Assembly (NCBI RefSeq): GCF_000568255.1
Contig: NZ_KK037166.1
Location: forward strand, 9,875,002 to 9,939,001
DNA length: 64,000 bases
Direction of reading: 5' to 3'
DNA from: Kutzneria sp. 744
GTDB taxonomy: Bacteria > Actinomycetota > Actinomycetes > Mycobacteriales > Pseudonocardiaceae
A model generated the notes under the pieces. It ran no database searches. It was not told where the DNA came from and saw nothing but the letters and a program-made list of their open reading frames with translations. Numbering within the stretch: position 1 is the first letter of the stretch; every line of letters begins with the position of its first letter. Of this stretch, positions 1 through 64,000 are shown one piece after another. Made by a program: the position numbers and the translations under genes.

Positions 1-15
1 CGGCGATGGCGTGGC

Positions 16-1140
16 TCACCGCGTCGGCGACGGACCGCGCGCCACGGGCGCGTCACGCGCGGCCGTGGCGGCGTTGCTCGCGGCGACGGCCTTGCCCTTG
101 TCGTTGGCGGCGTCCGCGGCGGCACTGCGGGCGTTCGCGGCGGCCTGACCGGCCTTCGACGCCGCCCACGCCGCCTGGCTCGCGGCGTTCGAGGCCTCGC
201 GGGCCGCGTTGGTGGCGGCCTGGGCCGAGCGGATCGCCGTCTGCGCGGCCTCCGCCGCACGGGTGGCGGCACTGGCGGCCCGGGACGCGGCATCCGCCGC
301 TTGGGCGGCGGACCCTTGCGCCTTCTTGGTCTCGTCGGCCGCGATCACGGCGGCGGCCTTGGCCGCGGCGGCCGCGGCGACGGCCTGGCTGGCCGCGTCC
401 TGCGCCGTCTGCAGGAACTTCGCCGACCGGCCCTCCGCGCTCTGCGCCAGCGTCGCCAGCTGCGAGACGGTCACCGTCTCCTCGTCACGCTGCTGCGCGA
501 CCTGGAACCCGTTGCGCAGGAAGTACCGCACGTCGTCGATGCTGGTGGACAGCGCCTGGTTGCCGGCGAGTTTCACGTTCGGGCCGCCGGGGTTCACCAG
601 CAGCTGCACGGAAATCCGGTCGTCGTTGTCCTGGGCCTGCTGCCAGCCGGTGTCCAGGAACGCCATCTGGTTGTCGACCGTGCCGTTCAGCGCGGCGTTG
701 GCCGCCTGCTTGACCGCGGGGCCGGTCGCCGCCGTCTGGAGACGGCTGATCTGGATCCGGATGTCGTCCTTCCACGCCTGCTGCCAGCCCGTGGCGAGGA
801 ACGATCGCACGGCGGCGATGTCACCGCTCAGCGCGGTGTTCGCGGCCTGCTGCGTGGCCGGACCGCCGGTGTTGAGCATCTGCTGCACCGAGATGCGGTC
901 CTGCGTCTCCTGCATGAAGGGCAGGCGCGTACTGACGAAGGTGTGCACGTCGTCGTCGGTGCCGGTCAGCGCGGCCTCGGCGGCATTCGCGATGACCGGG
1001 CCGCCGTCGGTGATCAACGACAGCAGCTGCTGGCGCTCGGACGGTTCAGGGGTGTCGGCGGCGGCCGAGGGCACGGTCACTGCGCCGATCGCCAGCGTGG
1101 CGGCCAGCACCGTGCCGATCGCTCTGGTCAACTGTCTCAT
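16..1140 (-). CDS. Secreted ALF-repeat protein, C-terminus apparently frameshifted at window edge
   Basis: A Sec signal peptide (residues 1 to about 28, ending SAAA) precedes at least four roughly 42-residue ALF-type repeats, recognisable by recurring units such as QQMLNTGGPA-QQAANTALSG and FLxTGWQQA. An Ala/Arg-rich, probably coiled-coil tail follows. ALF-repeat proteins are secreted or surface proteins of actinomycetes with no defined enzymatic role. The frame as read stops at 16-18 after an atypical end (APVARGPSPTR). In the next frame the same DNA reads SVADAVSHAIA and stays open to base 1, which fits the Ala-rich tail much better. I therefore infer a one-base indel near 30-50 and a gene that continues beyond the window. 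Family call is fairly safe; function unknown. Confidence 0.75.
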   Translation of the reverse strand: MRQLTRAIGTVLAATLAIGAVTVPSAAADTPEPSERQQLLSLITDGGPVIANAAEAALTGTDDDVHTFVSTRLPFMQETQDRISVQQMLNTGGPATQQAANTALSGDIAAVRSFLATGWQQAWKDDIRIQISRLQTAATGPAVKQAANAALNGTVDNQMAFLDTGWQQAQDNDDRISVQLLVNPGGPNVKLAGNQALSTSIDDVRYFLRNGFQVAQQRDEETVTVSQLATLAQSAEGRSAKFLQTAQDAASQAVAAAAAAKAAAVIAADETKKAQGSAAQAADAASRAASAATRAAEAAQTAIRSAQAATNAAREASNAASQAAWAASKAGQAAANARSAAADAANDKGKAVAASNAATAARDAPVARGPSPTR

Positions 1141-1286
1141 GGATGCTCGTGCCCTCCGTTGGAACGCGGCAGAAACCGAGGCGTGGCAACGGATCGCCGG
1201 CCCAAAGGCACGCGGGTCCCCGACGTGGATCCCCCCACTCCTCCCCGTGGCGGATGCTAGTTCACGGCCGCGTGATCTGGGAGTTC

Positions 1287-1316
1287 TTGACTCTTGACCG
1301 ACCAGCGCTTTAGCTT
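1287..1316 (+). promoter_or_regulatory. Candidate promoter for the small secreted protein
   Basis: TTGACT at 1287-1292 and TAGCTT at 1311-1316 are separated by 18 bp, a good fit to a vegetative sigma-70-type promoter in the 278-bp divergent intergenic region. It would give a leader of about 95 nt before the ATG at 1419. Confidence 0.4.
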
Positions 1317-1418
1317 GGGCACGTCGTCGCGGATGAGGGGGGCGGGCGTCGGCAGGGGGATCCGATCTTCTGCTGCCGTGTCGTGCCGTCTCGACAGGAC
1401 AGGAGTGGACCAGCCACC

Positions 1419-1919
1419 ATGCGAGCCTTTGCCCGTGTACTCGTCACGGCTGCCGTCGTCGGCACGGTGGCGGCGCTGTCCGTCGGGGCCGGTGTGGCGG
1501 AGCGCCAGTCGGCCCAGGACGCCGGTGACACCGGCCTCGTCGAGGACTACACCTATCCCGGCGCGGATGCCATTCTCGCCAACCGCGGCATCAAGCTGAT
1601 CAGCGGCGACGGCCACCTGGTCATGGTCGACTGCGTCAACGTCACCGGCCTGATCGAGGTGCACGCCTTCAACGCCGGCGACCACAGCGCCGACCCGGGG
1701 CACTACTGCTTCCAGGTACTCGGCTCGTCCGGCGAGCTCAAGCTGGAGCTCACCGACGCCTACCAGGTCAAGGGCGACAACCACACGGTGCAGGCGACCA
1801 TCTCGGTCAACGGCCAGAGCAGCACTGTGCCCGTCGGCAAGGGCACTTGGACCGGCATCGGCGTCGGCACGGGCGGCTCCGACCCCGCGACGTTGCTGGA
1901 GCTCAAGGCGTCCGCGTAG
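1419..1919 (+). CDS. Small secreted protein of unknown function
   Basis: The 166-residue product begins with an N-terminal hydrophobic signal segment (MRAFARVLVTAAVVGTVAAL...) and is predicted to be exported. The mature part is acidic, Gly/Ser/Thr-rich and probably beta-rich, with a Cys pair (DCVNV and HYCFQ) that could form a disulfide. I do not recognise a family. I chose the ATG at 1419 because the signal peptide starts there; an in-frame upstream start at 1383 would add a polar extension ahead of it. The gene lies 19 bp before an epoxide hydrolase and could be co-transcribed with it, though nothing links their functions. Confidence 0.7.
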   Translation: MRAFARVLVTAAVVGTVAALSVGAGVAERQSAQDAGDTGLVEDYTYPGADAILANRGIKLISGDGHLVMVDCVNVTGLIEVHAFNAGDHSADPGHYCFQVLGSSGELKLELTDAYQVKGDNHTVQATISVNGQSSTVPVGKGTWTGIGVGTGGSDPATLLELKASA

Positions 1920-1938
1920 GACGGATTAGGCTGGGAGC

Positions 1939-3057
1939 ATGCCCAGCCCCGAGCCGTTCGAAGCCCACGCCACCGCCGAGCAGCTGGAAGATCTCCGCGC
2001 CCGCCTTCGAAACACCCGCTGGCCGGACGCGCCCGAGGACGCCGGCTGGTCGCTGGGCACGGATCTTGACTACCTCAAGGGGCTGGTCGAGTACTGGGCG
2101 GACGGTTTCGACTGGCCGGCGGTCGAGGCGGAGTTGGCCAAGCTGCCACGGTTCCAGGCCGAGGTCGGCGGCCACCGTATCCACTTCGTGCACGCCAAGG
2201 CCGCGTCCGAAGGGGCGCTGCCGATCGTGCTCACGCACGGCTGGCCGGACTCCTTCTGGCGCTACTCCAAGGTGATCCGGCTCCTCACCGACCCCGAGGA
2301 CCCGGCCGACGCCTTCGACGTGGTGGTGCCGGACGTGCCGGGCTTCGGCTACTCCGGCCGGCCGGGCCACGCCCTGAACTCGGCACAGGTGGCCGGGCTC
2401 TGGGCCGAGCTGATGGAAACCCTGGGCTACCCACGGTTCGCCGCGGGCGGCGGGGACATCGGCAGCCACGTGAGCCGGTACCTGGGCCTTGACCACCCGG
2501 AGCGGGTCGTGGCCGTGCACCGGACGGACGGCGGACTCCCGATCTACCAAGGAGATCCGGCCGACCTGACCCAGGCGGAGCGGGACTGGATGCAGGCGGT
2601 CGCGGCTTGGGGAGGGACAGAGGGCGCCTACGCGGCGATGCACCGGACGAAGCCGCAGACGGCGGCGGCCGGCCTGACCGACTCGCCGGCCGGCCTGGCC
2701 GCGTGGATCGTGGAGAAACTCCGGTCCTGGAGCGACAAGTTCGACCAGACCTACACCATGGACGAGGTTCTCACGAACATCACGATCTACTGGCTGACCG
2801 GGACGATCGGCTCCTCGATGCGCATGTACAACGCGAATGCGGCGATCCCACCGGCCCAGCTCGCCCGCCGCGTCGAGGTGCCGTCCGGCTTCTCGCTGTT
2901 CGCCGGGGACGTGGTCCTGCCGCCGCGAGCGTGGCTGGAGCGCACGACGAACCTGGCGTACTTCACCGAACTCGACCGCGGCGGCCACTTCGCGCCGTTC
3001 GAGCAGCCCGAGTTGTACGCGGCCGAGCTGCGGAAGTTCTTCCGCCCCTACCGGTAA
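1939..3057 (+). CDS. Epoxide hydrolase (alpha/beta fold, EHN-type N-terminal domain)
   Basis: The 372-residue protein matches the epoxide hydrolases that carry an N-terminal EHN domain (residues about 5-110, with the TRWPD motif) before the alpha/beta-hydrolase core. The oxyanion motif HGWPDS lies near residue 98. The nucleophile Asp is expected in GGGDIGSH (about residue 174), and the catalytic His in GGHFAPFEQPE near the C-terminus. The family opens epoxides to vicinal diols through an alkyl-enzyme ester in the cytoplasm; the substrate here is unknown. Length is normal and no signal peptide is present. It ends 10 bp inside the convergent hydrolase gene. Confidence 0.9.
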   Translation: MPSPEPFEAHATAEQLEDLRARLRNTRWPDAPEDAGWSLGTDLDYLKGLVEYWADGFDWPAVEAELAKLPRFQAEVGGHRIHFVHAKAASEGALPIVLTHGWPDSFWRYSKVIRLLTDPEDPADAFDVVVPDVPGFGYSGRPGHALNSAQVAGLWAELMETLGYPRFAAGGGDIGSHVSRYLGLDHPERVVAVHRTDGGLPIYQGDPADLTQAERDWMQAVAAWGGTEGAYAAMHRTKPQTAAAGLTDSPAGLAAWIVEKLRSWSDKFDQTYTMDEVLTNITIYWLTGTIGSSMRMYNANAAIPPAQLARRVEVPSGFSLFAGDVVLPPRAWLERTTNLAYFTELDRGGHFAPFEQPELYAAELRKFFRPYR

Positions 3058-3812
3058 CTCTCGACGAACTCGGTGAGCCGCTGCCCGAGCCGTTCCGGCG
3101 CCTCGACCGGGACGGCGTGGCCGACGCCGTCCAGCACCTCGACTGCCAACCCCTCCGTGCGCAGATAGTCCAGCGACACCAACTGATCCTCGCTGCCGTG
3201 CAGCACGAGCAGCGGCCGCCCCAAATTCGCCACGGCCGCGAGCTCGTCGACGACCCGACCCTCCGCGACACTGGCAGCGAGGCCGGTGCGGGCGGCAGGA
3301 TCGGTGGCGAGGATGTCCGGGACGAACACCTCGGGCGACACCGACGACCCGGGCGACAGCATGGCCGCCGCATACGCCGCGGCCTCCTCGGCGCCGACCT
3401 CACCCTGGAAGCCGACGCCGAAGGCGGGATTCGGCAGGAAACCCCGGGACAGCGACTCGGGCGTCGCGATCGGCGGCGTCCCCATCAGCACAAAACCGGT
3501 GGCCCGGGGCAGCGACGCGGAGGCGTGCAGCACCACGTGCCCGCCCAGGCTCCAGCCGACGACCACGGCGTCCTCGGCGTCGGCCGACGACATGAACTGC
3601 GCCAACGCCGCCGCGTGCCCGAGCATCGAGTACTCGTCGCCGCGCGGCGCCGCCCCGTGCCCGGGCAGGTCCACGGCGAGACAACGGAATCGCTGGCCGA
3701 ACGGCCCGTCGAGCAGGCCCTGCCACACGGCCGACGAGGCGGAGTTGCCGTGCACAAGAACGACGGTCGGACCGGTGCCGGCGCTGCCGCGGAACGCTAA
3801 TTCGATGCCCAT
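3048..3812 (-). CDS. Alpha/beta hydrolase
   Basis: A 254-residue alpha/beta hydrolase. HGNSASSAVW (about residues 20-29) is the oxyanion region, GWSLGGH is the nucleophile elbow (G-x-S-x-G with Ser), and GVGHAVPVEAPERL near the C-terminus carries the catalytic His. The broad family hydrolyses esters, lactones or related bonds; no substrate can be inferred. The start at 3812 (MGIELAF) was preferred over an upstream in-frame start at 3860, which only adds a non-homologous basic stretch. It is convergent with and slightly overlaps the epoxide hydrolase. Confidence 0.85.
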   Translation of the reverse strand: MGIELAFRGSAGTGPTVVLVHGNSASSAVWQGLLDGPFGQRFRCLAVDLPGHGAAPRGDEYSMLGHAAALAQFMSSADAEDAVVVGWSLGGHVVLHASASLPRATGFVLMGTPPIATPESLSRGFLPNPAFGVGFQGEVGAEEAAAYAAAMLSPGSSVSPEVFVPDILATDPAARTGLAASVAEGRVVDELAAVANLGRPLLVLHGSEDQLVSLDYLRTEGLAVEVLDGVGHAVPVEAPERLGQRLTEFVESYR

Positions 3813-3890
3813 ACCGCATCTTGGAGCACGGTGGCCGATTGTCGACCACCGGTGCCCCAAGTCAGGTCGACACCGCGCGAATTTCCGCCT

Positions 3891-5435
3891 TCAGACCCGG
3901 TCGGCGACGATCGAGTCGCCGTCGGTGGGCACGGAGCCGCGCGGCAGGCTGCGCCCGGCGAAGAAGTCACGGCAGCCGCGGTAGACGATCGCCATCAGCG
4001 GCACGCCGATCACGATGGCCAGCACGCCGATCACCGCGACGCCGCCGATGCCGAAGATAGTGGTCTCACCGCTGTCCGGCTGGGCGTAGTAGATCACTGC
4101 GAGCACCAGCACCAGCGCGAAGAACAGGCCCCCGATCAGCGGGAACACGCCCCGCATGAAGAAGTTGCGGACGCTGCCGAGCAGGGTCTTGCGGAAGATC
4201 CACACGCAGGCCAGCGCCGTCATCGCGTACTCGACGCCGATGGTGAGGCCGACGGCGCTGACCGAGTCGGACAGCACGTCGTCGCTCAGCAGCGACAGCA
4301 GCACGTACAGGGCGAAGGACACGATGCCGAACGTCCAGGTCGACACGGTCGGCGTGAGGTAGCGGGGGTGCACCTTGGCGAAGACCTCGGGCAGCGCGCC
4401 GTGCGAGGCCATGGACAGCGTGGTGCGGGCGCACGGCATGATCGTGGCCTGGCTGCTCGCGGCCGCGCTGGTCAGCACCGACACGATCAGCAAGACGCCC
4501 ATGACCTTGCCGAACGAGCCTTCGCCGAACACGGCCGAGCCCAGACCGGCCAGCACGTCGTCCGAGTTGTCGGGGTTGCCCAGTCCGATGCCGGCCGCGC
4601 CGATGCCGGCGAAGGCCAGCGCCGCGATCGTGACGATCACGTAGTTCAGCACCAGCAGCACGGTGGACAGCACCGCCGCCTTGCCGGGGCCGCGCCGCGG
4701 ATCCGCGGACTCCTCGTTGACCGAGACCGAGCTGTCCCAACCCCAGTACAGGAACACGGCCGGCAGCGTGGCGGCGATGAACGCGCCCGCGCCGATGCCG
4801 GTCGGCAGCAGCCAGCTCAGCTGCGGCGCGGAGGCCTGCGGCCCGGCGCTGCCGTCGAACACGCGGTACAGCGCGACCACGGAGAAGATGACCAGCACCG
4901 TCAGCTCGACGGCCAGCAGCACCCACTGCAGCCGGGCCGAGACCTCGATGCCGCGGTAGCAGATCCAGCACAGCAGGACCAGCCACGCCAGGCCCACCCC
5001 CATGGTGGCGAACTTGTTGTCCGCCAGGTCCTTGGCGCCGAACAGCAGCAGCGTGTACTTGCCGGAGATGGCCGACTGGCTGGTCATGGCCAGCAGCTGG
5101 GCGATCGTCACGACCCAGCCCGACATCCAGCCGACCTTGCTGCCGAACGCGCGGGTGGCCCAGGTGAAGTTGGTGCCGCAGTCCGGCTCGGCCGAGTTCA
5201 GCTCACGGAAGGCCAACGCGACGAACATCACCGGCACGAAGGCGAACAGCACGAACGAGGCGGCCTGGAAGCCGGTGCCGGCGATCACCAGCAGGCCGAG
5301 CGTGGCGGCGATGGAATACGCCGGCGCGGTGGACGCGGTCCCGATCACGACCGACGACACCATGCTCAGGGCGCCGGGGCGCAAACCCTTGCTGGTGGCG
5401 GAAGGGGGGACGGCGTGCGCCACGACTTCGGTCAT
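3891..5435 (-). CDS. APC-family amino acid permease
   Basis: The 514-residue protein has about twelve hydrophobic segments and starts with the APC signature region (SMVSSVVIGTASTAPAYSIAATLG), so it is a cytoplasmic-membrane amino acid or amine transporter. GGAGGAG immediately upstream of the ATG at 5435 fixes the start. The short polar C-terminus (about 30 residues) is cytoplasmic. It is divergent from an HxlR regulator 200 bp away, which may control it, although no operator was recognised. Substrate is unknown. Confidence 0.9.
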   Translation of the reverse strand: MTEVVAHAVPPSATSKGLRPGALSMVSSVVIGTASTAPAYSIAATLGLLVIAGTGFQAASFVLFAFVPVMFVALAFRELNSAEPDCGTNFTWATRAFGSKVGWMSGWVVTIAQLLAMTSQSAISGKYTLLLFGAKDLADNKFATMGVGLAWLVLLCWICYRGIEVSARLQWVLLAVELTVLVIFSVVALYRVFDGSAGPQASAPQLSWLLPTGIGAGAFIAATLPAVFLYWGWDSSVSVNEESADPRRGPGKAAVLSTVLLVLNYVIVTIAALAFAGIGAAGIGLGNPDNSDDVLAGLGSAVFGEGSFGKVMGVLLIVSVLTSAAASSQATIMPCARTTLSMASHGALPEVFAKVHPRYLTPTVSTWTFGIVSFALYVLLSLLSDDVLSDSVSAVGLTIGVEYAMTALACVWIFRKTLLGSVRNFFMRGVFPLIGGLFFALVLVLAVIYYAQPDSGETTIFGIGGVAVIGVLAIVIGVPLMAIVYRGCRDFFAGRSLPRGSVPTDGDSIVADRV

Positions 5436-5635
5436 TTCTCCTCCGGGACGGTGGTGGGGCGGGGTGCAGTGTTCCGGAGTCTTTCCGGGCCGAGGAGGAA
5501 AGATACGTGATCGAAGGGCGTGGGCGCGATCGGCGAACAGGGCGATGTGGCGCACAGCGCGACCCCACCGTGAGTTGCGTCGGGGGCAGCCGGTTTGCCA
5601 TTCTGGATTCAGGATCTGAAGCCAGGAGGTGGCCG

Positions 5636-6091
5636 GTGTCGGAACTGGACGTCCCGAGCTGCTCGATCGAGCGCAGCCTGCAGGTGCTCGGCGAGCGGTG
5701 GTCGCTGCTGATCCTGCGTCAGATCTTCCTTGGCCAGCACCGGTTCGCCGAGATCCAGTCGGCGCTGGGGGTGGCCCCCAACCTGCTCAGCACGCGGTTG
5801 AAGACGCTGGTCGAGGCGGGCGTGCTGCGCACGCGGTCCTATCAGGAGGCGGGCAGCCGGCACCGCCTGAGCTATCACCTGACCGACGCCGGCCGCGACC
5901 TGCTGCCCGTTCTCGGCGCGTTCCAGCAGTGGGGCGACAAGTACCGGCCCCGGCCGGCCGGGCCGTCGGCGGCACGCCGGACCCGGACCACCGGGGAGCC
6001 GCTGCGCGTGGCCTTCGTCACCGGCGACGGCCGCGAGGTCGAACAGTCCGATGTGGACATCATGGCGCCGTGCGACGCCGAGCTCAGCTGA
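5636..6091 (+). CDS. HxlR-family winged-helix regulator
   Basis: The 151-residue protein has the family start CSIERSLQVLGERWSLLILRQ and the wing region LGVAPNLLSTRLKTLVEAGVL. HxlR proteins are dimeric repressors or activators, often redox- or aldehyde-responsive. The GTG at 5636 is chosen because AGGAGG lies about 7 nt upstream and the Cys-Ser-Ile motif begins just after it; upstream in-frame codons give non-homologous sequence. The conserved N-terminal Cys could be a redox sensor. It is divergent from the permease and convergent (8-bp overlap) with an SDR gene; either could be a target. Confidence 0.9.
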   Translation: MSELDVPSCSIERSLQVLGERWSLLILRQIFLGQHRFAEIQSALGVAPNLLSTRLKTLVEAGVLRTRSYQEAGSRHRLSYHLTDAGRDLLPVLGAFQQWGDKYRPRPAGPSAARRTRTTGEPLRVAFVTGDGREVEQSDVDIMAPCDAELS

Positions 6092-6800
6092 CCTTGTACG
6101 GCGTGATGCCCTGCACGGCCTCGATGCCGCCGGCCAGCGCGCGCCGGGTGGCGGCGGTGAACTCGTCGGCCAGCACCTCGGTCCGGTCCTCGGCCAGGGC
6201 TCGCACGATCTGGTCGGCCAGGTCGATCGCGGTGATCTTGTCGGCCGGGACGGCGGCGCTGAAGTCCGTGTCCACAAATCCGGAGTGGACGCCGACGACC
6301 AGCGTGTTCTGCTTGGCCAGGCCGAGTCGCAGCGCGTTGGTCAGCGACCACGCGGCGGCCTTCGAGGCGGAGTAGGCCGGCGCGCCGGCCATCGCCCACC
6401 ACGACGTGGACGACAGCACGTTGACCAGCGCACCGCCGCCGTTGGCGGCGAGGACCGGCGCGAAGGCGCGGGCAATCTCCCACGGGCCGAACACGTTGGT
6501 CTCCATGACCTCCCGGGCGACGTCGAGGGATCCCGTGAACAGCTGGGCCTCGATGCCGCCGGTCCCGGCGTTGTTGACCACGATGTCCACGTCCTCGGCC
6601 AGCGCGGCCGCGGCGGCGATGTCCTCGGCGCTGGTCACGTCCAGCCTGACCGGGACCAGCCGGTCGTCGACGACGGTCTCCGGCCTGCGCGCGCCGGCGT
6701 AGACCTTGGCCGCGCCGGCCGCGACCAGGGCCTGCGCCACGGCCAGGCCGATACCGCGGTTGGCCCCGGTGACCAGTGCGACCGATCCGTTGATCTGCAT
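6084..6800 (-). CDS. Short-chain dehydrogenase/reductase (SDR)
   Basis: A classical SDR of 238 residues: the Rossmann motif TGANRGIG lies near residues 10-17, NNAG near 80, the catalytic Ser in LSSTSWW and the YSASK motif (Tyr, Lys) around residue 145. NAD(P)-dependent oxidation or reduction of an alcohol/carbonyl is expected; substrate unknown. GGGAGGA upstream of the ATG at 6800 supports the start. It sits tail to tail with the HxlR gene. Confidence 0.9.
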   Translation of the reverse strand: MQINGSVALVTGANRGIGLAVAQALVAAGAAKVYAGARRPETVVDDRLVPVRLDVTSAEDIAAAAALAEDVDIVVNNAGTGGIEAQLFTGSLDVAREVMETNVFGPWEIARAFAPVLAANGGGALVNVLSSTSWWAMAGAPAYSASKAAAWSLTNALRLGLAKQNTLVVGVHSGFVDTDFSAAVPADKITAIDLADQIVRALAEDRTEVLADEFTAATRRALAGGIEAVQGITPYKVS

Positions 6801-6864
6801 GGGTGTTCCTCCCAGGTGGGGTCCGGTGGAACGGACGCTACCCACGTGGGTTGAAAATGTAAAG

Positions 6865-7953
6865 TCAGCTTGCCCGGGACAGCGCCGCCGCCAGCTCGGC
6901 GGCGGTGGCCGGCCCGGCGTCGACGGTTTCGTCGAGCATCGAGTCGATCAGCTCGGCCAGTCCGGCCGGCGCCGCCGTCCGATCGCGGAGAGGGACCGGG
7001 GGCTCGCGCAGGACCACGGCGACGGGATCGGCGCCGGGTGGGAAGTCGCGCGGGGCGTGGCCGGTGATCATCCAGTACAGGCAGGCGGTGATCGCCCACA
7101 GGTCGACGTCGGGGCGGGCGTACTTGTAGTCGATGAGCTGGCGGCGGGGCATGAAAGCGACGCTGCCGCCGACCGCGCCGCTGCGGGTGCGGCCGGACAG
7201 GCCGGCCTGGTCGAACGCCTTCGCCAGCCCGAAGTCGGCGATCTTCAGCCGGCCGTCCCCGGTGAGCAACAGGTTCTGCGGCTTGAGATCCCGGTGCACG
7301 AGGCCGTGGCCGATCGCCGTGCTGCCGTCGGCCAGCGCCACCGGGATGTCGGCCTCGTGGGCGTAGGCCAGGGCGTCGAGGGCTTGCAGCGTCAGCGATA
7401 CGGCCGTGTCTATGGGCAACGGGCCGGTCAGGTGGCCGCCGGCGCAGTACTCGTAGCGGATCCGCAGCACGCCGTCTTCGGTGTCGCTGCCCAGGAACTC
7501 GACGATATTGTCGTGCCGCAACGCCTTGGTGCAGTCCAGCTCACGTTGGAAGGCGTCGCGGGCGGCCGGGTCGACCTGGCCCTGCTCGGTCAGCGTCTTG
7601 ACCGCGACGAACTCGTCCGGCGTCTCCTCGATCAGCTCCACGACCCCCTGCGCACCACGGCCCAGTTCCCTGACCCGGTGCGGAAACAGGGCGACATGGA
7701 GGATCGTGTCCCCGATCAGCAGCTCGTCCCCGTCACGCAGTTCCGCCGCCTCGCAGGGCTTTCCGTTGACCACGGTGCCGTTGCGGCTGCCCAGGTCGTG
7801 CACGGTCACCGACACCAGGCCGACGTCGATCATGCAGTGCCGGCGGGACACCTTGCGGTCGGCCGGGATCGGGAAGTCGCACTCCGGCGCCCGGCCGATC
7901 ACGCAGGTGCCGGTGATCACCTGGTTGACCTCGCCGGACGTGAGCCTGATCAT
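6865..7953 (-). CDS. FHA-domain Ser/Thr protein kinase
   Basis: Residues about 15-85 form an FHA domain (GRAPECDF, SRRHC, LGSRNGTVVNG), a phospho-threonine reader, placed ahead of the kinase, an uncommon order. The kinase domain (about 100-355) has the glycine loop GRGAQGVV, the VAVKTL lysine, HRDLKPQN and DFGLA, so it should be active. There is no transmembrane segment, so it is cytoplasmic. The ATG at 7953 overlaps the stop of the upstream kinase-WD40 gene as ATGA, indicating translational coupling. The pairing suggests that the FHA domain binds phosphothreonine made by the partner kinase (inference). Confidence 0.9.
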   Translation of the reverse strand: MIRLTSGEVNQVITGTCVIGRAPECDFPIPADRKVSRRHCMIDVGLVSVTVHDLGSRNGTVVNGKPCEAAELRDGDELLIGDTILHVALFPHRVRELGRGAQGVVELIEETPDEFVAVKTLTEQGQVDPAARDAFQRELDCTKALRHDNIVEFLGSDTEDGVLRIRYEYCAGGHLTGPLPIDTAVSLTLQALDALAYAHEADIPVALADGSTAIGHGLVHRDLKPQNLLLTGDGRLKIADFGLAKAFDQAGLSGRTRSGAVGGSVAFMPRRQLIDYKYARPDVDLWAITACLYWMITGHAPRDFPPGADPVAVVLREPPVPLRDRTAAPAGLAELIDSMLDETVDAGPATAAELAAALSRAS

Positions 7954-10900
7954 CGGAAGTCGTAGTCCCATACCAGCTCCCAGCCGTGCATGGACGAACC
8001 CAGGTCGGTGGTGAACAGCGTGCTACCGTCGTCGCTGAGCATCATGCGATGGAGACCGGCGGCGTGGCCCTCCATCTCCCGCAGGCACTGCCCGGTCCGC
8101 ACGTCCCACACCCGGACGACGCGGTCGAGATCGCCGGCGACCAGGAACGTGCCGTCCCGGCTGAGCTCGAACACGCTGGGCCAGGTCGGCGCCGGCAGCG
8201 ATCGGACCAGCTTGCCGGTGTCGGTCCGCCACACCCGCAACGACTTCCCGTCCGGCGTCACCGCCAGTTGCCCGTCGCCGCTCAGGGCCAGCCGCCGTCG
8301 GCCGGTCATCGTGCCCTCGCACGGCACCGAGTACCGGAACTGCCCGGTCGCCGTGACCCACACGCCGGTCGACAGCGCGTAGCTGACGAACAGCAGCTCG
8401 CCGTCCGGACTGAAGCGCAGTTCCTCGTGGGCGGAACGGTTCTTCAGTGTCCACTTCGGAGTGTTCGAGTTCCCGTACACGTGGATCTCGTGCTCGTCGC
8501 CGACGGGCCCCAGCGCCGCCGCGTACTGGCCGGCCGGGCTCAGCGCCACGGTGCGGATCGTGCCGCTGAACGACTTCAGCTCGGCCGTGACGTTGCCGCT
8601 GGGCAGGTTCCGCACCCGCAGCGTGCCGGTCTCGTCGCCGATGACGACCGCGTTGCCGGCCGCGTTGACGTCGAACGCGGTGAGCTTGCCGGTGTCCTTG
8701 GTGAAGATGCGCTTGACGCCGTCGTCCAGGCGCAGCTGGCGGATGGTCCCGGAGGTGGTCAGCACCAGCGCCAGCAGGCCGTCCACGGCGAAGCGGACGT
8801 CCACGGCCATGCCGCCCTCGCCGCGGTCGAACGTCAGTATCCTTTCGGAGGCCTGGAAATCCCACAGGTCGACCTCACCGGTCCAGCGAGTGGTCACCAT
8901 GTACCTGCCGTCCTGGCGCAGCGCCACTGCCGGCGGTTGCGTGGACTCGCCGTCCGCCGCGTACTCGAACAGATGCCACGCCCCGAGCAGCGACGCCCGC
9001 TCGCCGTGCGGGGCGAGTTCGGCCCAGGCCTCGCGCACCTCGTGGGTGCGGGTGTAGCCGGGAACGTCCTGAATGGACCGCAGTGTCGCACCGGCCTCGG
9101 CGAACCGGCCCTGCTCGGTGTGGGCCTTCACCTGATCCATGCGGCCACGGAAGGTGTTCTCCGTGCTGACCAGCTCGTGGGCCTCCTGGGGCCGCGCGTA
9201 GCACCAGGGCGCCCGATAGTCGGCCGTGGGCAGGGAACGGAGCGCGATGCCGCCGAAGCTGTCGGCGAAGGCGGCCACGCGGGCGTCGGCGCTGATCGCG
9301 GCGGCGCGCACCGACACGATGGTGGGCCGGAGGTCGCGGCCGAGGTCCCGCAGGCAACTGCCGGTCGGCGCGTCCCAGACCCGGACCGGGGACTCGGCGG
9401 TCGTCAGCACGGTAGTGCCGGCGATCAGGACGCCGTACGTGTCCCGAATCGGGTTCGGCACCTCGCTGACCACGGTGCCGCGCAGGGTGTCCCAGGTCGT
9501 CAGCGGTCCCTTCCACCATGCGACGACAGCGCTGCTGCCGTCCGGGCTGATCGCCCCGGTGTCCAGGTCGTACGCGTACAACGGCTCTCCGTACAGCGTT
9601 CCCCGCTGCGGCCCGGTCAGGCCAGCGGCGCACACTCCGGTCGCCAGGTCCCAGACTCGGACGCTGCTGTCTTTCTTGCCGAACGACGCCGTCACGACAC
9701 GGCGGCCGTCGGGGCTCAACGCCAGCGAGTCGATCGGCCCCCGGTGCGCGATGACGGCAGCGACCCGGCTTTCGTCCTCCACCGACCAGACCGACACCGT
9801 GCCGGAAACCTGGCCCGTGGCGTAGAAACTGCCGTCCGCGCTGACCGCGACCGCGCACACGCCGCCGCCCTCGCGCAGCCCGCGCCGCCGGCGGCCGCGC
9901 GCGAGATCCCACAGCTCGACCGCGCCGCCTTTGCGGACCACCGCGCCGACCTTGGCGCCGGCGCTCAGCGCGACTGCCTCGATCGGATCCCCACGCCGGC
10001 TCAGGATCCGCTCCGCGCGCCGGCTGCCGCCCTTGGCCGGCGTCCACAACACCAGCCGGCCCTTCTCGTCCCCGAGACAGCACCTCCGTGCCGTGCGGGG
10101 TAAGCGCGATCGCCTGGACTTGCTTGTGATCGAGGTCGACGCTGATGGCCGGCGGCCGGTTGTCCAACGCCGCCAACGCCGTCTGAGCGTCCACTGAGGA
10201 CGGATCGGCGGCGAGGGCCTGGCCCAGCAGCTCGCGGGCCTGCTCGTCGTCATGCCGCTCAACCTGGACGGCCCCCAGCAGCAACGCGCCGAGGCTGCCG
10301 GACGGCTCGGCGGCGCGGGCGGCCACCAGGTCGGACACGACCTCCTCGCCCGTGCGCCGGCCGGCCCGCCACTGGTGCAGGCCCTGGTTGTAGACGGCCG
10401 GCAGGTGGTACGGATCCGCGCCGACCGCTTGCCGCCACAGGTCTTCCGCTTCCTCGGCTCGGCCGAGGTCCAGCAGCGACAGGGCCTGGTTGGAAGGCCG
10501 TCGGCCAGCAGGCGAGCGGCCTTGGGCTTCGAGCGTGGGTACTCCCCGTAGACGTCGATCAGCCGCGAGGCGACGTCGAGGGCCGCGGGCCGCGACTCCG
10601 GGCCGTCGGCGAAGCAGGACCGCAGCAGCGCCACGACCTGCTCGGGGATGGCCAGGCCGTCGTCCAACAGTGTCGTCAGCGCCGCGCCGGCCGCCTGACC
10701 GTAGTTGGTCGGGCGGTGGCCGGCGAACATCTCCAGCACGGTGATCGCCCACGACCACACGTCCGACGCCGCCGTGATGCGCATATCGCCCCCGGCCATG
10801 GCCTCGGCCTGCTCGGGGGAGCAGTACGCCCGGGTCATGCCGGCGAAGCTGACCCCGGCCGGCGCGTCCTCGCCGGCCGGCAACGCCTTGGCCAGCCCGA

Positions 10901-11363
10901 AATCGGTGACCTTGGCCGTGCCGTCCGCAGCCAGCATCACGTTGGCCGGCTTGACGTCCTGGTGCACCAGACCGGCCTCATGCGCGTGGGCGAGGCCCCA
11001 GGCGGTCTGGATCGCGATATCGAGGATCTTCGCCGTGGTGTCGAGGCCGCCGTCGGCCACCGCCTCAGCGAGGCTGCCGCCGTCCACCCACTCCGCGAAC
11101 ACCCTTGGCATGCCGTCGATCGTGCGGACGTAGACACAGTTCACGGTGTGCGGATGCAGGCCGAGGTTGACCCACGTGCCGGCCTCACGCTCGAAGTGCC
11201 GGCGGTCCTCCTCGGTGGTGACCCATTCCGGGCGGGGCGTCTTCACCGCCAGGTCCACCTGCCAGCCGACGTGGTGCACCCGGTGCACCACGCCCATGCC
11301 GCCACTGCGCACGTCCTTGACGGCGTACAGGCCGAGGACGGTCTCTCCCGGCTGCCAGGCCAT
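7950..11363 (-). CDS. Ser/Thr protein kinase with TPR and WD40 repeats, interrupted by two compensating frameshifts
   Basis: The N-terminal kinase domain (about 1-270) shows SGGMGVVHRV, VDLAVKTP, HQDVKPANVM and DFGLAKA. HQD replaces HRD, so it is a non-RD kinase. Beyond about residue 430 come many WD40 repeats (for example LALSPDGRRVVTASFG and VRVWDVRTGQC), forming one or two beta-propellers. The roughly 140 residues between (bases about 10075-10495) are nonsense in the open frame. The alternate frame there reads SNQALSLLDLGRAEEAEDLW and VYNQGLHQWRAG, a TPR-type segment. One base appears missing near 10493-10498 and one extra near 10071-10077. It is the middle gene of a coupled operon and overlaps both neighbours. 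Confidence 0.85.
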   Translation of the reverse strand: MAWQPGETVLGLYAVKDVRSGGMGVVHRVHHVGWQVDLAVKTPRPEWVTTEEDRRHFEREAGTWVNLGLHPHTVNCVYVRTIDGMPRVFAEWVDGGSLAEAVADGGLDTTAKILDIAIQTAWGLAHAHEAGLVHQDVKPANVMLAADGTAKVTDFGLAKALPAGEDAPAGVSFAGMTRAYCSPEQAEAMAGGDMRITAASDVWSWAITVLEMFAGHRPTNYGQAAGAALTTLLDDGLAIPEQVVALLRSCFADGPESRPAALDVASRLIDVYGEYPRSKPKAARLLADGLPTRPCRCWTSAEPRKRKTCGGKRSARIRTTCRPSTTRACTSGGPAGARARRSCPTWWPPAPPSRPAASARCCWGPSRLSGMTTSRPASCWARPSPPIRPQWTLRRRWRRWTTGRRPSASTSITSKSRRSRLPRTARRCCLGDEKGRLVLWTPAKGGSRRAERILSRRGDPIEAVALSAGAKVGAVVRKGGAVELWDLARGRRRRGLREGGGVCAVAVSADGSFYATGQVSGTVSVWSVEDESRVAAVIAHRGPIDSLALSPDGRRVVTASFGKKDSSVRVWDLATGVCAAGLTGPQRGTLYGEPLYAYDLDTGAISPDGSSAVVAWWKGPLTTWDTLRGTVVSEVPNPIRDTYGVLIAGTTVLTTAESPVRVWDAPTGSCLRDLGRDLRPTIVSVRAAAISADARVAAFADSFGGIALRSLPTADYRAPWCYARPQEAHELVSTENTFRGRMDQVKAHTEQGRFAEAGATLRSIQDVPGYTRTHEVREAWAELAPHGERASLLGAWHLFEYAADGESTQPPAVALRQDGRYMVTTRWTGEVDLWDFQASERILTFDRGEGGMAVDVRFAVDGLLALVLTTSGTIRQLRLDDGVKRIFTKDTGKLTAFDVNAAGNAVVIGDETGTLRVRNLPSGNVTAELKSFSGTIRTVALSPAGQYAAALGPVGDEHEIHVYGNSNTPKWTLKNRSAHEELRFSPDGELLFVSYALSTGVWVTATGQFRYSVPCEGTMTGRRRLALSGDGQLAVTPDGKSLRVWRTDTGKLVRSLPAPTWPSVFELSRDGTFLVAGDLDRVVRVWDVRTGQCLREMEGHAAGLHRMMLSDDGSTLFTTDLGSSMHGWELVWDYDFR

Positions 11364-11980
11364 CACTCGGCCAGGGCGACGAACAGCGGGCTCCCCACCA
11401 CCACGTTCACGGCCCGGCCGCGATCCATCTCCGGGTAGGGACTCGGCCCGTGCCGCAGGCGCTTGGCGATGAACTCCAGCTCCTGCTCGTCGCCGCGCAG
11501 CTGCCGATTCGCCATGTACGCGAGCTCGAGAGCGCTTTCCGACGCCTCGTCGTCGAGCATGGCCCGCATGGCCGGCATCAGCCCGGGCAGCATCGACGGC
11601 GCGAACGTCCGATCCTTCTCCGGCGCTCCTCCGATGATGTGATGGCTGGAGCCGCCCAGCCCCACCACGGTGTCCTCGGTGGCGCCGGCGAAATAGGTCA
11701 CGCCGCCCGCCGCCTCCCGCCAGCGCATCGCCAGCCGGCCCCGGAAGTACTGGCCCGGCTCGTCGATCGTGCCGACGTCGCAGAAGTCGTCGATGTGCCG
11801 CACCACCCGCTCCAGCCGGGCGATCCGGTCGGCGTCGGACTCGACCTTGCGCTTGCCGGTGACCACCTTGAGATTGATCCCGAGCTCCGTGCTGCGCTTG
11901 CCGGCGAACGCCGGATCGACCTGCGGCAGCAGCATGTCGACCTTGGAATCGCTGATGTAGACGTAGTACCGCAGCGACAC
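11363..11980 (-). CDS. DUF7019-like protein, first gene of kinase operon
   Basis: This 205-residue cytoplasmic protein begins MSLRYYVYISDSKVDMLLPQ, which I associate with the actinobacterial DUF7019 family; I cannot confirm that by search. It has no signal peptide or membrane segment. The centre (VTYFAGATEDTVVGLGGSSHHIIGG in part) looks like a small mixed alpha/beta domain. Its stop overlaps the start of the kinase-WD40 gene (TGATG), so the two are probably made together. A sensor or substrate role for the kinase pair is inference only. Confidence 0.65.
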   Translation of the reverse strand: MSLRYYVYISDSKVDMLLPQVDPAFAGKRSTELGINLKVVTGKRKVESDADRIARLERVVRHIDDFCDVGTIDEPGQYFRGRLAMRWREAAGGVTYFAGATEDTVVGLGGSSHHIIGGAPEKDRTFAPSMLPGLMPAMRAMLDDEASESALELAYMANRQLRGDEQELEFIAKRLRHGPSPYPEMDRGRAVNVVVGSPLFVALAE

Positions 11981-12061
11981 GGGGCCCCCTTCTGCCGGCC
12001 TTGCTACTCCAGTCGGCTCAGGCTACAAGGCGTGGCGGGTCGATCACGGCGGTTTCCGGCG

Positions 12062-15000
12062 ATGGGTATGCTCCCGTTCGTGGGGACAGCGCCCTCGGTG
12101 AAGGTAGAACTGCTCGGCGCGGTCCGCGCCTGGTCCGACGACGGCGAGATCCCGTTGGGGCCGCCGCGTCAGCGGGCCGTCTTCGCCATGCTGGCGGCGA
12201 GCGTGGGCAAGGTGGTGTCCCGCAGCGAGCTCATCGACGGCATCTGGGGCGAGGATCCGCCGGCCAGCGCCGAAGGCAGCCTCTACACGTACATTTCGGA
12301 CCTGCGCCGCGCGCTGGAGCCCGGGCGGGCCAACCGAACCCCCAGCCAGCTGCTCGCCTCCTCGGGCGCCGGCTACCTGCTGCGGGTCGACGTCGACCTG
12401 ACCGGTTTTGAGGAACTTCGCCAGCACGCCGCCACTTTGCTGGCGTCCGGATCACACGGCCCGGCGCTGCGCGCGCTCGACGCGGCGCTGGCGCTGTGGC
12501 ACGGCGAGGCCTTCGGCGGCATTCCCGGCCCGTACGCGGAACGGCGGCGGGCCAGCCTCGAGGAGCTGCGGCTGGCCACCCAGGAGCAGCGGGCGGAGGC
12601 CATGCTGGGCCTGGGGGCGGCCGCCGACGTGGTCGGCCAGCTGACCGAACTGGTCCGGACCTATCCGCTGCGCGAGAGCCTGCGGGCCCTGCTGATGACC
12701 GCCCTGCACCGCACCGGCCGTCGCGACGAGGCCCTGGCCGTCTATCAGGACGCGGCCACGCTGCTGATGGACGAGCTGGGCATCGAGCCGAGCCCACCGC
12801 TGACCAAGTTGTTTCACCAGTTACAGGCCGGCGAGGTCAAGCCCGTGATCTCGGCCCGGGCCAGCCATCACGCCCGCGTGCCGGACGGCTTCGTCAGCCG
12901 GGCCCGGGAAGTGGCCCGCATGCAGGCCATGGTGGCCGAGGTGGTGGCCGGGCGCGGCGGCGTGATCTGGCTGGAGGGCGAGCCCGGCATCGGCAAGTCC
13001 TCGCTGCTCGCGGCCGGTCTGGCCGGGGCCGAGCAGGCCGGCTGCCAGCTCGGCTGGGCCGTGGCCGACGAACTCGGACAGCGCTTTCCGCTGCGGGCCA
13101 TTCTGGACTGCCTCGACGTGGACCGCCGGTCGGCCGACGTGCGCCGGGCCGAGCTGGCCGACAGCCTGCACAGCCCGGCCAACGGCCTGTTGCCCGGCTC
13201 CGACCCGGTGACCGCCGCGGTCGACCGGCTGCTGGCGTTCGCCGAGACGCTCTGCGAGCAGGCGCCGCTGGTGCTGGTGCTGGACGACATGCAGTGGGCC
13301 GACGAGACCAGCCTGCTGGTGTGGCACCGGCTTTCCCGCGCCACGACGCGACTTCCGCTGCTGCTGGTGGCCAGCGCGCGGACGCTGCCGCGCCGGCCGC
13401 AGGTCACCCAGGTCCGGCTGGCGGCCGAGGGCGGCTTCGTCGTCGACCTGGAACCGTTGAGCGCCAACGACGTCGTGGACATCGTGCGGCAGTCGGTCGG
13501 CGCGCCGCCCGGGCCGGAACTGAGCACCCTGACCGCCCGTGCCGGCGGCAATCCGCTGTACGTGCGGGAGCTTCTGGACGCGCTGTCCCGTGAGGACGCG
13601 ATCACCGTGGCCGGCGGCAATGCCGAGATCGAGCACGGAATCGCCGACACCGCACCGGGTTCTCTCGTGGCGGCGCTGACCCGGCGGCTGAGCTTCCTGT
13701 CCGGCAACGTCCGCGCGGTGCTCCAGTGGGCCTCGCTGCTGGGCGGCGAGTTCGCGATGAGCGACCTGTCGGTGGTCAGCGACCGGCCGGTGCCGGAGCT
13801 GTTGGGGCTGCTGGAAGAGGCGATCGCCAGCAACGTGGTGGTGGCCAGCGGGGAGTACCTCGCGTTCCGGCACGGCCTGATCCGCCAGGCGCTGTACGAG
13901 GGCACCCCGAGCGCCGTCCGGCTGGCCCTGCACAACCACGCCGCGCAGGCGCTGGCCAAGGCCGGCGCGCCGCTGGCCCAGGTCGCCGAGCAACTGCTGG
14001 CCGTGGCCGGTGTGGTCGAGCCGTGGGTCGTGAACTGGTTGCGGGACAACGCTTCCCGGCTGGGCCAGCTGGCGCCGCAGATCACCATGGACCTGATCGG
14101 CCGGGCCCTGGCGATGTCGACGCTGACGCCGGCCGCGCGCGAGGCGCTGACCGCGGAGCTGGCGCGGCTGTCGTTCGCGCTCGGCGGCGTGCCGGAGTCC
14201 GAGGTGCGGTACGTGATCGGCCGGACCAGGGACTTCGACCGGCTGTCGGAGATGCGGTCCATCCTGGCGCACATCCTGTGCCGGCGCGGGCAGGGCGCGG
14301 CCGCGGTGGAGATGCTGCGCGAATCCCTTGACGGGCCGGCAGTGCCGGAGATCTGGAAGGCCCGGCACGAGGTGCTGACGGCCATCGGCGAGCGGACCGG
14401 CAACCAGGACCTGACGGCGTGCGAGGTCAGCGCGCGACGAGGCGTGAAGCGCGGGCAGGAGTGCGGCGATGCCTTCGCCGCCGCGCACGGCCTCCAGGAG
14501 CTGTGGGTGGTGCACTCGGTGCGCCGCGAGCACGCGGCGGCCATCGAGGTCGTGGACGAGGCCATCGCCGCCATCGCCGATCTGCCGGAACTGGTCGGCA
14601 TGCGGCTGAACCTGTTGGACAACCGGCTGTTCAGCCTGCAGAACCTGGACCGGCTCGGCGACGTCGACGAGACCCTGCGGTTCGCCCGGGAACTCGGCCG
14701 GCAGCACGCCGTGCCGACGGAGCTGCACCTGCCCGCCGCCGTGCACCACTACTGGACGGGCCGCTGGGACGAGGCCCTGGTCGAGCTGGACGCCGTGGTG
14801 CAGGACAGCCCGGAGATGACCTTCTACGGCCTGCGCGAGAGCACCGTGACGCTGCTCCTGCTGCACGGCATCGCGGCGCTGGTTGCCTTGCGGCGAGGTA
14901 ACGACGACGCCGCGGACGCCCACCTGCTGACCGCCGCCGAGCTGCCGGTGGCCAGTCCCGCCGAGCGGGAGAACTGCGACTTCCTTGTTGCCGCGCAAGC

Positions 15001-15472
15001 GGTTGCGGCCGAGCGGGACGGGCGCGTCGACGAGGCCGTGTCGCTGCTCAAGCCCAATCTGCGGGCCGACTACTCGCAGATGACGTTGCGGCACCAGTGG
15101 TTGCCGGACCTGGCCCGGCTGGCGTTGCAGCAGGGGGATGTGGCGGTGGCCCGCGAGGCCGCGGAGCAGTGCCAGGACGAGGCCGCCCGCGAGCAGCAGC
15201 CGGCCCGGGCCTACTCGGCGGCGCTGCGGTGCCGGGCCCTGGTCACCGGGGATCCCGAGCCGGCGATGGAGGCCGTCGAGCATTACCGGCGGATCGGGCG
15301 CGCGGTGGAACTCGGGGCGGCGCTGGAGGATCTGGCCGTGCTGCACGCGGCCCGCGGCCATTCGGACGCCGCCGCAACCGCTTTGGCCGAAGCCATTGCC
15401 GTGTACGGGGAATTCGACGCGCGCTGGGACATCCAGCGGGCTCGGGCCCGGTCAGCGGCGGCGCAGCCGTAG
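12062..15472 (+). CDS. Large SARP/BTAD-type regulator with AAA ATPase and TPR-like region
   Basis: This 1136-residue protein starts with an OmpR-like winged helix (residues about 10-105), followed by a BTAD domain (about 110-260) ending at the typical MDELGIEPSPPL. A STAND-type ATPase follows, with Walker A GEPGIGKSS near 305 and Walker B LVLVLDDMQWADE near 404. The remainder is helical, TPR-like repeats. There is no C-terminal LuxR helix-turn-helix, so DNA binding relies on the N-terminal domain. Relatives activate secondary-metabolite or stress genes. The start could be 12062, 12068 or GTG 12098; none has a strong ribosome site. It is convergent with an HxlR gene (21-bp overlap). Confidence 0.9.
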   Translation: MGMLPFVGTAPSVKVELLGAVRAWSDDGEIPLGPPRQRAVFAMLAASVGKVVSRSELIDGIWGEDPPASAEGSLYTYISDLRRALEPGRANRTPSQLLASSGAGYLLRVDVDLTGFEELRQHAATLLASGSHGPALRALDAALALWHGEAFGGIPGPYAERRRASLEELRLATQEQRAEAMLGLGAAADVVGQLTELVRTYPLRESLRALLMTALHRTGRRDEALAVYQDAATLLMDELGIEPSPPLTKLFHQLQAGEVKPVISARASHHARVPDGFVSRAREVARMQAMVAEVVAGRGGVIWLEGEPGIGKSSLLAAGLAGAEQAGCQLGWAVADELGQRFPLRAILDCLDVDRRSADVRRAELADSLHSPANGLLPGSDPVTAAVDRLLAFAETLCEQAPLVLVLDDMQWADETSLLVWHRLSRATTRLPLLLVASARTLPRRPQVTQVRLAAEGGFVVDLEPLSANDVVDIVRQSVGAPPGPELSTLTARAGGNPLYVRELLDALSREDAITVAGGNAEIEHGIADTAPGSLVAALTRRLSFLSGNVRAVLQWASLLGGEFAMSDLSVVSDRPVPELLGLLEEAIASNVVVASGEYLAFRHGLIRQALYEGTPSAVRLALHNHAAQALAKAGAPLAQVAEQLLAVAGVVEPWVVNWLRDNASRLGQLAPQITMDLIGRALAMSTLTPAAREALTAELARLSFALGGVPESEVRYVIGRTRDFDRLSEMRSILAHILCRRGQGAAAVEMLRESLDGPAVPEIWKARHEVLTAIGERTGNQDLTACEVSARRGVKRGQECGDAFAAAHGLQELWVVHSVRREHAAAIEVVDEAIAAIADLPELVGMRLNLLDNRLFSLQNLDRLGDVDETLRFARELGRQHAVPTELHLPAAVHHYWTGRWDEALVELDAVVQDSPEMTFYGLRESTVTLLLLHGIAALVALRRGNDDAADAHLLTAAELPVASPAERENCDFLVAAQAVAAERDGRVDEAVSLLKPNLRADYSQMTLRHQWLPDLARLALQQGDVAVAREAAEQCQDEAAREQQPARAYSAALRCRALVTGDPEPAMEAVEHYRRIGRAVELGAALEDLAVLHAARGHSDAAATALAEAIAVYGEFDARWDIQRARARSAAAQP

Positions 15473-15913
15473 GTTGTCGACGGCGACCGCGGCGCCCTCC
15501 GGCGTGCGGACGTCGGCGTGGACCCGGTCGCCGGTGTCATCGGCGACGAACTCGATCGGGCCGCCATCCGGCTGGAGGTACTCGTCGCCCCACTGGATGA
15601 GGGCCAGCAGCGCCGGGAACAGCGCCGTGCCCTTCTCCGTCAACACGTACTCGCTGCGCGTGCGCTGCCCGGGCTCGCGGTACGGCTGCTTGTCCAAGAT
15701 GCCGGCCTCGACCAGGTCCTTCAGACGCGCGGCGGCCACCGGCTCGGTGATCCCGACCCGGCGCACGAAGTCGTCGAACCGGGTGGTGCCGTAGAAAGCC
15801 TCGCGCAGCAACAGGAACGCCGACTTGGTGCCGATCACGTCCATCGCCAGCGCCAGGGAGCACCGGTTCGGCTGCCACGAGCCCAGGTCGGCCAGCGCGC
15901 CCTCTCGTTTCAT
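15452..15913 (-). CDS. HxlR-family regulator, formerly coupled to the MFS gene
   Basis: A 153-residue HxlR protein: RCSLALAMDVIGTKSAFLLLRE is the N-terminal helix with the conserved Cys, and GITEPVAAARLKDLVEAGIL the recognition/wing region. It probably regulates the drug-efflux-type MFS transporter whose gene lay directly upstream before an insertion sequence split them. Joining the DNA on either side of the element, minus one target copy, restores an MFS ending in SKVVA whose TGA overlaps this ATG as ATGA. Expression now must come from the element or a new promoter. Confidence 0.9.
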   Translation of the reverse strand: MKREGALADLGSWQPNRCSLALAMDVIGTKSAFLLLREAFYGTTRFDDFVRRVGITEPVAAARLKDLVEAGILDKQPYREPGQRTRSEYVLTEKGTALFPALLALIQWGDEYLQPDGGPIEFVADDTGDRVHADVRTPEGAAVAVDNLRLRRR

Positions 15914-15934
15914 GCCACCACCTTAGCTTGAGAT

Positions 15935-17350
15935 TTAACCCTCAATGTCTGTTTTTTTGGGCTTGCCGGGGTCGTGTACCGGGGCTTGGCGGGAGTTTCG
16001 TGACCCTGTCGGACGTCCAGGACCGGGCCGGGAGAATTTCGGTGCGCTGGCAGGCAAAGCGGCCGTCGGGCGAACCGCGCGAAAACCTCGCCGGACCCGG
16101 GTCGGGGACAACCGGGCAGGTGTTGCCGACTTTCGCTCCCAGGGACGCCGTCGATCTTCCACGAGGTGACGGGCCAGCCGAAGCTGGGTGTAGACCGCGA
16201 TCATCAGCCAGGTCCATCGATCCGCGGCTCCGGGCGTACGGACGCGAGGCGTGGTCCAGCCCAGAGTTTGTTTGAGGAAACGGAAAGTGTGCTCCAGGTC
16301 GAAGCGCCGCAGGAACATCTGCCACAGCCGATCCACCTGCCCTGCGGTTGCCGCGGTCGTGGAGTGCCACAGCCACAACGGTTTCGGGGTGCCGGTGCCG
16401 GGTAGCCGGTCGACCTGGAGCCGGATCACCGTGCCTTCCATGATCGGCAGGTGGCCGGCGTGGTCGGCCCAGGCGCCCGTGCGGGTCAGCTTGGGGTGCA
16501 ACCGATCCCAGGAGCGAGCGTGGGCGGCGCCGTAGCGGGTGGTGTCGGTCGTCGTGGTGCGCACGGGGGCCGGCCAGGTCGCCGGATCAGCGAACACGAA
16601 CCGGGCTCCGTGCCGGGTGCTGCGGCCTCGGGCGCCGGGCTGCCGTGGCGGCGCGGGGAAGGCAAGCACCCGGTCGGACCGTAGTCGCACCAGCACCTGG
16701 ACCGGGAGGTCGGCCAGCAGGAATGCCAGGCGGGGACCGTCATAGCCGCTGTCGCCGGTGATCCAGATCTCTGGATCGCCGGCGTGCCAGTGTCCGGCGG
16801 TGACCAGCGCGTCCACCACGGCGCGGAGTTGGGTGGCGGCCAGGTCGGTGTGGTCATCGTCGGGACGCACGCGCGTCACGTCGAGCATCGCCGTCCACGA
16901 GGTGCGGCCGGGTTCCAGGGCGGCGACGAAGGAGTAGGGCCAGCCGGGGATGATCTGGGCTTGGCCGCGACCGCGTGCGTAGGTGTGGCAGAACAGCCGC
17001 TCCGGGCTGGTGTTCGCATCCGGGCGTAGCCAGTGGCTCACGTCGATGGCCAACACGATCCGGCCGTCGTCGCAGCGGGGGATCGACTGGCGGGCGACAA
17101 CGTTGCGGAATCGGGTGATGTCGATCTTGCCCTGGCGCAGGCCGTCGTACAGGGTGCCGTGGCCCCGTCGGTGTTCGGTGGCCAGTGATAACTCGACCAG
17201 CGAGGTGACCGGTCCCTCGGCGCACAGTGCCGCGTCGGCCAACTCGAACAACGCGTCCGCCCGTGCGGTCAGACACTGGTAGAACGCCTTACGGAACCCG
17301 GACAGGTCCCCCAGCACAGCGGTGGCGCTGGTGTGGTGCACACTGATCAT
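15935..17350 (-). CDS. DDE-type IS transposase
   Basis: This roughly 471-residue transposase has an RNase H-like core: IVLAIDVSHW (first Asp), WITGDSGYDG (second acidic region), and the C-terminal FDLEHTFRFLKQTLGW helix containing the expected catalytic Glu. It resembles large IS4/IS701-type transposases of actinomycetes; the exact group is uncertain. The ATG at 17350 is preferred over a TTG at 17398, which lies inside a hairpin. Its TAA lies within the left inverted repeat. The C-terminal 30 residues are basic and proline-rich. Confidence 0.9.
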   Translation of the reverse strand: MISVHHTSATAVLGDLSGFRKAFYQCLTARADALFELADAALCAEGPVTSLVELSLATEHRRGHGTLYDGLRQGKIDITRFRNVVARQSIPRCDDGRIVLAIDVSHWLRPDANTSPERLFCHTYARGRGQAQIIPGWPYSFVAALEPGRTSWTAMLDVTRVRPDDDHTDLAATQLRAVVDALVTAGHWHAGDPEIWITGDSGYDGPRLAFLLADLPVQVLVRLRSDRVLAFPAPPRQPGARGRSTRHGARFVFADPATWPAPVRTTTTDTTRYGAAHARSWDRLHPKLTRTGAWADHAGHLPIMEGTVIRLQVDRLPGTGTPKPLWLWHSTTAATAGQVDRLWQMFLRRFDLEHTFRFLKQTLGWTTPRVRTPGAADRWTWLMIAVYTQLRLARHLVEDRRRPWERKSATPARLSPTRVRRGFRAVRPTAALPASAPKFSRPGPGRPTGSRNSRQAPVHDPGKPKKTDIEG

Positions 17351-17351
17351 C

Positions 17352-17409
17352 GAAGCCCTTGGTGTGATCTTCCGACTGTCGCAGGAAGGAATGATCAACC
17401 AAGGGCTTC
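17352..17409. promoter_or_regulatory. Hairpin at the transposase start
   Basis: GAAGCCCTTGGT (17352-17363) and its exact reverse complement ACCAAGGGCTTC (17398-17409) can pair just upstream of the transposase ATG. Such hairpins in IS elements commonly limit transposase translation from read-through transcripts; that role is inferred. Confidence 0.5.
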
Positions 17410-17448
17410 ATCCATGATCAACCGGGTGCCGTCGTGGGCACGCCAACC

Positions 17449-18852
17449 TTAAATCTCAAGCTTAGACGGCCGGCCCGCCTTTCGTTGCGTGAGGCCGAGG
17501 CTGGCGACCGCCGCGACGATACCGATGATCGTCACCATCCAGAAGACGTCGGTGAAGGCCTTGTGCTGCTGGTCGTAGCCGATGGGGGAGCCCAGGATCG
17601 CCACCAGCAGGGCGATGCCGAACACCGTGCCGATCTGGCGGGCCATGTTCACCACGGCGCTGCCCGTGCCCGAGCGGGCCGGCGGGAGCTCCGCGGTGGC
17701 GCTCGACAGCATCGTCGGCAGCGCCAGGCCGACGCCGACGCCGGTGATCAGCCAGGCCGGCAGCATTTCGGTGAGGTAGTGCGGTTCCGGGCCGACCGCC
17801 AGCAGCATGTACAGCGTGCCGACCGTCCACAGCAGACACCCGATGCTCGCGAGGGCGCCCGGGCTCACTCGCTTGTTCAGGGCCTGGGCCACCATGGCGA
17901 ACACCGGCACCATCAGCGGACCCGGTGCGATGGCCAGTCCGGTTTGGACGGCCGAGTAGCCCCAGACGTCCTGGAGCCAGAAGACCCGGGACAGCAGGCC
18001 GGCGCCGAAGGTGGCGCTGAAGAACGTCACCGCGACCGTCGACCAGACGAAGCTCCGCACCCGCAGCAGGCTGGGCGGAATGATCGGCGACCGGTGCCGC
18101 TTGTTGTTGACGGCAAAGGCGATCAGCGTGGCGGCGGCCAGCGCGAGGCTGCCCAGGATGCCCGGGCTCGTCCAGCCCCAGCCGGATCCCTCGACCAGGC
18201 CGAGGGCCAGCGCCCCGATGCCCACCGTCAGCAGCACCGCGCCGACGATGTCCAGCCCTGTCTCGGTTTCCTCTGCCCGGTAGTCCCGGATCACCCGGAA
18301 TCCCAGCACCAGCAGGGCGATCCCGATCGGCACGTTGATCAGGAACACCCAGCGCCAGGACAGCTCGACCAGGAAACCGCCGACCACCGGCCCCAGCGCC
18401 GAGGCCAGCGCCCCGATCGACGCCCAGATCCGCACCGACCGGGCCCGGTCCTCCGGCGGCACCGCGTGGATCAGCAGTCCCAGGCTCGTCGGCGTCAGCG
18501 CCCCCGCCCCCGCCGCCTGGACCAGCCGGAACGCGATCAGCGCCGCCAGGTTCGGGCTCGCCGCCGCGGCCGCGCTGGCCAGCGTGAACACGGCCAGGCC
18601 CAGCAGGAACACCCGCTTGTGGCCCACCCGGTCCGCCCACCGTCCGCAGGGGACCAGCAACGCCGCGTAGATGATCGGGTAGCCGTTCAGGATCCAGCTC
18701 AGGTCGGCCAGCGAGTGCCCCTGGAAGTCGCGCCCGATCGCCGTGAACGCCACGTTCACCACGAACAGGTCCAGGCTGGCCAGAAACGGCGCCCCGCTCA
18801 GCACGAGCAGCGTCCGCCCCGAGCGCCTGGCCAGCTGGCTTGTGTTAACCAT
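17449..18852 (-). CDS. MFS drug-efflux transporter (DHA2-like), C-terminus altered by IS insertion
   Basis: A roughly 467-residue, 14-helix-type MFS transporter. The N-terminus LVLSGAPFLASLDLFVVNVAF contains the DHA-type helix 1 motif, and GRWADRVGHKRVF is the loop 2-3 motif A. It is expected to export drugs by proton antiport. The ATG at 18852 is supported by the conserved helix start. The final residues (KLEI) and stop come from the insertion sequence; the original end was SKVVA. Because the change is after the last helix, function may survive. An inverted repeat upstream could bind the partner HxlR protein. Confidence 0.88.
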   Translation of the reverse strand: MVNTSQLARRSGRTLLVLSGAPFLASLDLFVVNVAFTAIGRDFQGHSLADLSWILNGYPIIYAALLVPCGRWADRVGHKRVFLLGLAVFTLASAAAAASPNLAALIAFRLVQAAGAGALTPTSLGLLIHAVPPEDRARSVRIWASIGALASALGPVVGGFLVELSWRWVFLINVPIGIALLVLGFRVIRDYRAEETETGLDIVGAVLLTVGIGALALGLVEGSGWGWTSPGILGSLALAAATLIAFAVNNKRHRSPIIPPSLLRVRSFVWSTVAVTFFSATFGAGLLSRVFWLQDVWGYSAVQTGLAIAPGPLMVPVFAMVAQALNKRVSPGALASIGCLLWTVGTLYMLLAVGPEPHYLTEMLPAWLITGVGVGLALPTMLSSATAELPPARSGTGSAVVNMARQIGTVFGIALLVAILGSPIGYDQQHKAFTDVFWMVTIIGIVAAVASLGLTQRKAGRPSKLEI

Positions 18853-18871
18853 AGCCAGGACAGTACCCGGC

Positions 18872-18893
18872 TGACTGTGGTCAATACAAGTCA
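18872..18893. promoter_or_regulatory. Inverted repeat upstream of MFS gene, candidate HxlR operator
   Basis: TGACT (18872-18876) and AGTCA (18889-18893) form an inverted repeat with a 12-bp spacer, about 20 bp upstream of the MFS ATG. The surrounding bases read TTGTAT and TACTGT with 18-bp spacing on the minus strand, so it overlaps a plausible promoter. Assignment to HxlR is inference. Nothing else was seen in 18894-19129. Confidence 0.4.
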
Positions 18894-19129
18894 GCCCGTT
18901 CGCGGTAGGTTGCCGGGTCATCGAGCCGGCCGCGAGTACAGGATCCTCGCCGACCCGTCGACGGGATTCCGGTCCGAGGGTGCACGCGGGGCTGCCGGCG
19001 GCGGAACCTGGCAGCGCGAACGTCACGGATATCGCCACGCGGTGGGGTTTCCTGCACGCCGGCCGGATAGCCTGGGGTGTGGTGTCGACGTAGGTCCCTG
19101 CCTGATTCGTTGAGACGAGAGGGAAACGG

Positions 19130-20266
19130 ATGTTGACCTCCGAAGAATTCCGACGGCGATTCCCGGCGCTGCGTGAGCTCACGCACCTGGCGTCGTGCAG
19201 CCAAGGCGCGCTCTCCGACACGCTGTCGGCCGCGCTGCTGGAATTCCAGCACACACTGGTGCAGTACGGCGCGCCGTGGGACCGCTGGATGGTCGAGGTC
19301 GACCGCGCCCGGACGCTGTTCGCGGAGCTGGTCAACGCCGACGTCGACGAGATCGCCGTGCTGCCTTCGGTCTCCTCGGCCGCCTACCAGGTGGCGTCCA
19401 CAAGGGACTGGCGGACGCGTCCGACGATCGTCAGCACCGACATGGAGTTCCCGTCGGTGGCCCACGTGTGGTTGGCGCAGGAGGCCAACGGCGCCAAGGT
19501 CCGTTACGTCGATGAGCACGACGGTGTCGTGCACGCGGAGGACTACACGGCTGCGATCGACGAGACCTGTGGGCTGGTGTCCGTGCCGCTGATCTCCTAC
19601 CGCAACGGCGTTCGGCTGCCGACCCGCGACGTGATCGAGAACGCTCGGGCCGCTGGCGCAGTGACCTTCGTCGACGCCTATCAGGGCGCCGGTGTGGAAC
19701 CCATCGACGTCCGGGAACTCGGCTGCGACTTCCTGGCCGCCGGGGCGCTGAAATACCTGCTGGGCATTCCCGGGATCGCCTTCCTGTACGTGCGAGGTGG
19801 TCTGGTGGACGATCGTGATCCGCAGGCGACCGGATGGTTCGGCCGTCGCAACCCGTTCGGCTTCGACCCCCGGCACATCGACTATCCCTCCGGCGCAAAG
19901 CGATTCGAGGCCGGCACGCCGGCGATTCCCGCCGCCTACGGCGCCGTGGCCGGCTTGCGCATGCTGGGCGAAGTGGACCAGCAGGCGGTTCGCCGGCACA
20001 TCTCGGAGCTGGGCCAGTACGCGCACGATTCCTTGGTGGCGGCCGGGGAACGCCTGTGGTCGCCGGCCGATCCGGCGCTGCGCGGCCCGCAGGTGGCGGT
20101 CGTGGACGCCGATCCCAACGCCCTGGCCGGTTTCCTCGGCTCGCGGCGCATCGCCACCAGCCCGCGCGGCGACCTCCTGCGCGTCGCCCTGCACTACTAC
20201 AGCACCGCCGAAGACGTCGATGCCGTCGTCGCCGCCATTCGCGAGTATCGACGCAGCGGAGGATGA
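19130..20266 (+). CDS. Class V aminotransferase-fold PLP enzyme, paralogue of the operon kynureninase-like enzyme
   Basis: The 378-residue protein is a fold-type I PLP enzyme of the class V group. The internal-aldimine lysine is K208 in AGALKYLLGIPG, with FVDAYQ (PLP-binding Asp) 27 residues earlier. The segment TGWFGR-NPFGFDP and the RFEAGTP motif resemble kynureninase and desulfurase relatives. It is clearly homologous over its full length to the enzyme at 44081-45172 (shared ASCSxGA, MEFPSVAHVWLAQ/LEFPSVAHVWLAQ and KYLLGxPG). Reaction unknown. A GAGAGGG ribosome site supports the start. The stop overlaps a remnant start codon (ATGA), so a coupled downstream gene has decayed. Confidence 0.85.
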   Translation: MLTSEEFRRRFPALRELTHLASCSQGALSDTLSAALLEFQHTLVQYGAPWDRWMVEVDRARTLFAELVNADVDEIAVLPSVSSAAYQVASTRDWRTRPTIVSTDMEFPSVAHVWLAQEANGAKVRYVDEHDGVVHAEDYTAAIDETCGLVSVPLISYRNGVRLPTRDVIENARAAGAVTFVDAYQGAGVEPIDVRELGCDFLAAGALKYLLGIPGIAFLYVRGGLVDDRDPQATGWFGRRNPFGFDPRHIDYPSGAKRFEAGTPAIPAAYGAVAGLRMLGEVDQQAVRRHISELGQYAHDSLVAAGERLWSPADPALRGPQVAVVDADPNALAGFLGSRRIATSPRGDLLRVALHYYSTAEDVDAVVAAIREYRRSGG

Positions 20267-20546
20267 GCACCATGGACGGAGCACCGCAGCGGAGTTGTTC
20301 GGACGGCTGAAGGCGCGCCAGCTGGCCATGACCCGGCGTCGGCGGCGCGATCGTCACCGGCCTGTTCCTCGGGTCGACGCCGGCCATCGGCAACGCCGGC
20401 CCGGCTTCGGCAACCTGACCTCCCACAACGGTTTCCTGCCCAACGGTGTCGGGCTGGCGACCTCCGAGCCGTCCGCGTCCGCCCCAACCTGGAGACAGCC
20501 CGCGAACGCCTCGACCGCGTCCGCGAGCTGCTCGCGGGACAGCCGG
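20264..20546 (+). pseudogene. Decayed remnant of a gene once coupled to the class V enzyme
   Basis: An ATG overlapping the upstream stop (ATGA) opens a frame of only 15 residues. Fragments of plausible protein follow in different frames: ELFGRLKARQLAMT, then GAIVTGLFLGSTPAIGNAG, then SHNGFLPNGVGLATSEPS and RVRPNLETARERLDRVRELL. The pattern suggests a short gene broken by several indels. I do not recognise the family. Confidence 0.4.
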
Positions 20547-21482
20547 TCAGCGCTGTTCGGCGAATCGCGCCATGGCCGCGCGAAGATACTCGCCCTTGGC
20601 CGGGCTGCCACGGTGGCCGGACTGGTCGCAGACGAACAGGTCCGCGCCGGGCCAGGCCGCGGCCAGCTCATAGGCGGTCTCGACCGGGCAGCTCAGGTCC
20701 AGCCGGCCGTGCGCCAGCACCCCGGGAATGCCGGCCAGCTTGCCCGCGTCGCGGATCAGCTGGCCGTCGTCCAGCCAGGCGTAGTTGGCGAAGTAGTGCG
20801 CGCAGATCCGCGCCAGGGTCAGCACGCTGTCGTCGACCGGTCCGCTGAACGCGCCCGGCCTGGCATTGGGCTCCAGCGACAGCGCGGTGTCCTCCCACCG
20901 CGCCCAGGCCGCTGCCGCCCGCAGCTGCACGTCCCGGTCCGGGTCCGCCATCCGCCGGGCGTAGTCGGCCAGCAGATCGACGCCGCCGCCGACATCGCCG
21001 GCGAACCGCGCGTACTCCTCGGGGAAGAACCGGGACGCGCCACCATAGAGCCAGTCGATCTCCCGGCGGCGGCCGGTCATGATGGCGGACAGTACGATCT
21101 CGGACACCCGGTGGGGGTATCGCTCCGCGTAGGCCAGCGCCAGCGTGCAACCCCAGGAGGCGCCGCGGAGCAGCCAGCGCTCGATGCCCAGGTGCTCACG
21201 CAGCCGTTCGAGGTCCTCGACCAGGTGATGAGTGGTGTTCACCCGCATGTCGGTGCCGGGATCGACCGCGCTGGGTGTGCTGCGCCCGCAGCCGCGCTGG
21301 TCGTAGAGCACGATCTGGTAGGCCAGCCCCTCGTAGTTGTCGCGCATCCCCTCGGGGCACCCCTGGCCGGGGCCGCCGTGCAGCCAGACCATCGGCTTGC
21401 CCGCCGGATCGCCGCAGGTCTCCCAGTACATCTGGTTGCCGTCCCCGACGTCCAGCATTCCGTGCGCGTACGGCTCAGGCAT
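20547..21482 (-). CDS. pip: Proline iminopeptidase-like alpha/beta hydrolase
   Basis: The 311-residue protein matches the S33 prolyl iminopeptidases: HGGPGQGCPEG oxyanion motif (about residues 35-45), DQRGCGRSTPS, and the nucleophile elbow GASWG with the catalytic Ser near residue 110. The family removes N-terminal proline from peptides in the cytoplasm. The C-terminal motif GHRGS carries the expected His. Length is normal. The substrate could differ, since the family also includes amidases and esterases. Confidence 0.85.
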   Translation of the reverse strand: MPEPYAHGMLDVGDGNQMYWETCGDPAGKPMVWLHGGPGQGCPEGMRDNYEGLAYQIVLYDQRGCGRSTPSAVDPGTDMRVNTTHHLVEDLERLREHLGIERWLLRGASWGCTLALAYAERYPHRVSEIVLSAIMTGRRREIDWLYGGASRFFPEEYARFAGDVGGGVDLLADYARRMADPDRDVQLRAAAAWARWEDTALSLEPNARPGAFSGPVDDSVLTLARICAHYFANYAWLDDGQLIRDAGKLAGIPGVLAHGRLDLSCPVETAYELAAAWPGADLFVCDQSGHRGSPAKGEYLRAAMARFAEQR

Positions 21483-21539
21483 GTGCGGTGTCCCCTCGTG
21501 GCGTCGGTCTCTGCCCGATCATGGTGTCGGATCGCGGCG

Positions 21540-22110
21540 GACGCGGCCATCGAGTTACCGGACGACCTCGTTCCGTAGCTGGCCGAGACCGGCGACGACG
21601 TCGCCGCCGGGTCCCGCGTGACTGGCGCGAGGAGCTGGCCGGGCCGGAATTCGGCTTCGACGAGGCCAGGCAGTTGGCCGAGACCACCATCGCCCTTCAC
21701 GCGGCCACCTGTGGGACGTACCGCCGCTCGGAGACGTCGGAGCTTTCGAGGATCCGCTGCCGGGCGCGCCTGTGCTTGCCGCACAAGCACGTCTGGAGCA
21801 CGCCGAGCGTCACGGCGCTCCCGCTGCCGACATGATCGCCGACTGCCTGGCGACGTTCGAGCGTGCCGGCGCCAAGCCGTGGCTGGATCGCGCCCGCCGG
21901 CTGGCCCGGGCCCGTGGTCTCGGCGCGTTGACCAGGCGTGAGGCGGAAATCGTGGTGCTGGTGGGCGAAGGCCTGTCCAACGCCGAGATCGCCGCCCGGC
22001 TGTTCCTGAGCGAACGGACCGTGGAGACGCATCTACGCAACGGCTACCGGCGACTGGGCATCGCGTCACGAGCGGCGCTCGTGAAATGGGTGCGACAGCA
22101 CCCGGACTGA
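21540..22110 (+). pseudogene. Remnant of a LuxR-family regulator (C-terminal HTH intact)
   Basis: Bases 21772-22110 encode an open 112-residue segment ending in a clear LuxR-type helix-turn-helix ([20 protein letters not shown] and [18 protein letters not shown]). Upstream, protein-like sequence continues in two frames (for example [20 protein letters not shown], then [19 protein letters not shown]), with no good start. It looks like the end of a larger LuxR/LAL regulator that has lost its N-terminal part and suffered a frameshift. A short functional HTH protein starting at GTG 21772 cannot be excluded. Confidence 0.55.
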
Positions 22111-22226
22111 TGCTTCGATCGGATCCGTCGATCGCGTCTTGACTCATCGGATGACTGGTGGTTCCCTGACTCCACCGCCGTGCGCCGGCCGTCTGGTTTC
22201 CTGCGACCTGACCAGGAGCACGTAAT

Positions 22227-23615
22227 ATGAGTCATGCTCGAAAAATGGTGATCGCCGCCGGGGTGGCGGGCCTGCTCGCCGTTGGAGGCGCGCAGCTCGC
22301 CGGCGCGGCCACGCCGCAAACGCTCGTCGCCTCCTCGCCGTCCCAATTGTCCGTAACGCTGGCACAAGCCCGGCCCGGAGACCGTGTGGTCGTCGGCGCC
22401 GGCGACTACGACGCCGGGCTGATCAAGGTCGGCCGCTCCGGCACCGCACAGGCGCCGATCACCATCGCCGCCGCCTCCCTCGGCCAGGCGCGGTTCACCG
22501 GCTCCGGAGGCCTGGACCTGACCGGCGCGTCCCACGTTGTCGTGCAAGGGTTTGTGTTCGCAGACGGCGGCGGGCTGACCGTGTCTGGGGACGCCAAGGC
22601 CAACCGGGTCACGCGCAACACCTTCGAGGGCAACATCGGCGGCGCCGACCTGACCGTGAAGGCCGACGACACCGAGGTCGACCACAACACGTTCGAGAAC
22701 CGCACCGCGGCCGGCGTGTACCTGCAAGTGGTCGGGCCCGGCGCGCACGACATGGCCCAGCGCGTCCACGTGCACCACAACTACTTCTACAACCACCAGT
22801 TCAAGGGCGCGAACGGCGGCGAGTCCATCCGCTTCGGCCTGTCCGGCCGCCAGCACGCCGACGCCAAGGGCCTGATCGAGTACAACCTGCTCGACAAGGC
22901 CGACGGCGACTCCGAGGCGATCTCCATCAAGTCCTCGGACAATGTCGTGCGCTACAACACGATCACCAACAGCAAAGGCACGCTGTCGTTGCGGCACGGG
23001 TGGAACACACGCGTCGAGGGCAACATCCTGATCGGCGGCAGCACCGGCATCCGCTTCTTCGGCAACAACCACGTGGTCGTCAACAACATCGTCGAGGACA
23101 CCTCCGGGCCGGCCATGGAGTTCGGCGGCGGCGAGGTCCGCGACGACACCACCAACGGCACCGACCACGAGTCCTCGGACCACTGCGTCGTCGCCTTCAA
23201 CACGCTGTCCAGCACCGACTCGCTGATCTGGTACGAGAGCAGCAAGAAGTACCCGCCGCTGGACGACACGTTGGCCGACAACATCCTGCTCGGGCACGGG
23301 CAGGCGGCGGCCAAGGGCACCGGCACCTCCCTGCACTTCACCGGCAACATCCTGTCCGGCTCGTCGGCCGGATCGCTGCCGTCCGGCGCGTACCGGACCG
23401 TGGACCCGAAGCTGGTGCGGGACGCCCACAAGCTGTTGCGCCCCAGCGCCGGCAGCCCGGCCATCGGGGCCGCGACCGGTTCCTACCCGCAGGTGACGCT
23501 GGACATCGACCAGCAGACCCGCCCGTCGGCCAAGGACGTCGGGGCCGACCAGTACAGCACTTCCGCCCCGGCCCGGCCGTTGACAACGGCTGATGTCGGG
23601 CCGAAGGCGCCGTAG
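22227..23615 (+). CDS. Secreted polysaccharide lyase family 6 (chondroitinase B/alginate lyase-like)
   Basis: The 462-residue precursor has a signal peptide (residues 1-28, ending AGAA) and then a right-handed parallel beta-helix with repeated N-x-F/I ladders. PL6 signature segments are present: GANGGESIRFG (about 192-202) and GTLSLRHGWNTRVEGN (about 250-265), which carry the acidic/Asn and Lys/Arg catalytic region, then GIRFFGNNHVVVNN. The family cleaves uronate polysaccharides by beta-elimination outside the cell. AGGAG lies 8 nt before the ATG. The 3' end contains a near copy of the iterated palindrome and ends before a strong terminator. Confidence 0.85.
   Translation: MSHARKMVIAAGVAGLLAVGGAQLAGAATPQTLVASSPSQLSVTLAQARPGDRVVVGAGDYDAGLIKVGRSGTAQAPITIAAASLGQARFTGSGGLDLTGASHVVVQGFVFADGGGLTVSGDAKANRVTRNTFEGNIGGADLTVKADDTEVDHNTFENRTAAGVYLQVVGPGAHDMAQRVHVHHNYFYNHQFKGANGGESIRFGLSGRQHADAKGLIEYNLLDKADGDSEAISIKSSDNVVRYNTITNSKGTLSLRHGWNTRVEGNILIGGSTGIRFFGNNHVVVNNIVEDTSGPAMEFGGGEVRDDTTNGTDHESSDHCVVAFNTLSSTDSLIWYESSKKYPPLDDTLADNILLGHGQAAAKGTGTSLHFTGNILSGSSAGSLPSGAYRTVDPKLVRDAHKLLRPSAGSPAIGAATGSYPQVTLDIDQQTRPSAKDVGADQYSTSAPARPLTTADVGPKAP
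23583..23598. repeat. Near copy of the iterated palindrome (GACAACGGCTGATGTC)
   Basis: It has one mismatch to GACAAC-N4-GTTGTC. It lies in the PL6 gene and encodes part of TTADV, the same pentapeptide encoded by another near copy at 27608-27623. Confidence 0.5.
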
Positions 23616-23624
23616 CCGTCCCGG

Positions 23625-23655
23625 TCCCGGCCGACCCCCAAAGCCGGCCGGGACC
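23625..23655. terminator. Bidirectional terminator between PL6 and GH54 genes
   Basis: GTCCCGGCCG (23625-23634) and CGGCCGGGAC (23646-23655) form a perfect 10-bp stem with an 11-nt loop between the convergent stop codons, as expected for a hairpin serving both genes. Confidence 0.7.
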
Positions 23656-23661
23656 ACCTCC

Positions 23662-25176
23662 TCACGCCCAGGGCGCGGTGACTTCCCAGGTCGTGTCCTG
23701 GGCCCACAGGGTCGTGGTGTCCCAGGGGTTCGCGCCGCCGTTGTGGGCGATGTAGACGTTGCTGTTGTAGTGCCGGATGTCGTAGCCCGGATAGTTGTTG
23801 GACTGGAAGGACGTGTAGGCGCCGGAATTGCCGGCGGTGGCGCAGAAGGTGGCGTCCTGCGCCATGAGCCCGCTGCCGTCGAACGGCTGGCGGTGCAGTT
23901 GGTAGTTGGAGTGGCGCAGGTAGTCGCCGGGGTAGTTCTTGGACTCGAACGACAGGCACGACTGGTTGGCCAGGCCCCGGCGGACGATCCACGTGGCATC
24001 GGCCTTGTCGAGGTCGCTGCTGATCACCGACGTGACGGCGTCGCCGTTGGCGTGGCGGAGATAGCGGGTGGTGCAGCAGGCCGTGGTGGCCCGCAGCGAG
24101 ATCGACGAGCCCGGAGTGAGGGAACCGCCGGGGACGCCGTTGGAGCCGCCGTACCCGGCGGACACGATGTTGGCCTGCACGGCGCTGTCGGCGGCGTCGC
24201 TGGGAACACCTGTTGTCATGGCGCCCTCGAAGAAGGACCCCACATCGGCGTTGCTGTTGTCGCCGCCCGTGCCGAGGACGATCGCGCCCTCCTGGTGCAT
24301 GGGGGAGTAGCCGCTCTTCACCGTCGGCTCCTAGCCGGAGTAGGTCGTGGTGAGGCCGCCGGTCTGGGCGTTGGCGCGCTTGAGGGCGAAGTGGTTCTGG
24401 CCATTGTTGGACAGCATCGCCGTGACGTAGGGCAGGATGCCCGGTCCGGGGTCGCCGGCGCTGGTGCCGGTGTTGGACTGGTACAGGCCGTTCTCGAGGT
24501 CGGCCGCCACCCACGGGCCCGGCCCGTTGCAGCCGCCGAACTCGCAGCGCAGGCCCAGGTAGACGGCGTCCATGTGGCCGTTGCCGGTGTCCTGGTTGTT
24601 GGTCTCGGCGTTGCCGTAGTCGAAGCAGCAGCCGCCGTTGACGTGCGTGCTGGAGGCGACCATGTACATGCCCTCGGGCTGGCCGTTGACCGCGACCCCG
24701 CTGGTCGAGTTGTCGCGGTAGCCCATGCCCGAGGAGATCTCCACGCCGTACGCCGTGTGGCCGCCGACGCTCACCGGCAGCGCGTTGGCCGGCGCCCCGA
24801 CATCGGCCCGGCCCGCGCCGCCCTCGCCCTCGATGGTCAGGTCGTTGTGCCGGGGCGACTGGTCGTAGATGACGTTGATGATGCAGGTCGTGTTGGCGCA
24901 GAAGGAATCCTGCGCCGCCGCGTTCGCGACACCACCTGTTGTCAACAGGCCGATGTCGGCCAGCCCGCCGTCGGCCCGCTTCACCTGGTACAGCGGGCCG
25001 TTGTAGCCGGAGTAGAGGGCCCGGATCGTGCTGTGCGCCGCCACGCACGGCGTGCCGGCCGAGCCGTAGATGTCGCAGGGCAGCGCCGTCGCCGCCTGCG
25101 CCGTGGGCGTGGTGACGGCGGCCAGGCAGGCCGCGATGAGGCAGAGGATCCCGGCGATGGACAGTAGTCGTGGCAC
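23662..25176 (-). pseudogene. GH54 alpha-L-arabinofuranosidase with AbfB/CBM42 domain, interrupted by in-frame TAG
   Basis: A GTG start at 25176 preceded by GGGAGA begins a signal peptide (PRLLSIAGILCLIAACLAA). A GH54 catalytic domain follows, including GGCCFDYGNAETNNQD, which in this family holds the nucleophile Glu. At codon 282 (24331-24333) the frame has TAG. It continues uninterrupted in the same frame through VKSGYSPMHQEGAIVLG and GGDNSNAD (the expected acid/base Asp), then an AbfB arabinose-binding domain with three trefoil-like repeats (FESKNYPGDYLRHSN). A single substitution, for example from CAG, explains the stop. The truncated product would lack the acid/base and binding domain. 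Suppression or a sequence error are alternatives. Controlled probably by the adjacent LacI protein. Confidence 0.85.
24928..24943. repeat. Near copy of the iterated palindrome (GACACCACCTGTTGTC)
   Basis: It has one mismatch to GACAAC-N4-GTTGTC and lies within the GH54 gene. A further, two-mismatch copy lies at 24202-24217 in the same gene. Confidence 0.5.
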
Positions 25177-25225
25177 TGGGTCTCCCGGATTCGCAGGGGT
25201 GGGGACGCCACGTGGCACCTCAGGG

Positions 25226-25250
25226 TTACATCGTTGGCACAACGTTGTAA
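25226..25250. promoter_or_regulatory. LacI-type operator upstream of the GH54 gene
   Basis: TTACATCGTT (25226-25235) and AACGTTGTAA (25241-25250) are inverted arms with one mismatch and a 5-bp spacer; the right half contains the perfect palindrome ACAACGTTGT. It lies between the GH54 start and the LacI gene stop, in the likely promoter. LacI proteins of carbohydrate loci bind such A/T-edged, CG-centred palindromes. Confidence 0.65.
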
Positions 25251-25334
25251 ATGCCGGTGTCCGGTTCAGGACAGTGAACAGATGGGAGCGCGACCATCGC
25301 CACATGTGCGCCACATGTGGCGGAAAGGGAGCCG

Positions 25335-26327
25335 TCAGGCGCTGGTGCTTTCGCGGATGGCCAGCGTGAAGGGGGTCTGGATGTCCTCGGGCTCGAACTC
25401 GCCGTCCGTCTCGATGCGACGCCGGGCCAGGTCGACGGCGGTGCTGGCGATGGCGTGCTTGTCGGGGGCGATGCTGGTGAGGGTGGGGCGGCTGTAGGCG
25501 CCCTCCTCGGTGTTGTCGAAGCCGACGACGGCGATGTCCTCGGGCACGCGCAGGCCGCGGTCGGCGATGGCGCGCAGGGCGCCGACGGCCAGCAGGTCGT
25601 TGAAGCAGAAGACGGCGTCGGGCGGCTCGGGCAGGTCGAGCAGGGAGGCCATGGCGGCGGCACCGTCCTGGCGGTGGTAGTGCAGCGCCGGGCGTACCAG
25701 CTCGGGCAGGCCGGCGTCGGCCAGGGCCTGGTGGTAGCCGGCGAGGCGGAGGGCGGCGGTGCCGCGGTAGGGGTGGGCGCCGATGGCGGCGATGCGCCGG
25801 CGGCCGATTTCCACCAGGTGGCCGACGGCGGTGCGGGCGGCCAGCACGTTGTCGATGGCGACGTGGTCGATGCGCACGTCCACCGAGTGCTCGCCGATCA
25901 TCACCAGCGGCACGCCGGGGTCGAGGTCGGCGAAGTCGGAGGCGTGCAGGGCCTCGGGGCTGATGATGGCGGCGTCGATGAGGTGCGGGCCGAGGGCGGC
26001 CAGCACGGCCCGCTCGCCCTCGCGGCTGGCCTGGGTCTGCTCGATGAGCACGTTCCAGCCCTGCTCGCGGCCGGCGGTGATGACCAGGCCGGCCAGCTCG
26101 CCGAAGTACGGAATGCCCAGCTCGGGCACGACCAGCGCGATGAAGCCGGTGCGGCCCCGGCGCAGGTTGCGGGCGCCGATGTTGGGCCGGTAGCCGGTCG
26201 CGGCCAGCGCCTCCTCGACCCGCCTGCGGTTCTCGGGCTTGACGAAGGAGTAGCCGTTGACCACGTTGGACGCGGTCTTGATCGACACGCCGGCCAGGCG
26301 CGCCACATCCCTCAGCGTCACGGCCAT
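25335..26327 (-). CDS. LacI-family transcriptional repressor
   Basis: The 330-residue protein has the LacI DNA-binding headpiece ([21 protein letters not shown], residues 5-25, then the hinge [13 protein letters not shown]) and a periplasmic-binding-protein-like sugar domain ending [12 protein letters not shown]. It should repress arabinoside-utilisation genes until a sugar binds. It lies upstream of the GH54 gene on the same strand, with the candidate operator between them. The effector is unknown; an arabino-oligosaccharide is the obvious guess. Confidence 0.92.
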
Positions 26328-26484
26328 CTGTCGACGATAGCGCGGGCCGATTCAGGCCCGGTGGAGATCGTCTTCATTGGCACTCGGGGGGCGCATTCCG
26401 GAACGGCCGGGTATCGGTGCTAGCCGGCGCGCCTCCTCCTTCCGGTCGATTCGAGTCCAACTCAGGTCGGAGGAAATACGAGCC

Positions 26485-26535
26485 ATGAACCGACTCATGG
26501 CCGGTGCGCGGCCGTGCGTGGCCAAACCACCATGA
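26485..26535 (+). CDS. Possible 16-residue leader ORF overlapping the S33 hydrolase start
   Basis: GGAGGAAAT lies 9 nt upstream of an ATG that opens MNRLMAGARPCVAKPP and stops at TGA overlapping the hydrolase ATG (ATGA). The hydrolase start itself has no good ribosome site, so its translation may depend on this leader. Alternatively a one-base loss has split the true N-terminus from the gene. Confidence 0.35.
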   Translation: MNRLMAGARPCVAKPP

Positions 26536-28215
26536 TTCGAGTGAAATTGCTGTCGTTAACCGTTGCGTCCGTGCTCCTGGTCGGTCTTCCGGCGGCGGCG
26601 TCCGCGGCTCCGGATCCGTTGGCCGGCTACGAAAACCAACAGCTCACCTGGGCCGCGTGCCCCTTCTCGGCCGGCGCGGCCAAGCCGGCGCAGTGCGCGC
26701 TGGTCACTGTGCCGCGGGACTGGGCCGCCCCGGCGTCGGGTGTGGACATGAAGGTCCAGATCAGCAGAGTGGCCGCGACCGGCGCCTCGCTGGGGGCGAT
26801 CCTGGTGAATCCGGGCGGTCCCGGCGGCCAGGGATCGTCGCTGGCGGGAGCGCTGGCGAGCCTGGAACCGAGCGTGAGCGCCCGCTACGACTTCATCGGC
26901 ATGGACCCGCGTGGCACCGGCCACGAAGGCGGAACCAAGCCGGAGGACCAGGGGGTGCTCTGCAATGTCCCGACCGGTCGGCTGCCGGTCGGTGTGATGG
27001 ACGCCAGCGACCGCTCGGCCGCGAGCATCGCCGCTCACCAGCAGGTGCCGCGCGCGATCGCCGAGGCGTGCCAGAGCCTGGCCGCGTCGCCGTTCCTGAC
27101 GACGTGGCAGACCGCGCATGACATGGACCTGATCCGGCAGCTGCTGGGCCAGGCCAAGCTGAACTATCTGGGTTACTCCTACGGCACCTGGCTGGGCGCC
27201 AAGTACGCCTCGTTGTTCCCGGCCAGTGCCGGCAAGATCGTGCTGGACTCCAGCGTGAACTGGCAGGGCCGGCTGCTGGCCGACTTCGAGGACTTCCCGG
27301 TGATCGACCAGCGCCAGTTCGACGACGTCTACGTGCCGTGGCTGACCCGCAACGCGCCGGACGTGTTCGGCTCGACAACAGATGTTGTCCACCAGAAGTG
27401 GCAGCAGGTCCGGGACTACTACAAGGCGCACGGGGTGTCCCCGGACAACTTCAACGGCGCCTTCGTCGGCATGGGCAGCAAGTTCGCCTGGCTGCTGGCC
27501 ACCGCCGTGTTCGAGAACGGCGTCAAGGCGCTCGGCGGCGCTGCCACGGCCCCGGTCGCCCTGCAGTCCCAGCTCGACACCGCCTTCGGCAAGCCGATGG
27601 CCGCCGTGACTACGGCTGATGTCAGCGCCGCGCTGCAGCCCGACTACACGCAGATCTCCGACGTGCGGATCGGTGTCGCCTGCGGCGACCAGCCGACCAG
27701 GTCCGCCGCCTGGTACAAGGCGCTGAGCGACCGCCAGGGCCCGAAGTACCCGCTGTTCGGCTGGGCCTACGGCATCTCCGAGAGCTGTGGCTTCTGGTCC
27801 GACGCCCCGCGTCAGACGCTGCCGACCCTGCCGCCGTCGGTGGCCAAGAACGTGCTGGTCGTGCAGGGCGAGTTCGACCCGCAGACCGGCTACGATCTTT
27901 TCCCACGCGGCCGTCGCGGCGGCGCCGGGCGTCAGCCTGATCTCCGTCGACGACTCGCCGTACCACGGTCAGTACGCGCTGACCGCCAACCCCTGCGTCG
28001 ACGGCATGGTCAACGTGTTCCTGCTGGACAACTCGCGGCCGGGCAGCGCGGTGTGTCCGGGCGTGCCGCTCATGGGCGAGGATCAGGTGTTCCCGGTGCC
28101 CGGCCCGGTCAAGACGCCGAAGTCGGCGGCACGGTCGTTCGCGCCGGCGGTGGCCCCGTCGGCTCTGCGTGACCAGACGCAGGAGTTCATCAGCAAGACG
28201 AACTCCCTGCGCTGA
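26532..28215 (+). CDS. Secreted TAP-like S33 peptidase/hydrolase with a one-base frameshift
   Basis: A signal peptide (MIRVKLLSLTVASVLLVGL...) leads an alpha/beta hydrolase with VNPGGPGGQG (oxyanion), DPRGTG, and GYSYGTWLG with the nucleophile Ser near residue 220. The C-terminal TAP-like domain follows. This is the secreted tripeptidyl-aminopeptidase/proteinase family of streptomycetes. After QGEFDPQTGYDL the open frame turns to Arg-rich nonsense; the adjacent frame gives SHAAVAAAPGVSLISVDDSP and PYHGQYALTANPCV to a stop at 28215. Removing one T from the TTTT at 27898-27901 restores about 560 residues. Sequence error or recent mutation are both possible. The gene also contains one exact copy of the iterated palindrome. 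Confidence 0.8.
27374..27389. repeat. Iterated palindrome, exact copy (GACAACAGATGTTGTC)
   Basis: It lies inside the S33 hydrolase gene and encodes STTDVV with ACA ACA ... GTT GTC codons, unlike the C/G-ending codons around it. A weaker copy is at 27608-27623. Confidence 0.7.
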
Positions 28216-28221
28216 CCCGAC

Positions 28222-28255
28222 GATGCGGTGCGCGCCGACCGGTGCGCACCGCATC
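28222..28255. terminator. Strong hairpin terminator
   Basis: GATGCGGTGCGC (28222-28233) and GCGCACCGCATC (28244-28255) form a perfect 12-bp stem between the convergent S33 gene and the hydrolase remnant. Confidence 0.7.
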
Positions 28256-28261
28256 CGGTGG

Positions 28262-28652
28262 TCACAGCCGGCCGAAGAAGTCGGGCAGCACGCCGACAAC
28301 AGGTGTTGTCGCGAGGTCGTAGAGGTCTACGTGACCGGCGTTCTCGATCCAGTGCAGCCGTTTCGGCTCGGCGGCGCGCTCGAAGGCGTCGGTGGTCATG
28401 TGCTTGGTCAGGGCGTCGGCGCCGACGACCATCAGCAGCGGGCGTGGGGCGATCTGGTCGATGAGCCTGAACGCGTCGAAGGCCAGGATCTGGTCCACGC
28501 TGTTCCAGGTGAACTCCTTGGCCGCGCGGGGATGCCGGGCGCGGTCGGTGCAGTAGTACTGCCAGCCGTCGAACACGTGCTGGCTCGTCCGGGGTGTGGA
28601 GGTGGCCGGCGATGAGCAGGTCGTTGCTGGTGAACGTCACGTCGGTTCGCAT
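28262..28652 (-). pseudogene. Alpha/beta hydrolase gene with large internal deletion
   Basis: The start (MRTDVTFTSNDLLIAGHLHTPDE) is a typical N-terminus of a roughly 300-residue alpha/beta hydrolase. After about 24 residues it jumps, with a frame change near 28575, to the C-terminal third (FDGWQYYCTDRARHP, then APRPLLMVVGADALT and ENAGHVDLYDL). The nucleophile region is missing, so about 150-190 codons were lost. It cannot be an active hydrolase. An exact iterated palindrome lies inside it and another directly at its start codon. Confidence 0.75.
28295..28310. repeat. Iterated palindrome, exact copy (GACAACAGGTGTTGTC)
   Basis: It lies in the hydrolase remnant, read on the minus strand as TTPVV (ACA ACA CCT GTT GTC). 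Arms extend to 7 bp on each side. Confidence 0.7.
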
Positions 28653-28668
28653 GACAACCACCGTTGTC
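28653..28668. repeat. Iterated palindrome, exact copy (GACAACCACCGTTGTC), intergenic
   Basis: It abuts the ATG of the hydrolase remnant in the divergent promoter region shared with the XRE regulator remnant. It is the only exact copy here that lies outside a coding frame. Confidence 0.7.
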
Positions 28669-28756
28669 GAGCCGATCCGGGCGTACCAGATCAGGTCTGT
28701 TCCTGGGCCGGATCGTGCCCTCCCACGGCGGTCCGTCCCGGGTGGACAATCGCGGC

Positions 28757-29454
28757 ATGGCTTCCGATGTCGGTGACTTCCTCAAGGCGCGGCGGGCCGA
28801 GCTGACGCCCCGCGACGTCGGCCTGTCCCACGCCGACGAGCATCGGCGGGTGGCCGGGCTGCGCCGCGAGGAGGTCGCGCAGCTGGCGTCGATCAGCGTC
28901 GACTACTACACGCGGCTGGAGCAGGGCCGGGTGGCGGCGTCCTCGTCGGTGCTGGCAACGCTGGCCCGGGTCCTGAGGCTGGCCGACGAGCAGCAGACCT
29001 ACCTCTACGCCGTCGCCGGCAAGGCCCCGGCCAAGTGTCGCCGGGACACGCAGCGCGTCCGGCCGGCCATGCGCCGCCTGCTCGACCAGCTCACTGACGC
29101 CCCGGCGCTGGTGCTCGGCCGCCGCCTCGACATCCTGGCCTGGAACCGCCTGGCCGGCGCCCTGTTCGCCGACTTCGACGCCCTGCCTCCACCCACACCG
29201 CGCTGGTCGGCGAGCTTGCCGTGCAGGACAAGGACTTCCGCTCGTGGTGGGCCGCGCACCACGCCACTAATGCCAGCAACGGCGTCAAGCGTTACCGCCA
29301 CGCCGTCGCCGGCGACCTGACGCTGGACTGCGACCTGTGGGCCAGCCCGGACGGCAGCAACCAGCGGCTGATGGTGCTGACCGCCGAACCGGGCTCGCCC
29401 TCGCACGGCGCCCTGCGGTTCCTGGCCTCGTGGCAGGCGCACCCGGCCCTGTGA
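28757..29454 (+). pseudogene. XRE-family regulator (MmyB-like) with internal deletion
   Basis: An XRE helix-turn-helix (LRREEVAQLASISVDYYTRLEQG, about residues 35-57) and the start of the MmyB-like ligand domain (RLDILAWNRLAGALFADFDALPP) are intact. Around 29190 the frame changes and the text resumes at ALVGELAVQDKDFRSWW, continuing to LTAEPGSPSHGALRFLASW. About 40-50 codons normally between these blocks are missing. Relatives are usually divergent from a dehydrogenase or hydrolase, as here, and both partners are broken. Confidence 0.75.
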
Positions 29455-29526
29455 TCGAATCAGCGTTCCTGCGCTGGGCTGACCGGTTGGTGCGCTAATG
29501 TCCGACCCACCGGAGTGGGGGTTGGT

Positions 29527-31656
29527 GTGGGCGACTCGGTGGTGCGGCGGTTCCGGCAGCGGGCGGGCCTGACCCAGGAGGGGCTGGCCCAGCGCTCGGG
29601 GGTGTCGGTGCGGACGATCCGGGGCCTGGAGACGGGGGACCGCCCCAGCCCGCAGTTGGCTTCGTTACGCCAGTTGGCCGACGCGATGACGCTGTCGCCG
29701 GGGGACCGCGACGAGCTGATGGCGTCCGTGCTGGGCACGGCGTCGGCGCCTCGACAACTACCGTTGTCACCATCGGGATTCACTGGGCGTGAGGCGGAGT
29801 TGGCCCAGCTCGACGCGGCGGCGTCGATGGTGGTCATCAGCGCGGTCGCCGGCGCGGGCGGCATCGGCAAGACCTGGCTCGCGGTGCGGTGGGCGCATCG
29901 GAACGTTGATCGTTTTCCGGACGGGCAGCTGTTCGTCGACCTGCGGGGATTTAGCCCCGACAGCGACCCGGTCGAGCCGCTGGCGGCCCTGCGGGGCTTC
30001 CTGGACGCCCTCGGCGTCGACACCGCGCGTGTCACCGGCGACCTGGACGAGCACGCGGCTCGGTACCGGAGCGAGGTCGCGGGCAAGCGGATGCTGATCG
30101 TCCTCGACAACGCCGCGACGGCCGACCAGGTCGTGCCGTTGTTGCCGGGCACGCCGACCTGCACGGTGCTGGTGACCAGCCGACGGGTCCTCTCCGCCTT
30201 GCTGCACCGGCATGGCGCCCACCACGTGCCGCTGAGCGCCCTGGACGAGGACGAGGCGCGCGAGTTTCTGGTGCAGGGCCTCGGTTCTGAGCGGGTTACC
30301 GCCGAGCCGGCGGCGGCCGAGGAGCTGATCGAGGCCTGCGGGCGGTACCCGCTGGCGTTGGCGATCATGGTGAGTCGCGGGCGTAACAGCACCTCGTTGG
30401 CCGGGCTGGCGGCCGAGCTGCGGGAACACGGCCTGGATGCCCTGACCAACGTGCTGTCCTGGTCGCTCAAGGCCCTGACCGACGAGCAGCGCACGGTGTT
30501 CGCCCTGCTGGGCACCGCCCCCGGCGCGGACATCGGCCTGCCGGCCGCCGCGAGCCTCACCGGGCTGTCCAGGGCGCAGGTGACCCGGGTGCTGCGGGCG
30601 TTGACGGAGGCGTCTCTGCTGACCCGGCTGGCCAACGGCCGGTACGCGATGCACGACCTCATCCGTGCCTTTGCCGCGCAACAGGAAGTCGCCGAGCGAC
30701 CGGAGGCTTTGCGACGGGTGCTGGACTTCTACCTCCACACCGCCAACGCCGCCGCCCAGCAACTGGATCCGCAGCCGCTGGAGCTGCCGCCGCCGACCGT
30801 GGAGCCCCAGCCGATCCCGGACGTGGCGGCGGCGCTGGCCTGGTTCGACGACGAGCTCCCGAACCTCCTTGCCGTGCAACGCAATGCCGCCGGTCTCACG
30901 GTGTGGCAGCTGGCCCGGACCATGAACAGCTTCCTGCACCGGCGGGGCTGGCATCACAACCGGCTCATCGTCTGGCAGGCCGCGGTGGACGCCGACGTGC
31001 CGGAGTCGCGGGCCAACGCCCATGGTTTCCTCGGCCGGGCCTACGGCGCCCTGGGCCGGTTCGAGGAGGCGACCGAGCATTTCGAGCAGGCCCTCGCCCA
31101 TGCCGAGGGCGACACGTTGCAGCAGGCCAACACCTATCGCATGCTCGCGGCGGCGTGGGAGCAGCGCGGGGACGACCGGCGGGCCCTGGAGCACACTTCC
31201 GAGGCCTTGAACCGATATCGCACGCTCGACCAGCCGGTGTGGGAGGCCGACGCGCTGAACTCCATGGGCTGGTACGAAACCCGCCTCGGCGACCAGGACG
31301 CCGCACGGCGGCACTGCGAGGAAGCCCTGACCATGCAGCGCCGCAACGGTTATCGCGACGGCGAGGCGGCGGCGCTGGACAGCCTCGGGCACATCGCCCG
31401 TCACACCGGTCGGCACCGGGAATCCGTGGACTACTACGAGCAGGCACTGGCGATCTTCCGTGACGTCGGCAACACCGTGTTCGCGGCGGTGGCCCTCGAC
31501 GGCCTCGGCCACCCGCTGGCCGCGCTCGGCCGGGCCGACGAGGCCCGCGCGGCCTGGGGCGAGGCGCTGCTGCTGTTCCAGGAGCAGGGCCGTGAGGGCG
31601 ACGCCGAGCGCGTGCGGCGGCAACTTGACAGCGTGGATCACACAACTGCCGGGTGA
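29527..31656 (+). CDS. XRE-HTH / NB-ARC ATPase / TPR regulator (copy 1)
   Basis: The roughly 709-residue STAND protein has an XRE helix-turn-helix (LTQEGLAQRSGVSVRTIRGLE) at residues about 14-34 and the PRQLP...FTGRE linker. The NB-ARC domain has Walker A GAGGIGKTWLA near residue 113 and RMLIVLDNAA (Walker B). A winged-helix segment and C-terminal TPR repeats (HGFLGRAYGALGRFEEATEHF) follow. These are ATP-dependent switch regulators. I chose GTG 29527 over 29515 by alignment with the downstream paralogue. An exact iterated palindrome lies in the linker. Confidence 0.88.
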   Translation: MGDSVVRRFRQRAGLTQEGLAQRSGVSVRTIRGLETGDRPSPQLASLRQLADAMTLSPGDRDELMASVLGTASAPRQLPLSPSGFTGREAELAQLDAAASMVVISAVAGAGGIGKTWLAVRWAHRNVDRFPDGQLFVDLRGFSPDSDPVEPLAALRGFLDALGVDTARVTGDLDEHAARYRSEVAGKRMLIVLDNAATADQVVPLLPGTPTCTVLVTSRRVLSALLHRHGAHHVPLSALDEDEAREFLVQGLGSERVTAEPAAAEELIEACGRYPLALAIMVSRGRNSTSLAGLAAELREHGLDALTNVLSWSLKALTDEQRTVFALLGTAPGADIGLPAAASLTGLSRAQVTRVLRALTEASLLTRLANGRYAMHDLIRAFAAQQEVAERPEALRRVLDFYLHTANAAAQQLDPQPLELPPPTVEPQPIPDVAAALAWFDDELPNLLAVQRNAAGLTVWQLARTMNSFLHRRGWHHNRLIVWQAAVDADVPESRANAHGFLGRAYGALGRFEEATEHFEQALAHAEGDTLQQANTYRMLAAAWEQRGDDRRALEHTSEALNRYRTLDQPVWEADALNSMGWYETRLGDQDAARRHCEEALTMQRRNGYRDGEAAALDSLGHIARHTGRHRESVDYYEQALAIFRDVGNTVFAAVALDGLGHPLAALGRADEARAAWGEALLLFQEQGREGDAERVRRQLDSVDHTTAG
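29753..29768. repeat. Iterated palindrome, exact copy (GACAACTACCGTTGTC)
   Basis: It encodes RQLPLS with codons CGA CAA CTA CCG TTG TCA. The downstream paralogue encodes the aligned RQLPAA with CGG CAG CTG CCG GCC GCC at the same length, so the palindrome here arose by substitution rather than insertion. Confidence 0.75.
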
Positions 31657-31699
31657 ACCGCGCCGGGGCGATTATCATGGCGGCAGGGGGCGATGAACG

Positions 31700-33616
31700 A
31701 TGGCGGACCGACGCCGATCGACGTTGCGGGAGCTCCGCACGCGGACCGGGCTCACCCAGGAAGCGCTCGCCGACCGATCCGGCGTGTCGGTCAGCACCAT
31801 TCGCGGCATGGAGAACGGCACGCGGGTCAATCCCCGGCCGGACACCCTGCGCCAACTGGCTGACGTGCTGGGGCTCGCGCCCATCGAGTACGAGGACCTG
31901 TTGGCGGAGAACGACCTTCCGTCAGCCGAGCGGTCCACGCGCCCACGGCAGCTGCCGGCCGCCCCGCACGGGTTCACCGGCCGGGCCGACTTCACCGTCG
32001 AGGTGCCGACCGTGTTGACCGGCCCGGGCGGCATCGGCAAGACGTGGCTCGCGTTGCACTGGGCTCATGAGCACGCCGGGGAATTCCCGGACGGACACCT
32101 TTTCGTCGACCTGCGCGGCTACGGCCCCGACGACGATCCGGCAGAGCCGCAGGCGGCGCTGCGCGGGTTCCTGGACGCCCTCGGTGTGAACGACTTTCGC
32201 GGCGGGCTGGCCGAACACGCCGCCCTGTACCGGAGTCATGTCGCCGGTCGGCGGATGCTGATCGTGCTGGACAACGCGGCGAGTGCCGACCAGGTGGTGC
32301 CGCTGCTGCCGGGCTCGTCCACGTGCACGGTCCTGATCACCAGCCGGACGACCTTGAGTGCCTTGCTGCACCGGCACGGGGTGCGGCACGTGCGGCTGGA
32401 CGTGTTGGGGGACAACGAGGCGTACGGGCTGCTGGCGCGGCGGATCGGCGACTGGCGACTGGCCGCCGAGCCCGACGTCGTCCGCGAGCTGATCGGGCTG
32501 TGCGGGGGATATCCGTTGGCGCTGGCCATTGTCGCCGGTCGGGCGCACGCACATCCGGACATCCCGCTGTCGGAGTTCGCCGCCGAACTGACCGAGCTGG
32601 GGCTGGATGCCCTGGACGACGCCGATCCGGCCGCCAGTCTGCCGGCGGTGCTGTCGTGGTCGCTGCGGACGTTGACCCCGCAGCAGCGGGAGGTCTTCGG
32701 GTTGCTGGGAGTTGCCCCGGGCGTCGACATCAGCGCGGCGGCCGCTGCCGCGCTGACCGGGCTGTCAAGGCCGCGGGTGGTGAAGGTGTTGCGGGAGTTG
32801 GAAGATGCCTCACTCCTGCGGCGGCAAGCCAATGGCCGCTATGTCATGTACGACCTGATCCGCCGGTTCGCCGCGACTCCAGGATCCGACATAAATCGAG
32901 GACTGCTCGACTTCTACGTCAGCTCCGCCCTCGCCGCCGATCGCGTGCTGGATCCGCATCGGGCGTCCCCGGAACTCGACGCGCCGGAGCCGATGGATGA
33001 GCCGGCGGCGTTGGCCTGGTTCGCCGCCGAACACGCCAATCTCTTTGCCGTGCAACGGTGGGCCGCCGAGCGCGGCCATTCCTGCGAGGTCCGGCAGTTG
33101 GCGTGGGCCATGACCACCTTTCACCTCCGGCAGTCCGATCGTGACGCCGAACTCGCCTCCTGGCGTCTCGCGGCCGTTTCCCATGACGTCCAGGCCCATC
33201 GTTATCTCGGTCGCGCCCATGCCGATCTGGGGCAACACCAGGAAGCCCTGGCGCACCTGGGTCAGGCCCTGGCGCTGAAGGACGAGGCCGCGGTCCTGGA
33301 CAGTCGGGGTTACATCGCCCAGCACACCGGACACCCCGATTGTGCTCTTCAGTGCTATCGGCAGGCCGTCGCGTTGTGGCGCAATGACTTCGAGGCCGCC
33401 CGAACGCTGGAGCAGCTCGGGCACGTACACCGGACTCTTGACCAGCACGACCAGGCCCGCGAGGTGTGGTCAACCGTGCTGAACGTCTATCAGGGGGCCG
33501 CCGCCGACCGGGTGCGCCAGCATCTCGCCGCGCTGGACTGTCGGCGCATCGCCTCACGCGAAGTGGGGAATCACCTTGCTGGCGAACAGTTCCAGGTGAT
33601 CGTCGACGTCCCGTGA
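31700..33616 (+). CDS. XRE-HTH / NB-ARC ATPase / TPR regulator (copy 2)
   Basis: The 638-residue paralogue of the preceding gene has the same order: helix-turn-helix (LTQEALADRSGVSVSTIRGME), linker RQLPAAPHGFTGR, Walker A GPGGIGKTWLA near residue 110, RMLIVLDNAA, and shorter TPR repeats. The two genes are in tandem, 43 bp apart, and presumably arose by duplication then divergence. The segment after the linker is shorter than in copy 1. The 3' end overlaps the convergent LLM oxidoreductase gene by 63 bp, so the last residues (NHLAGEQFQVIVDVP) may be a run-on after a lost stop. Targets are unknown. Confidence 0.87.
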   Translation: MADRRRSTLRELRTRTGLTQEALADRSGVSVSTIRGMENGTRVNPRPDTLRQLADVLGLAPIEYEDLLAENDLPSAERSTRPRQLPAAPHGFTGRADFTVEVPTVLTGPGGIGKTWLALHWAHEHAGEFPDGHLFVDLRGYGPDDDPAEPQAALRGFLDALGVNDFRGGLAEHAALYRSHVAGRRMLIVLDNAASADQVVPLLPGSSTCTVLITSRTTLSALLHRHGVRHVRLDVLGDNEAYGLLARRIGDWRLAAEPDVVRELIGLCGGYPLALAIVAGRAHAHPDIPLSEFAAELTELGLDALDDADPAASLPAVLSWSLRTLTPQQREVFGLLGVAPGVDISAAAAAALTGLSRPRVVKVLRELEDASLLRRQANGRYVMYDLIRRFAATPGSDINRGLLDFYVSSALAADRVLDPHRASPELDAPEPMDEPAALAWFAAEHANLFAVQRWAAERGHSCEVRQLAWAMTTFHLRQSDRDAELASWRLAAVSHDVQAHRYLGRAHADLGQHQEALAHLGQALALKDEAAVLDSRGYIAQHTGHPDCALQCYRQAVALWRNDFEAARTLEQLGHVHRTLDQHDQAREVWSTVLNVYQGAAADRVRQHLAALDCRRIASREVGNHLAGEQFQVIVDVP

Positions 33617-34519
33617 CGGCAGGCCCGGCGCGGCCAGCCGGAGGCCGAAGGTGTCGACCGGGAGATCGCCGACCATGGACCGGATCTTCGCGACCATGTC
33701 GTCCGGCGTGAGGATCGAGACCACGCCGCGCAGATCCTCGATGGTGGCCATGCTCCGGATGCCGGCGTTGGCCACGTTGTTGGAGGCGGCCAGTCGTGCG
33801 GCCTCGTTGAACCAGTGCAGCAGGCCGGGGCCGACGAGGGCGAGCGTTCGTTCGGGGTCCTCGGAGACGAAAAGCCAGGGGCTGCCGGTGAGGTTGAGGC
33901 GCGGTTCCTTGCCGGTCGGCGCCAGTTCCTCCAGGTACATGCGCCAGACGTCCGGATTGGCGGGGCCGGTGTAGGCGTCGCCGTAGAGGGCGGCCCGTCG
34001 GACGGCCGCGCGACTGGTGCCGCCGACCCAGATCGGCGGGTGCGGCTGCTGCACCGGCGGCGGCGTGATCTTCGCGCCGTTGACGGTGTCCCCGTCGAGC
34101 AGCCGGCGCACGATGTCCAGGTTTTCGTTGGCCCGTTTGCCGATGTCCTCGGGGGCGACGCCGTAACCGGCGAACTCGACGGCGTTGTATCCGACGCCGA
34201 CGCCCAGATCGACGCGGCCGTTGGACAGCACGTCCAGCACCGCGACGTCCTCCGCCAGCCGGACCGGGTGGTACAGCGGCAGCAGCGCCACGTTGGTCGC
34301 CACACGCATCGTCGTCGTGCGGGCGGAGATGGCCGTGGCCGCGATCAGCGGCGATGGCACGAAATGGTCATCGGTGAAGTGGTGCTCGCCGATCAGGGCG
34401 TGTCCGAAGCCCAGTGTCTCGGCGTGCGCCAGGTGTTCCACGGTGTCCGCGTACACCGCCGTCGAGCTGCGGGTCTCCGCCGGCGACCGGCGGAAGTCCA
34501 CGATCAGTCCGAAGCGCAT
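33554..34519 (-). CDS. LLM-class flavin-dependent oxidoreductase
   Basis: A 321-residue luciferase-like TIM-barrel monooxygenase: MRFGLIVDFR start, GEHHF (about residue 44), the NVALLPLYHPVRLAEDVAVLDVLSNGR core in part, and PPIWVGGTS. The family uses reduced FMN or F420; substrate is unknown. GGGAGG upstream of the ATG at 34519 fixes the start. It is divergent from a TetR gene and shares with it a promoter region carrying matching inverted repeats, so it is probably repressed by that regulator. Confidence 0.88.
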   Translation of the reverse strand: MRFGLIVDFRRSPAETRSSTAVYADTVEHLAHAETLGFGHALIGEHHFTDDHFVPSPLIAATAISARTTTMRVATNVALLPLYHPVRLAEDVAVLDVLSNGRVDLGVGVGYNAVEFAGYGVAPEDIGKRANENLDIVRRLLDGDTVNGAKITPPPVQQPHPPIWVGGTSRAAVRRAALYGDAYTGPANPDVWRMYLEELAPTGKEPRLNLTGSPWLFVSEDPERTLALVGPGLLHWFNEAARLAASNNVANAGIRSMATIEDLRGVVSILTPDDMVAKIRSMVGDLPVDTFGLRLAAPGLPSRDVDDHLELFASKVIPHFA

Positions 34520-34533
34520 GATCCCTCCCATGT

Positions 34534-34592
34534 AAGTGGGGACTTAATCCCCGTTTGTCACCGTAGCGCAAGCGTGGATAAAATCCCCACTT
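34534..34592. promoter_or_regulatory. Paired TetR operators between LLM and TetR genes
   Basis: AAGTGGGGACTTAATCCCC (34534-34552) contains the palindrome GGGGA-CTTAA-TCCCC. A related site, GGATAAAATCCCCACTT, lies at 34577-34592 plus flank. AAGTGGGGA and TCCCCACTT also pair across the two sites. One site lies next to each divergent start, consistent with a TetR repressor controlling both genes. Confidence 0.6.
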
Positions 34593-34608
34593 AGTGAGAG
34601 GAGGGCGC

Positions 34609-35202
34609 ATGCCGACCGTCCGCGCCGACGCGCTCCGCAACCGCGCGCGCATCCTGGCCGCCGCCACCGACGTGTTCGCCGAGCACGGCCCCGACGCCGC
34701 CCTCGACGACATCGCCAAGCGGGCCGCCATCGGCAACGCCACCGTCTACCGGCACTTCGCCGACCGCACTTCCTTGCTGCACGAGGTTGTTCGCTGCGTC
34801 ATGACCCGCACCGCCGACGCCGCCGAGCTCGCCGTCGAGTCCTCGCCCGATTCCTACGCGGCGTTGTGCGGCTTCGTCCACGCCGTCGCCGACCAGCGGA
34901 TCACCATCCTCTGTCCGCTGCTCTCGTCGGCCGACCACGCCGGCCTCGCGGACCTCAAGCAGCGCGTGATCACCGCCGTCGACACCCTCGTCACCGCCGC
35001 TCAGCAGGCCGGTCAGATCCGCTCCGACGTCAGCTTCGCCGACGTGCTCATGGCCCTGGCCCAGCTCACCCGTCCGCCGGCCGGCCGGTCCTGGTCCGAT
35101 GTCGAGCCCTTCGCCCACCGCAGCCTGCGGATCTACCTCGACGGCCTCCGGGCCGAATCCGACCTGCCCGGCCGTCCCGCCACTGTCGACGATCTCCGCT
35201 GA
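34609..35202 (+). CDS. TetR-family regulator
   Basis: The 197-residue protein has an N-terminal TetR helix-turn-helix (RARILAAATDVFAEHGPDAALDDIAKRAAIGNATVYRHFADR, given here only as the region of residues 8-50). The C-terminal ligand domain resembles the SBDCP-type regulators of actinomycetes. GGAGGG lies just before the ATG at 34609. It is divergent from one LLM oxidoreductase and 12 bp upstream of another, so it likely controls both. Confidence 0.9.
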   Translation: MPTVRADALRNRARILAAATDVFAEHGPDAALDDIAKRAAIGNATVYRHFADRTSLLHEVVRCVMTRTADAAELAVESSPDSYAALCGFVHAVADQRITILCPLLSSADHAGLADLKQRVITAVDTLVTAAQQAGQIRSDVSFADVLMALAQLTRPPAGRSWSDVEPFAHRSLRIYLDGLRAESDLPGRPATVDDLR

Positions 35203-35214
35203 TCAGGAGCTGCG

Positions 35215-36075
35215 ATGCGCTTTTCGATCAATCTCCCCAACTTCGGCGACTTCGCCGACGCCCGCACCGTCGCCCGCGTGGCCGTCGAGGCCGAGCAGGC
35301 CGGTTGGGACGGGCTGTTCGTCTGGGATCACCTGGTGCACAACAAGAATCTCCGCCGCGGTGTCCCCTTCGGTGACCCGTGGATGCTGCTCACCGCCGCC
35401 GCCCTGGCCACCACCCGCATCCGCCTCGGCACCCTGGTCACGCCCGTCGCCCGGCGTCGCCCCGAGCAGCTGGCCCGCCAGGTCGCCACCCTCGACTCCC
35501 TCAGCGGTGGCCGGGTCATCTTCGGCGCCGGCCTCGGCGGCCCCATCGAGGACGAGTTCGGCAGCTTCGGCGAACCCACCGATCCCGTCGTCCTGGCCGC
35601 GCGCCTCGACGAGGGCCTCGACCTGCTCGCGCGGTACTGGTCCGGCCACCCCGTCAACCACGACGGGCCGCACTACCAGGTCCGGGACGTCACCCTGCTC
35701 CCCGCCACCGTGCAACAACCCCGCCCTCCGGTCTGGGTCGGCGGCTTCTGGCCCGCCCGCCGCCCTTTCCGCCGCGCCGCCTGCTGGGACGGCGTCGTCC
35801 CCCTGTTCGAAACCGCCCGGCACGGCCAGATCCCGCCCGTCGACCAGGTCCGCGACGTGGTCGCCTACGTCCACGAGCACCGTCCGGACGCGGACGGTCC
35901 CTTCGACGTCGTCCTCGGCGGCGCCACCGATCCCGCCACCGCCGCCGACATCCTCGCCCCCTTGGCCGAGGCCGGCGCCACCTGGTGGGACGAGCGCCAG
36001 CTCCAGACCGGCCCCGACATCGACCGCCTCGAACCGGTCCTCCGCCGCATCAACGCCGGCCCGCCTAAGCCGTGA
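35215..36075 (+). CDS. LLM-class flavin-dependent oxidoreductase
   Basis: A 286-residue luciferase-like protein (MRFSINLPNFGDFADARTVA, DGLFVWDHL, SGGRVIFGAGLGGP, PPVWVGG). Parts such as the F420/FMN-binding GAGLGG loop are clear. It is probably co-transcribed with the TetR gene 12 bp upstream. Sequence and length differ from the first LLM enzyme, so it is not a recent duplicate. It ends 11 bp inside the convergent MFS gene. Substrate unknown. Confidence 0.87.
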   Translation: MRFSINLPNFGDFADARTVARVAVEAEQAGWDGLFVWDHLVHNKNLRRGVPFGDPWMLLTAAALATTRIRLGTLVTPVARRRPEQLARQVATLDSLSGGRVIFGAGLGGPIEDEFGSFGEPTDPVVLAARLDEGLDLLARYWSGHPVNHDGPHYQVRDVTLLPATVQQPRPPVWVGGFWPARRPFRRAACWDGVVPLFETARHGQIPPVDQVRDVVAYVHEHRPDADGPFDVVLGGATDPATAADILAPLAEAGATWWDERQLQTGPDIDRLEPVLRRINAGPPKP

Positions 36076-37249
36076 CGGCCTGACGGCGGCGGGTGCGGGC
36101 GGTGGCGAAGGTGACGACGGCGCAGCAGGCGGCGAGGGTGAGCCAGACGGTGGGGGCGCTGCCGGTGAGAGCGAGGGTCACGCCGATGGAGGGGCCGGCG
36201 AGGTTGCCGATGCCCATCATGGAGTTGACGAGGGCGTTGGCGCGGGTGAGGTCGCGGTCGGGGACGAGGGAGATGAGCCAGGGGTGGAATGAGGCGGAGT
36301 AGGCGCACTCGCCGAGGGCGAAGAGGACGGCGTAGGCGAGTAGACCGGTGAGGCGCAGGGGATACGAGCCGAAAGAGGCGACGGCGGCGCAGAGGTAGCC
36401 GGCGACCCAGAGCAGCATCGCCACGCGGAGGCCGAAGAGCTCGGGGCGCTTCTCCAGCAGGCGGGTGATGAGGGCCTGGCACGAGGCGATCACGCCGACG
36501 TCGACGATGAGCAGCAGGGACACGGTGGACAGGCCCATGGCCATGAGGTTGACGGAGACCAGGGGAGCGGTGGCCTCGAACTGGCTGAGCCCGAAGAGGT
36601 AGACGGCGAGCTGGAAGACGGCGGCGGACAGGGTGATCCGCCACAGCTGGCCGACGGGGGTGGCTGAGGACTCCCGCTCCTCGGCGACGGTGGGCAAGTG
36701 CTTGCGTACGAGCAGAATCGCGATGGTGACGGGCAGCATGCCGACGGCGTTGGCGAGGAACAGATAAGGGATCACGGTGCGGGGCAAGGCGAGTGTGAGC
36801 CCGGCGGCGACGAGTGAGCCCAGGGCGAGGGTGCCGTTCAGCACGGCGTAGCGCCGGGCGAAGACCCGACGGCGTTCCTGGGCGGTCACCAGGGAGTTGA
36901 CGATGGGGATGATGGCGGCGAGGAAGCTGCCCTGACCGACGCCGATGGCCAGCCCGGCGGCGATGACGGCGGGGTAGGAGCCGGCGAGGTAGAGGGCGAA
37001 GTAGCCGACGAACCACAGCAGGGTGCCGAGCACACCGAGGGGCACGCCGCGAAGGCGGAGCACGCCGGTGCTGAGCAGCAGGGCGGTGGCGAGGTTGGCG
37101 CCGCCGGAGCAGGCGTAGAACACCGCCACCCCGGGCGTGCCGACGCTCGGCAGGTCGGACAGGTAGATCGCGGTGTACGGGAACACCAGCCCGAGGCAGA
37201 ACGACGACAGCCCGTGAGTGGCGATGAGGCCATTGACCGGCCTAGGCAC
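36065..37249 (-). CDS. MFS exporter, last gene of the biosynthetic operon
   Basis: The 394-residue, 12-helix-type MFS protein has a short cytoplasmic start (VPRPVNGLIATHGLSSF) and a central loop around RKHLPTVAEERESSA. The GTG start at 37249 overlaps the end of the ATP-grasp gene by 8 bp, so it belongs to the operon. The natural inference is export of the cluster product and self-protection. It lacks close resemblance to the sugar porters elsewhere in the window. Substrate not determinable. Confidence 0.85.
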   Translation of the reverse strand: MPRPVNGLIATHGLSSFCLGLVFPYTAIYLSDLPSVGTPGVAVFYACSGGANLATALLLSTGVLRLRGVPLGVLGTLLWFVGYFALYLAGSYPAVIAAGLAIGVGQGSFLAAIIPIVNSLVTAQERRRVFARRYAVLNGTLALGSLVAAGLTLALPRTVIPYLFLANAVGMLPVTIAILLVRKHLPTVAEERESSATPVGQLWRITLSAAVFQLAVYLFGLSQFEATAPLVSVNLMAMGLSTVSLLLIVDVGVIASCQALITRLLEKRPELFGLRVAMLLWVAGYLCAAVASFGSYPLRLTGLLAYAVLFALGECAYSASFHPWLISLVPDRDLTRANALVNSMMGIGNLAGPSIGVTLALTGSAPTVWLTLAACCAVVTFATARTRRRQAVTA

Positions 37250-38453
37250 GAGTGACCTCGCAGGTGATCAACGCCTCGGCGGCGTCCAGGGCGGCCTGAC
37301 AACAAGTGTTGTCAGAGGTCACGGCGACGAGGGCGGCCAGCCGGGGGATGGCCCCGCGCGGCGGGAGACGCAGCGTGGCGCCGGGCTCGGCCAGGGCGGC
37401 GACGTGCTCGATGCCGGGGACCTCGGCGGCGGCAGCGACATCCACCCGGTGCACCACGGCGTCGAACGGCGGGTACACGAAGCGGACCTCGGCCGAGCGG
37501 GAGTGCGCCGGGGTCAGGTCCGGCACCTGGCCGAGAGACAGCTCGGCCGCGGCGACGACGAGGTCGACGCCGGTGGCGAGGAAGCCGGCGTAGGGGATGA
37601 GGTCCCCGCCGAGTCGGCCGTTGAGCTCGACCAGCCGAGGCCCGGCGGAGGTGAGGCGCAGCTCGGCATGGGTGACGCCGAGTTCGACACCGAGGGCCTG
37701 GTGCGCGCCGACGACGAGATCACGCGCGGCGCGGGCCCAAGGCTCATTTGCCCAGTCCGTCAGCAGGTGCCCGACCTCCTCGAAGTGCGGCGCGAAGCCG
37801 AGTCGCTTGCGAGCGACGTGCACACACTGGACAGCGCCGCCGGACACGACACTGTCGACGCTGATCTCCGGCCCGTCGAGGTACTCCTCGACCAGAACCC
37901 CGTGCCCGGTGGTCAGCGTGGCGAACGCGGCCCCGGCGGCCACGCCGAAGGCCTCCCGCACCTCGTCGACCGACGTGGCGAGGGCGACGCCGACGCTGCC
38001 GGCCAGGGCGCGAGGCTTGACGACAACGGGGAACCCCAGCGAGGAAGCGATGGACACGGCCTCGTCGGCGCTGTGGGCCAGGCCGTGGCGCACGGAGGAC
38101 AACCCGGCGGCCGACAACAGGGACCGGGTCAGGTACTTGTCACGGCAACGGGCGGCGGCCTCGGCCGACATGTGCCGCAGGGACAGCTTCTCGGCGGCCC
38201 GGGCGGTGCTCTCCAGCACGGTCTCGTCCCAGGTGAGCACCCCGGAGTCGGGCCGGGCCAACGCCCGCAGCCCCTCGACCACGGCGGCGTCGTCGGCGAA
38301 GTCGACGACTCGCCAGGAGTCGAGGTAGAGGCTCTGCCACGTGGGCTCGGCCGGCAGCAGGGCGGACAGCCGGTACCGCCGCGCCAGCGAGGCGAACGCG
38401 TACTCGCGGTAGGGCCGGCCGCCGCTGCCGACGACGATCACGTGCGGACTCAT
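37242..38453 (-). CDS. ATP-grasp carboxylate-amine ligase (second in operon)
   Basis: A 403-residue ATP-grasp enzyme. The N-terminal domain begins VIVVGSGGRPYREYAF. The ATP-grasp core holds LGFPVVVKPRALAGSVGV (nucleotide-binding Lys and loop), VEEYLDGPEISVDSVV, and the Mg-binding end HAELRLTSAGPRLVELNGRLGGD, where Glu and Asn are metal ligands. The family forms amide bonds through acyl phosphates, as in dipeptide and pseudo-peptide antibiotics. The start overlaps the reductase stop (ATGA). Near the C-terminus the reading SDNTCCQ is created by an exact iterated palindrome. Substrates unknown. Confidence 0.85.
   Translation of the reverse strand: MSPHVIVVGSGGRPYREYAFASLARRYRLSALLPAEPTWQSLYLDSWRVVDFADDAAVVEGLRALARPDSGVLTWDETVLESTARAAEKLSLRHMSAEAAARCRDKYLTRSLLSAAGLSSVRHGLAHSADEAVSIASSLGFPVVVKPRALAGSVGVALATSVDEVREAFGVAAGAAFATLTTGHGVLVEEYLDGPEISVDSVVSGGAVQCVHVARKRLGFAPHFEEVGHLLTDWANEPWARAARDLVVGAHQALGVELGVTHAELRLTSAGPRLVELNGRLGGDLIPYAGFLATGVDLVVAAAELSLGQVPDLTPAHSRSAEVRFVYPPFDAVVHRVDVAAAAEVPGIEHVAALAEPGATLRLPPRGAIPRLAALVAVTSDNTCCQAALDAAEALITCEVTRA
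37298..37313. repeat. Iterated palindrome, exact copy (GACAACAAGTGTTGTC)
   Basis: The arms extend to 9 bp (CTGACAACA / TGTTGTCAG). It lies in the ATP-grasp gene and imposes ACT TGT TGT codons and two adjacent cysteines near the C-terminus. Confidence 0.75.
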
Positions 38454-39025
38454 CCGACGGCCTTGGCGCGCAACGGTTCCAGCGCCTCGGCGACGCTGTG
38501 CAGCTCGTCCAGCATGCCCTCGGCCGAGGCGGACATGGCGTCGGTGCCGGTGAAGGCGCCGTCGCCGTCGATGTGCTGGCCGATGAAGTGGATGGCCACG
38601 CACTCGGGCACCGGCACCATCTTCAGCGTGGTGACGACCTGCTTGGTCATCTGCGCGGCCCGCAGGCCGGCCGAGGTGTTGCCGTAGCTGACGATGCCGA
38701 CCGGCTTGTACTGCCACTCGAAGTACAGGTAGTCGATGGCGTTCTTCAGCGCCGCGTTGATGGAGTAGTTGTACTCGGGGGCGACGAACACGAAGGCGTC
38801 GGCGGCGTCCACCGAGGCGCTCCAGTCCTTGGTGTGCTGCTTGGTGTAGTTGCGCTCGGACGGGTGGTTGGGCTCGTCCAGCAGCGGCAGGCCGATCTCG
38901 GCCAGGTCGACCAGTCGCACCTCGAACCGGCCGTGCTTCTCGGCGATCTTCGTGAACCACTCGGCCACCGCCGGGCCGGAGCGGCCGGGGCGGGTGCTGG
39001 CGATGATCACGTGCAGGCGGGGCAT
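38450..39025 (-). CDS. NAD(P)H-dependent FMN reductase (flavodoxin-like)
   Basis: A 191-residue flavodoxin-fold reductase: STRPGRSG at residues 10-17 binds the FMN phosphate, APEYNYSINAALKNAIDYL is the conserved active-site segment, and SYGNTSAGLRAA follows. It could supply reduced FMN or reduce a quinone-type intermediate of the pathway. The spacing to the PPOX gene upstream is 27 bp and the stop overlaps the next ATG, so it is within the operon. Confidence 0.9.
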   Translation of the reverse strand: MPRLHVIIASTRPGRSGPAVAEWFTKIAEKHGRFEVRLVDLAEIGLPLLDEPNHPSERNYTKQHTKDWSASVDAADAFVFVAPEYNYSINAALKNAIDYLYFEWQYKPVGIVSYGNTSAGLRAAQMTKQVVTTLKMVPVPECVAIHFIGQHIDGDGAFTGTDAMSASAEGMLDELHSVAEALEPLRAKAVG

Positions 39026-39052
39026 CTCGGAAAGCCTTTCGGGTGAAGGGGT

Positions 39053-39472
39053 TCAGGCCGGCAGGTAGCCGTAGGCGTGGTCGATGCGGAAGCGGACGAC
39101 GAGGCGGCGGTCGGCGACCATGGCCCGCCGGTAGTCGTCCCAGTCGGGGTGCTCGCCCTGCACGCCGCGGAACACCTCGATGAGCTCCTCGACGGCCTTG
39201 TCGTGCGGGTCGGCGGCCACGGCCGACAGCTCGGCCACGCCCTCGAACACCGCGTAGGCGGAGCCTTCGGGCAGCGCGACGTGCAGGCTCACCCGGGGGT
39301 CCCGACGCAGGTTGGCGATCTTGGCGCGGTCGTCGGTGGTGGACAGGCGCACCATGCGCTCCGTGGCGTCGTAGTCGAAGTCCACATTGGACAGCTGGGG
39401 GCGCCCGTCGCGTTTGATGGTCACCAGCGCGCCGCGGCGGCGGGTGTCGAGCAGGGAGAGGTAGTCCGGCAT
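39053..39472 (-). CDS. PPOX-class (pyridoxamine-oxidase-fold) F420/FMN-dependent protein
   Basis: A 139-residue split-barrel protein (RRRGALVTIKRDGRPQLSNV, STTDDRAKIANLRRDPRVSL) matching the small actinobacterial PPOX-class F420-dependent reductases. Deazaflavin or flavin binding is expected; it could reduce a double bond in the pathway product. A TGGGTGGG stretch precedes the ATG at 39472. An 86-bp gap separates it from the cyclase gene; an internal promoter is possible there, but none was recognised. Confidence 0.85.
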   Translation of the reverse strand: MPDYLSLLDTRRRGALVTIKRDGRPQLSNVDFDYDATERMVRLSTTDDRAKIANLRRDPRVSLHVALPEGSAYAVFEGVAELSAVAADPHDKAVEELIEVFRGVQGEHPDWDDYRRAMVADRRLVVRFRIDHAYGYLPA

Positions 39473-39558
39473 GGGTGGGTCCCTTCGGTCACGTGAATTC
39501 CAGTATCGGGAAGTGCGCCGGCCGTTCCCGGCGGACTTGACGTTGTACGGACCGGATC

Positions 39559-40323
39559 TCACGGACGGGTGACGAGGGCGAGCACCCTGGTCGGGCTGCC
39601 GGAGCCGCCGACGATCGGCAGCGGCGACGTGATGACCACAGCGCCGGTCGGCGGCAGCAGCGCGAGATTGCGCAGCTGCGTCAGGCCGTACTTGCCGGCC
39701 CCGTGCAGGAACCAGTGGCACGGGAACGGCTGCTCGAACTCGTCGGCCAGCCCGGCGTCGGTGCCGACGGTCTCCACGCCGAGGCCGATCACCGGCGTCT
39801 CCGACGCCAACCACTGCGCGCAGTCCTCCGACACGCCCGGGGTGTGCCGGCCGTTGATGAACGCCTTGGCGTCGCCGCCACGGGCGTCCCACCCGGTCCG
39901 GTACAGCAGCCAGCCGCCGTCGGGCAGCGGGCCGTGTTCGTTGATCCACGCCTCGACGTGTTCCCGGCGCAGCCGGAAGTCCGGGTCTTGGGCCACCTCG
40001 TGCGACAGGTCGATCACCGCCGCCGGCGCGACCAGCCGGCCCGGCGGAACCTGCGAGACGTCCTGGGTGCCCTTGCCGGACAGCCAGTGCGACGGCGCGT
40101 CGAAGTGGGTGCCGGTGTGCTCGGACAGCCGGATGTTGTTCCAGTGCACGGTCGGCCCGGCGGCGTCGAACTCGCTGATCACCTCGCGGGAGAACGGCCA
40201 TGGCTGGCCGCGGTCGGCCGGCAGGTCGATGATCGGCGTGTCCTCGGACAGCGGCGCGGTCAGGTCGATCACCTCGACCGCACCGGTGTTCAAGGCGGTC
40301 AACAGGTCGGCGAGCACGGTCAT
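39559..40323 (-). CDS. Kynurenine formamidase-like cyclase
   Basis: A 254-residue metal-dependent hydrolase of the cyclase/KynB fold. HTGTHFDAPSHW (from about residue 69) is the family's metal-binding H-x-G-T-H-x-D motif. In context it should hydrolyse N-formylkynurenine to kynurenine, the second step after tryptophan dioxygenase. The family also contains isatin hydrolases and unrelated cyclases, so the substrate is inferred from neighbours. The ATG overlaps the stop of the aminotransferase (ATGA). Length is slightly above the bacterial KynB norm. Confidence 0.8.
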   Translation of the reverse strand: MTVLADLLTALNTGAVEVIDLTAPLSEDTPIIDLPADRGQPWPFSREVISEFDAAGPTVHWNNIRLSEHTGTHFDAPSHWLSGKGTQDVSQVPPGRLVAPAAVIDLSHEVAQDPDFRLRREHVEAWINEHGPLPDGGWLLYRTGWDARGGDAKAFINGRHTPGVSEDCAQWLASETPVIGLGVETVGTDAGLADEFEQPFPCHWFLHGAGKYGLTQLRNLALLPPTGAVVITSPLPIVGGSGSPTRVLALVTRP

Positions 40324-41255
40324 GCCGACACCTCCTGTCGGGCGGGCACGAGCGTGCTCCACTCGGGATGGTCGCTGCGGCCGCGGGCGACGTCGTCGTA
40401 GTGGTTCTGCAACAGGGCGGTGATCGGGCCGCGTCGGCCGCTGCCCACGGGGGTTCGGTCGACGCTGGTGACGGGCAGCAGTTCGGCCAGCGTGCCGCAG
40501 AGGAAGAGCTCGTCGGCCACGTACAGCTCGGTGCGGTCGATCTCGCGGCGGTGCAAGGAAAGTCCAAGCCTCTCCTCGGCCAGGCGGGCCACGGTGTCGA
40601 CGGTGATGCCCTCCAGAACGCCGCTGGTGCCCGGCGGCGTGACGAGCTCGCCGTCGCGGACCATCACCACGCATGCGCCCGGAGCCTCGGCCACGGTGCC
40701 ACGCTGGTTCAGCAGCAGCGTCGTGTCGTAACCATTGCGCACGGCTTCGTGCTGGGCCAGCCGGCTGTTGTGGTAGTTGGCGCCGGTCTTGATCCGTGGC
40801 GGCATGGAGTCGTCGCTGATCCGCCGCCACGACGCGATGCTCGCAGCGGCACCGACTTCGTGCTTGGGGGAGCGCGGCATCGGCAGTGCGGTGATGTGCA
40901 CGCCGGTGGACGTGGTGTACGCCAACGGGTCGAAGTTCGGGCCCTGGTCGAAGTAGGCCACCACGCAGAGATGCGTGTCGACCGTGAGGTCGTTGGCCCG
41001 CACCAGGTCCAGGCATGCCCGCTTGAGCTCGGCGTCGCTGTGGGCGATCCCCATGTGCAGGCTCTTCATCGAGCGCCGCAGCCGGGCCAGGTGATCGTCC
41101 AGGCGGAACGCCCGCATGGCGCCGTCATCGGCGTAGGCCCGGACGCCCTCGAAGACGTTGGCGCCCCAGAAGGCGCCCTGGCTGCGGGCGTGCACGACGC
41201 ACTCGTCCCACCGGACCAGACGGCCGTTCTGCCAGGCGTAATCGGGGGCGGTCAT
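40320..41255 (-). CDS. Class IV (fold IV) aminotransferase, BCAT-like
   Basis: A 311-residue fold-type IV PLP enzyme. Early motifs GAFWGANVFEGVRAY and HLARLRRSMKSLHM match the branched-chain aminotransferase group. The PLP lysine is K156 in RIKTGANYHNS. LNQRGTVAEAPGACVVMV and GVLEGITVDTV are the phosphate-binding and substrate segments. It may transaminate a branched-chain or aryl 2-oxo acid. In this operon, deamination of (hydroxy)kynurenine to a quinoline acid is an attractive but unproven role. It overlaps both neighbours by 4 bp. Confidence 0.85.
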   Translation of the reverse strand: MTAPDYAWQNGRLVRWDECVVHARSQGAFWGANVFEGVRAYADDGAMRAFRLDDHLARLRRSMKSLHMGIAHSDAELKRACLDLVRANDLTVDTHLCVVAYFDQGPNFDPLAYTTSTGVHITALPMPRSPKHEVGAAASIASWRRISDDSMPPRIKTGANYHNSRLAQHEAVRNGYDTTLLLNQRGTVAEAPGACVVMVRDGELVTPPGTSGVLEGITVDTVARLAEERLGLSLHRREIDRTELYVADELFLCGTLAELLPVTSVDRTPVGSGRRGPITALLQNHYDDVARGRSDHPEWSTLVPARQEVSA

Positions 41256-42847
41256 GCGGGGGATCCCTTCACGAGTGTGCGGTCGACGCCGGCGGAGAAT
41301 CGTAGGGCCGCGGCGAAATCCTCGCCCTTGGTGCCACGGGCGGCGAGATGTCCATCCGGTCGTGCGACCCACCAGGTGCCGCCGACCGTGCCGTATCGGG
41401 CGAGCGCGGCGGCGTCGGACGATCGAACGACCCGCGCGTCGGCGGGAACGCCATCCGTCGGTGCGCCCTCGGGCATCACCACGACCAGGTCACACGAGCT
41501 GGAACGGGCCTGCTGCAACAACTCGGCGGCGCGACGGCCGGTGGTGGCGAAGCACAGTGCGACAAAGCGGTGCCCGAGCAGCCGCCGCAGCCGCAACGGC
41601 TCCTCGACGATCGGCAGGTCCGGCGCGAACGACCCCAGCAGGGAGTCGTCGGACGGCTGCACGATGGGCGAGCAGGTGTAGACGTACGGCTCGGCCATGC
41701 GCCCGCTGTTGACGTGCTTCTGGGCCAGCCCGAGCGAATGCGACAGTCCCAGCAACGCGGCCCGGGCCCAGCGGCGAAGGCGGTTGGGCGGCACCATGAA
41801 CCGAATGGTGGCCTCGGTGACCCGCAGGTTCTCGCGAGCCGCCGCGTACCGCTCGACGTGGTAGGACTCCAGCAACTCCTCGCCGGCTTCTCCATTGTGG
41901 ATGGACGCGAGCTTCCAGGCCAGGTTGTCGGCGTCCTGGATGCCGCTGTTCATGCCACGGGAACCGTACGGGGGCAGGGAATGCGCGGCGTCGCCGGCGA
42001 ACAGCACCCGCCCGACCCGCAGGCGCGCCACGACCCGCTGGTGGAACCGGTAGGTGCTGACCCAGTCGATCTCGTACGGGATGTCGCCGATCACCGCGCG
42101 TACCCGCTGGTCGAAGCGGCCGTCGAGGCGCTCGGCCACGATGTCGGCGTCCGGCGGCAACTGCCAGTCGATGCGCCAGATGTCGTTGGGCTGTGGGTGC
42201 ATCACCAGCTGCCGGCCGGGATTGAAGGACGGGTCGTAGTGGAAGTGCCGTTCCTTGGCCAGCGGCAGTTTCGCCTTGATGTCGGTGATGAGGAACCGGT
42301 CCTTGTGCGTGTAGCCGGTCCAGTCCACCTGCATCAACTCACGCATCTTGCTGCGCACGCCGTCGGCCGCGACGAGGTGGGCGAACCGCAGATCCCGCTC
42401 GCCGTCAGGGGTGTCGACCCGTACGGTCACGCCGTCTGAGTCCTGTGCCACCTCGACAACCTCGTGGCCCCAACGCAGATCGCACAGCGGGTTGGCCTCG
42501 GCCGCCTCGACCAACACCTGCTCGATGCGGTGCTGCGAGATGTTCACGAACGGGCCGAACCCGAGGCCGCGCGGGTACTCGGCGGAGCGGATGACCCGGT
42601 TGCGCACGTAGGTGTGCGCCACGGTCCACGTCACGCCTTCGTCCCGAATCGTTTCGGCACAACCGAACTTGTCCAGGATCTCCAGCACGTCGCCCTGGAT
42701 CAGGCAGGCCTTGGAGCCCTGCTTGAGCAGCTCGGGCCTGGCCTCCAGCAGCACGGTCGGCACTCCGAACCGGGCCAGCCGCAGCGCCGCGACCAGGCCG
42801 ACCGGGCCGGCCCCGACGATGCCGACGGGTGCGTCGAAATCAGTCAT
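41252..42847 (-). CDS. FAD-dependent aromatic hydroxylase
   Basis: The 531-residue group A flavoprotein monooxygenase has the dinucleotide motif VGIVGAGPVGLVAALRLA at residues 8-25, the DG motif AADGVRSKMRE near 160, and GDAAHSLPPYGSRGMNSGIQ near 285, which binds the FAD ribityl/phosphate. A C-terminal thioredoxin-like region follows, as in MhpA-type hydroxylases. In context it may hydroxylate kynurenine, anthranilate or a quinoline. It is longer than classical kynurenine 3-monooxygenase and closer in layout to phenol/phenylpropionate hydroxylases. Confidence 0.88.
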   Translation of the reverse strand: MTDFDAPVGIVGAGPVGLVAALRLARFGVPTVLLEARPELLKQGSKACLIQGDVLEILDKFGCAETIRDEGVTWTVAHTYVRNRVIRSAEYPRGLGFGPFVNISQHRIEQVLVEAAEANPLCDLRWGHEVVEVAQDSDGVTVRVDTPDGERDLRFAHLVAADGVRSKMRELMQVDWTGYTHKDRFLITDIKAKLPLAKERHFHYDPSFNPGRQLVMHPQPNDIWRIDWQLPPDADIVAERLDGRFDQRVRAVIGDIPYEIDWVSTYRFHQRVVARLRVGRVLFAGDAAHSLPPYGSRGMNSGIQDADNLAWKLASIHNGEAGEELLESYHVERYAAARENLRVTEATIRFMVPPNRLRRWARAALLGLSHSLGLAQKHVNSGRMAEPYVYTCSPIVQPSDDSLLGSFAPDLPIVEEPLRLRRLLGHRFVALCFATTGRRAAELLQQARSSSCDLVVVMPEGAPTDGVPADARVVRSSDAAALARYGTVGGTWWVARPDGHLAARGTKGEDFAAALRFSAGVDRTLVKGSPA

Positions 42848-44094
42848 CGGGTCCTCGCAGTCTCGTCGGTCTCCTCGTCGGCCACGTCAACGGCGTGGAA
42901 CACCGGAACGGTCCGCACGGCCTTCAGATACGGCGTGCCCTCGGTGTATCCGGTGCCGGACGCCTCGCCGAGCATGCGCACAGCCAGCCGGTAGTGGGTG
43001 TTACGCCATCGCATCAGCGCGCGGGCGAATCTCTTCATGCCCTCGGCGATCCGTTCGCGGTCCTCCTTGCTGACGCCGGAATCGCACAGCTCACGGAAGG
43101 AACAGTCCAAAGTGTCCTGTCCGGCCAGCACGCGCTCTCGTACGTCCGGCGCGGAGTGGAAGGCGGCCGAATCGACGCGGTCGGGGTCGGGCACCCGGCA
43201 CAGCGACTCGACGAGCTTGTAGTTGCGGGACTGGATCGCGCTCGCGCCTTCGGTGAACTCGCGGAAGGTGCGGAACGACTCGACCTGCATGGTGGCCAGC
43301 ATGGAAAACAGCGGCGCGGATTCCCGCAGCGCGTTCTCGGCGGTGGCCAGGAAGTGCGCGGCCCGATCGATCTCGCGGTCGGCCAGCGCGGCCGTCACGC
43401 CGCGAAGCAGCACGGCCAGCAGGGAGAACGTCGTCTCGAACGTCTGGAGCACACGCAGGAACAGGTACTCGTCGTGCGCGGTGTAGACCGGCAGCACGCT
43501 GAGCTCCTGCGCCCGTTCCTCACTGAACGACATGTCCGCCTGCACGACGGAACACGCCTGCCGCGCCAGCTCCAGCGGCTCGGTGGCGGTGAGGCCGCCG
43601 TCGAGGGACATCCGGGCCAGCACGGGTCGGATCACGCGCAGGCCGTGCTTGCAGCGCTTGACGACCAGGTCCGGATCGGGCCGCATCTCCGGCAGCAGCG
43701 CGGTCGCGCCCTCGGAGGCGGCGACCTCGAACGCCAACGCGTCGGCCACCAGCTGCGCGATCAGTCGGTCGCACCGTGAACGGGCGAACGGCGCCTGCTC
43801 CACCGGGTCGTCCACAGTGGGCAGTTGCAGCAGTGCGAGGGCGAGGTAGGTCGGGTAGTCGTAGCGCTGGTCCGGCTTGTCCAGCGCGGTGTCCAGAAAG
43901 GACGCAAGGGTCTGGATGTGTTCCCAGGGGCCGTGCATGGACGGCAGCCGGTCGCGGACCTCGGCCAGCAGGGACAGCAGCTCGGGGCGCACGAAGTGCT
44001 TGCCGACACGGCGGTAGTGGCCGACGACGGCGGCGTACGGGAACTTCTTGGGGTCGGATTCGTGGAGCCAGGTGCGTAACTCAGCCGTGGACAT
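42844..44094 (-). CDS. Large divergent protein of the tryptophan 2,3-dioxygenase superfamily
   Basis: This 416-residue all-helical protein is well above the usual 250-300 residues. Tell-tale segments are SFRTFREFTEGASAIQSRNY, the counterpart of the SGFQS substrate loop, and RWRNTHYRLAVRMLG followed by SGTGYTEGTPYL, the counterpart of the heme-ligand helix and GTGGS loop; the His in THY is the likely heme ligand. It probably binds heme and oxygenates an indole or tryptophan-derived substrate. A second, shorter dioxygenase gene is in the same operon, so this one may act on a different intermediate. Assignment is by motif only. Confidence 0.65.
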   Translation of the reverse strand: MSTAELRTWLHESDPKKFPYAAVVGHYRRVGKHFVRPELLSLLAEVRDRLPSMHGPWEHIQTLASFLDTALDKPDQRYDYPTYLALALLQLPTVDDPVEQAPFARSRCDRLIAQLVADALAFEVAASEGATALLPEMRPDPDLVVKRCKHGLRVIRPVLARMSLDGGLTATEPLELARQACSVVQADMSFSEERAQELSVLPVYTAHDEYLFLRVLQTFETTFSLLAVLLRGVTAALADREIDRAAHFLATAENALRESAPLFSMLATMQVESFRTFREFTEGASAIQSRNYKLVESLCRVPDPDRVDSAAFHSAPDVRERVLAGQDTLDCSFRELCDSGVSKEDRERIAEGMKRFARALMRWRNTHYRLAVRMLGEASGTGYTEGTPYLKAVRTVPVFHAVDVADEETDETARTR

Positions 44095-45172
44095 GGTTCT
44101 GTCGCTCGATTCGGGAAAGTGCCGCGCAGAGCGCGTCGATGTCATCGCTGTTGCTGTGGTGGTGGAACGACAGGCGCACGACGTCGCCACGGGGGCTGAC
44201 CGCGATGTCGTGCTCTGTCAACCGCTTCGCGAGGCCGACAGGATCGGCGTCGACCAGCCCGATGTGCGCGCCGCGCCGATCGCGGGGCAGGGCCCGGACC
44301 GGGCGGCCCATCGCGGTCAGGCGCTCGACGGCCAGGTCGGTGAGCCCGAGGACATGCTCGCGGACGGCGGTGAGGTCGGCCCGGGCGACCAGCCGCAGGC
44401 CTGCGTTAGCCGTGTAGACGGCCGGCACGGCGGGGGTGCCCGTCTCGAATCTCGTTGCCGTGGAGGCGAAATCCAGCCGCCGCGGGTCGAAGGCGAACGG
44501 GTCGACCCGGCCGAACCAGCCGGTCAGCTGCGGATCACGATCGGTGCGCTCGGGGGAGCGCGCGTAGAGGAAGGCGAGGCCGGGCAGGCCCAGCAGGTAC
44601 TTCATGGTGCCGGCGACGAGGTAGTCGCAGCCGAGCCGGTCGACGTCGACGGGTTCGGTGCCCACGGCCTGGTAGGCGTCGACGAACACCTCGGCGCCGG
44701 CCTCATGGGCGCGCTGGACGACGTCGGCGACCGGCAGCCGCTCGCTGTACTGGTACCCGGTCATGGGCACCGACACGAGCCGCGTGTCGGCGTCGATCTC
44801 GCCGCTGAACACGACTTCCGCGCCGCGAGGGCATTGCGCCAACCAGACGTGGGCCACGGACGGGAACTCCAGGTCTGTGGTCACGATCTTCGATCGCCGA
44901 GCGAAGTCCATTGTGGAGGCGACCTGGTACGCCCCGACGGAGGCGTTGGGCACCACGGCGATCTGCTCCGGCCGAGCGCCGACCAGCGCCGCGAAGCCGT
45001 GCCGGGCCTGGCGCAGCTGGTCCTCGAAGCGGTCCCAGGACATGTCGGCCCGCATCTGCTCCAGCGCGGCGTCCACGTCCACCGACCGCGCGCCGAGGCT
45101 GCAACTGGCCAGGTGGACCTTGGTGCCCAGCACGGGAAAGTGGGCCCGGAAGGCGGCGGGGGACAGGCTCAC
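44081..45172 (-). CDS. Kynureninase-like class V PLP enzyme
   Basis: A 363-residue fold-type I PLP enzyme. K191 in AGTMKYLLGLPG is the aldimine lysine; FVDAYQAVG supplies the PLP Asp; TGWFGR-DPFAFDP and RFETGTPAVP match the C-terminal kynureninase/desulfurase pattern. With dioxygenase and formamidase neighbours, hydrolysis of (hydroxy)kynurenine to (hydroxy)anthranilate plus alanine is the simplest role. It lacks some hallmarks of canonical kynureninase and could be a lyase or desulfurase instead. The GTG start overlaps the dioxygenase stop (GTGA). It has a full-length paralogue at 19130-20266. Confidence 0.75.
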   Translation of the reverse strand: MSLSPAAFRAHFPVLGTKVHLASCSLGARSVDVDAALEQMRADMSWDRFEDQLRQARHGFAALVGARPEQIAVVPNASVGAYQVASTMDFARRSKIVTTDLEFPSVAHVWLAQCPRGAEVVFSGEIDADTRLVSVPMTGYQYSERLPVADVVQRAHEAGAEVFVDAYQAVGTEPVDVDRLGCDYLVAGTMKYLLGLPGLAFLYARSPERTDRDPQLTGWFGRVDPFAFDPRRLDFASTATRFETGTPAVPAVYTANAGLRLVARADLTAVREHVLGLTDLAVERLTAMGRPVRALPRDRRGAHIGLVDADPVGLAKRLTEHDIAVSPRGDVVRLSFHHHSNSDDIDALCAALSRIERQNHVHG

Positions 45173-45906
45173 GACGACGTCCCGAGGTGGTACCGGCCCA
45201 TCGGGCCGGTCTCGGTCAGCTCGGTGCGCAGCCGCCACAGCTCGGGGAAGAACCGGTCCTCGATCAGCCGGGCCAGCACGTCGGTGCGGGTGCCCTGGGT
45301 GCCGAAGACCTCGTTGCCGATGACCCGGGTGAGCATCTTGTAGTGCCGCACCCGCCACAGCGACACCCGCTCGTCGAACTCGATCATCGCCTCGGCCAGA
45401 CGGTGCTGGGGGCTGTGCACCTGGCTGCGGTACAGCTCGGCCAGGTCGACGCCCTCGGCGGTCACGTAGTCGGTGAACGCGCGGCCGAGCGCGTTGCCCT
45501 GCCGGTGGATCGAACGCCAGCCGGGGGAGTCCGCGCCGGAGCCGTGGCCGAGCACAGTCCGCATGGTCTGGAAGTCCCACGGCGACAGGTGGTGCATCAT
45601 CTCCAGCTGTTCGGTCACCAGAACGAGGCCGAGCGAGGCCCGGGTCAGCAGGGCGACCGTGGCGTCGAGGTCACGGGCGCGGAGCCGGTCGGTCGCGGTG
45701 ACGAGCTCAGCGTGGGCGAGCTTGAGCCACAGCTCGGTGGACTGGTGCACCACCTGGAACAGCAGCTCGTCGCGGTGCACGACCTCCTCGGGCCGCCGCT
45801 GCAACGACAGCAGCGTGCCCGTGTGCATGTAGCGCTCGTAGTCGTTGCCGCCGTCGCCGTCGAGGATCTGCTCCGAGTAGTCCCGCAGGACCTGGTCGTT
45901 GTTCAT
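45169..45906 (-). CDS. Tryptophan 2,3-dioxygenase (KynA-type)
   Basis: The 245-residue heme dioxygenase carries FQVVHQSTELWLK (active-site His, about residue 54), LSPWDFQTMRTVLGHGSG, and the C-terminal SLWRVRHYKMLTRVIG plus GTQGTRTD, where the His of RHY is the expected proximal heme ligand. It should open the indole ring of L-Trp to N-formylkynurenine. The canonical SGFQS loop is replaced by SGADSPGW, a variant that may mark altered substrate use. The start overlaps the upstream ATP-grasp stop (ATGA). I leave the gene symbol blank because two relatives are present. Confidence 0.85.
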   Translation of the reverse strand: MNNDQVLRDYSEQILDGDGGNDYERYMHTGTLLSLQRRPEEVVHRDELLFQVVHQSTELWLKLAHAELVTATDRLRARDLDATVALLTRASLGLVLVTEQLEMMHHLSPWDFQTMRTVLGHGSGADSPGWRSIHRQGNALGRAFTDYVTAEGVDLAELYRSQVHSPQHRLAEAMIEFDERVSLWRVRHYKMLTRVIGNEVFGTQGTRTDVLARLIEDRFFPELWRLRTELTETGPMGRYHLGTSS

Positions 45907-47147
45907 CGGGCACCCACCCGCTCGACCGGTTCCGCGCTGACCCGGAAGCCCTTGGCCGTCGCCTCCAGGGCTTCGGCCACCTCGGCGCTCGACCGGCCAC
46001 GGAAGCGGAACCGGCCGCCGACGTGCTCGTAGTAGGCATCGGCCTCAGGCAGGATCTCGCCGACGCCGAGCAGCGCCTCCGCGTACGGCCCGGGCTGGCC
46101 ACCGACCATCGATGTCACCTCGGTGATCCGGCACGGGCGAGCCGCGGGTGCCGGGATCAGCAGCCAGCCGCCGACCTCGACAACACGTGTTGTCGGGGGC
46201 AGCTGGGGCTCAAGGCCCAGCTGGAGGTCGAAGGCGGCGCGCATGAGGTCGTAACCGTGCAGGTCACGCCAGATGAACGGGATCTCCGAGCCGCCGGCCC
46301 GGGCCCCGACCTCCAGGAAGGTGCAGGTCTCGCCGTCGAAGAACACTTCGAGGTGCAGGGGAGTAGGCCGGTCGGTGAGGGCACGGAGGAAGTCGGTGGC
46401 GGCGGCGCGAACCGCGCCGATCACCAACGGGTCGTCCACCTCGACCGAGCCGAGGAAGGAGCCCTCGCGGAAGCCCAGGCAGGTGTTGACGTAGCGAGAA
46501 ACCCGCAGGCAGGCCAGATCCGTGCCGGTGAACACGCCGTCCACGTGATGGATCGGGTGCGGATTGAAGGCCTGCACCAGCATCGGCTCGTCGGTGAGCT
46601 CGAACGAGGCCAGCGCCGCCGGGCCGTCCAGCACCACGACGCCGGCGCTGGAGCTGCCGATGCGGGGCTTGAGCACGACCGGCCAGCCATGGACGTCGGC
46701 GAAGTCGAGCACCGACTCCGGTCCGGTCACCGTGGCGAACGCGGGGATGGGCAGCCCGGCGGCCGCGATGGCCTGGCCCATCAGGAACTTGTCGCGGAAC
46801 CTCAGCAGATCGGCCGGCCGGTGTCCCGCCACGTCCCACTCCTCGCGCAGCTGGGCGCCGACGAGCAGGTCGTCCTCCTTCAATGCCACGATGCGGTGCG
46901 GCGGACCGTACTTCGAAACGAGTTCGGCCAATGCCGCGCGGGCCTGCGACAAATCGTCGGTGGCGTCGACGAGTGCGATGTCGGTCGCGGTCGGCGGCAC
47001 CGAACCGAGGCCGATCTCGGTGCTGATGTAGGTGACCCGATGTGTCGAATGGTCGAGATAGCGGTGGTAGTCGGCGTAGTGCTCGCGCCACCGGTTGATG
47101 ACGACGACGTGCGGGCGCGCGTCATCGCCCCCCGTTGCTCTGGTCAT
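45903..47147 (-). CDS. ATP-grasp carboxylate-amine ligase (first in operon)
   Basis: A 414-residue ATP-grasp ligase. The N-terminal domain starts VVVINRWREHYADYHRYL. The core holds RFRDKFLMGQAIAAAGLPIP, GWPVVLKPRIGSSSAGVVVL (nucleotide loop and Lys), and LHLEVFFDGETCTFLEVGARAGGSEI, where the acidic residues bind Mg. It is predicted to activate a carboxylate as an acyl phosphate and join it to an amine. It differs in sequence from the other ATP-grasp enzyme of the operon, so a distinct bond is likely. It contains an exact iterated palindrome encoding PTTRVV. Confidence 0.87.
   Translation of the reverse strand: MTRATGGDDARPHVVVINRWREHYADYHRYLDHSTHRVTYISTEIGLGSVPPTATDIALVDATDDLSQARAALAELVSKYGPPHRIVALKEDDLLVGAQLREEWDVAGHRPADLLRFRDKFLMGQAIAAAGLPIPAFATVTGPESVLDFADVHGWPVVLKPRIGSSSAGVVVLDGPAALASFELTDEPMLVQAFNPHPIHHVDGVFTGTDLACLRVSRYVNTCLGFREGSFLGSVEVDDPLVIGAVRAAATDFLRALTDRPTPLHLEVFFDGETCTFLEVGARAGGSEIPFIWRDLHGYDLMRAAFDLQLGLEPQLPPTTRVVEVGGWLLIPAPAARPCRITEVTSMVGGQPGPYAEALLGVGEILPEADAYYEHVGGRFRFRGRSSAEVAEALEATAKGFRVSAEPVERVGAR
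46179..46194. repeat. Iterated palindrome, exact copy (GACAACACGTGTTGTC)
   Basis: Fully symmetric to the centre; with the flanking C and G it is an 18-bp perfect palindrome. On the minus strand it encodes TTRVV as ACA ACA CGT GTT GTC. Confidence 0.8.
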
Positions 47148-47159
47148 GTCAGGATCCGT

Positions 47160-48473
47160 TCAGGAAGTTCTGGTTGTGAAGACACAGGTCCCGCGGGTGC
47201 CGGTATTGGAATACGACACCACGGCCCCGTCGGCGGGCTTGAGCGCCCGCACGAATCCGCCGGCATAACCGGCGGGGTCGACAAAAATCCCCCAGTTCGC
47301 CACCCATTCCTCTCCTGTGTTCGTCTCGGCGTTCAGCACCGGCTCGGTCCTCGGCCGGACCCGGCGCTGCACCACGTGGTCGCCGGTCCGGCGCTCGGCC
47401 AGGGCCCGCTCCCACTGCTCGTCGGTGACGGAATGCCCGACCACGGTGCCGACGCCGCCGTAGCCGACGCCCGGCTTGAGCACCAGATTGCGGCGCTCGT
47501 TCCGGCAGTGCTGGACCAGTTCGTCCTGGTCAGCGGCGGTGCCGAGTAGTCGCGTCCATGGCACGACCCGGTCGACGACGGCGTGCTCGTCGGGCGTGAA
47601 GGTGGCGCGGACGTCCGGGTCGTGCAGCATCGCCAGGCTGCCCTTGCTCGCGTGCACCCCGCCTTCCAACGGTGTGAACAACACGGTCTTGGGGGCGGCG
47701 ATCAGCAGGTCCAGCTTCTCCTGCCCGGCCGGGTCGTCGACGAGCTCGCCGGCGACGAAGTAGCGCAGCACGACGTCGAGCGGCCGGCCCCGCAGCGTGA
47801 TGTGGCCGTTCCGCTCGCCGAGCTCGTCGATCTCGCCCAGCAACAGGTCGATTCCCTGATCCCGCAACGCTTCCCGTAGCGCGGTGAACACGTGGGCGTG
47901 GGCGGCGAGACCGTTGGTGCTCTCGATCAGCGCGACCACCGGCTCGTCGACGAGGGCGGCTGCGCGCAGGGCCGCGGCGACGCGGGGAATCGTGTCGACG
48001 TGGCCGAGTTCGTGCCGCCGGGCGAAGTCGGCGAACTCGGGCCGGGCCAGGAAGGCGCGGTTGAGTTGCGCGGTGTCGAGGCCGCCGAGTTCGCTGCCGA
48101 TGTTGAGTTCCAGGAGCTTGAACGAGGTGCCGTCGTGGTAGGCGTCGGCCCGGGCGTACAACGGCGGCGCGCCGGTGGCGCCGCGGCACATCAGCTCGGC
48201 CAACCGGTCGTCCATGCCCAGCGCGGCGCAGTAGCGGCGGAGGTCACCGTCGAACAGGCGGCCGGGCAGCGAAACCAGAATGTCGAAGACAGCGGCGAGA
48301 TCGGTGGCGAAATCACCGATCTCCCGTTCGGGGACAAACAGCGGGCGATCGAGCTGGACCGTACCATAAGAAGCGGCATAGGCCTCGGGAAGGCGCAGCT
48401 CACGCGCGGTTTCGCGGAGCGGTTTCGACACCGAGGATTCCGCGAGATAATGTTTGGTGACCACGTTCGGCAC
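47160..48473 (-). CDS. ATP-grasp-like / glutathionylspermidine-synthase-like ligase, first gene of operon
   Basis: The 437-residue cytoplasmic protein carries LLELNIGSELGGLDTAQLNR (about residues 125-145) and RRNLVLKPGVGYGGVGTVVG (about 345-365), the latter like the nucleotide loop of circularly permuted ATP-grasp and glutathionylspermidine-synthase-type enzymes. I infer a third amide-forming ligase, with lower certainty than the other two. GTG 48473 has GGGG upstream and is preferred over GTG 48536, which lies in a palindromic leader. The downstream ATP-grasp gene begins 12 bp after the stop. Confidence 0.65.
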   Translation of the reverse strand: MPNVVTKHYLAESSVSKPLRETARELRLPEAYAASYGTVQLDRPLFVPEREIGDFATDLAAVFDILVSLPGRLFDGDLRRYCAALGMDDRLAELMCRGATGAPPLYARADAYHDGTSFKLLELNIGSELGGLDTAQLNRAFLARPEFADFARRHELGHVDTIPRVAAALRAAALVDEPVVALIESTNGLAAHAHVFTALREALRDQGIDLLLGEIDELGERNGHITLRGRPLDVVLRYFVAGELVDDPAGQEKLDLLIAAPKTVLFTPLEGGVHASKGSLAMLHDPDVRATFTPDEHAVVDRVVPWTRLLGTAADQDELVQHCRNERRNLVLKPGVGYGGVGTVVGHSVTDEQWERALAERRTGDHVVQRRVRPRTEPVLNAETNTGEEWVANWGIFVDPAGYAGGFVRALKPADGAVVSYSNTGTRGTCVFTTRTS

Positions 48474-48512
48474 TGTTGGTGACCCCCTGCTGGTGAATGG
48501 TGAATGCGGAGG

Positions 48513-48536
48513 GTGAGCAATTGCTGTTTCGCTCAC
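48513..48536. promoter_or_regulatory. Palindromic element in the leader of the biosynthetic operon
   Basis: GTGAGC (48513-48518) and GCTCAC (48531-48536) are inverted arms; the left half contains the perfect palindrome AGCAATTGCT (48516-48525). It lies about 40 bp upstream of the preferred operon start and is the best operator candidate here. No regulator gene lies inside the operon. Confidence 0.4.
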
Positions 48537-48680
48537 GGTGTGAAGTCTACGTTGACGAGGATTGGCGTTTGTCGGCCGACTTGACGGAGTCCGGCCAGCC
48601 TTCTTCGACCCGCGTCACGTCCTGTCCACCCCCAAGTCCTGGGGTAGCCGAACCGCCCCGCTCGGGCCCAGGATTCGGGC

Positions 48681-49110
48681 ATGAGCGCGACGAGGGGGAT
48701 CGAGGCCGACTATCTCGTGGTGGGCGCGGGCGCGATGGGGATGGCGTTCGTGGACACGCTGCTGACCGAGTCGGACGCGACTGTCGCGATGGTCGACCGC
48801 TACCACCGGCCGGGCGGGCACTGGACTGTCGCGTCCCCGTATGTGCGGCTGCACCAGCCGTCGTCCTTCTACGGCGTGGGGTCGACGGAGCTGGGCAGCG
48901 GCCGGATCGACGAGGCCGCCGGCGTTCGAGGTGACCGACGGGGTGCGGTGTGTGCCGCCGAACGGTCTGGCCACCGCGCCCGAGCCGGCCGGCCACTACA
49001 CGGTCGTCGGCGCAGGCAAGACCGGCGTCGACGCTTGCTTGTGGCTGCTGGCCAACGGGGTTGGGCCCGAGCAGCTGACGTGGATCATGCCGCGTGACGC
49101 CTGCGCCCGT
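48681..49110 (+). pseudogene. Truncated FAD/NAD(P)-binding oxidoreductase
   Basis: The start (ADYLVVGAGAMGMAFVDTLL) is an intact FAD-binding N-terminus, running to QPSSFYGVGSTELGSGRIDEA. The frame then changes near 48920, resuming at AFEVTDGVRCVPPNGLA and VVGAGKTGVDACLWLLANG. Typical relatives have about 70 more residues between these blocks and about 200 after WIMPRD, where similarity ends here. Two deletions have therefore removed most of the protein. Confidence 0.65.
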
Positions 49111-49400
49111 GGTGCGCGATCACCGCCGCCGGCACCGGCCGCCGCTCCAGCGTGTCCAGCGGGTAGGGATCCGCCCCGGCCACCAGGCCCTGGTACAGCG
49201 CCCGGCCGAAACTCCGGCTCGTAGCCATGCACGAAACTGAACGACTCCAACGCGATCGAGGCGTTCGGGTTGCGGCCGACCAGCCGCAGGCCGCCGTGCG
49301 CCACCAGCGGCCGGATGGCGCGGGACAGCGCCTCCTCCAGCTCGGCGGCGCCCTGCCCCGGCCGGGGCAGGGCCGCGAGGTCACGTGCCACCCGATCCAC
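49110..49400 (-). pseudogene. Truncated LuxR-type regulator (N-terminal part only)
   Basis: MDRVARDLAALPRPGQGAAE and LVGRNPNASIALESFSFVHG resemble the N-terminus of small stand-alone LuxR-type regulators of actinomycetes. A frame change near 49210 leads to ALYQGLVAGADPYPLDTLER, after which similarity stops. The DNA-binding C-terminus is absent. It abuts the truncated flavoprotein tail, so one deletion probably removed both ends. Confidence 0.5.
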
Positions 49401-49451
49401 GGTTCGAGTGTGGCCCGCGGCCCGCCACCAGGGCTGCCCGATGGGGCGGAC

Positions 49452-50840
49452 TCAGTGGCCGTACACGAGATCGTTGCCGATGTCCTCCAGGCTGCGGCCC
49501 TTGGTCTCCGGCATCAGTTTGGACACGAACAGGAAGGCCAGTCCGGTCATCACCGCGAAGAACAGGAAGTTCAGCCCTGCCCCGAACGTCGCCAGCAGCG
49601 ACGGGAAGGCCAGCGCCACCACCAGGTTGAACAGCCAGTTGAACACCACGCACAGGCCGACCGCGCCGGCGCGGACCTTGAGCGGGAACAACTCCGGCAG
49701 CGCCACCCACTGCACCGGGCCCCACGAGATGGAGAACGACGCGATGTAGCCGACGATGCCGACCAGCGTCAGCGTCAGCAGCAGCGGACCGGTGCTGAGG
49801 CCGGACAGGTTGACCACGGCCAACAGGATCATCGCCACGCACATGCCCAGGGCGCCCCACAGCAGCAGCGGCCGCCGGCCGGCCACGTCGATCAGCCGCA
49901 TCGCGGGCAGCGTCATGAGCATGTTCACCGCGCCGATGCCGACATTGGCCAGAATCGCCCCGGACGCCCCGAAACCGACGTTGGTCAGCAGGGTCGGCGC
50001 GTAGTAGATGATCGTGTTGATGCCCACGAAGTTCTGGAAGAACACCAGCAGCATGCCGACGACGAAGATCGGCCGCAGCCGGCCGGTGGTCAGCATGCGC
50101 AGCCGCAGCGGTTCGGTCTGCTCGGCCTCCCTGCGCACGCTTTCCTTGATCTCACTGAGTTCCGCCGCCGCGGCCTCCTTGTCACCGCGCAGGGACAACA
50201 GGACCTTCTCGGCGTCGTCGCTGTCCTTGTGGTGCACGGCCAGCCAGCGTGGGCTTTCCGGCTGGGTATAGATGCCGAACATCAGCAGCACGGCCGGAAT
50301 CACGCCGAGCCCGATCATCCAGCGCCAGTCGCCGCCGGCCGAAAACGCGAAGTCGACGATGTAGGCCAAGAGAATGCCCACGGTCACCAGCAGCTGCATC
50401 AGCGAGGTGAGCTTTCCCCGCACCTCCTTGGGCGCCAGCTCCGACAGATACATCGGCACCACAACGGAAGCGACACCGACGCCGACACCCATGACGAAGC
50501 GGAAGCCCACCAGGAACGTGGCGTTCCCGGACAGCGCCGCGCCCAGCGTGCCCAGCACGAACACCGCACCGCTGCCCAGGATCATTCTGCGCCGGCCCCA
50601 CGAGTCGGCCAGCCGGCCCGCCAGCCCCGCGCCCAGCATGGAGCCGGCCAGCAGGCCGGACACGACAAGGCCCTGGTCGAGCGGGCTCAGCGGAATGTCC
50701 TTGTCGATGTACAGCAAGGCACCGGAGATCACGCCGGTGTCATAGCCCCACAGAATGCCGCCCAGCGCGCCGAAAAACCAGATTCCGTAGTTCCGCGCTG
50801 CGGTACGCCGTGGCGTCGGTGCCGTGGCAGAGGTCATCAT
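49452..50840 (-). CDS. MFS sugar porter
   Basis: A roughly 462-residue, 12-helix sugar porter with the family motifs GYDTGVISGALLYI (helix 1), GRLADSWGRRR (loop 2-3), PESPRWLA (after helix 6), FFQNFVGINTIIYYAPTL in helix 7 and PETKGRSLEDI at the C-terminus. It should import a monosaccharide by proton symport. ATG 50840 is chosen at the helix-1 leader; in-frame codons further upstream only add a shadow of intergenic DNA. It lies downstream of the GH30 gene on the same strand with a 196-bp gap, so a role in taking up released sugar is plausible. Confidence 0.92.
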   Translation of the reverse strand: MMTSATAPTPRRTAARNYGIWFFGALGGILWGYDTGVISGALLYIDKDIPLSPLDQGLVVSGLLAGSMLGAGLAGRLADSWGRRRMILGSGAVFVLGTLGAALSGNATFLVGFRFVMGVGVGVASVVVPMYLSELAPKEVRGKLTSLMQLLVTVGILLAYIVDFAFSAGGDWRWMIGLGVIPAVLLMFGIYTQPESPRWLAVHHKDSDDAEKVLLSLRGDKEAAAAELSEIKESVRREAEQTEPLRLRMLTTGRLRPIFVVGMLLVFFQNFVGINTIIYYAPTLLTNVGFGASGAILANVGIGAVNMLMTLPAMRLIDVAGRRPLLLWGALGMCVAMILLAVVNLSGLSTGPLLLTLTLVGIVGYIASFSISWGPVQWVALPELFPLKVRAGAVGLCVVFNWLFNLVVALAFPSLLATFGAGLNFLFFAVMTGLAFLFVSKLMPETKGRSLEDIGNDLVYGH

Positions 50841-51036
50841 CACACCATAGGGCCGCCGCACAAGTGAGGCATCTTCAGGAGAACGGCATTCGGGCAGGCC
50901 CGTTTCCGGCAACCGAGTGAACATCGGTAGGAAAGTGCAGAGCCGTTCTTCCGTCATCGCCCCGAAACGGGCACAGGTCGGTCACGGGAGGGCGGGCATT
51001 CGGACGCGCGCCCCGACGCGGCGCGCGCCCGAACGG

Positions 51037-52923
51037 TCACTGGGCCGTCAACTGGAACGACTGCGCCGGCCCACCGCTGCACGTCCACTGCTGGAGCAGG
51101 GCGCCGTCCGTTGTGGACTGATCCCGCACGTCCAGGCACTTGTTGCTGTTCCGTGCGACGAACCGGTAGCTCCCGCCGCCCTGGTCCACCGCCTGCCACT
51201 GCTGGTTGGAGCCGCCGACATAGCTCCACAGCTGCACCTGAGCGCCGTCGGCGGTCGCCGAAGACCCGCCGGCCACATCCCAGCTCAGGTTGGTCGCATT
51301 GCGGTTGACGACCTGGTAGTAGCCGTCGCCGGTGGACCGGAACTGCCACTGCTGGTTGGTGGCCGCGGTGCAGGTCCACTGCTGCAGCGCGGTGCCGTCG
51401 GCCGTGCCGCGGTTGGCGTCGTCCAGGCACTTGCTGCTGTTCTGGTTGGTCACCGAGTACCACTTGGACGAGTCGATCGGGCCGGTGGGCGGCGGCGTGG
51501 TGCCGCCGGAGCCGTTCCAGGTGAAGGTGGCCATCGAGCCGGCGGGCATGCTGTAGCCGAACGACTGGCCGCCGTAGGAGACCTGGAAGTTCTGCGTGCC
51601 GCCGGAGTTCACCGCGACCAGCGCGATCGAGCCGTCCGGGTTGCGGAAGGCCACGTTCTCGATGCCGCCCTGGTTCTGCGCGGTGGAGTTGATCCGCACC
51701 GCACCGGGCTTGACGAACTTGGCCAGGTGGCCGAGCACGTAGTAGTCGGCGTTGTAGGTGACACTGCCGCCGTTGACCGTGACCAGGCCCATGCAGTTGC
51801 CGCAGGAGCCGATGACCGGGCCATGGTTGTTGTCCAGCGCCATGTTCCACAGGCTGACGCTGCGGGCCCAGTTGCGGGTGGCACCGACGGCCAGGTTGCG
51901 GCCCTGCCACAGCAACGAGTCGGCGAAGGTGTTGCCCGACTCGGTGCCGGAGCACTCCGTGAAGAAGATGTCCTTGTTCGGGTACTGGTCATGCACGGCG
52001 CTCTGCGCGCTCGGGTCGCCGAGGTAGCAGTGCCAGGCCGAGCCGACGGTGTTGTTGCCGGTGGCGGCGAAAACCTGCTCCGGGTAGGACGGTAGGTTCC
52101 AGTTGTGGTCCCAGGCCAGGATCTTCGTGCCCAGCCCGGCCGCGGACAGCTTGGGCGCCAGGGTGTTGATGATCCGGCTCTGCTGGGCGGCGTCCATCAG
52201 CATGCCCGGGTAGCCGCCGGGCTGGTTCTGCGGCTCGTTCTGCACGGCCAGGTACTGCACCGGCACGCCGGCCGACTGGTAGGCCTGCACCGACTTGACC
52301 AGGTAGTCGGCGAAGGTGCTCTCGTAGTTGGTGGAAAGCGACCCGCCGACCAGGTTGTTGTTGGTCTTCATCCACCCCGGCGCGCTCCACGGCACGACCA
52401 TCACCGAGGTGGCTGGGTTGAGCTGCTTGGCCTGCGTGACCAGCGGCAGGATGTAGGACTGGTCATGGCTGACCGAGAACCGCGACAGGCCTGGATCGGC
52501 CGAGCCGTCGTCGTAGCTGTAGAAGTTGCGCGAGAAGTCGCTCGCGCCAAGGGGCTGGCGCAGCCAGTCCAGGCCGGCGCCGCTGGTCGGGCTGAACAGC
52601 GCGGTCATGATGCTGTTGCGGGCCGGGGAGTTGTAGATGTTCCAGGCCGCGGAGTCGGTGAGCGAGGCCCCGAAGCCGACCATTGACTGGTAGGTGGTGT
52701 TCGGGTCGACGGTGATCACCGCGCCGCTGCCCGGCGTCCCGAACGGCACAGATGCCTTTTGCGTCAACAGGTTTGACCGGTCGGGAGTGGTCAGCCACAC
52801 GTTGGCCGAGGTCGCCGCGAACGCCGACGGCGCCTGGGCCACCGCGTAGACGGCCCCCGAGGCCACCAGGGCCGCGGCGGCGCAGGTCGCCAGCACTCTG
52901 CGGCGGGATTCGGTGGAGGTCAT
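51037..52923 (-). CDS. Secreted GH30 glycosidase with C-terminal ricin-B lectin domain
   Basis: The 628-residue precursor has a long signal peptide (residues 1-38, AAAALVASGAVYAVAQAPSAFA core). The GH30 TIM barrel follows, with VQNEPQ (acid/base Glu near 229) and FFTECSG (nucleophile Glu near 322), then a beta-sandwich. After a Gly/Pro linker (GGTTPPPTGP) comes a ricin-type trefoil with QQW repeats. GH30 enzymes include beta-glucosylceramidases, beta-1,6-glucanases and xylanases; which applies is unclear. GGAGGG lies about 11 nt before the ATG. Confidence 0.9.
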   Translation of the reverse strand: MTSTESRRRVLATCAAAALVASGAVYAVAQAPSAFAATSANVWLTTPDRSNLLTQKASVPFGTPGSGAVITVDPNTTYQSMVGFGASLTDSAAWNIYNSPARNSIMTALFSPTSGAGLDWLRQPLGASDFSRNFYSYDDGSADPGLSRFSVSHDQSYILPLVTQAKQLNPATSVMVVPWSAPGWMKTNNNLVGGSLSTNYESTFADYLVKSVQAYQSAGVPVQYLAVQNEPQNQPGGYPGMLMDAAQQSRIINTLAPKLSAAGLGTKILAWDHNWNLPSYPEQVFAATGNNTVGSAWHCYLGDPSAQSAVHDQYPNKDIFFTECSGTESGNTFADSLLWQGRNLAVGATRNWARSVSLWNMALDNNHGPVIGSCGNCMGLVTVNGGSVTYNADYYVLGHLAKFVKPGAVRINSTAQNQGGIENVAFRNPDGSIALVAVNSGGTQNFQVSYGGQSFGYSMPAGSMATFTWNGSGGTTPPPTGPIDSSKWYSVTNQNSSKCLDDANRGTADGTALQQWTCTAATNQQWQFRSTGDGYYQVVNRNATNLSWDVAGGSSATADGAQVQLWSYVGGSNQQWQAVDQGGGSYRFVARNSNKCLDVRDQSTTDGALLQQWTCSGGPAQSFQLTAQ

Positions 52924-52942
52924 GCAGGGACACCCTCCTTGT

Positions 52943-53062
52943 GAAACAAATGTAACGCATCTGTAACAGGGTTCAGGAAGTGCAGCACTGGTTGTTGGAG
53001 ATGTCAAGAAAGACTGGTGCACAACGAAACAATGCGTCGGACAATGCCGTAACAAATGAAAC
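52943..53062. promoter_or_regulatory. Repeated 14-bp boxes upstream of the GH30 gene
   Basis: GAAACAAATGTAAC (52943-52956) and GTAACAAATGAAAC (53049-53062) share the consensus GWAACAAATGWAAC in an unusually A/T-rich stretch upstream of the glycosidase. They are likely regulator sites; the regulator is unknown. Confidence 0.4.
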
Positions 53063-53158
53063 AAAGCTGCATTTCGGGTCCGGGCCGCGGTCCCTCGACT
53101 CGGCCGGACGGCCCAGACGCGCGGCGGTCGGGCCGGGCCGGTGCCATACTCGGTGATC

Positions 53159-53974
53159 ATGGGTATACGCGGCAGGAACCACGTCACGGTCGGTGGTCGT
53201 AGCGAGGGTCCGGCGCTGATGTTCGCGCACGGCTTCGGCTGCGACCAGAACATGTGGCGGCTGGTGACGCCCGCCTTCGCCGAGGACTACCGCATCGTTC
53301 TGTTCGACTACGTCGGCGCCGGCCGCTCGGACCTCGACGCCTGGCGGCCCGAGCGGTACGCCACCCTCGGCGGCTACGCCGACGACGTCCTGGAGATCTG
53401 CGACGAGCTCGACCTGCGCGATGTGGTGTTCGTGGGGCACTCGGTCAGCGCGATGATCGGCGTGCTCGCGGCGGCCCGCGAGCCGTCCCGCTTCGCCGCG
53501 CTGGCGATGGTCGGCCCCTCGCCGCGCTACATCGACGACGACGGCTACACCGGCGGGTTCAGCGCGGCCGACATCGACGAGCTGCTCGACTCGTTGGACA
53601 GCAACTACCTGGGCTGGTCGGCGGCGATGGCGCCGGCGATCATGGGCAACCCGGACCGGCCCGCGCTCGGCGAGGAGCTCACCAACAGCTTCTGCCGCAC
53701 CGACCCGGCCATCGCCCGACACTTCGCCCACGTCACGTTCACCGGCGACAACCGGTCCGACCTGGCCGGCGTGACCGTGCCGACGCTGATCATGCAGTGC
53801 CGCGAGGACCTGATCGCCCCGCTCGCCGTCGGCGAGTACGTGCACCGGGCCATTCCGGGCAGCGAGATGGTCGTGCTGGAGGCCACCGGGCACTGCCCGC
53901 ACCTGAGCGCGCCGGAGCAGACGGCCAAGGCGCTGCGGGCTTTTCTCGAGACGTTGCCCGCGAGCCGCGCATGA
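53159..53974 (+). CDS. rsbQ: RsbQ-like alpha/beta hydrolase
   Basis: A 271-residue alpha/beta hydrolase with the RsbQ pattern: AHGFGCDQNMWR (oxyanion), DYVGAGRSDL, GHSVSAMIG (nucleophile Ser, about residue 95) and GHCPHLSAPEQT (His). In Bacillus, RsbQ makes or delivers a small hydrophobic ligand to the PAS phosphatase RsbP under energy stress. The adjacent overlapping gene is a PAS-phosphatase, which strongly supports the assignment. ATG 53159 preferred; GTG 53141 possible. Confidence 0.85.
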   Translation: MGIRGRNHVTVGGRSEGPALMFAHGFGCDQNMWRLVTPAFAEDYRIVLFDYVGAGRSDLDAWRPERYATLGGYADDVLEICDELDLRDVVFVGHSVSAMIGVLAAAREPSRFAALAMVGPSPRYIDDDGYTGGFSAADIDELLDSLDSNYLGWSAAMAPAIMGNPDRPALGEELTNSFCRTDPAIARHFAHVTFTGDNRSDLAGVTVPTLIMQCREDLIAPLAVGEYVHRAIPGSEMVVLEATGHCPHLSAPEQTAKALRAFLETLPASRA

Positions 53975-55200
53975 TGAGCCCCGCCCACGACGAATCCGTT
54001 GGTGGCCCAGCAGAGGACGACAACCGCCCGTCATTCTCCGCGCTCCTGGAGGACGACGCGGCCGACCTGTACGACAACGCCCCCTGCGGCTACCTGTCCA
54101 CGTTGCTGGACGGGGAGATCGCCAAGATCAATGCGACGCTGCTGGACTGGTTGGGCTACGCCCGCGAGGATCTGGTGGGCCGCAAACGTTTCACCGACCT
54201 GCTCACCGTCGGCGGCCGGCTCTACCACGAGACCCACTTCGCGCCGCTGCTGCGCATGCAGGGGCAGGCGCGGGAGATCGCGCTGGAACTGGTGGCCGCC
54301 GATGGCCGGCGGCTGCCCGTTCTGATCAACTCCACGGTCAAGACCGGCGCGGACGGGGCGCCGCTGCTGATCCGCAGCACGGTCTTCGACGCCCGCCAAC
54401 GCCGTGCCTACGAGCGTGAGCTGCTGCGGGCCCGCGAGGCCGCCGAGCAGGAACGCGCCCGGTGGCAGCGGCTGAGCGAAACGCTCCAGCGGACCTTGCT
54501 GCCGCCGATTCTGCCGGCAGTGCCGGGACTGGAGGTCGCGGCGCACTACCACGCCGCGTCGTACGAGCACATCGGCGGCGATTTCTACGACCTGTTTCCC
54601 TTGGCGGGCAACCGATGGGCGTTCTTCCTCGGTGACGTCTGCGGCAAGGGGCCCGAGGCCGCCGTCGTCACGTCGCTGACGCGGTACACCCTGCGGGCGG
54701 CCGCCGTCTACGACCCTGATCCCGTCGCTGTGCTGTCCAACCTCAACAGTGTTGTGCTGCAACAGGGCCATGCCGCCGATGCCCGGTACTGCACGGTCGT
54801 GTTCGGGCTGCTCGTGCCGGACGGCGACGGCTTCACGCTGACCGTCGCCAGCGGCGGTCACCCACCGGCCCTGGTGGCCCGGGCCGACGGGCGGGTCGAG
54901 ATGCTGAACACGCCGGGCGGCCAGCTGATCGGCATCCTGCCCGACGCCACCATTGCCGTCGCGTCAACGCGTCTGGCCCCCGGGGAGTCCGTGCTGCTGT
55001 ACACCGACGGCCTCACCGAGGCCCGCGATTTCGACGGAGCCCAGTTGGGCGATGAGCATCTCGCCCAGCTGGCCGAAGGCTTCGTCGGCCGCGGCGCCGC
55101 CGAGATCGTGTCGTCCCTGGCGACGATGCTCGACGGCCTCGGCGACCGGCTCACCGACGACACCGCCCTGTTGGCACTGACCGTCCGGGCCGAGTCGTGA
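53971..55200 (+). CDS. rsbP: RsbP-like PAS-PP2C (SpoIIE) phosphatase
   Basis: A 409-residue protein: PAS domain at about 25-140 (LYDNAPCGYLSTLLDGEIAKIN), a short coiled coil (ERELLRAREAAEQERARWQ), then a SpoIIE/PP2C phosphatase with EHIGGDFYDLF, FFLGDVCGKGPEAA and TDDTALLAL metal-binding motifs. It should dephosphorylate an anti-anti-sigma factor. The ATG overlaps the hydrolase stop (ATGA), and its own stop overlaps the next start. Substrate is likely the STAS protein encoded next. Confidence 0.88.
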   Translation: MMSPAHDESVGGPAEDDNRPSFSALLEDDAADLYDNAPCGYLSTLLDGEIAKINATLLDWLGYAREDLVGRKRFTDLLTVGGRLYHETHFAPLLRMQGQAREIALELVAADGRRLPVLINSTVKTGADGAPLLIRSTVFDARQRRAYERELLRAREAAEQERARWQRLSETLQRTLLPPILPAVPGLEVAAHYHAASYEHIGGDFYDLFPLAGNRWAFFLGDVCGKGPEAAVVTSLTRYTLRAAAVYDPDPVAVLSNLNSVVLQQGHAADARYCTVVFGLLVPDGDGFTLTVASGGHPPALVARADGRVEMLNTPGGQLIGILPDATIAVASTRLAPGESVLLYTDGLTEARDFDGAQLGDEHLAQLAEGFVGRGAAEIVSSLATMLDGLGDRLTDDTALLALTVRAES

Positions 55201-55526
55201 GCGGATTGGCCATCACCACGCGCTCCAGCCCGCGCAGGCACATTCTCAGCCTGCACGGCGATCTGGACATGGCCACCGCGCCCGAGCTGCGCGAGGCGTG
55301 CCAGGGCCTGACCTTCACGGCGGGCCAGGAGTTGGTGCTGGACCTGTCCGACCTCGGGTTCTGCGACTCCAGCGGCGTTTCGGCATTCATCGTCAGCAGC
55401 CGATTGGTCGAGTCCTTCGGCGCCACGTTCGCCATCGCCGCGCCGCCCATGCAGCTCACCAGGGTGTTCGCGATGATCGGTCTGAGCGATTTCTTCACCC
55501 TGTACGACTCGGTCGACGGCTTGTAG
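55197..55526 (+). CDS. STAS anti-anti-sigma factor (RsbV-like)
   Basis: A 109-residue STAS protein with LDLSDLGFCDSSGVSAFIV, where the Ser of DSSG is the expected phosphorylation site. The GTG start overlaps the phosphatase stop (GTGA). It should bind an RsbW-type kinase and release a sigma factor when dephosphorylated. No kinase or sigma factor gene is adjacent, so the partners must be elsewhere. Confidence 0.9.
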   Translation: MSGLAITTRSSPRRHILSLHGDLDMATAPELREACQGLTFTAGQELVLDLSDLGFCDSSGVSAFIVSSRLVESFGATFAIAAPPMQLTRVFAMIGLSDFFTLYDSVDGL

Positions 55527-55605
55527 AAACACGAAGGCCGCCGCCGTGGACAGCGCGTGTCCTCGGCTGGTTGACTCGGGATTCCGTGCGGCGGAGGGGG
55601 ACCCG

Positions 55606-58011
55606 GTGATCGGCAGGGTGTTGTGCGCGTTGGGCCTGGCGGCGATGCTCACCTCGCCGGTATCGGCCCGGCCCATGTCCATTGTGGACAACGGTCCGGT
55701 CGGCTGGGACGTCTACCGGCACATGGATGCCCTGGGGCTGCCGCAGGACGGGGCGCGCAGCCGCCAGTTCTCCAGCTTCGACCGAACCGGCGGCAATGAG
55801 GACGGGTTCAACGGCACCTACTCCTGCCTGCGCACGACGGCCGACGGCTGCGTGATCGCGGAGCGCTCCGGGGCCGGTGAGCTGTCGTCGATCTGGTTCA
55901 CGCGCGACTACGGCGTGGTGGCCAAGACCGGTCGGATCAAGGTGGAGCTCGACGGGAAGATCGTGCTCAACGCCCCGCTTCAGGACGTGGTGGACGGCAA
56001 GCTGGGGGCGCCGTTCGTGTGGCCGCTGGTCGGCAACGGCGACGACACCGCGGGCGGTTCCGTGATCAAGGTGCCGATGCCGTACCGGCAGTCGATGCGC
56101 GTGACCACCGAACAGAATCCGCTCTTCTACCACGTGGACTACCGCACGTTCGCCGATCCCGCCGGTGTGAGCACGTTCGATCCCGGCGACCGGGCGCAGG
56201 ACGTGATCGACAAGCTGCGGGCGTTCGGGTTGCGCGATCCCAAGGGATCCGCGGCCGGTGCGAGCACCGTGCCGGCGTCGGCCGATGCCCTTCCCGGCGG
56301 GACGACGACCTTGGCCCAGCTCGCCGGCCCGGGCCGAATCACGCAGCTGCGCCTGCGGTTGCCGCAGTTGGTGCGCAGTCCGCGGGTCAACGACGACGGC
56401 CGTGCCTTCGGCGCCGGCGGGCACAGTGCCTTTACGGTGGCGATCGATCCCGCCAACTCGGGTGTGCGGTTGACCCGTCGCTACGACCCGGGGATCGGCA
56501 GTCAGCGCGCCAACCTCGTGGTCGACGGGCAGTCGGTGGGGCAGTGGTCCAACGGGGCCGCGGTGCCCGGCGGGATGTGGGCCGAGCAGGCGATCGAGCT
56601 GCCGGCGGCGTTGACGGCGGGGAAGTCGTTGCTGCACGTGGAGAACGACTTCGTGTCGTCCTCCGTGGACGTCAACGAGTTCCGGTACGACGTGCACAGC
56701 GAGGTCGGCGCCGACTGGAACCGCACGGACGTGGTCGACCTCGGTCCCGGTCATCCCGGCGAGGAACAGGCCCACGGCTACCAGATCACCGCGCCGACCT
56801 GGCAGGGCAGCCGGGTGTTCCGCTACGACGTGCCCGCCGGTCAGGTCGACGCCACGAACTCCGTGCTGTCCAACGCCCGGCTGCGCATCGCCTTCGACGG
56901 TCGGACCACTGTGGACGCTCCACTGGGCGAGTTCTTCGGCTCCGGGCTCGGGGAGTTCGACACCCGCACCCTCATGTCCTCGATCGACGCCACTCCCGGC
57001 GGCTGGTTGACCGCGTGGTGGCCGATGCCGTTCTCCAGCACCGCGACCGTGCAGCTCGTCAACGGCAGCGGCGCGGCGATCGCCGGCGCCACGGCGGAGA
57101 TCACCTCCGCACCGGGCGGCAGTGCCCAGGATCCCTTCCACGCCACCCACATCGCCTCGACCACGGTCAACGGGAAGGACTTTCCGTTCATGGACGTGCG
57201 TGGTCACGGCGTGTTCTACGGCGCGACCCACACCATGCGAGGGCTGATCCCGACCGGCAACCAGCGGGCCTACCTCGAAGGCGACGAGCGGGCCTACGTG
57301 GACGGCTCGGCCAGTCCGGCCTGGCACGGCACGGGCACCGAGGACTTCTACGAGTCCGGCTGGTACTTCCGCGACGGCACCACCTACGCGATGCCGCTGG
57401 TCGGCAACCCCGCCTACCAGACCGCCGGCGACGGCTGCCAGTACGACTGCACGGGCGCATATCGTCTACTGCTGCCCGATTCCGTGCCGTTCGACACCGG
57501 CCTGAGGTTCGGCATCGAGCATGGGCCGGCCAACGACGCCGCGGCGGCCTACAGCTCCACCGCCTACTGGTACGGCGACGGCAATGCCACTGCGGCACAG
57601 TCCGATGTGGTCGATCCGGCCGACGCCGGAAGCCGTGCCGCGCATGGGTATCAGGCCGGCGGCGAGACTCGGGCATCCCTGACCTCCACCTTCGAGGGCA
57701 GCGCCCAGCCGGTGACCGGGACCGTCACGGCGGCGACCGGTCCGATCAGCTTCACCGCGCATGTCTCCGGGGCATTTCGCCTGGTGCGCACCGGTGACCA
57801 GGCATCGGGGTACCAGAGCGCCACCGTGTTCGTGAACGGCCGGCTGATCGGCGCCTGGGTGGAACCCTTGGCCAACAAGAGTTCCCGCTGGCTGACCGAC
57901 TCCTTCGAGGTGCCGGGCTCGTATCCGTCGACGGTCACGATCCGGCTGGAGCCGACCGCCGGCGCGTGGTCGGCGTCGAAGTACCAGGTGGTGACTGCTC
58001 CGATCGGCTGA
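55606..58011 (+). CDS. Secreted DUF2961 / GH172-type glycoside hydrolase
   Basis: An 801-residue precursor with a short signal peptide (VIGRVLCALGLAAMLTSPVSA). The body shows DGFNGTYSCLRTTADGCVIA and ELSSIWFTRDYGVV, typical of DUF2961. A second half-domain (GLRFGIEHGPANDAAAAYSS, AYWYGDGN) is followed by a C-terminal beta-sandwich. DUF2961 proteins form family GH172, known to act on arabinofuranosides and difructose anhydrides. GGAGGGGG upstream supports the GTG at 55606. With the GH54 gene it hints at arabinan breakdown, though they are 30 kb apart. Confidence 0.8.
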   Translation: MIGRVLCALGLAAMLTSPVSARPMSIVDNGPVGWDVYRHMDALGLPQDGARSRQFSSFDRTGGNEDGFNGTYSCLRTTADGCVIAERSGAGELSSIWFTRDYGVVAKTGRIKVELDGKIVLNAPLQDVVDGKLGAPFVWPLVGNGDDTAGGSVIKVPMPYRQSMRVTTEQNPLFYHVDYRTFADPAGVSTFDPGDRAQDVIDKLRAFGLRDPKGSAAGASTVPASADALPGGTTTLAQLAGPGRITQLRLRLPQLVRSPRVNDDGRAFGAGGHSAFTVAIDPANSGVRLTRRYDPGIGSQRANLVVDGQSVGQWSNGAAVPGGMWAEQAIELPAALTAGKSLLHVENDFVSSSVDVNEFRYDVHSEVGADWNRTDVVDLGPGHPGEEQAHGYQITAPTWQGSRVFRYDVPAGQVDATNSVLSNARLRIAFDGRTTVDAPLGEFFGSGLGEFDTRTLMSSIDATPGGWLTAWWPMPFSSTATVQLVNGSGAAIAGATAEITSAPGGSAQDPFHATHIASTTVNGKDFPFMDVRGHGVFYGATHTMRGLIPTGNQRAYLEGDERAYVDGSASPAWHGTGTEDFYESGWYFRDGTTYAMPLVGNPAYQTAGDGCQYDCTGAYRLLLPDSVPFDTGLRFGIEHGPANDAAAAYSSTAYWYGDGNATAAQSDVVDPADAGSRAAHGYQAGGETRASLTSTFEGSAQPVTGTVTAATGPISFTAHVSGAFRLVRTGDQASGYQSATVFVNGRLIGAWVEPLANKSSRWLTDSFEVPGSYPSTVTIRLEPTAGAWSASKYQVVTAPIG

Positions 58012-58106
58012 CAGGATGGTTCATCCTTCCGGACGATCGACGCTGCGGCCGAACGACCTCTATACCTGGATGGCGAGTTCCGGCCGCACCGGGAGGAGAG
58101 CCCGCC

Positions 58107-60407
58107 TTGTCCGGATCGACGATTCTGCTGGCGCTCAACGACATCTCGCCGGGGTCGGTGATGGCCGACCAGCTGGCGCGGATCTGCGAGCACCTGGCCG
58201 GCGACGGGCACGGCGTGATCCGTGCCGGCACCGACGAGGACGCGCTGGCCCTCGTGCAGAGCCGGGCCGACCTGACCGCCGCCCTGGTGAGCTGGGACCT
58301 CCACGACGCCGACGGCATCCTGGAACGGCCGGCCGAGGCGGTGCTGACCGCGCTGATGGCCCGCTTCACCCGGTTGCCGGTGTTCCTGGTGACCACGGTG
58401 GCGTCGGTGGACGACCTGCCGCTGTGGGTGTCCGAGGCGGTCTGCGGCTACGTGTGGCTGCTGGAGGACACGCCCGGCTTCATCGCCGGGCGGGTCGGCG
58501 TCGCCGCGCGGCGGTACCGGGATGACCTGCTGCCGCCGTTCTTCCGTGAGCTGCGGCGTTTCGACGACACCCACGAGTACTCCTGGCACACTCCCGCGCA
58601 CGCCGGGGGAGTGGCGTTCCTGAAGTCGCCGGTGGGGCGGACGTTGTTCGACTACTACGGGGAGCGGCTGTTCCGCACCGATCTGTCGATCTCCGTGGCC
58701 GAGCTGGGTTCCCTGTTCGAGCACACCGGTCCGATCGGGGACGCCGAGCGCAACGCCGCCCGGATCTTCGGCGCCGACCTGACGTATTTCGTGCTGCACG
58801 GGGATTCCACCGCCGACCGCATCGCGCTGCACGCCAGCATCGCCGCCGACGAGCTCGTGCTCGTGGACCGCAACTGCCACAAGGCGATCTACCACGGCCT
58901 CACCCTCACCGGCGGCCGTCCCGCCTACCTGGTGCCCACCCGCAACGGCTACGGGTTGATGGGCCCGATCCCGCCCGCGGCCCTGAATCGCTCCACCGTC
59001 GCGGATCTGTTGCGGGACAACCCGCTTGCGGCCGGGGCGGCGGATCCGTCGCCCGTGTACGCCGTGATCACCAACTCCACCTACGACGGCCTGTGCTACG
59101 ACGCCGTTCGGCTTTCCACGCTGTTGGGCGAAAGTGTGCCTCGGCTTCACCTCGACGAGGCGTGGTTCGCCTACGCCCGCTTCCATCCGCTCTACGCCCG
59201 TCGATACGGCATGTCCGTGGACGCTTCCACCGTGCCCGACGCCGCCCGGCCGACCGTGTTGACCACCCAGTCCACGCACAAGCTGCTCGCTGCGATGTCG
59301 CAGAGCGCCATGCTGCACGTGAAGAACTCGCCCCGGTCGCCGGTGGACCACCGGCAGTTCAACGAGACGTTCATGATGCACGCCACCACGTCGCCGATGT
59401 ATCCCATGATCGCCGGGCTCGACGTCGCCGCCGCCATGATGGACGGCGCCGGCGGCCAGTGGCTGTCCGACGAGGCCGTCACCGAGGCCATCCGCTTCCG
59501 TCAGGCCGTCGCCCGCATCGGCCGCCGCATCGCCGCCGCCGGCGACCGGCCCCCGTGGTTCTTCGGCACCTGGCAGCCGCCTGAAGTGAGTGACCCTCGG
59601 AGCGGTCAGCGTTACGACTTCGCCGACGCCCCGGTGGATCTGCTGCGGGCCGAGCCTTCGTGCTGGACCCTCGACCCCGGCGCCACGTGGCACGGCTTCC
59701 CGGGGCTGGAGGAGGGCTACTGCCTGCTCGATCCGATCAAGGTCAGTGTCACCTGTCCCGGCACCGACGCCATGGGCACGGCCGGCGACACCGGCATCCC
59801 GGCCAAGATCCTCACCGCCTACCTGGAGACGCGGCGCATCGTGGTCGAGAAGACCGACGCCTACACGTGTCTGATCCTGTTCTCGATGGGCATCACCAAG
59901 GGCAAGTGGGGCACTCTGCTCGACGGCCTGCTGGACTTCAAGTCCTTGTACGACACCGGCGCCGCGCTCACCGACGTCCTTCCCGCCCTGGTCAAGGAGT
60001 TTCCGTCGCGCTATGGCCGGCTCACCCTCCGTCAGCTCTGCGACGAGATGCACGCCCAGCTCCGCTCCAGTTCGCTGATTCCGTTGCTGGACGAGGCTTT
60101 CACCCATCCTCCTCGGCCCGTTCTCACGCCCGCCCAGACCTACCAGCGTCTTCTCCGCGGCGGCACGGAGCTTGTCCGCCTGGCCGAGCTCGCCGACCGC
60201 ACCGTGGCCACCCAGGTCGTCACCACCCCGCCCGGCATTCCCGTCCTCATGCCCGGCGAGGACGCCGGTCACGAGGACGAGCCCACCCTGCGCTACCTGC
60301 GCGCCCTGGAGTCCTTCGACCGCCACTTCCCCGGCTTCCCCAGCGAAACCCATGGCGTGCACCGTGATTCCGCCGGCGACTACTGGATCACCTGCCTGCG
60401 CCAGTAG
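58107..60407 (+). CDS. Orn/Lys/Arg decarboxylase family PLP enzyme
   Basis: A 766-residue fold-type I decarboxylase of the large biodegradative type. The N-terminal wing (residues 1-130) is response-regulator-like. PLP-domain motifs include HTPAHAGGVAF (about 155-165), LVDRNCHKAIYHG, HLDEAWFAYA (PLP Asp) and TQSTHKLLAAMSQ, with the aldimine Lys. It probably decarboxylates a basic amino acid to a polyamine precursor. GGGAGGAG at 58091-58098 fixes an unusual TTG start at 58107. It ends 20 bp inside the convergent lipoprotein hydrolase. Confidence 0.88.
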   Translation: MSGSTILLALNDISPGSVMADQLARICEHLAGDGHGVIRAGTDEDALALVQSRADLTAALVSWDLHDADGILERPAEAVLTALMARFTRLPVFLVTTVASVDDLPLWVSEAVCGYVWLLEDTPGFIAGRVGVAARRYRDDLLPPFFRELRRFDDTHEYSWHTPAHAGGVAFLKSPVGRTLFDYYGERLFRTDLSISVAELGSLFEHTGPIGDAERNAARIFGADLTYFVLHGDSTADRIALHASIAADELVLVDRNCHKAIYHGLTLTGGRPAYLVPTRNGYGLMGPIPPAALNRSTVADLLRDNPLAAGAADPSPVYAVITNSTYDGLCYDAVRLSTLLGESVPRLHLDEAWFAYARFHPLYARRYGMSVDASTVPDAARPTVLTTQSTHKLLAAMSQSAMLHVKNSPRSPVDHRQFNETFMMHATTSPMYPMIAGLDVAAAMMDGAGGQWLSDEAVTEAIRFRQAVARIGRRIAAAGDRPPWFFGTWQPPEVSDPRSGQRYDFADAPVDLLRAEPSCWTLDPGATWHGFPGLEEGYCLLDPIKVSVTCPGTDAMGTAGDTGIPAKILTAYLETRRIVVEKTDAYTCLILFSMGITKGKWGTLLDGLLDFKSLYDTGAALTDVLPALVKEFPSRYGRLTLRQLCDEMHAQLRSSSLIPLLDEAFTHPPRPVLTPAQTYQRLLRGGTELVRLAELADRTVATQVVTTPPGIPVLMPGEDAGHEDEPTLRYLRALESFDRHFPGFPSETHGVHRDSAGDYWITCLRQ

Positions 60408-61848
60408 CATCGAGCGGCTGACCGACGTGGTTCATCATCTCGGCCGGGCACGTGGCGCCGGCGGCGGGCAGCGTGCCGTCGGTGAGGTAGCGGATGACGT
60501 AGCCGTTGAGACAAGTGTTGCCGTGCAGGAAATAGGCGGCGTGGCCGTCGCCGTGCCAGATGGCCCGGGCCCCGGGAAGCTGCGTGGTGACGTGGGCGGC
60601 GCCGAGGTTGGGGGCGTTGCTGTCGAGCTCGCCGATCGCGACGAGCGCCGGTGCCATTCCGGTGGCCTTGAGCGGCGCCGGTGGATAGGCCGGTGCGGGG
60701 GAGAGGCCGACGCAGCGGCCCAGTTCGAGGCGGCCCTCGGTCCAGCCGATGTGCGGGGCCACCGTCTTGAGTCGCTGCTCGATGGGTGGGAACTGGTGGT
60801 AGCTGGGCACGTTGGGCATGTAGTCGTGGCACAGCGTCTCGTCGAGCAGGTAGCCCTGGGGCTCCGGCGGCAGGGGAGCGATGGTGGTCAGGAAGTCGCT
60901 CGGGTCGCCGGCCTTGGCCTTGGCCAGTGCCTGGGCCAGCTTGGGCCAGGTCGGTGGCGTGAGCAGGCTGTTGAGCATGCCGACGTCGAGTTGGCCCACC
61001 GGCAGCGGGGCCTTGGCCACCAGGCCGTCCCAGATCCGCACGGCGTCCTGACCGTGGAGGGCACAGGAGGTGCGGGCGTCGCACCAGTCGCGGAACCGGA
61101 ACAGCTGCTGTTCCTGGGTCACGGCGCGATCGCGCAGCCAGTCCTCCAGCCGGGACTGCGTGTGGTCGGGAACGCCGTCGAGGAACATGCTCTGGACGTG
61201 ATCCGGGAACAGGTCGGCGTAGGCCTGCCCGTAGGTGGCGCCGTAGGAGTTGCCGACATAGCGCAGCTTCGGCTCACCCAGGGCCACTCGCAGGGCCTCG
61301 ATGTCGTGCGCCGTCTGCCATGACGTGAGACCGTCGAACAGGGGCCCGGCCGCCTGCCGGCAACTCGCATCGTAGGCGGCGTTGGCTCGTGCGTGCGCGT
61401 CCCAGTCGGCCTGGCCCGTTGCCTTGACGAGGTCGAAGGCCGACGGCTCGGGGCGTGGGCACGGCACCAGCGTGTGGTTGTCGGTCTGGCCGACGCCGCG
61501 TGAGTCGATGACCACGACTTCGAAGTGCTGGGTGAGGTCGTCGTACACCGGTGGCAGCGGGGTCGTGTGAACGGTCGAGGTGCTGCTTCCGCTGCCCCAG
61601 TTGACAATCAGGGAACCAAGGCGATGGGCCGGGTCCTTGGCCGGGACCTTCGCCAGGTTGATCAGCGTCGCCGGCCCGTCGGGACGCAGCCAGTCGACCG
61701 GCACTGTCATGGTGGCGCAGCGAACCCCGGTGCCGCAGTCCCGCCAGTCCACAGCGGACTGATCGGCACTCGCCACGCCACAACCGGCCAGCAGGAACCC
61801 GGCGGCCGCCATGGTGGCGATTCGTAGTCGTCCTCGGTTCAGGTTCAT
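60388..61848 (-). CDS. Lipoprotein S33/TAP-like hydrolase
   Basis: A 486-residue precursor with a lipobox (FLLAGC, Cys near residue 23), so it is anchored outside the membrane. The alpha/beta core has NWGSGSSTS in place of the usual GGPG loop, DSRGVG, GNSYGATYG (nucleophile Ser) and LVAIGELDSNAP (Asp). The final block HGDGHAAYFLHGNTCLN carries the His and belongs to the TAP-like C-terminal domain. The altered oxyanion loop could change specificity. It is related to, but diverged from, the S33 protein at 26532-28215. Confidence 0.85.
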   Translation of the reverse strand: MNLNRGRLRIATMAAAGFLLAGCGVASADQSAVDWRDCGTGVRCATMTVPVDWLRPDGPATLINLAKVPAKDPAHRLGSLIVNWGSGSSTSTVHTTPLPPVYDDLTQHFEVVVIDSRGVGQTDNHTLVPCPRPEPSAFDLVKATGQADWDAHARANAAYDASCRQAAGPLFDGLTSWQTAHDIEALRVALGEPKLRYVGNSYGATYGQAYADLFPDHVQSMFLDGVPDHTQSRLEDWLRDRAVTQEQQLFRFRDWCDARTSCALHGQDAVRIWDGLVAKAPLPVGQLDVGMLNSLLTPPTWPKLAQALAKAKAGDPSDFLTTIAPLPPEPQGYLLDETLCHDYMPNVPSYHQFPPIEQRLKTVAPHIGWTEGRLELGRCVGLSPAPAYPPAPLKATGMAPALVAIGELDSNAPNLGAAHVTTQLPGARAIWHGDGHAAYFLHGNTCLNGYVIRYLTDGTLPAAGATCPAEMMNHVGQPLDATGAGR

Positions 61849-61948
61849 GGGGCGATTGTGTTGTCGGTGAATGGCCCTTGTCGTCCTGCTCGGGTGGGTC
61901 ATCCTCGGGAAGGACGTGCCCTCGGCGTTTTGTCGATATGGTCGGGTT

Positions 61949-62848
61949 GTGTCTGAGCTCAGAGTGCCGCTAGCCGGGCGGCTGCGCCGTGAGCACTGGC
62001 TGGCCCTCGATGCGGTGTTCGCCGTGGCGCTGGCGGCTTTCGTCGTGCCGGCGTCGCCGCGGATCGAGCTGTTCGGCCTGCCGGAGCCGGTCGGGTTCGT
62101 GATCACGCTGGCGGCGACAACGCCTGTTGCCGTGCGGCGGATCTGGCCTGCGGCGGTGTACTGGGTGGTTCTGGCGGCGTGCGAGGCGCTGGTGCTGCTG
62201 CCGGTCATCAGCGCCCCGTTCGTCGCGGTCGCGGCGGCCGCCTACACGGTTGCCACAAGGCTTTCGCGCCGTACGGCGATGATCGCGCTGCTGGTGGCGG
62301 TAGCGGTGCTGCTGGCCGGAGCGTTCGGTCCGCTCGGCGGCCAGGCCGTGACCGCGGCGGCGATGGTGATCACGGCATGGGGACTGGGGATCACCATTCG
62401 GGAGCATCGGATTTACGTTGCCGCGCAACGGGAGCACGAGATCCAGGCGGCGACTGCCCGCGAACGCCTGCGGATTGCCCGGGAACTGCACGACGTGGTG
62501 GCCAACGGCATGGGCCTGATCACGCTCCAGGCCGGTGTCGCCGGATATGTGCTGGACAGCCGGCCGGAAGAGGCGCGGCGGGCGCTGGGATCGATCGAGG
62601 AGACCAGCCGGGCCGGGCTGGCCGAGCTGCGACAGATGCTCCCGCTGCTGCGGGGCGACGGCGACGCCTCGGCACCCACCGGGGCGACCCCGGGTCTTGG
62701 CGATCTCGACACCCTGGTCCGGCGGGCCCGGGAAACAGGTGTTGTCGTGACGATGGAGACCGAGGGCGCCAGGCCCTTGCCGGCGGGACTGGAGCTTCTA
62801 CGTGAAGTAGTTGGAAGAACTACCGAAAGTCAGTCCTTCCTGGACTGA
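61949..62848 (+). CDS. Truncated sensor histidine kinase (no ATPase domain)
   Basis: The 299-residue product has an N-terminal region with about five hydrophobic helices, then the HisKA_3 segment ERLRIARELHDVVANGMGLI with the phospho-His, and the following helix ending LRQMLPLLRG. Homologues continue into an HATPase domain after PLPAGLELS; here similarity ends near 62796 and the frame stops after REVVGRTTESQSFLD. It therefore cannot bind ATP and is probably non-functional or a decoy. No response-regulator gene follows. Two copies of near-palindrome motifs lie in the gene (62116-62131 and 62731-62746). Confidence 0.8.
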   Translation: MSELRVPLAGRLRREHWLALDAVFAVALAAFVVPASPRIELFGLPEPVGFVITLAATTPVAVRRIWPAAVYWVVLAACEALVLLPVISAPFVAVAAAAYTVATRLSRRTAMIALLVAVAVLLAGAFGPLGGQAVTAAAMVITAWGLGITIREHRIYVAAQREHEIQAATARERLRIARELHDVVANGMGLITLQAGVAGYVLDSRPEEARRALGSIEETSRAGLAELRQMLPLLRGDGDASAPTGATPGLGDLDTLVRRARETGVVVTMETEGARPLPAGLELLREVVGRTTESQSFLD

Positions 62849-62878
62849 CGGACGTTACGGAACGATGATACGGAACGT
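62807..62878. other. Cluster of inverted and direct repeats at the kinase truncation point
   Basis: GTAGTT/AACTAC (62807-62812, 62818-62823), GTCAGTCC/GGACTGAC (62829-62836, 62842-62849) and a direct repeat TACGGAACG (62856-62864, 62870-62878) fall within 75 bp. They could be a terminator followed by an operator, or the scar of the event that removed the kinase ATPase domain. Confidence 0.45.
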
Positions 62879-62933
62879 TGTTAGGACGGTCACGAAACCG
62901 GCCTGAGCGGGGCGGATGGGGTATAAAGGGCTG

Positions 62934-63887
62934 ATGACCGTTCTTCAGCTGCTCCGCGACCGCAGGCGTGACCGGAGTCTTCCCGGACAGCGCCGCGACG
63001 ACGCGCGGCTGGTGCTGCTGATCGAAGGCGGCAGCTCCCGGGGCGCCTACTCCAGCGGGATGACGATCGCCATCGAGGAGCTGGGGCTGCTGGCGGCCTT
63101 CGACGCGGTGTACGGCAGCTCGGCCGGGTCGCTGAACGCGGCCTGGCTGCTGTGCGGGCAGGCGGCGAAGACACAACACGCCTGGTGGGACCCGCTGATC
63201 ATGCGCACGACGATCAACCTGGGCAACGCCCTGCGCGGCAAGCCGGTGGTGGACACGGACTTCCTCGTCAACACCGTGTACACGAAGATCATGCCGATGG
63301 GCTTCCAGGAGATCCTCGACAACCCGGTGGGGTTCCACCCGATCGCCACGGATGCCCGCACCGGCGAGCCGGTCGACCTGCACGACCGGATCCACGACCA
63401 GGCCGGCGTGCGACTGGCGCTGAAGGCGTCCACGGCGATGCCGATCCTGGCCGGGGGACCGGTGGAGATGGGCGGACAGCTGTTCGTCGACGCCGGTATC
63501 AGCGAATCGGTGCCGGTCCGGACGGCGCTGAACCAGCAGGCCACGCACATCGTGGCGCTGCGGACGATGCGCGAGGACGAGACGTCGGGACCGCCGCCGC
63601 TGGCCGAAAGGCTGGTGGCGTCGCGGTGGTTCGCCCGGCGCGCCCCGGGCGCCCTCGCGCCGTACCTGCGCGGCGACGTGCTCAGGGCGGAAGAGGAACG
63701 GCTGCTGGCCCGACACCCGGCGACGCTGCAGATCCGCCCGCCGCTGGGCAGCGCCCGCATCGGCCGCACCGACCGGCGCCTGAGCCGCCTGCGCGAGGCC
63801 GTCGACGCCGGCCGGCAGGCGGCGTTCGACGTGCTCGCGGCCTGCGTCGACGAGCCACCGAGGAGGTCCACATGTTCGACACCGTGA
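62934..63887 (+). CDS. Patatin-like phospholipase
   Basis: A 317-residue patatin-fold protein: EGGSSRGAYSSG (oxyanion loop, about residues 31-42), YGSSAGSLN with the nucleophile Ser (about residue 63), and FVDAGISE with the catalytic Asp (about residue 187). It should be a cytoplasmic or membrane-associated acyl hydrolase. ATG 62934 preferred over 62916. The 3' end overlaps the next gene by 16 bp, whose AGGAGG ribosome site lies inside this frame. Confidence 0.88.
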   Translation: MTVLQLLRDRRRDRSLPGQRRDDARLVLLIEGGSSRGAYSSGMTIAIEELGLLAAFDAVYGSSAGSLNAAWLLCGQAAKTQHAWWDPLIMRTTINLGNALRGKPVVDTDFLVNTVYTKIMPMGFQEILDNPVGFHPIATDARTGEPVDLHDRIHDQAGVRLALKASTAMPILAGGPVEMGGQLFVDAGISESVPVRTALNQQATHIVALRTMREDETSGPPPLAERLVASRWFARRAPGALAPYLRGDVLRAEEERLLARHPATLQIRPPLGSARIGRTDRRLSRLREAVDAGRQAAFDVLAACVDEPPRRSTCSTP

Positions 63888-64000
63888 CCCTGCCCGCAGG
63901 CAAGATCGCCTACACCGAGCAGGGCTCCGGCCCGCCGGTGGTGTTCGTGCACGGCCTGCTGGTCAACGCCAATCTCTGGCGCAAGGTCGTGCCGCTGGTC
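63872..64000 (+). CDS. Alpha/beta hydrolase, 5' part only
   Basis: AGGAGG precedes the ATG at 63872. The 43 visible residues include GPPVVFVHGLLVNANLW, the oxyanion region of an alpha/beta hydrolase. The gene runs off the window and appears coupled to the patatin-like gene. Confidence 0.8.
   Translation, partial: MFDTVTLPAGKIAYTEQGSGPPVVFVHGLLVNANLWRKVVPLV

Follow-up and report, generated by a model that had tools for sequence, protein, structure and literature searches.

Twelve open genes (A to L, all on the minus strand) lie between positions 48473 and 36065 of the window, the whole 64,000-nt stretch of Kutzneria sp. 744 DNA that was analysed. Our best reading is that they represent an uncharacterised operon family making a tryptophan-derived aminoaryl unit, which in the window is assembled by ATP-grasp ligases. 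More specifically, we hold it slightly more probable than even that this is an NRPS-free specialised-metabolite cluster in which C-D-E-F-H yields a tryptophan-derived ortho-aminoaryl unit and the remaining genes assemble and export an amide. Genome mining is likely to overlook clusters that carry no NRPS, PKS, or RiPP signature. No NRPS or PKS family was found in the 12 operon proteins or in 19 other window proteins scanned (31 in total), and the 12 genes fill positions 36065 to 48473, in agreement with the earlier note.

Using start codons chosen by the analyst, the 11 junctions from A to L were +12, −4, −4, −14, −4, −4, −4, +86, +27, −4, and −8 nt. Eight are overlaps and the remaining three are short gaps, a near-continuous packing as first described. 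Together with the conservation of the unit across actinobacteria, these tight junctions support the view of a tryptophan-linked tailoring set that could be co-transcribed. Scans for promoter-like sites (0, shuffle mean 0.4) and terminator-like sites (3, shuffle mean 3.5) were uninformative.

The same gene order was looked for in other genomes, a check that had been proposed. Gene E was found at at least 43% identity in 19 loci (window included), and the A-to-L order was kept in eight of these when the absence of a single gene or truncation by a contig end was tolerated (the window, Streptomyces, Actinophytocola, Saccharomonospora, Geodermatophilus, a Cellulomonas MAG, and two further genomes), which argues that the arrangement is not due to chance. 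Because it is kept across several actinobacterial lineages, the operon should yield a product of use to the bacteria that carry it. The C-D-E-F-H core was kept in 14/19 loci and is separable from the ligases: matches to A, B, or K were absent beside the core in five loci (Umezawaea, two Microbispora, G217, and Actinosynnema), and in Microbispora and Umezawaea this ligase-free core adjoins GNAT-type genes. C was located near E in 16 of the 19 loci, and a distant C/E pair adjoins an NRPS-PKS. E was present without C, D, or F in three loci, including a Nocardiaceae MAG and Smaragdicoccus; the latter E stands amid housekeeping genes, so that E also occurs outside clusters of this kind. Short E-like loci, that of G398 among them, are left out of these counts, and so is G074 (taken as the Microbispora amethystogenes record). 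L036 and L029 represent a single K. buriramensis locus and were counted once (L036 was not placed in the protein families built), and the L043 rows for B, D, and H, split across frames, were used as found. Across the class, the E family was detected in 9 of 394 genomes at E ≤ 1e-40, own genome included, with at most four first-look candidates scored per genome.

C (45169..45906, 245 aa) and E (42844..44094, 416 aa) both matched PF03301 (83.7 bits for C, above the cut-off of 34.9, and 53.6 bits for E), which confirms that two dioxygenase-superfamily proteins are present. C scored 121 bits against TIGR03036, below the equivalog cut-off of 390.7, and on sequence is a tryptophan 2,3-dioxygenase (TDO) superfamily member without being assigned as TDO. 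It is a shortened TDO relative lacking the TDO mid-region, with 72 residues from lid Arg116 to proximal His188, and it retains the equivalents of xcTDO His55, Arg117, Ser124, His240, and Thr254. In the alignment of C (A3, n = 12), His188 was invariant, and both the lid Arg116 and the Thr of the GTQGT active-site loop were found in 11/12 sequences; in TDO, the corresponding Arg and Thr are substrate residues. Both C and E keep the equivalents of the xcTDO residues that contact the haem and the carboxylate and amino group of the substrate. The loop of E also contains GT, and its proximal His was invariant in all 15 aligned sequences.

E is larger than C and carries an N-terminal extension. Its AlphaFold model (pLDDT 85) returned TDO as the first-ranked Foldseek match (5.4e-4), with PrnB (1.5e-2 at TM 0.34) and indoleamine 2,3-dioxygenase (IDO) lower, and VIA-align gave a tie between SO4414 (Z 16.4), PrnB (Z 16.2), TDO (Z 16.1), and IDO1 (Z 15.7). 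The TDO alignment paired 215 residues in the C-terminal part only (181-408), whereas 263 of 415 residues (span 17-405) were paired with PrnB and 270 with IDO1; the latter two alignments thus pair no more than some 50 residues from the N-terminal half of E. The predicted fold appears to lie between TDO and IDO/PrnB: E aligns to PrnB and IDO from residue 14-17 to 402-405 (263-270 residues paired), although identity there is only 9-16% and the sequence match of E is to TDO. Assignment of E to the PrnB family by sequence was rejected, given that Pfam returned PF03301 only and the PrnB/IDO likeness came from VIA-align of the predicted fold only. A possibility that counts against our preferred explanation is that one or both of these TDO relatives might act on a non-tryptophan substrate.

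H (39559..40323, 254 aa, Cyclase family) had been described as a formamidase-like cyclase, a description that was not supported in that form. Its similarity to isatin hydrolase (5nmp, 8.4e-75) far exceeded that to KynB (2e-5), and its TIGR03035 score of 33.2 bits was below the KynB cut-off of 223.05. H keeps HTGTHFDAPSHW, and the isatin hydrolase metal motif HxG[T/A]HxDxPxH is present in the window protein as HTGTHFDAPSH. According to PMC6117287, isatin hydrolases are recognised by a WXW/FXW pocket together with GLQC/GLAS, and KynB by an I(L/I)E motif. Neither signature is complete in H: the pocket reads VHW or VYW, not WXW/FXW, in 10/10 operon H proteins aligned (14 loci have H; those of L038, L043, L054, and L057 were left out), and GLTQ, not GLQC/GLAS, was found in 11/11 aligned H-family rows, at the position where the I(L/I)E motif of KynB would be. 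An H-family paralogue elsewhere in the genome has WYW with GLTQ. H is consequently best described as an isatin-hydrolase-like cyclic amidohydrolase that belongs to the fold family of isatin hydrolases, carries their metal motif, and is strongly similar to them, and that differs from them in a V-Y/H-W pocket motif and in GLTQ.

This resemblance bears on a route in which monooxygenation of tryptophan by C or E would give an oxindole or dioxindole amino acid, H would open the lactam, and D would cut the side chain. Isatin hydrolases, the nearest relatives of H, open an indole-derived lactam, and MarE, itself a TDO relative, can make 2-oxindole (PMC12312684). The mid-region of MarE is simplified (PMC11904535), and that of TDO is likewise missing from C; furthermore, a proposed scheme for the iad auxin pathway (PMC12633357) runs via dioxindole compounds, isatin, and isatinate. 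However, the loops of C and E contain GT and not the SLGGR of MarE (GTGGS in TDO; PMC12312684), and according to the same paper MarE is mainly a dioxygenase in the absence of ascorbate. The substrate of C is likely other than that of MarE, and one of the aromatic residues in the isatin pocket motif is missing from H. Overall, we regard an oxindole route as somewhat unlikely.

Plain kynurenine logic, the line taken by the earlier note, would have C producing N-formylkynurenine, H deformylating it, D giving anthranilate, F hydroxylating the ring, and the ligases joining hydroxyanthranilate to amino acids, while E would merely duplicate C. D (44081..45172, 363 aa; class V PLP enzyme, Aminotran_5) was indeed closest to kynureninase in the profile search (1qz9, 2.2e-51; cysteine desulfurase next, 1.8e-35), and to that extent its description as kynureninase-like stands. 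It scored only 51.9 bits against TIGR01814, below the kynureninase cut-off of 246.4, and although the PLP lysine (Lys227 of 1qz9) is retained, Met occupies the position of Tyr226, which we take to be the functional Tyr preceding this lysine in kynureninase (a literature search returned nothing useful on Tyr226). Among the 13 family members aligned, the residue before the lysine was Met in 11, with Ser and His in the other two. F (41252..42847, 531 aa; FAD_binding_3, PF01494 8.5e-68) passed the PRK08132 cut-off (529 bits versus 416) and is an FAD aromatic hydroxylase. PnpA was its nearest solved structure (2e-42), polyketide oxygenases also ranked among the best matches, and no entry named kynurenine 3-monooxygenase occurred in the best 60 of 67 solved matches. 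The TDO haem and substrate residues of C, the kinship of D to kynureninase, and a GTQGT loop nearer to the TDO GTGGS than to SLGGR all favour this logic. It is opposed by the missing KynB motif and distant KynB similarity of H, the Met of D, and the matches of F, and an E whose extension is absent from C and which so often lies near C would be odd as a mere duplicate. The tryptophan-linked set therefore survives from the proposed kynurenine-to-hydroxyanthranilate chemistry while H, D, and F are not clear-cut kynurenine-pathway enzymes; we consider the complete scheme unlikely, with kynurenine or hydroxyanthranilate as possible intermediates.

Two to three ATP-grasp-type ligases had been predicted, and three genes were found (A, B, and K), with B below every cut-off. 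A (47160..48473, 437 aa; an in-frame GTG upstream at 48536 is a possible alternative start) had no Pfam match at 0.001 and matched glutathione synthetase 5oes by profile search (1.1e-5). The A model was of low confidence (mean pLDDT 60.7, residues 307-437 nearly all < 50), and its fold matches were used only jointly with the profile match. All 32 Foldseek matches at E ≤ 0.001 were glutathione, homoglutathione, glutathionylspermidine, or trypanothione synthetases, a GSS-like effector, or YgiC/YjfC, consistent with a circularly permuted, glutathione-synthetase-like ligase. B (45903..47147, 414 aa) is the weakest of the three calls, a divergent RimK/PRK02186-like protein scoring 47.4 bits against PRK02186 (cut-off 625) and 30.6 against rimK_fam (cut-off 143.4), with every Pfam match below cut-off; by tblastn it matched the K region in 7/8 related loci at 27-40% identity. 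K (37242..38453, 403 aa) matched ATP-grasp_4 (59.9 bits, cut-off 27) and fell short for LAL_C2 (23.7, cut-off 29.4), and appears L-amino-acid-ligase-like. It weakly matched the models of the L-amino-acid ligases DdaF (dapdiamide) and BacD (bacilysin), far below the equivalog cut-offs (50.9 bits against 840 for DdaF, 43 bits against 850 for BacD), and the window operon, unlike those systems, groups what look like three ligases of three types, B being a weak call. Protein modification and the synthesis of glutathione-like compounds are further roles of ATP-grasp enzymes, which weighs against our best explanation.

The class IV aminotransferase, PPOX protein, FMN reductase, and MFS protein of the first description were all recovered as family matches. 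G (40320..41255, 311 aa; Aminotran_4) is IlvE-like, with TIGR01122 at 250.6 bits (cut-off 245.55) and NF005146 at 271.3, just below 279. I (39053..39472, 139 aa) is an F420-dependent PPOX-class oxidoreductase of the Rv1155 type (TIGR03618, 129 bits, cut-off 79), J (38450..39025, 191 aa) an NADPH-dependent FMN reductase (FMN_red PF03358, 4.6e-39), and L (36065..37249, 394 aa; MFS_1 PF07690, 9e-22) an MFS transporter and probable exporter.

From these assignments, we infer the substrates, step order, and product of the favoured tryptophan-to-amide pathway as follows. C, plus E acting on the same or the next intermediate, would use haem chemistry to oxygenate the indole ring, H would hydrolyse the resulting cyclic or N-formyl amide, D would cut or rearrange the amino-acid side chain with PLP, and F would hydroxylate the aryl ring. 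G may supply or convert a branched-chain-type alpha-amino acid, K, A, and B could each use ATP to make an amide bond (three at most), I and J would carry out reductive tailoring, and L would export the product. Two unlike haem oxygenase relatives and three unlike ATP-grasp-type ligases could be tested as a source of a new amide chemotype and of reactions new to the TDO/IDO/PrnB and isatin-hydrolase families. More tentatively, and at less than even probability, C and E may be two dissimilar haem oxygenases that form a portable pair (C as a shortened TDO, E as its extended, IDO/PrnB-like partner). With the Tyr-less kynureninase relative and the changed-pocket isatin-hydrolase relative, they would break tryptophan down oxidatively, in a manner so far undescribed, to a new aminoaryl unit, which evolution has plugged into ATP-grasp ligases (the window operon), GNAT-type transferases (Microbispora, Umezawaea), or, for the distant C/E pair, an NRPS-PKS.

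Quinomycin-type quinoxaline/3-hydroxyquinaldic acid cassettes also use a TDO, a hydrolase, a flavin enzyme, and an aminotransferase to make a tryptophan-derived aryl acid. They rely on a P450, carrier proteins, an AMP ligase, and NRPS, whereas the window operon has ATP-grasp ligases, a second haem oxygenase, and an isatin-hydrolase-like enzyme instead. The kynurenine cassettes of pyrrolobenzodiazepines (e.g., limazepine), actinomycin, and mycemycin follow a tryptophan-derived (hydroxy)anthranilate logic in actinobacteria; the window operon differs in lacking NRPS and in that its D, F, and H are not clear kynurenine-pathway members. That the operon matches an already characterised cluster is improbable: it is widespread enough to have been studied, but no description of the gene combination was found in the open papers searched (curated BGC databases and subscription literature were outside this comparison).

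Isatin-hydrolase-like and kynureninase-like genes such as H and D are typical of indole and tryptophan catabolism, but a role in detoxification or in primary catabolism of tryptophan or indoles is highly improbable. This reading was rejected, given that the genome has an ordinary cluster of TDO, kynureninase, and a putative alpha/beta-hydrolase formamidase elsewhere, the operon contains three ATP-grasp-type genes and a transporter, and the E family is rare in the class. The ordinary TDO of this genome also lacks the distal His (Thr instead), and loss of that residue in E was therefore set aside as a weak sign of a changed reaction.

The operon consists of twelve minus-strand genes, lettered A to L, spanning 48473 to 36065 of the window. 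These encode three ATP-grasp-type proteins (A, B, and K), two relatives of tryptophan 2,3-dioxygenase (TDO; C and E), a kynureninase relative (D), an FAD hydroxylase (F), an aminotransferase (G), an isatin-hydrolase-like protein (H), an F420 PPOX protein (I), an FMN reductase by family match (J), and an MFS transporter (L). Gene-by-gene reading of the window confirmed the coordinates and gene list given in the earlier note. Intergenic distances from A to L were, in order, +12, -4, -4, -14, -4, -4, -4, +86, +27, -4, and -8 nt, with 8 of the 11 junctions overlapping. No NRPS or PKS domains were found in the 12 operon genes or in the 19 other window proteins scanned. The Kutzneria sp. 744 genome is one 11.65-Mb contig, in which the operon lies at 9.91-9.92 Mb.

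Using the E protein of the window as a query, a one-genome-per-species scan returned 13 loci, and whole-genome samples added more. Counting the window, the comparison set came to 19 distinct loci in which E is at least 43% identical. The gene order, which the earlier note had proposed looking for in other genomes, did recur, and A to L were kept in order in eight of the 19 loci with exceptions noted per locus (the window, G002, a Geodermatophilus sp., and G325; Streptomyces antnestii, J not found; Actinophytocola xinjiangensis, I not found; Saccharomonospora sp. CUA-673, in which B, D, and H are each divided between frames; and a Cellulomonas MAG, contig end inside K and I not found). The operon is conserved as a unit. 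In the Actinacidiphila cocklensis locus (L035, 6656-16211), A was shortened (45% identity), K was reduced to a match of 50 residues, and no B, I, or L was detected; this locus is a worn copy of the operon. A methyltransferase gene followed H in at least five loci (L035, L040, L043, L045, and L054). The E family is rare, having been detected at an E-value ≤ 1e-40 in 9 of the 394 sampled genomes of the class, own genome counted, with at most four first-look candidates scored per genome and some members at 38-45% identity.

The earlier note named a primary catabolic set for tryptophan in many genomes as an outcome that would count against its reading. The operon is not the primary tryptophan pathway, because an ordinary TDO with a GTGGS loop and a kynureninase are encoded at 1.74 Mb of the same genome. 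Beside them are an alpha/beta-hydrolase, taken to be a putative formamidase, and an Lrp-type regulator (names from sequence reading). The ordinary TDO (L031, 9932-10744) has Thr at the position of the distal His55 of xcTDO, the reference used for residue numbering. A third TDO relative is present at 0.63 Mb.

Equivalents of xcTDO His55, Arg117, Ser124, His240, and Thr254 (numbering counted on alignments) are retained in C; Arg117 and Thr254 are substrate residues in TDO. The active-site loop of C is GTQGT; this loop is SLGGR in MarE and GTGGS in TDO, and is reported to steer mono- versus dioxygenation (PMC12312684). By the loop criterion C looks TDO-like, whereas it is more MarE-like by its short mid-region (PMC11904535), from which about 50 residues are missing (72 residues from Arg116 to His188 versus 123 in xcTDO). 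E has a TDO-like C-terminal half and about 180 additional N-terminal residues. Leu occupies the distal His position, while E retains the proximal His together with the Ser, the Thr, and the lid Arg. Its fold was predicted at pLDDT 85, and two aligners disagreed on it. Foldseek placed TDO first (5.4e-4), with PrnB and IDO1 at about 1.5e-2 and TM near 0.34, whereas VIA-align gave near ties between SO4414 (Z 16.4, 273 residues), PrnB (Z 16.2, 263), TDO (Z 16.1, 215 residues, C-terminal part only), and IDO1 (Z 15.7, 270). Given counts of 263 and 270 versus 215 residues, PrnB and IDO account for only about 50 residues of E beyond TDO. E is tentatively called IDO/PrnB-like in its overall shape.

Profile matches of D were led by kynureninase (2.2e-51), followed by cysteine desulfurases (1.8e-35). 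The PLP lysine is kept, and the preceding Tyr226, which is catalytic in kynureninase, is replaced by Met in 11 of 13 members and by Ser and His in the other two. F scored over the PRK08132 cut-off, and its best solved matches were PnpA and other aromatic or polyketide oxygenases; no entry named kynurenine 3-monooxygenase was among the best 60 of its 67 solved matches. G was over the IlvE equivalog cut-off (TIGR01122) and I over that of the Rv1155-type F420 family. H was nearest to isatin hydrolases (8.4e-75), with the bacterial kynurenine formamidase KynB distant (2e-5). Three features are given for isatin hydrolases, namely a metal motif, WXW/FXW, and GLQC/GLAS (Sommer et al., PMC6117287). 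The metal motif is present in H, GLTQ stands where isatin hydrolase has GLQC/GLAS, and VHW or VYW replaces WXW/FXW in all ten operon proteins aligned, out of 14 loci with H. The Val change is specific to the operon H, since WYW is retained, alongside GLTQ, in a paralogue (62%) from the same genome. The substrate of H is read as a related amide, probably larger than or different from that of isatin hydrolase.

The three ligases belong to three kinds, with B weakly assigned and the A model of low confidence. A matched the eukaryotic-type glutathione synthetase profile (1.1e-5), and all 32 of its 32 fold matches at E ≤ 0.001, obtained with the low-confidence model, were of glutathione-synthetase type. 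K gave an ATP-grasp_4 match and a sub-threshold LAL_C2 match. Family models assigned B weakly; by tblastn, in seven of eight related loci, B matched the K region at 27-40% and K matched the B region at 25-29%.

In the proposed pathway, tryptophan would be oxygenated by C and E, after which H would hydrolyse an amide, D would cleave the side chain, and F would hydroxylate the ring. G would supply an amino acid, A, B, and K could form up to three amide bonds, I and J would carry out reductive tailoring, and L would export the product. We infer these substrates and this order of steps; family membership and conservation hold to the degree given for each gene. The chemistry may follow either kynurenine or oxindole/lactam logic. 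The parts are all of known kinds. No description of their combination was found in the searchable literature; curated cluster databases were outside that scope, and the operon may still match a known cluster.

C, D, E, F, and H were found together in 14 of the 19 loci and are a separable core; in five of the 14 (Umezawaea, two Microbispora, G217, and Actinosynnema), A, B, and K were not found within the stretch examined. In all of these except Actinosynnema, a gene for a small Rieske protein separates F from H and a GNAT gene is shared. In Actinosynnema the core neighbours were a methyltransferase gene together with SDR and ABC transporter genes (the last two named from sequence reading). In G217 and both Microbispora records, three more shared genes encode a second GNAT protein, whose FemAB_like match is below cut-off, a protein resembling aspartyl/asparaginyl hydroxylases, and an SDR. 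In Umezawaea the core is followed directly by a gene for a long ATPase (L034, about 13398-16313), which contains an ABC_tran domain and from its sequence resembles a UvrA paralogue; genes of this type can confer self-resistance against DNA-damaging products.

C was near E in 16 of 19 loci, the exceptions being Kutzneria buriramensis, Smaragdicoccus, and a Nocardiaceae MAG. No C was detected at 1e-4 in three more distant E loci (L056, L058, and L059; E 36-38%), and a fourth, G398 (41%), was outside the C search. G049 has C, E, and D grouped without the rest of the operon, and G317 (L055, 787-10373) has a C/E pair that is distant from that of the window (28% and 43%) and adjoins a C-A-PCP-KS hybrid NRPS-PKS and an O-methyltransferase. 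In Kutzneria buriramensis (L036, 10001-21215), E (70%) occurs without C or D and adjoins two ATP-grasp genes and an acyl-CoA-dehydrogenase-like flavoprotein, an arrangement that may represent another type of cluster with E. Further neighbours there read as radical SAM, MFS, and methionyl-tRNA-synthetase-like genes. The Smaragdicoccus E (L041, 9962-11284) stands alone among housekeeping genes read as alaS, aroC, and aroB, adjoins an antiporter-like gene, and may serve a function other than specialised metabolism. C and E could be a portable pair of unlike haem oxygenases that dismantles tryptophan to an aminoaryl unit and is joined to different assembly modes; because the architecture of E is uncertain, this reading is tentative and is placed somewhat below an even chance.

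Upstream of A and divergent from the operon, the plus strand from 48681 to about 49200 resembles, on sequence reading, the beginning of a gene for an FAD/NAD-binding oxidoreductase; it continues in another frame and looks like a degenerate remnant. At the other end, a luciferase-like monooxygenase gene (33554-34531, minus strand) and a second one (35215-36075, plus strand) flank a TetR-type regulator (34594-35202, plus strand). The second luciferase-like gene runs towards L and overlaps the end of L; it may be part of the syntenic background or of the cluster, since a homologue comes after the operon in G002 too. A GH30 glycosidase with ricin-type lectin domains (51037-53253, minus strand) adjoins the operon in G002 also. 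About 9.5 kb upstream of the operon start is an Orn/Lys/Arg decarboxylase with all three OKR_DC_1 domains (57966-60407, plus strand).
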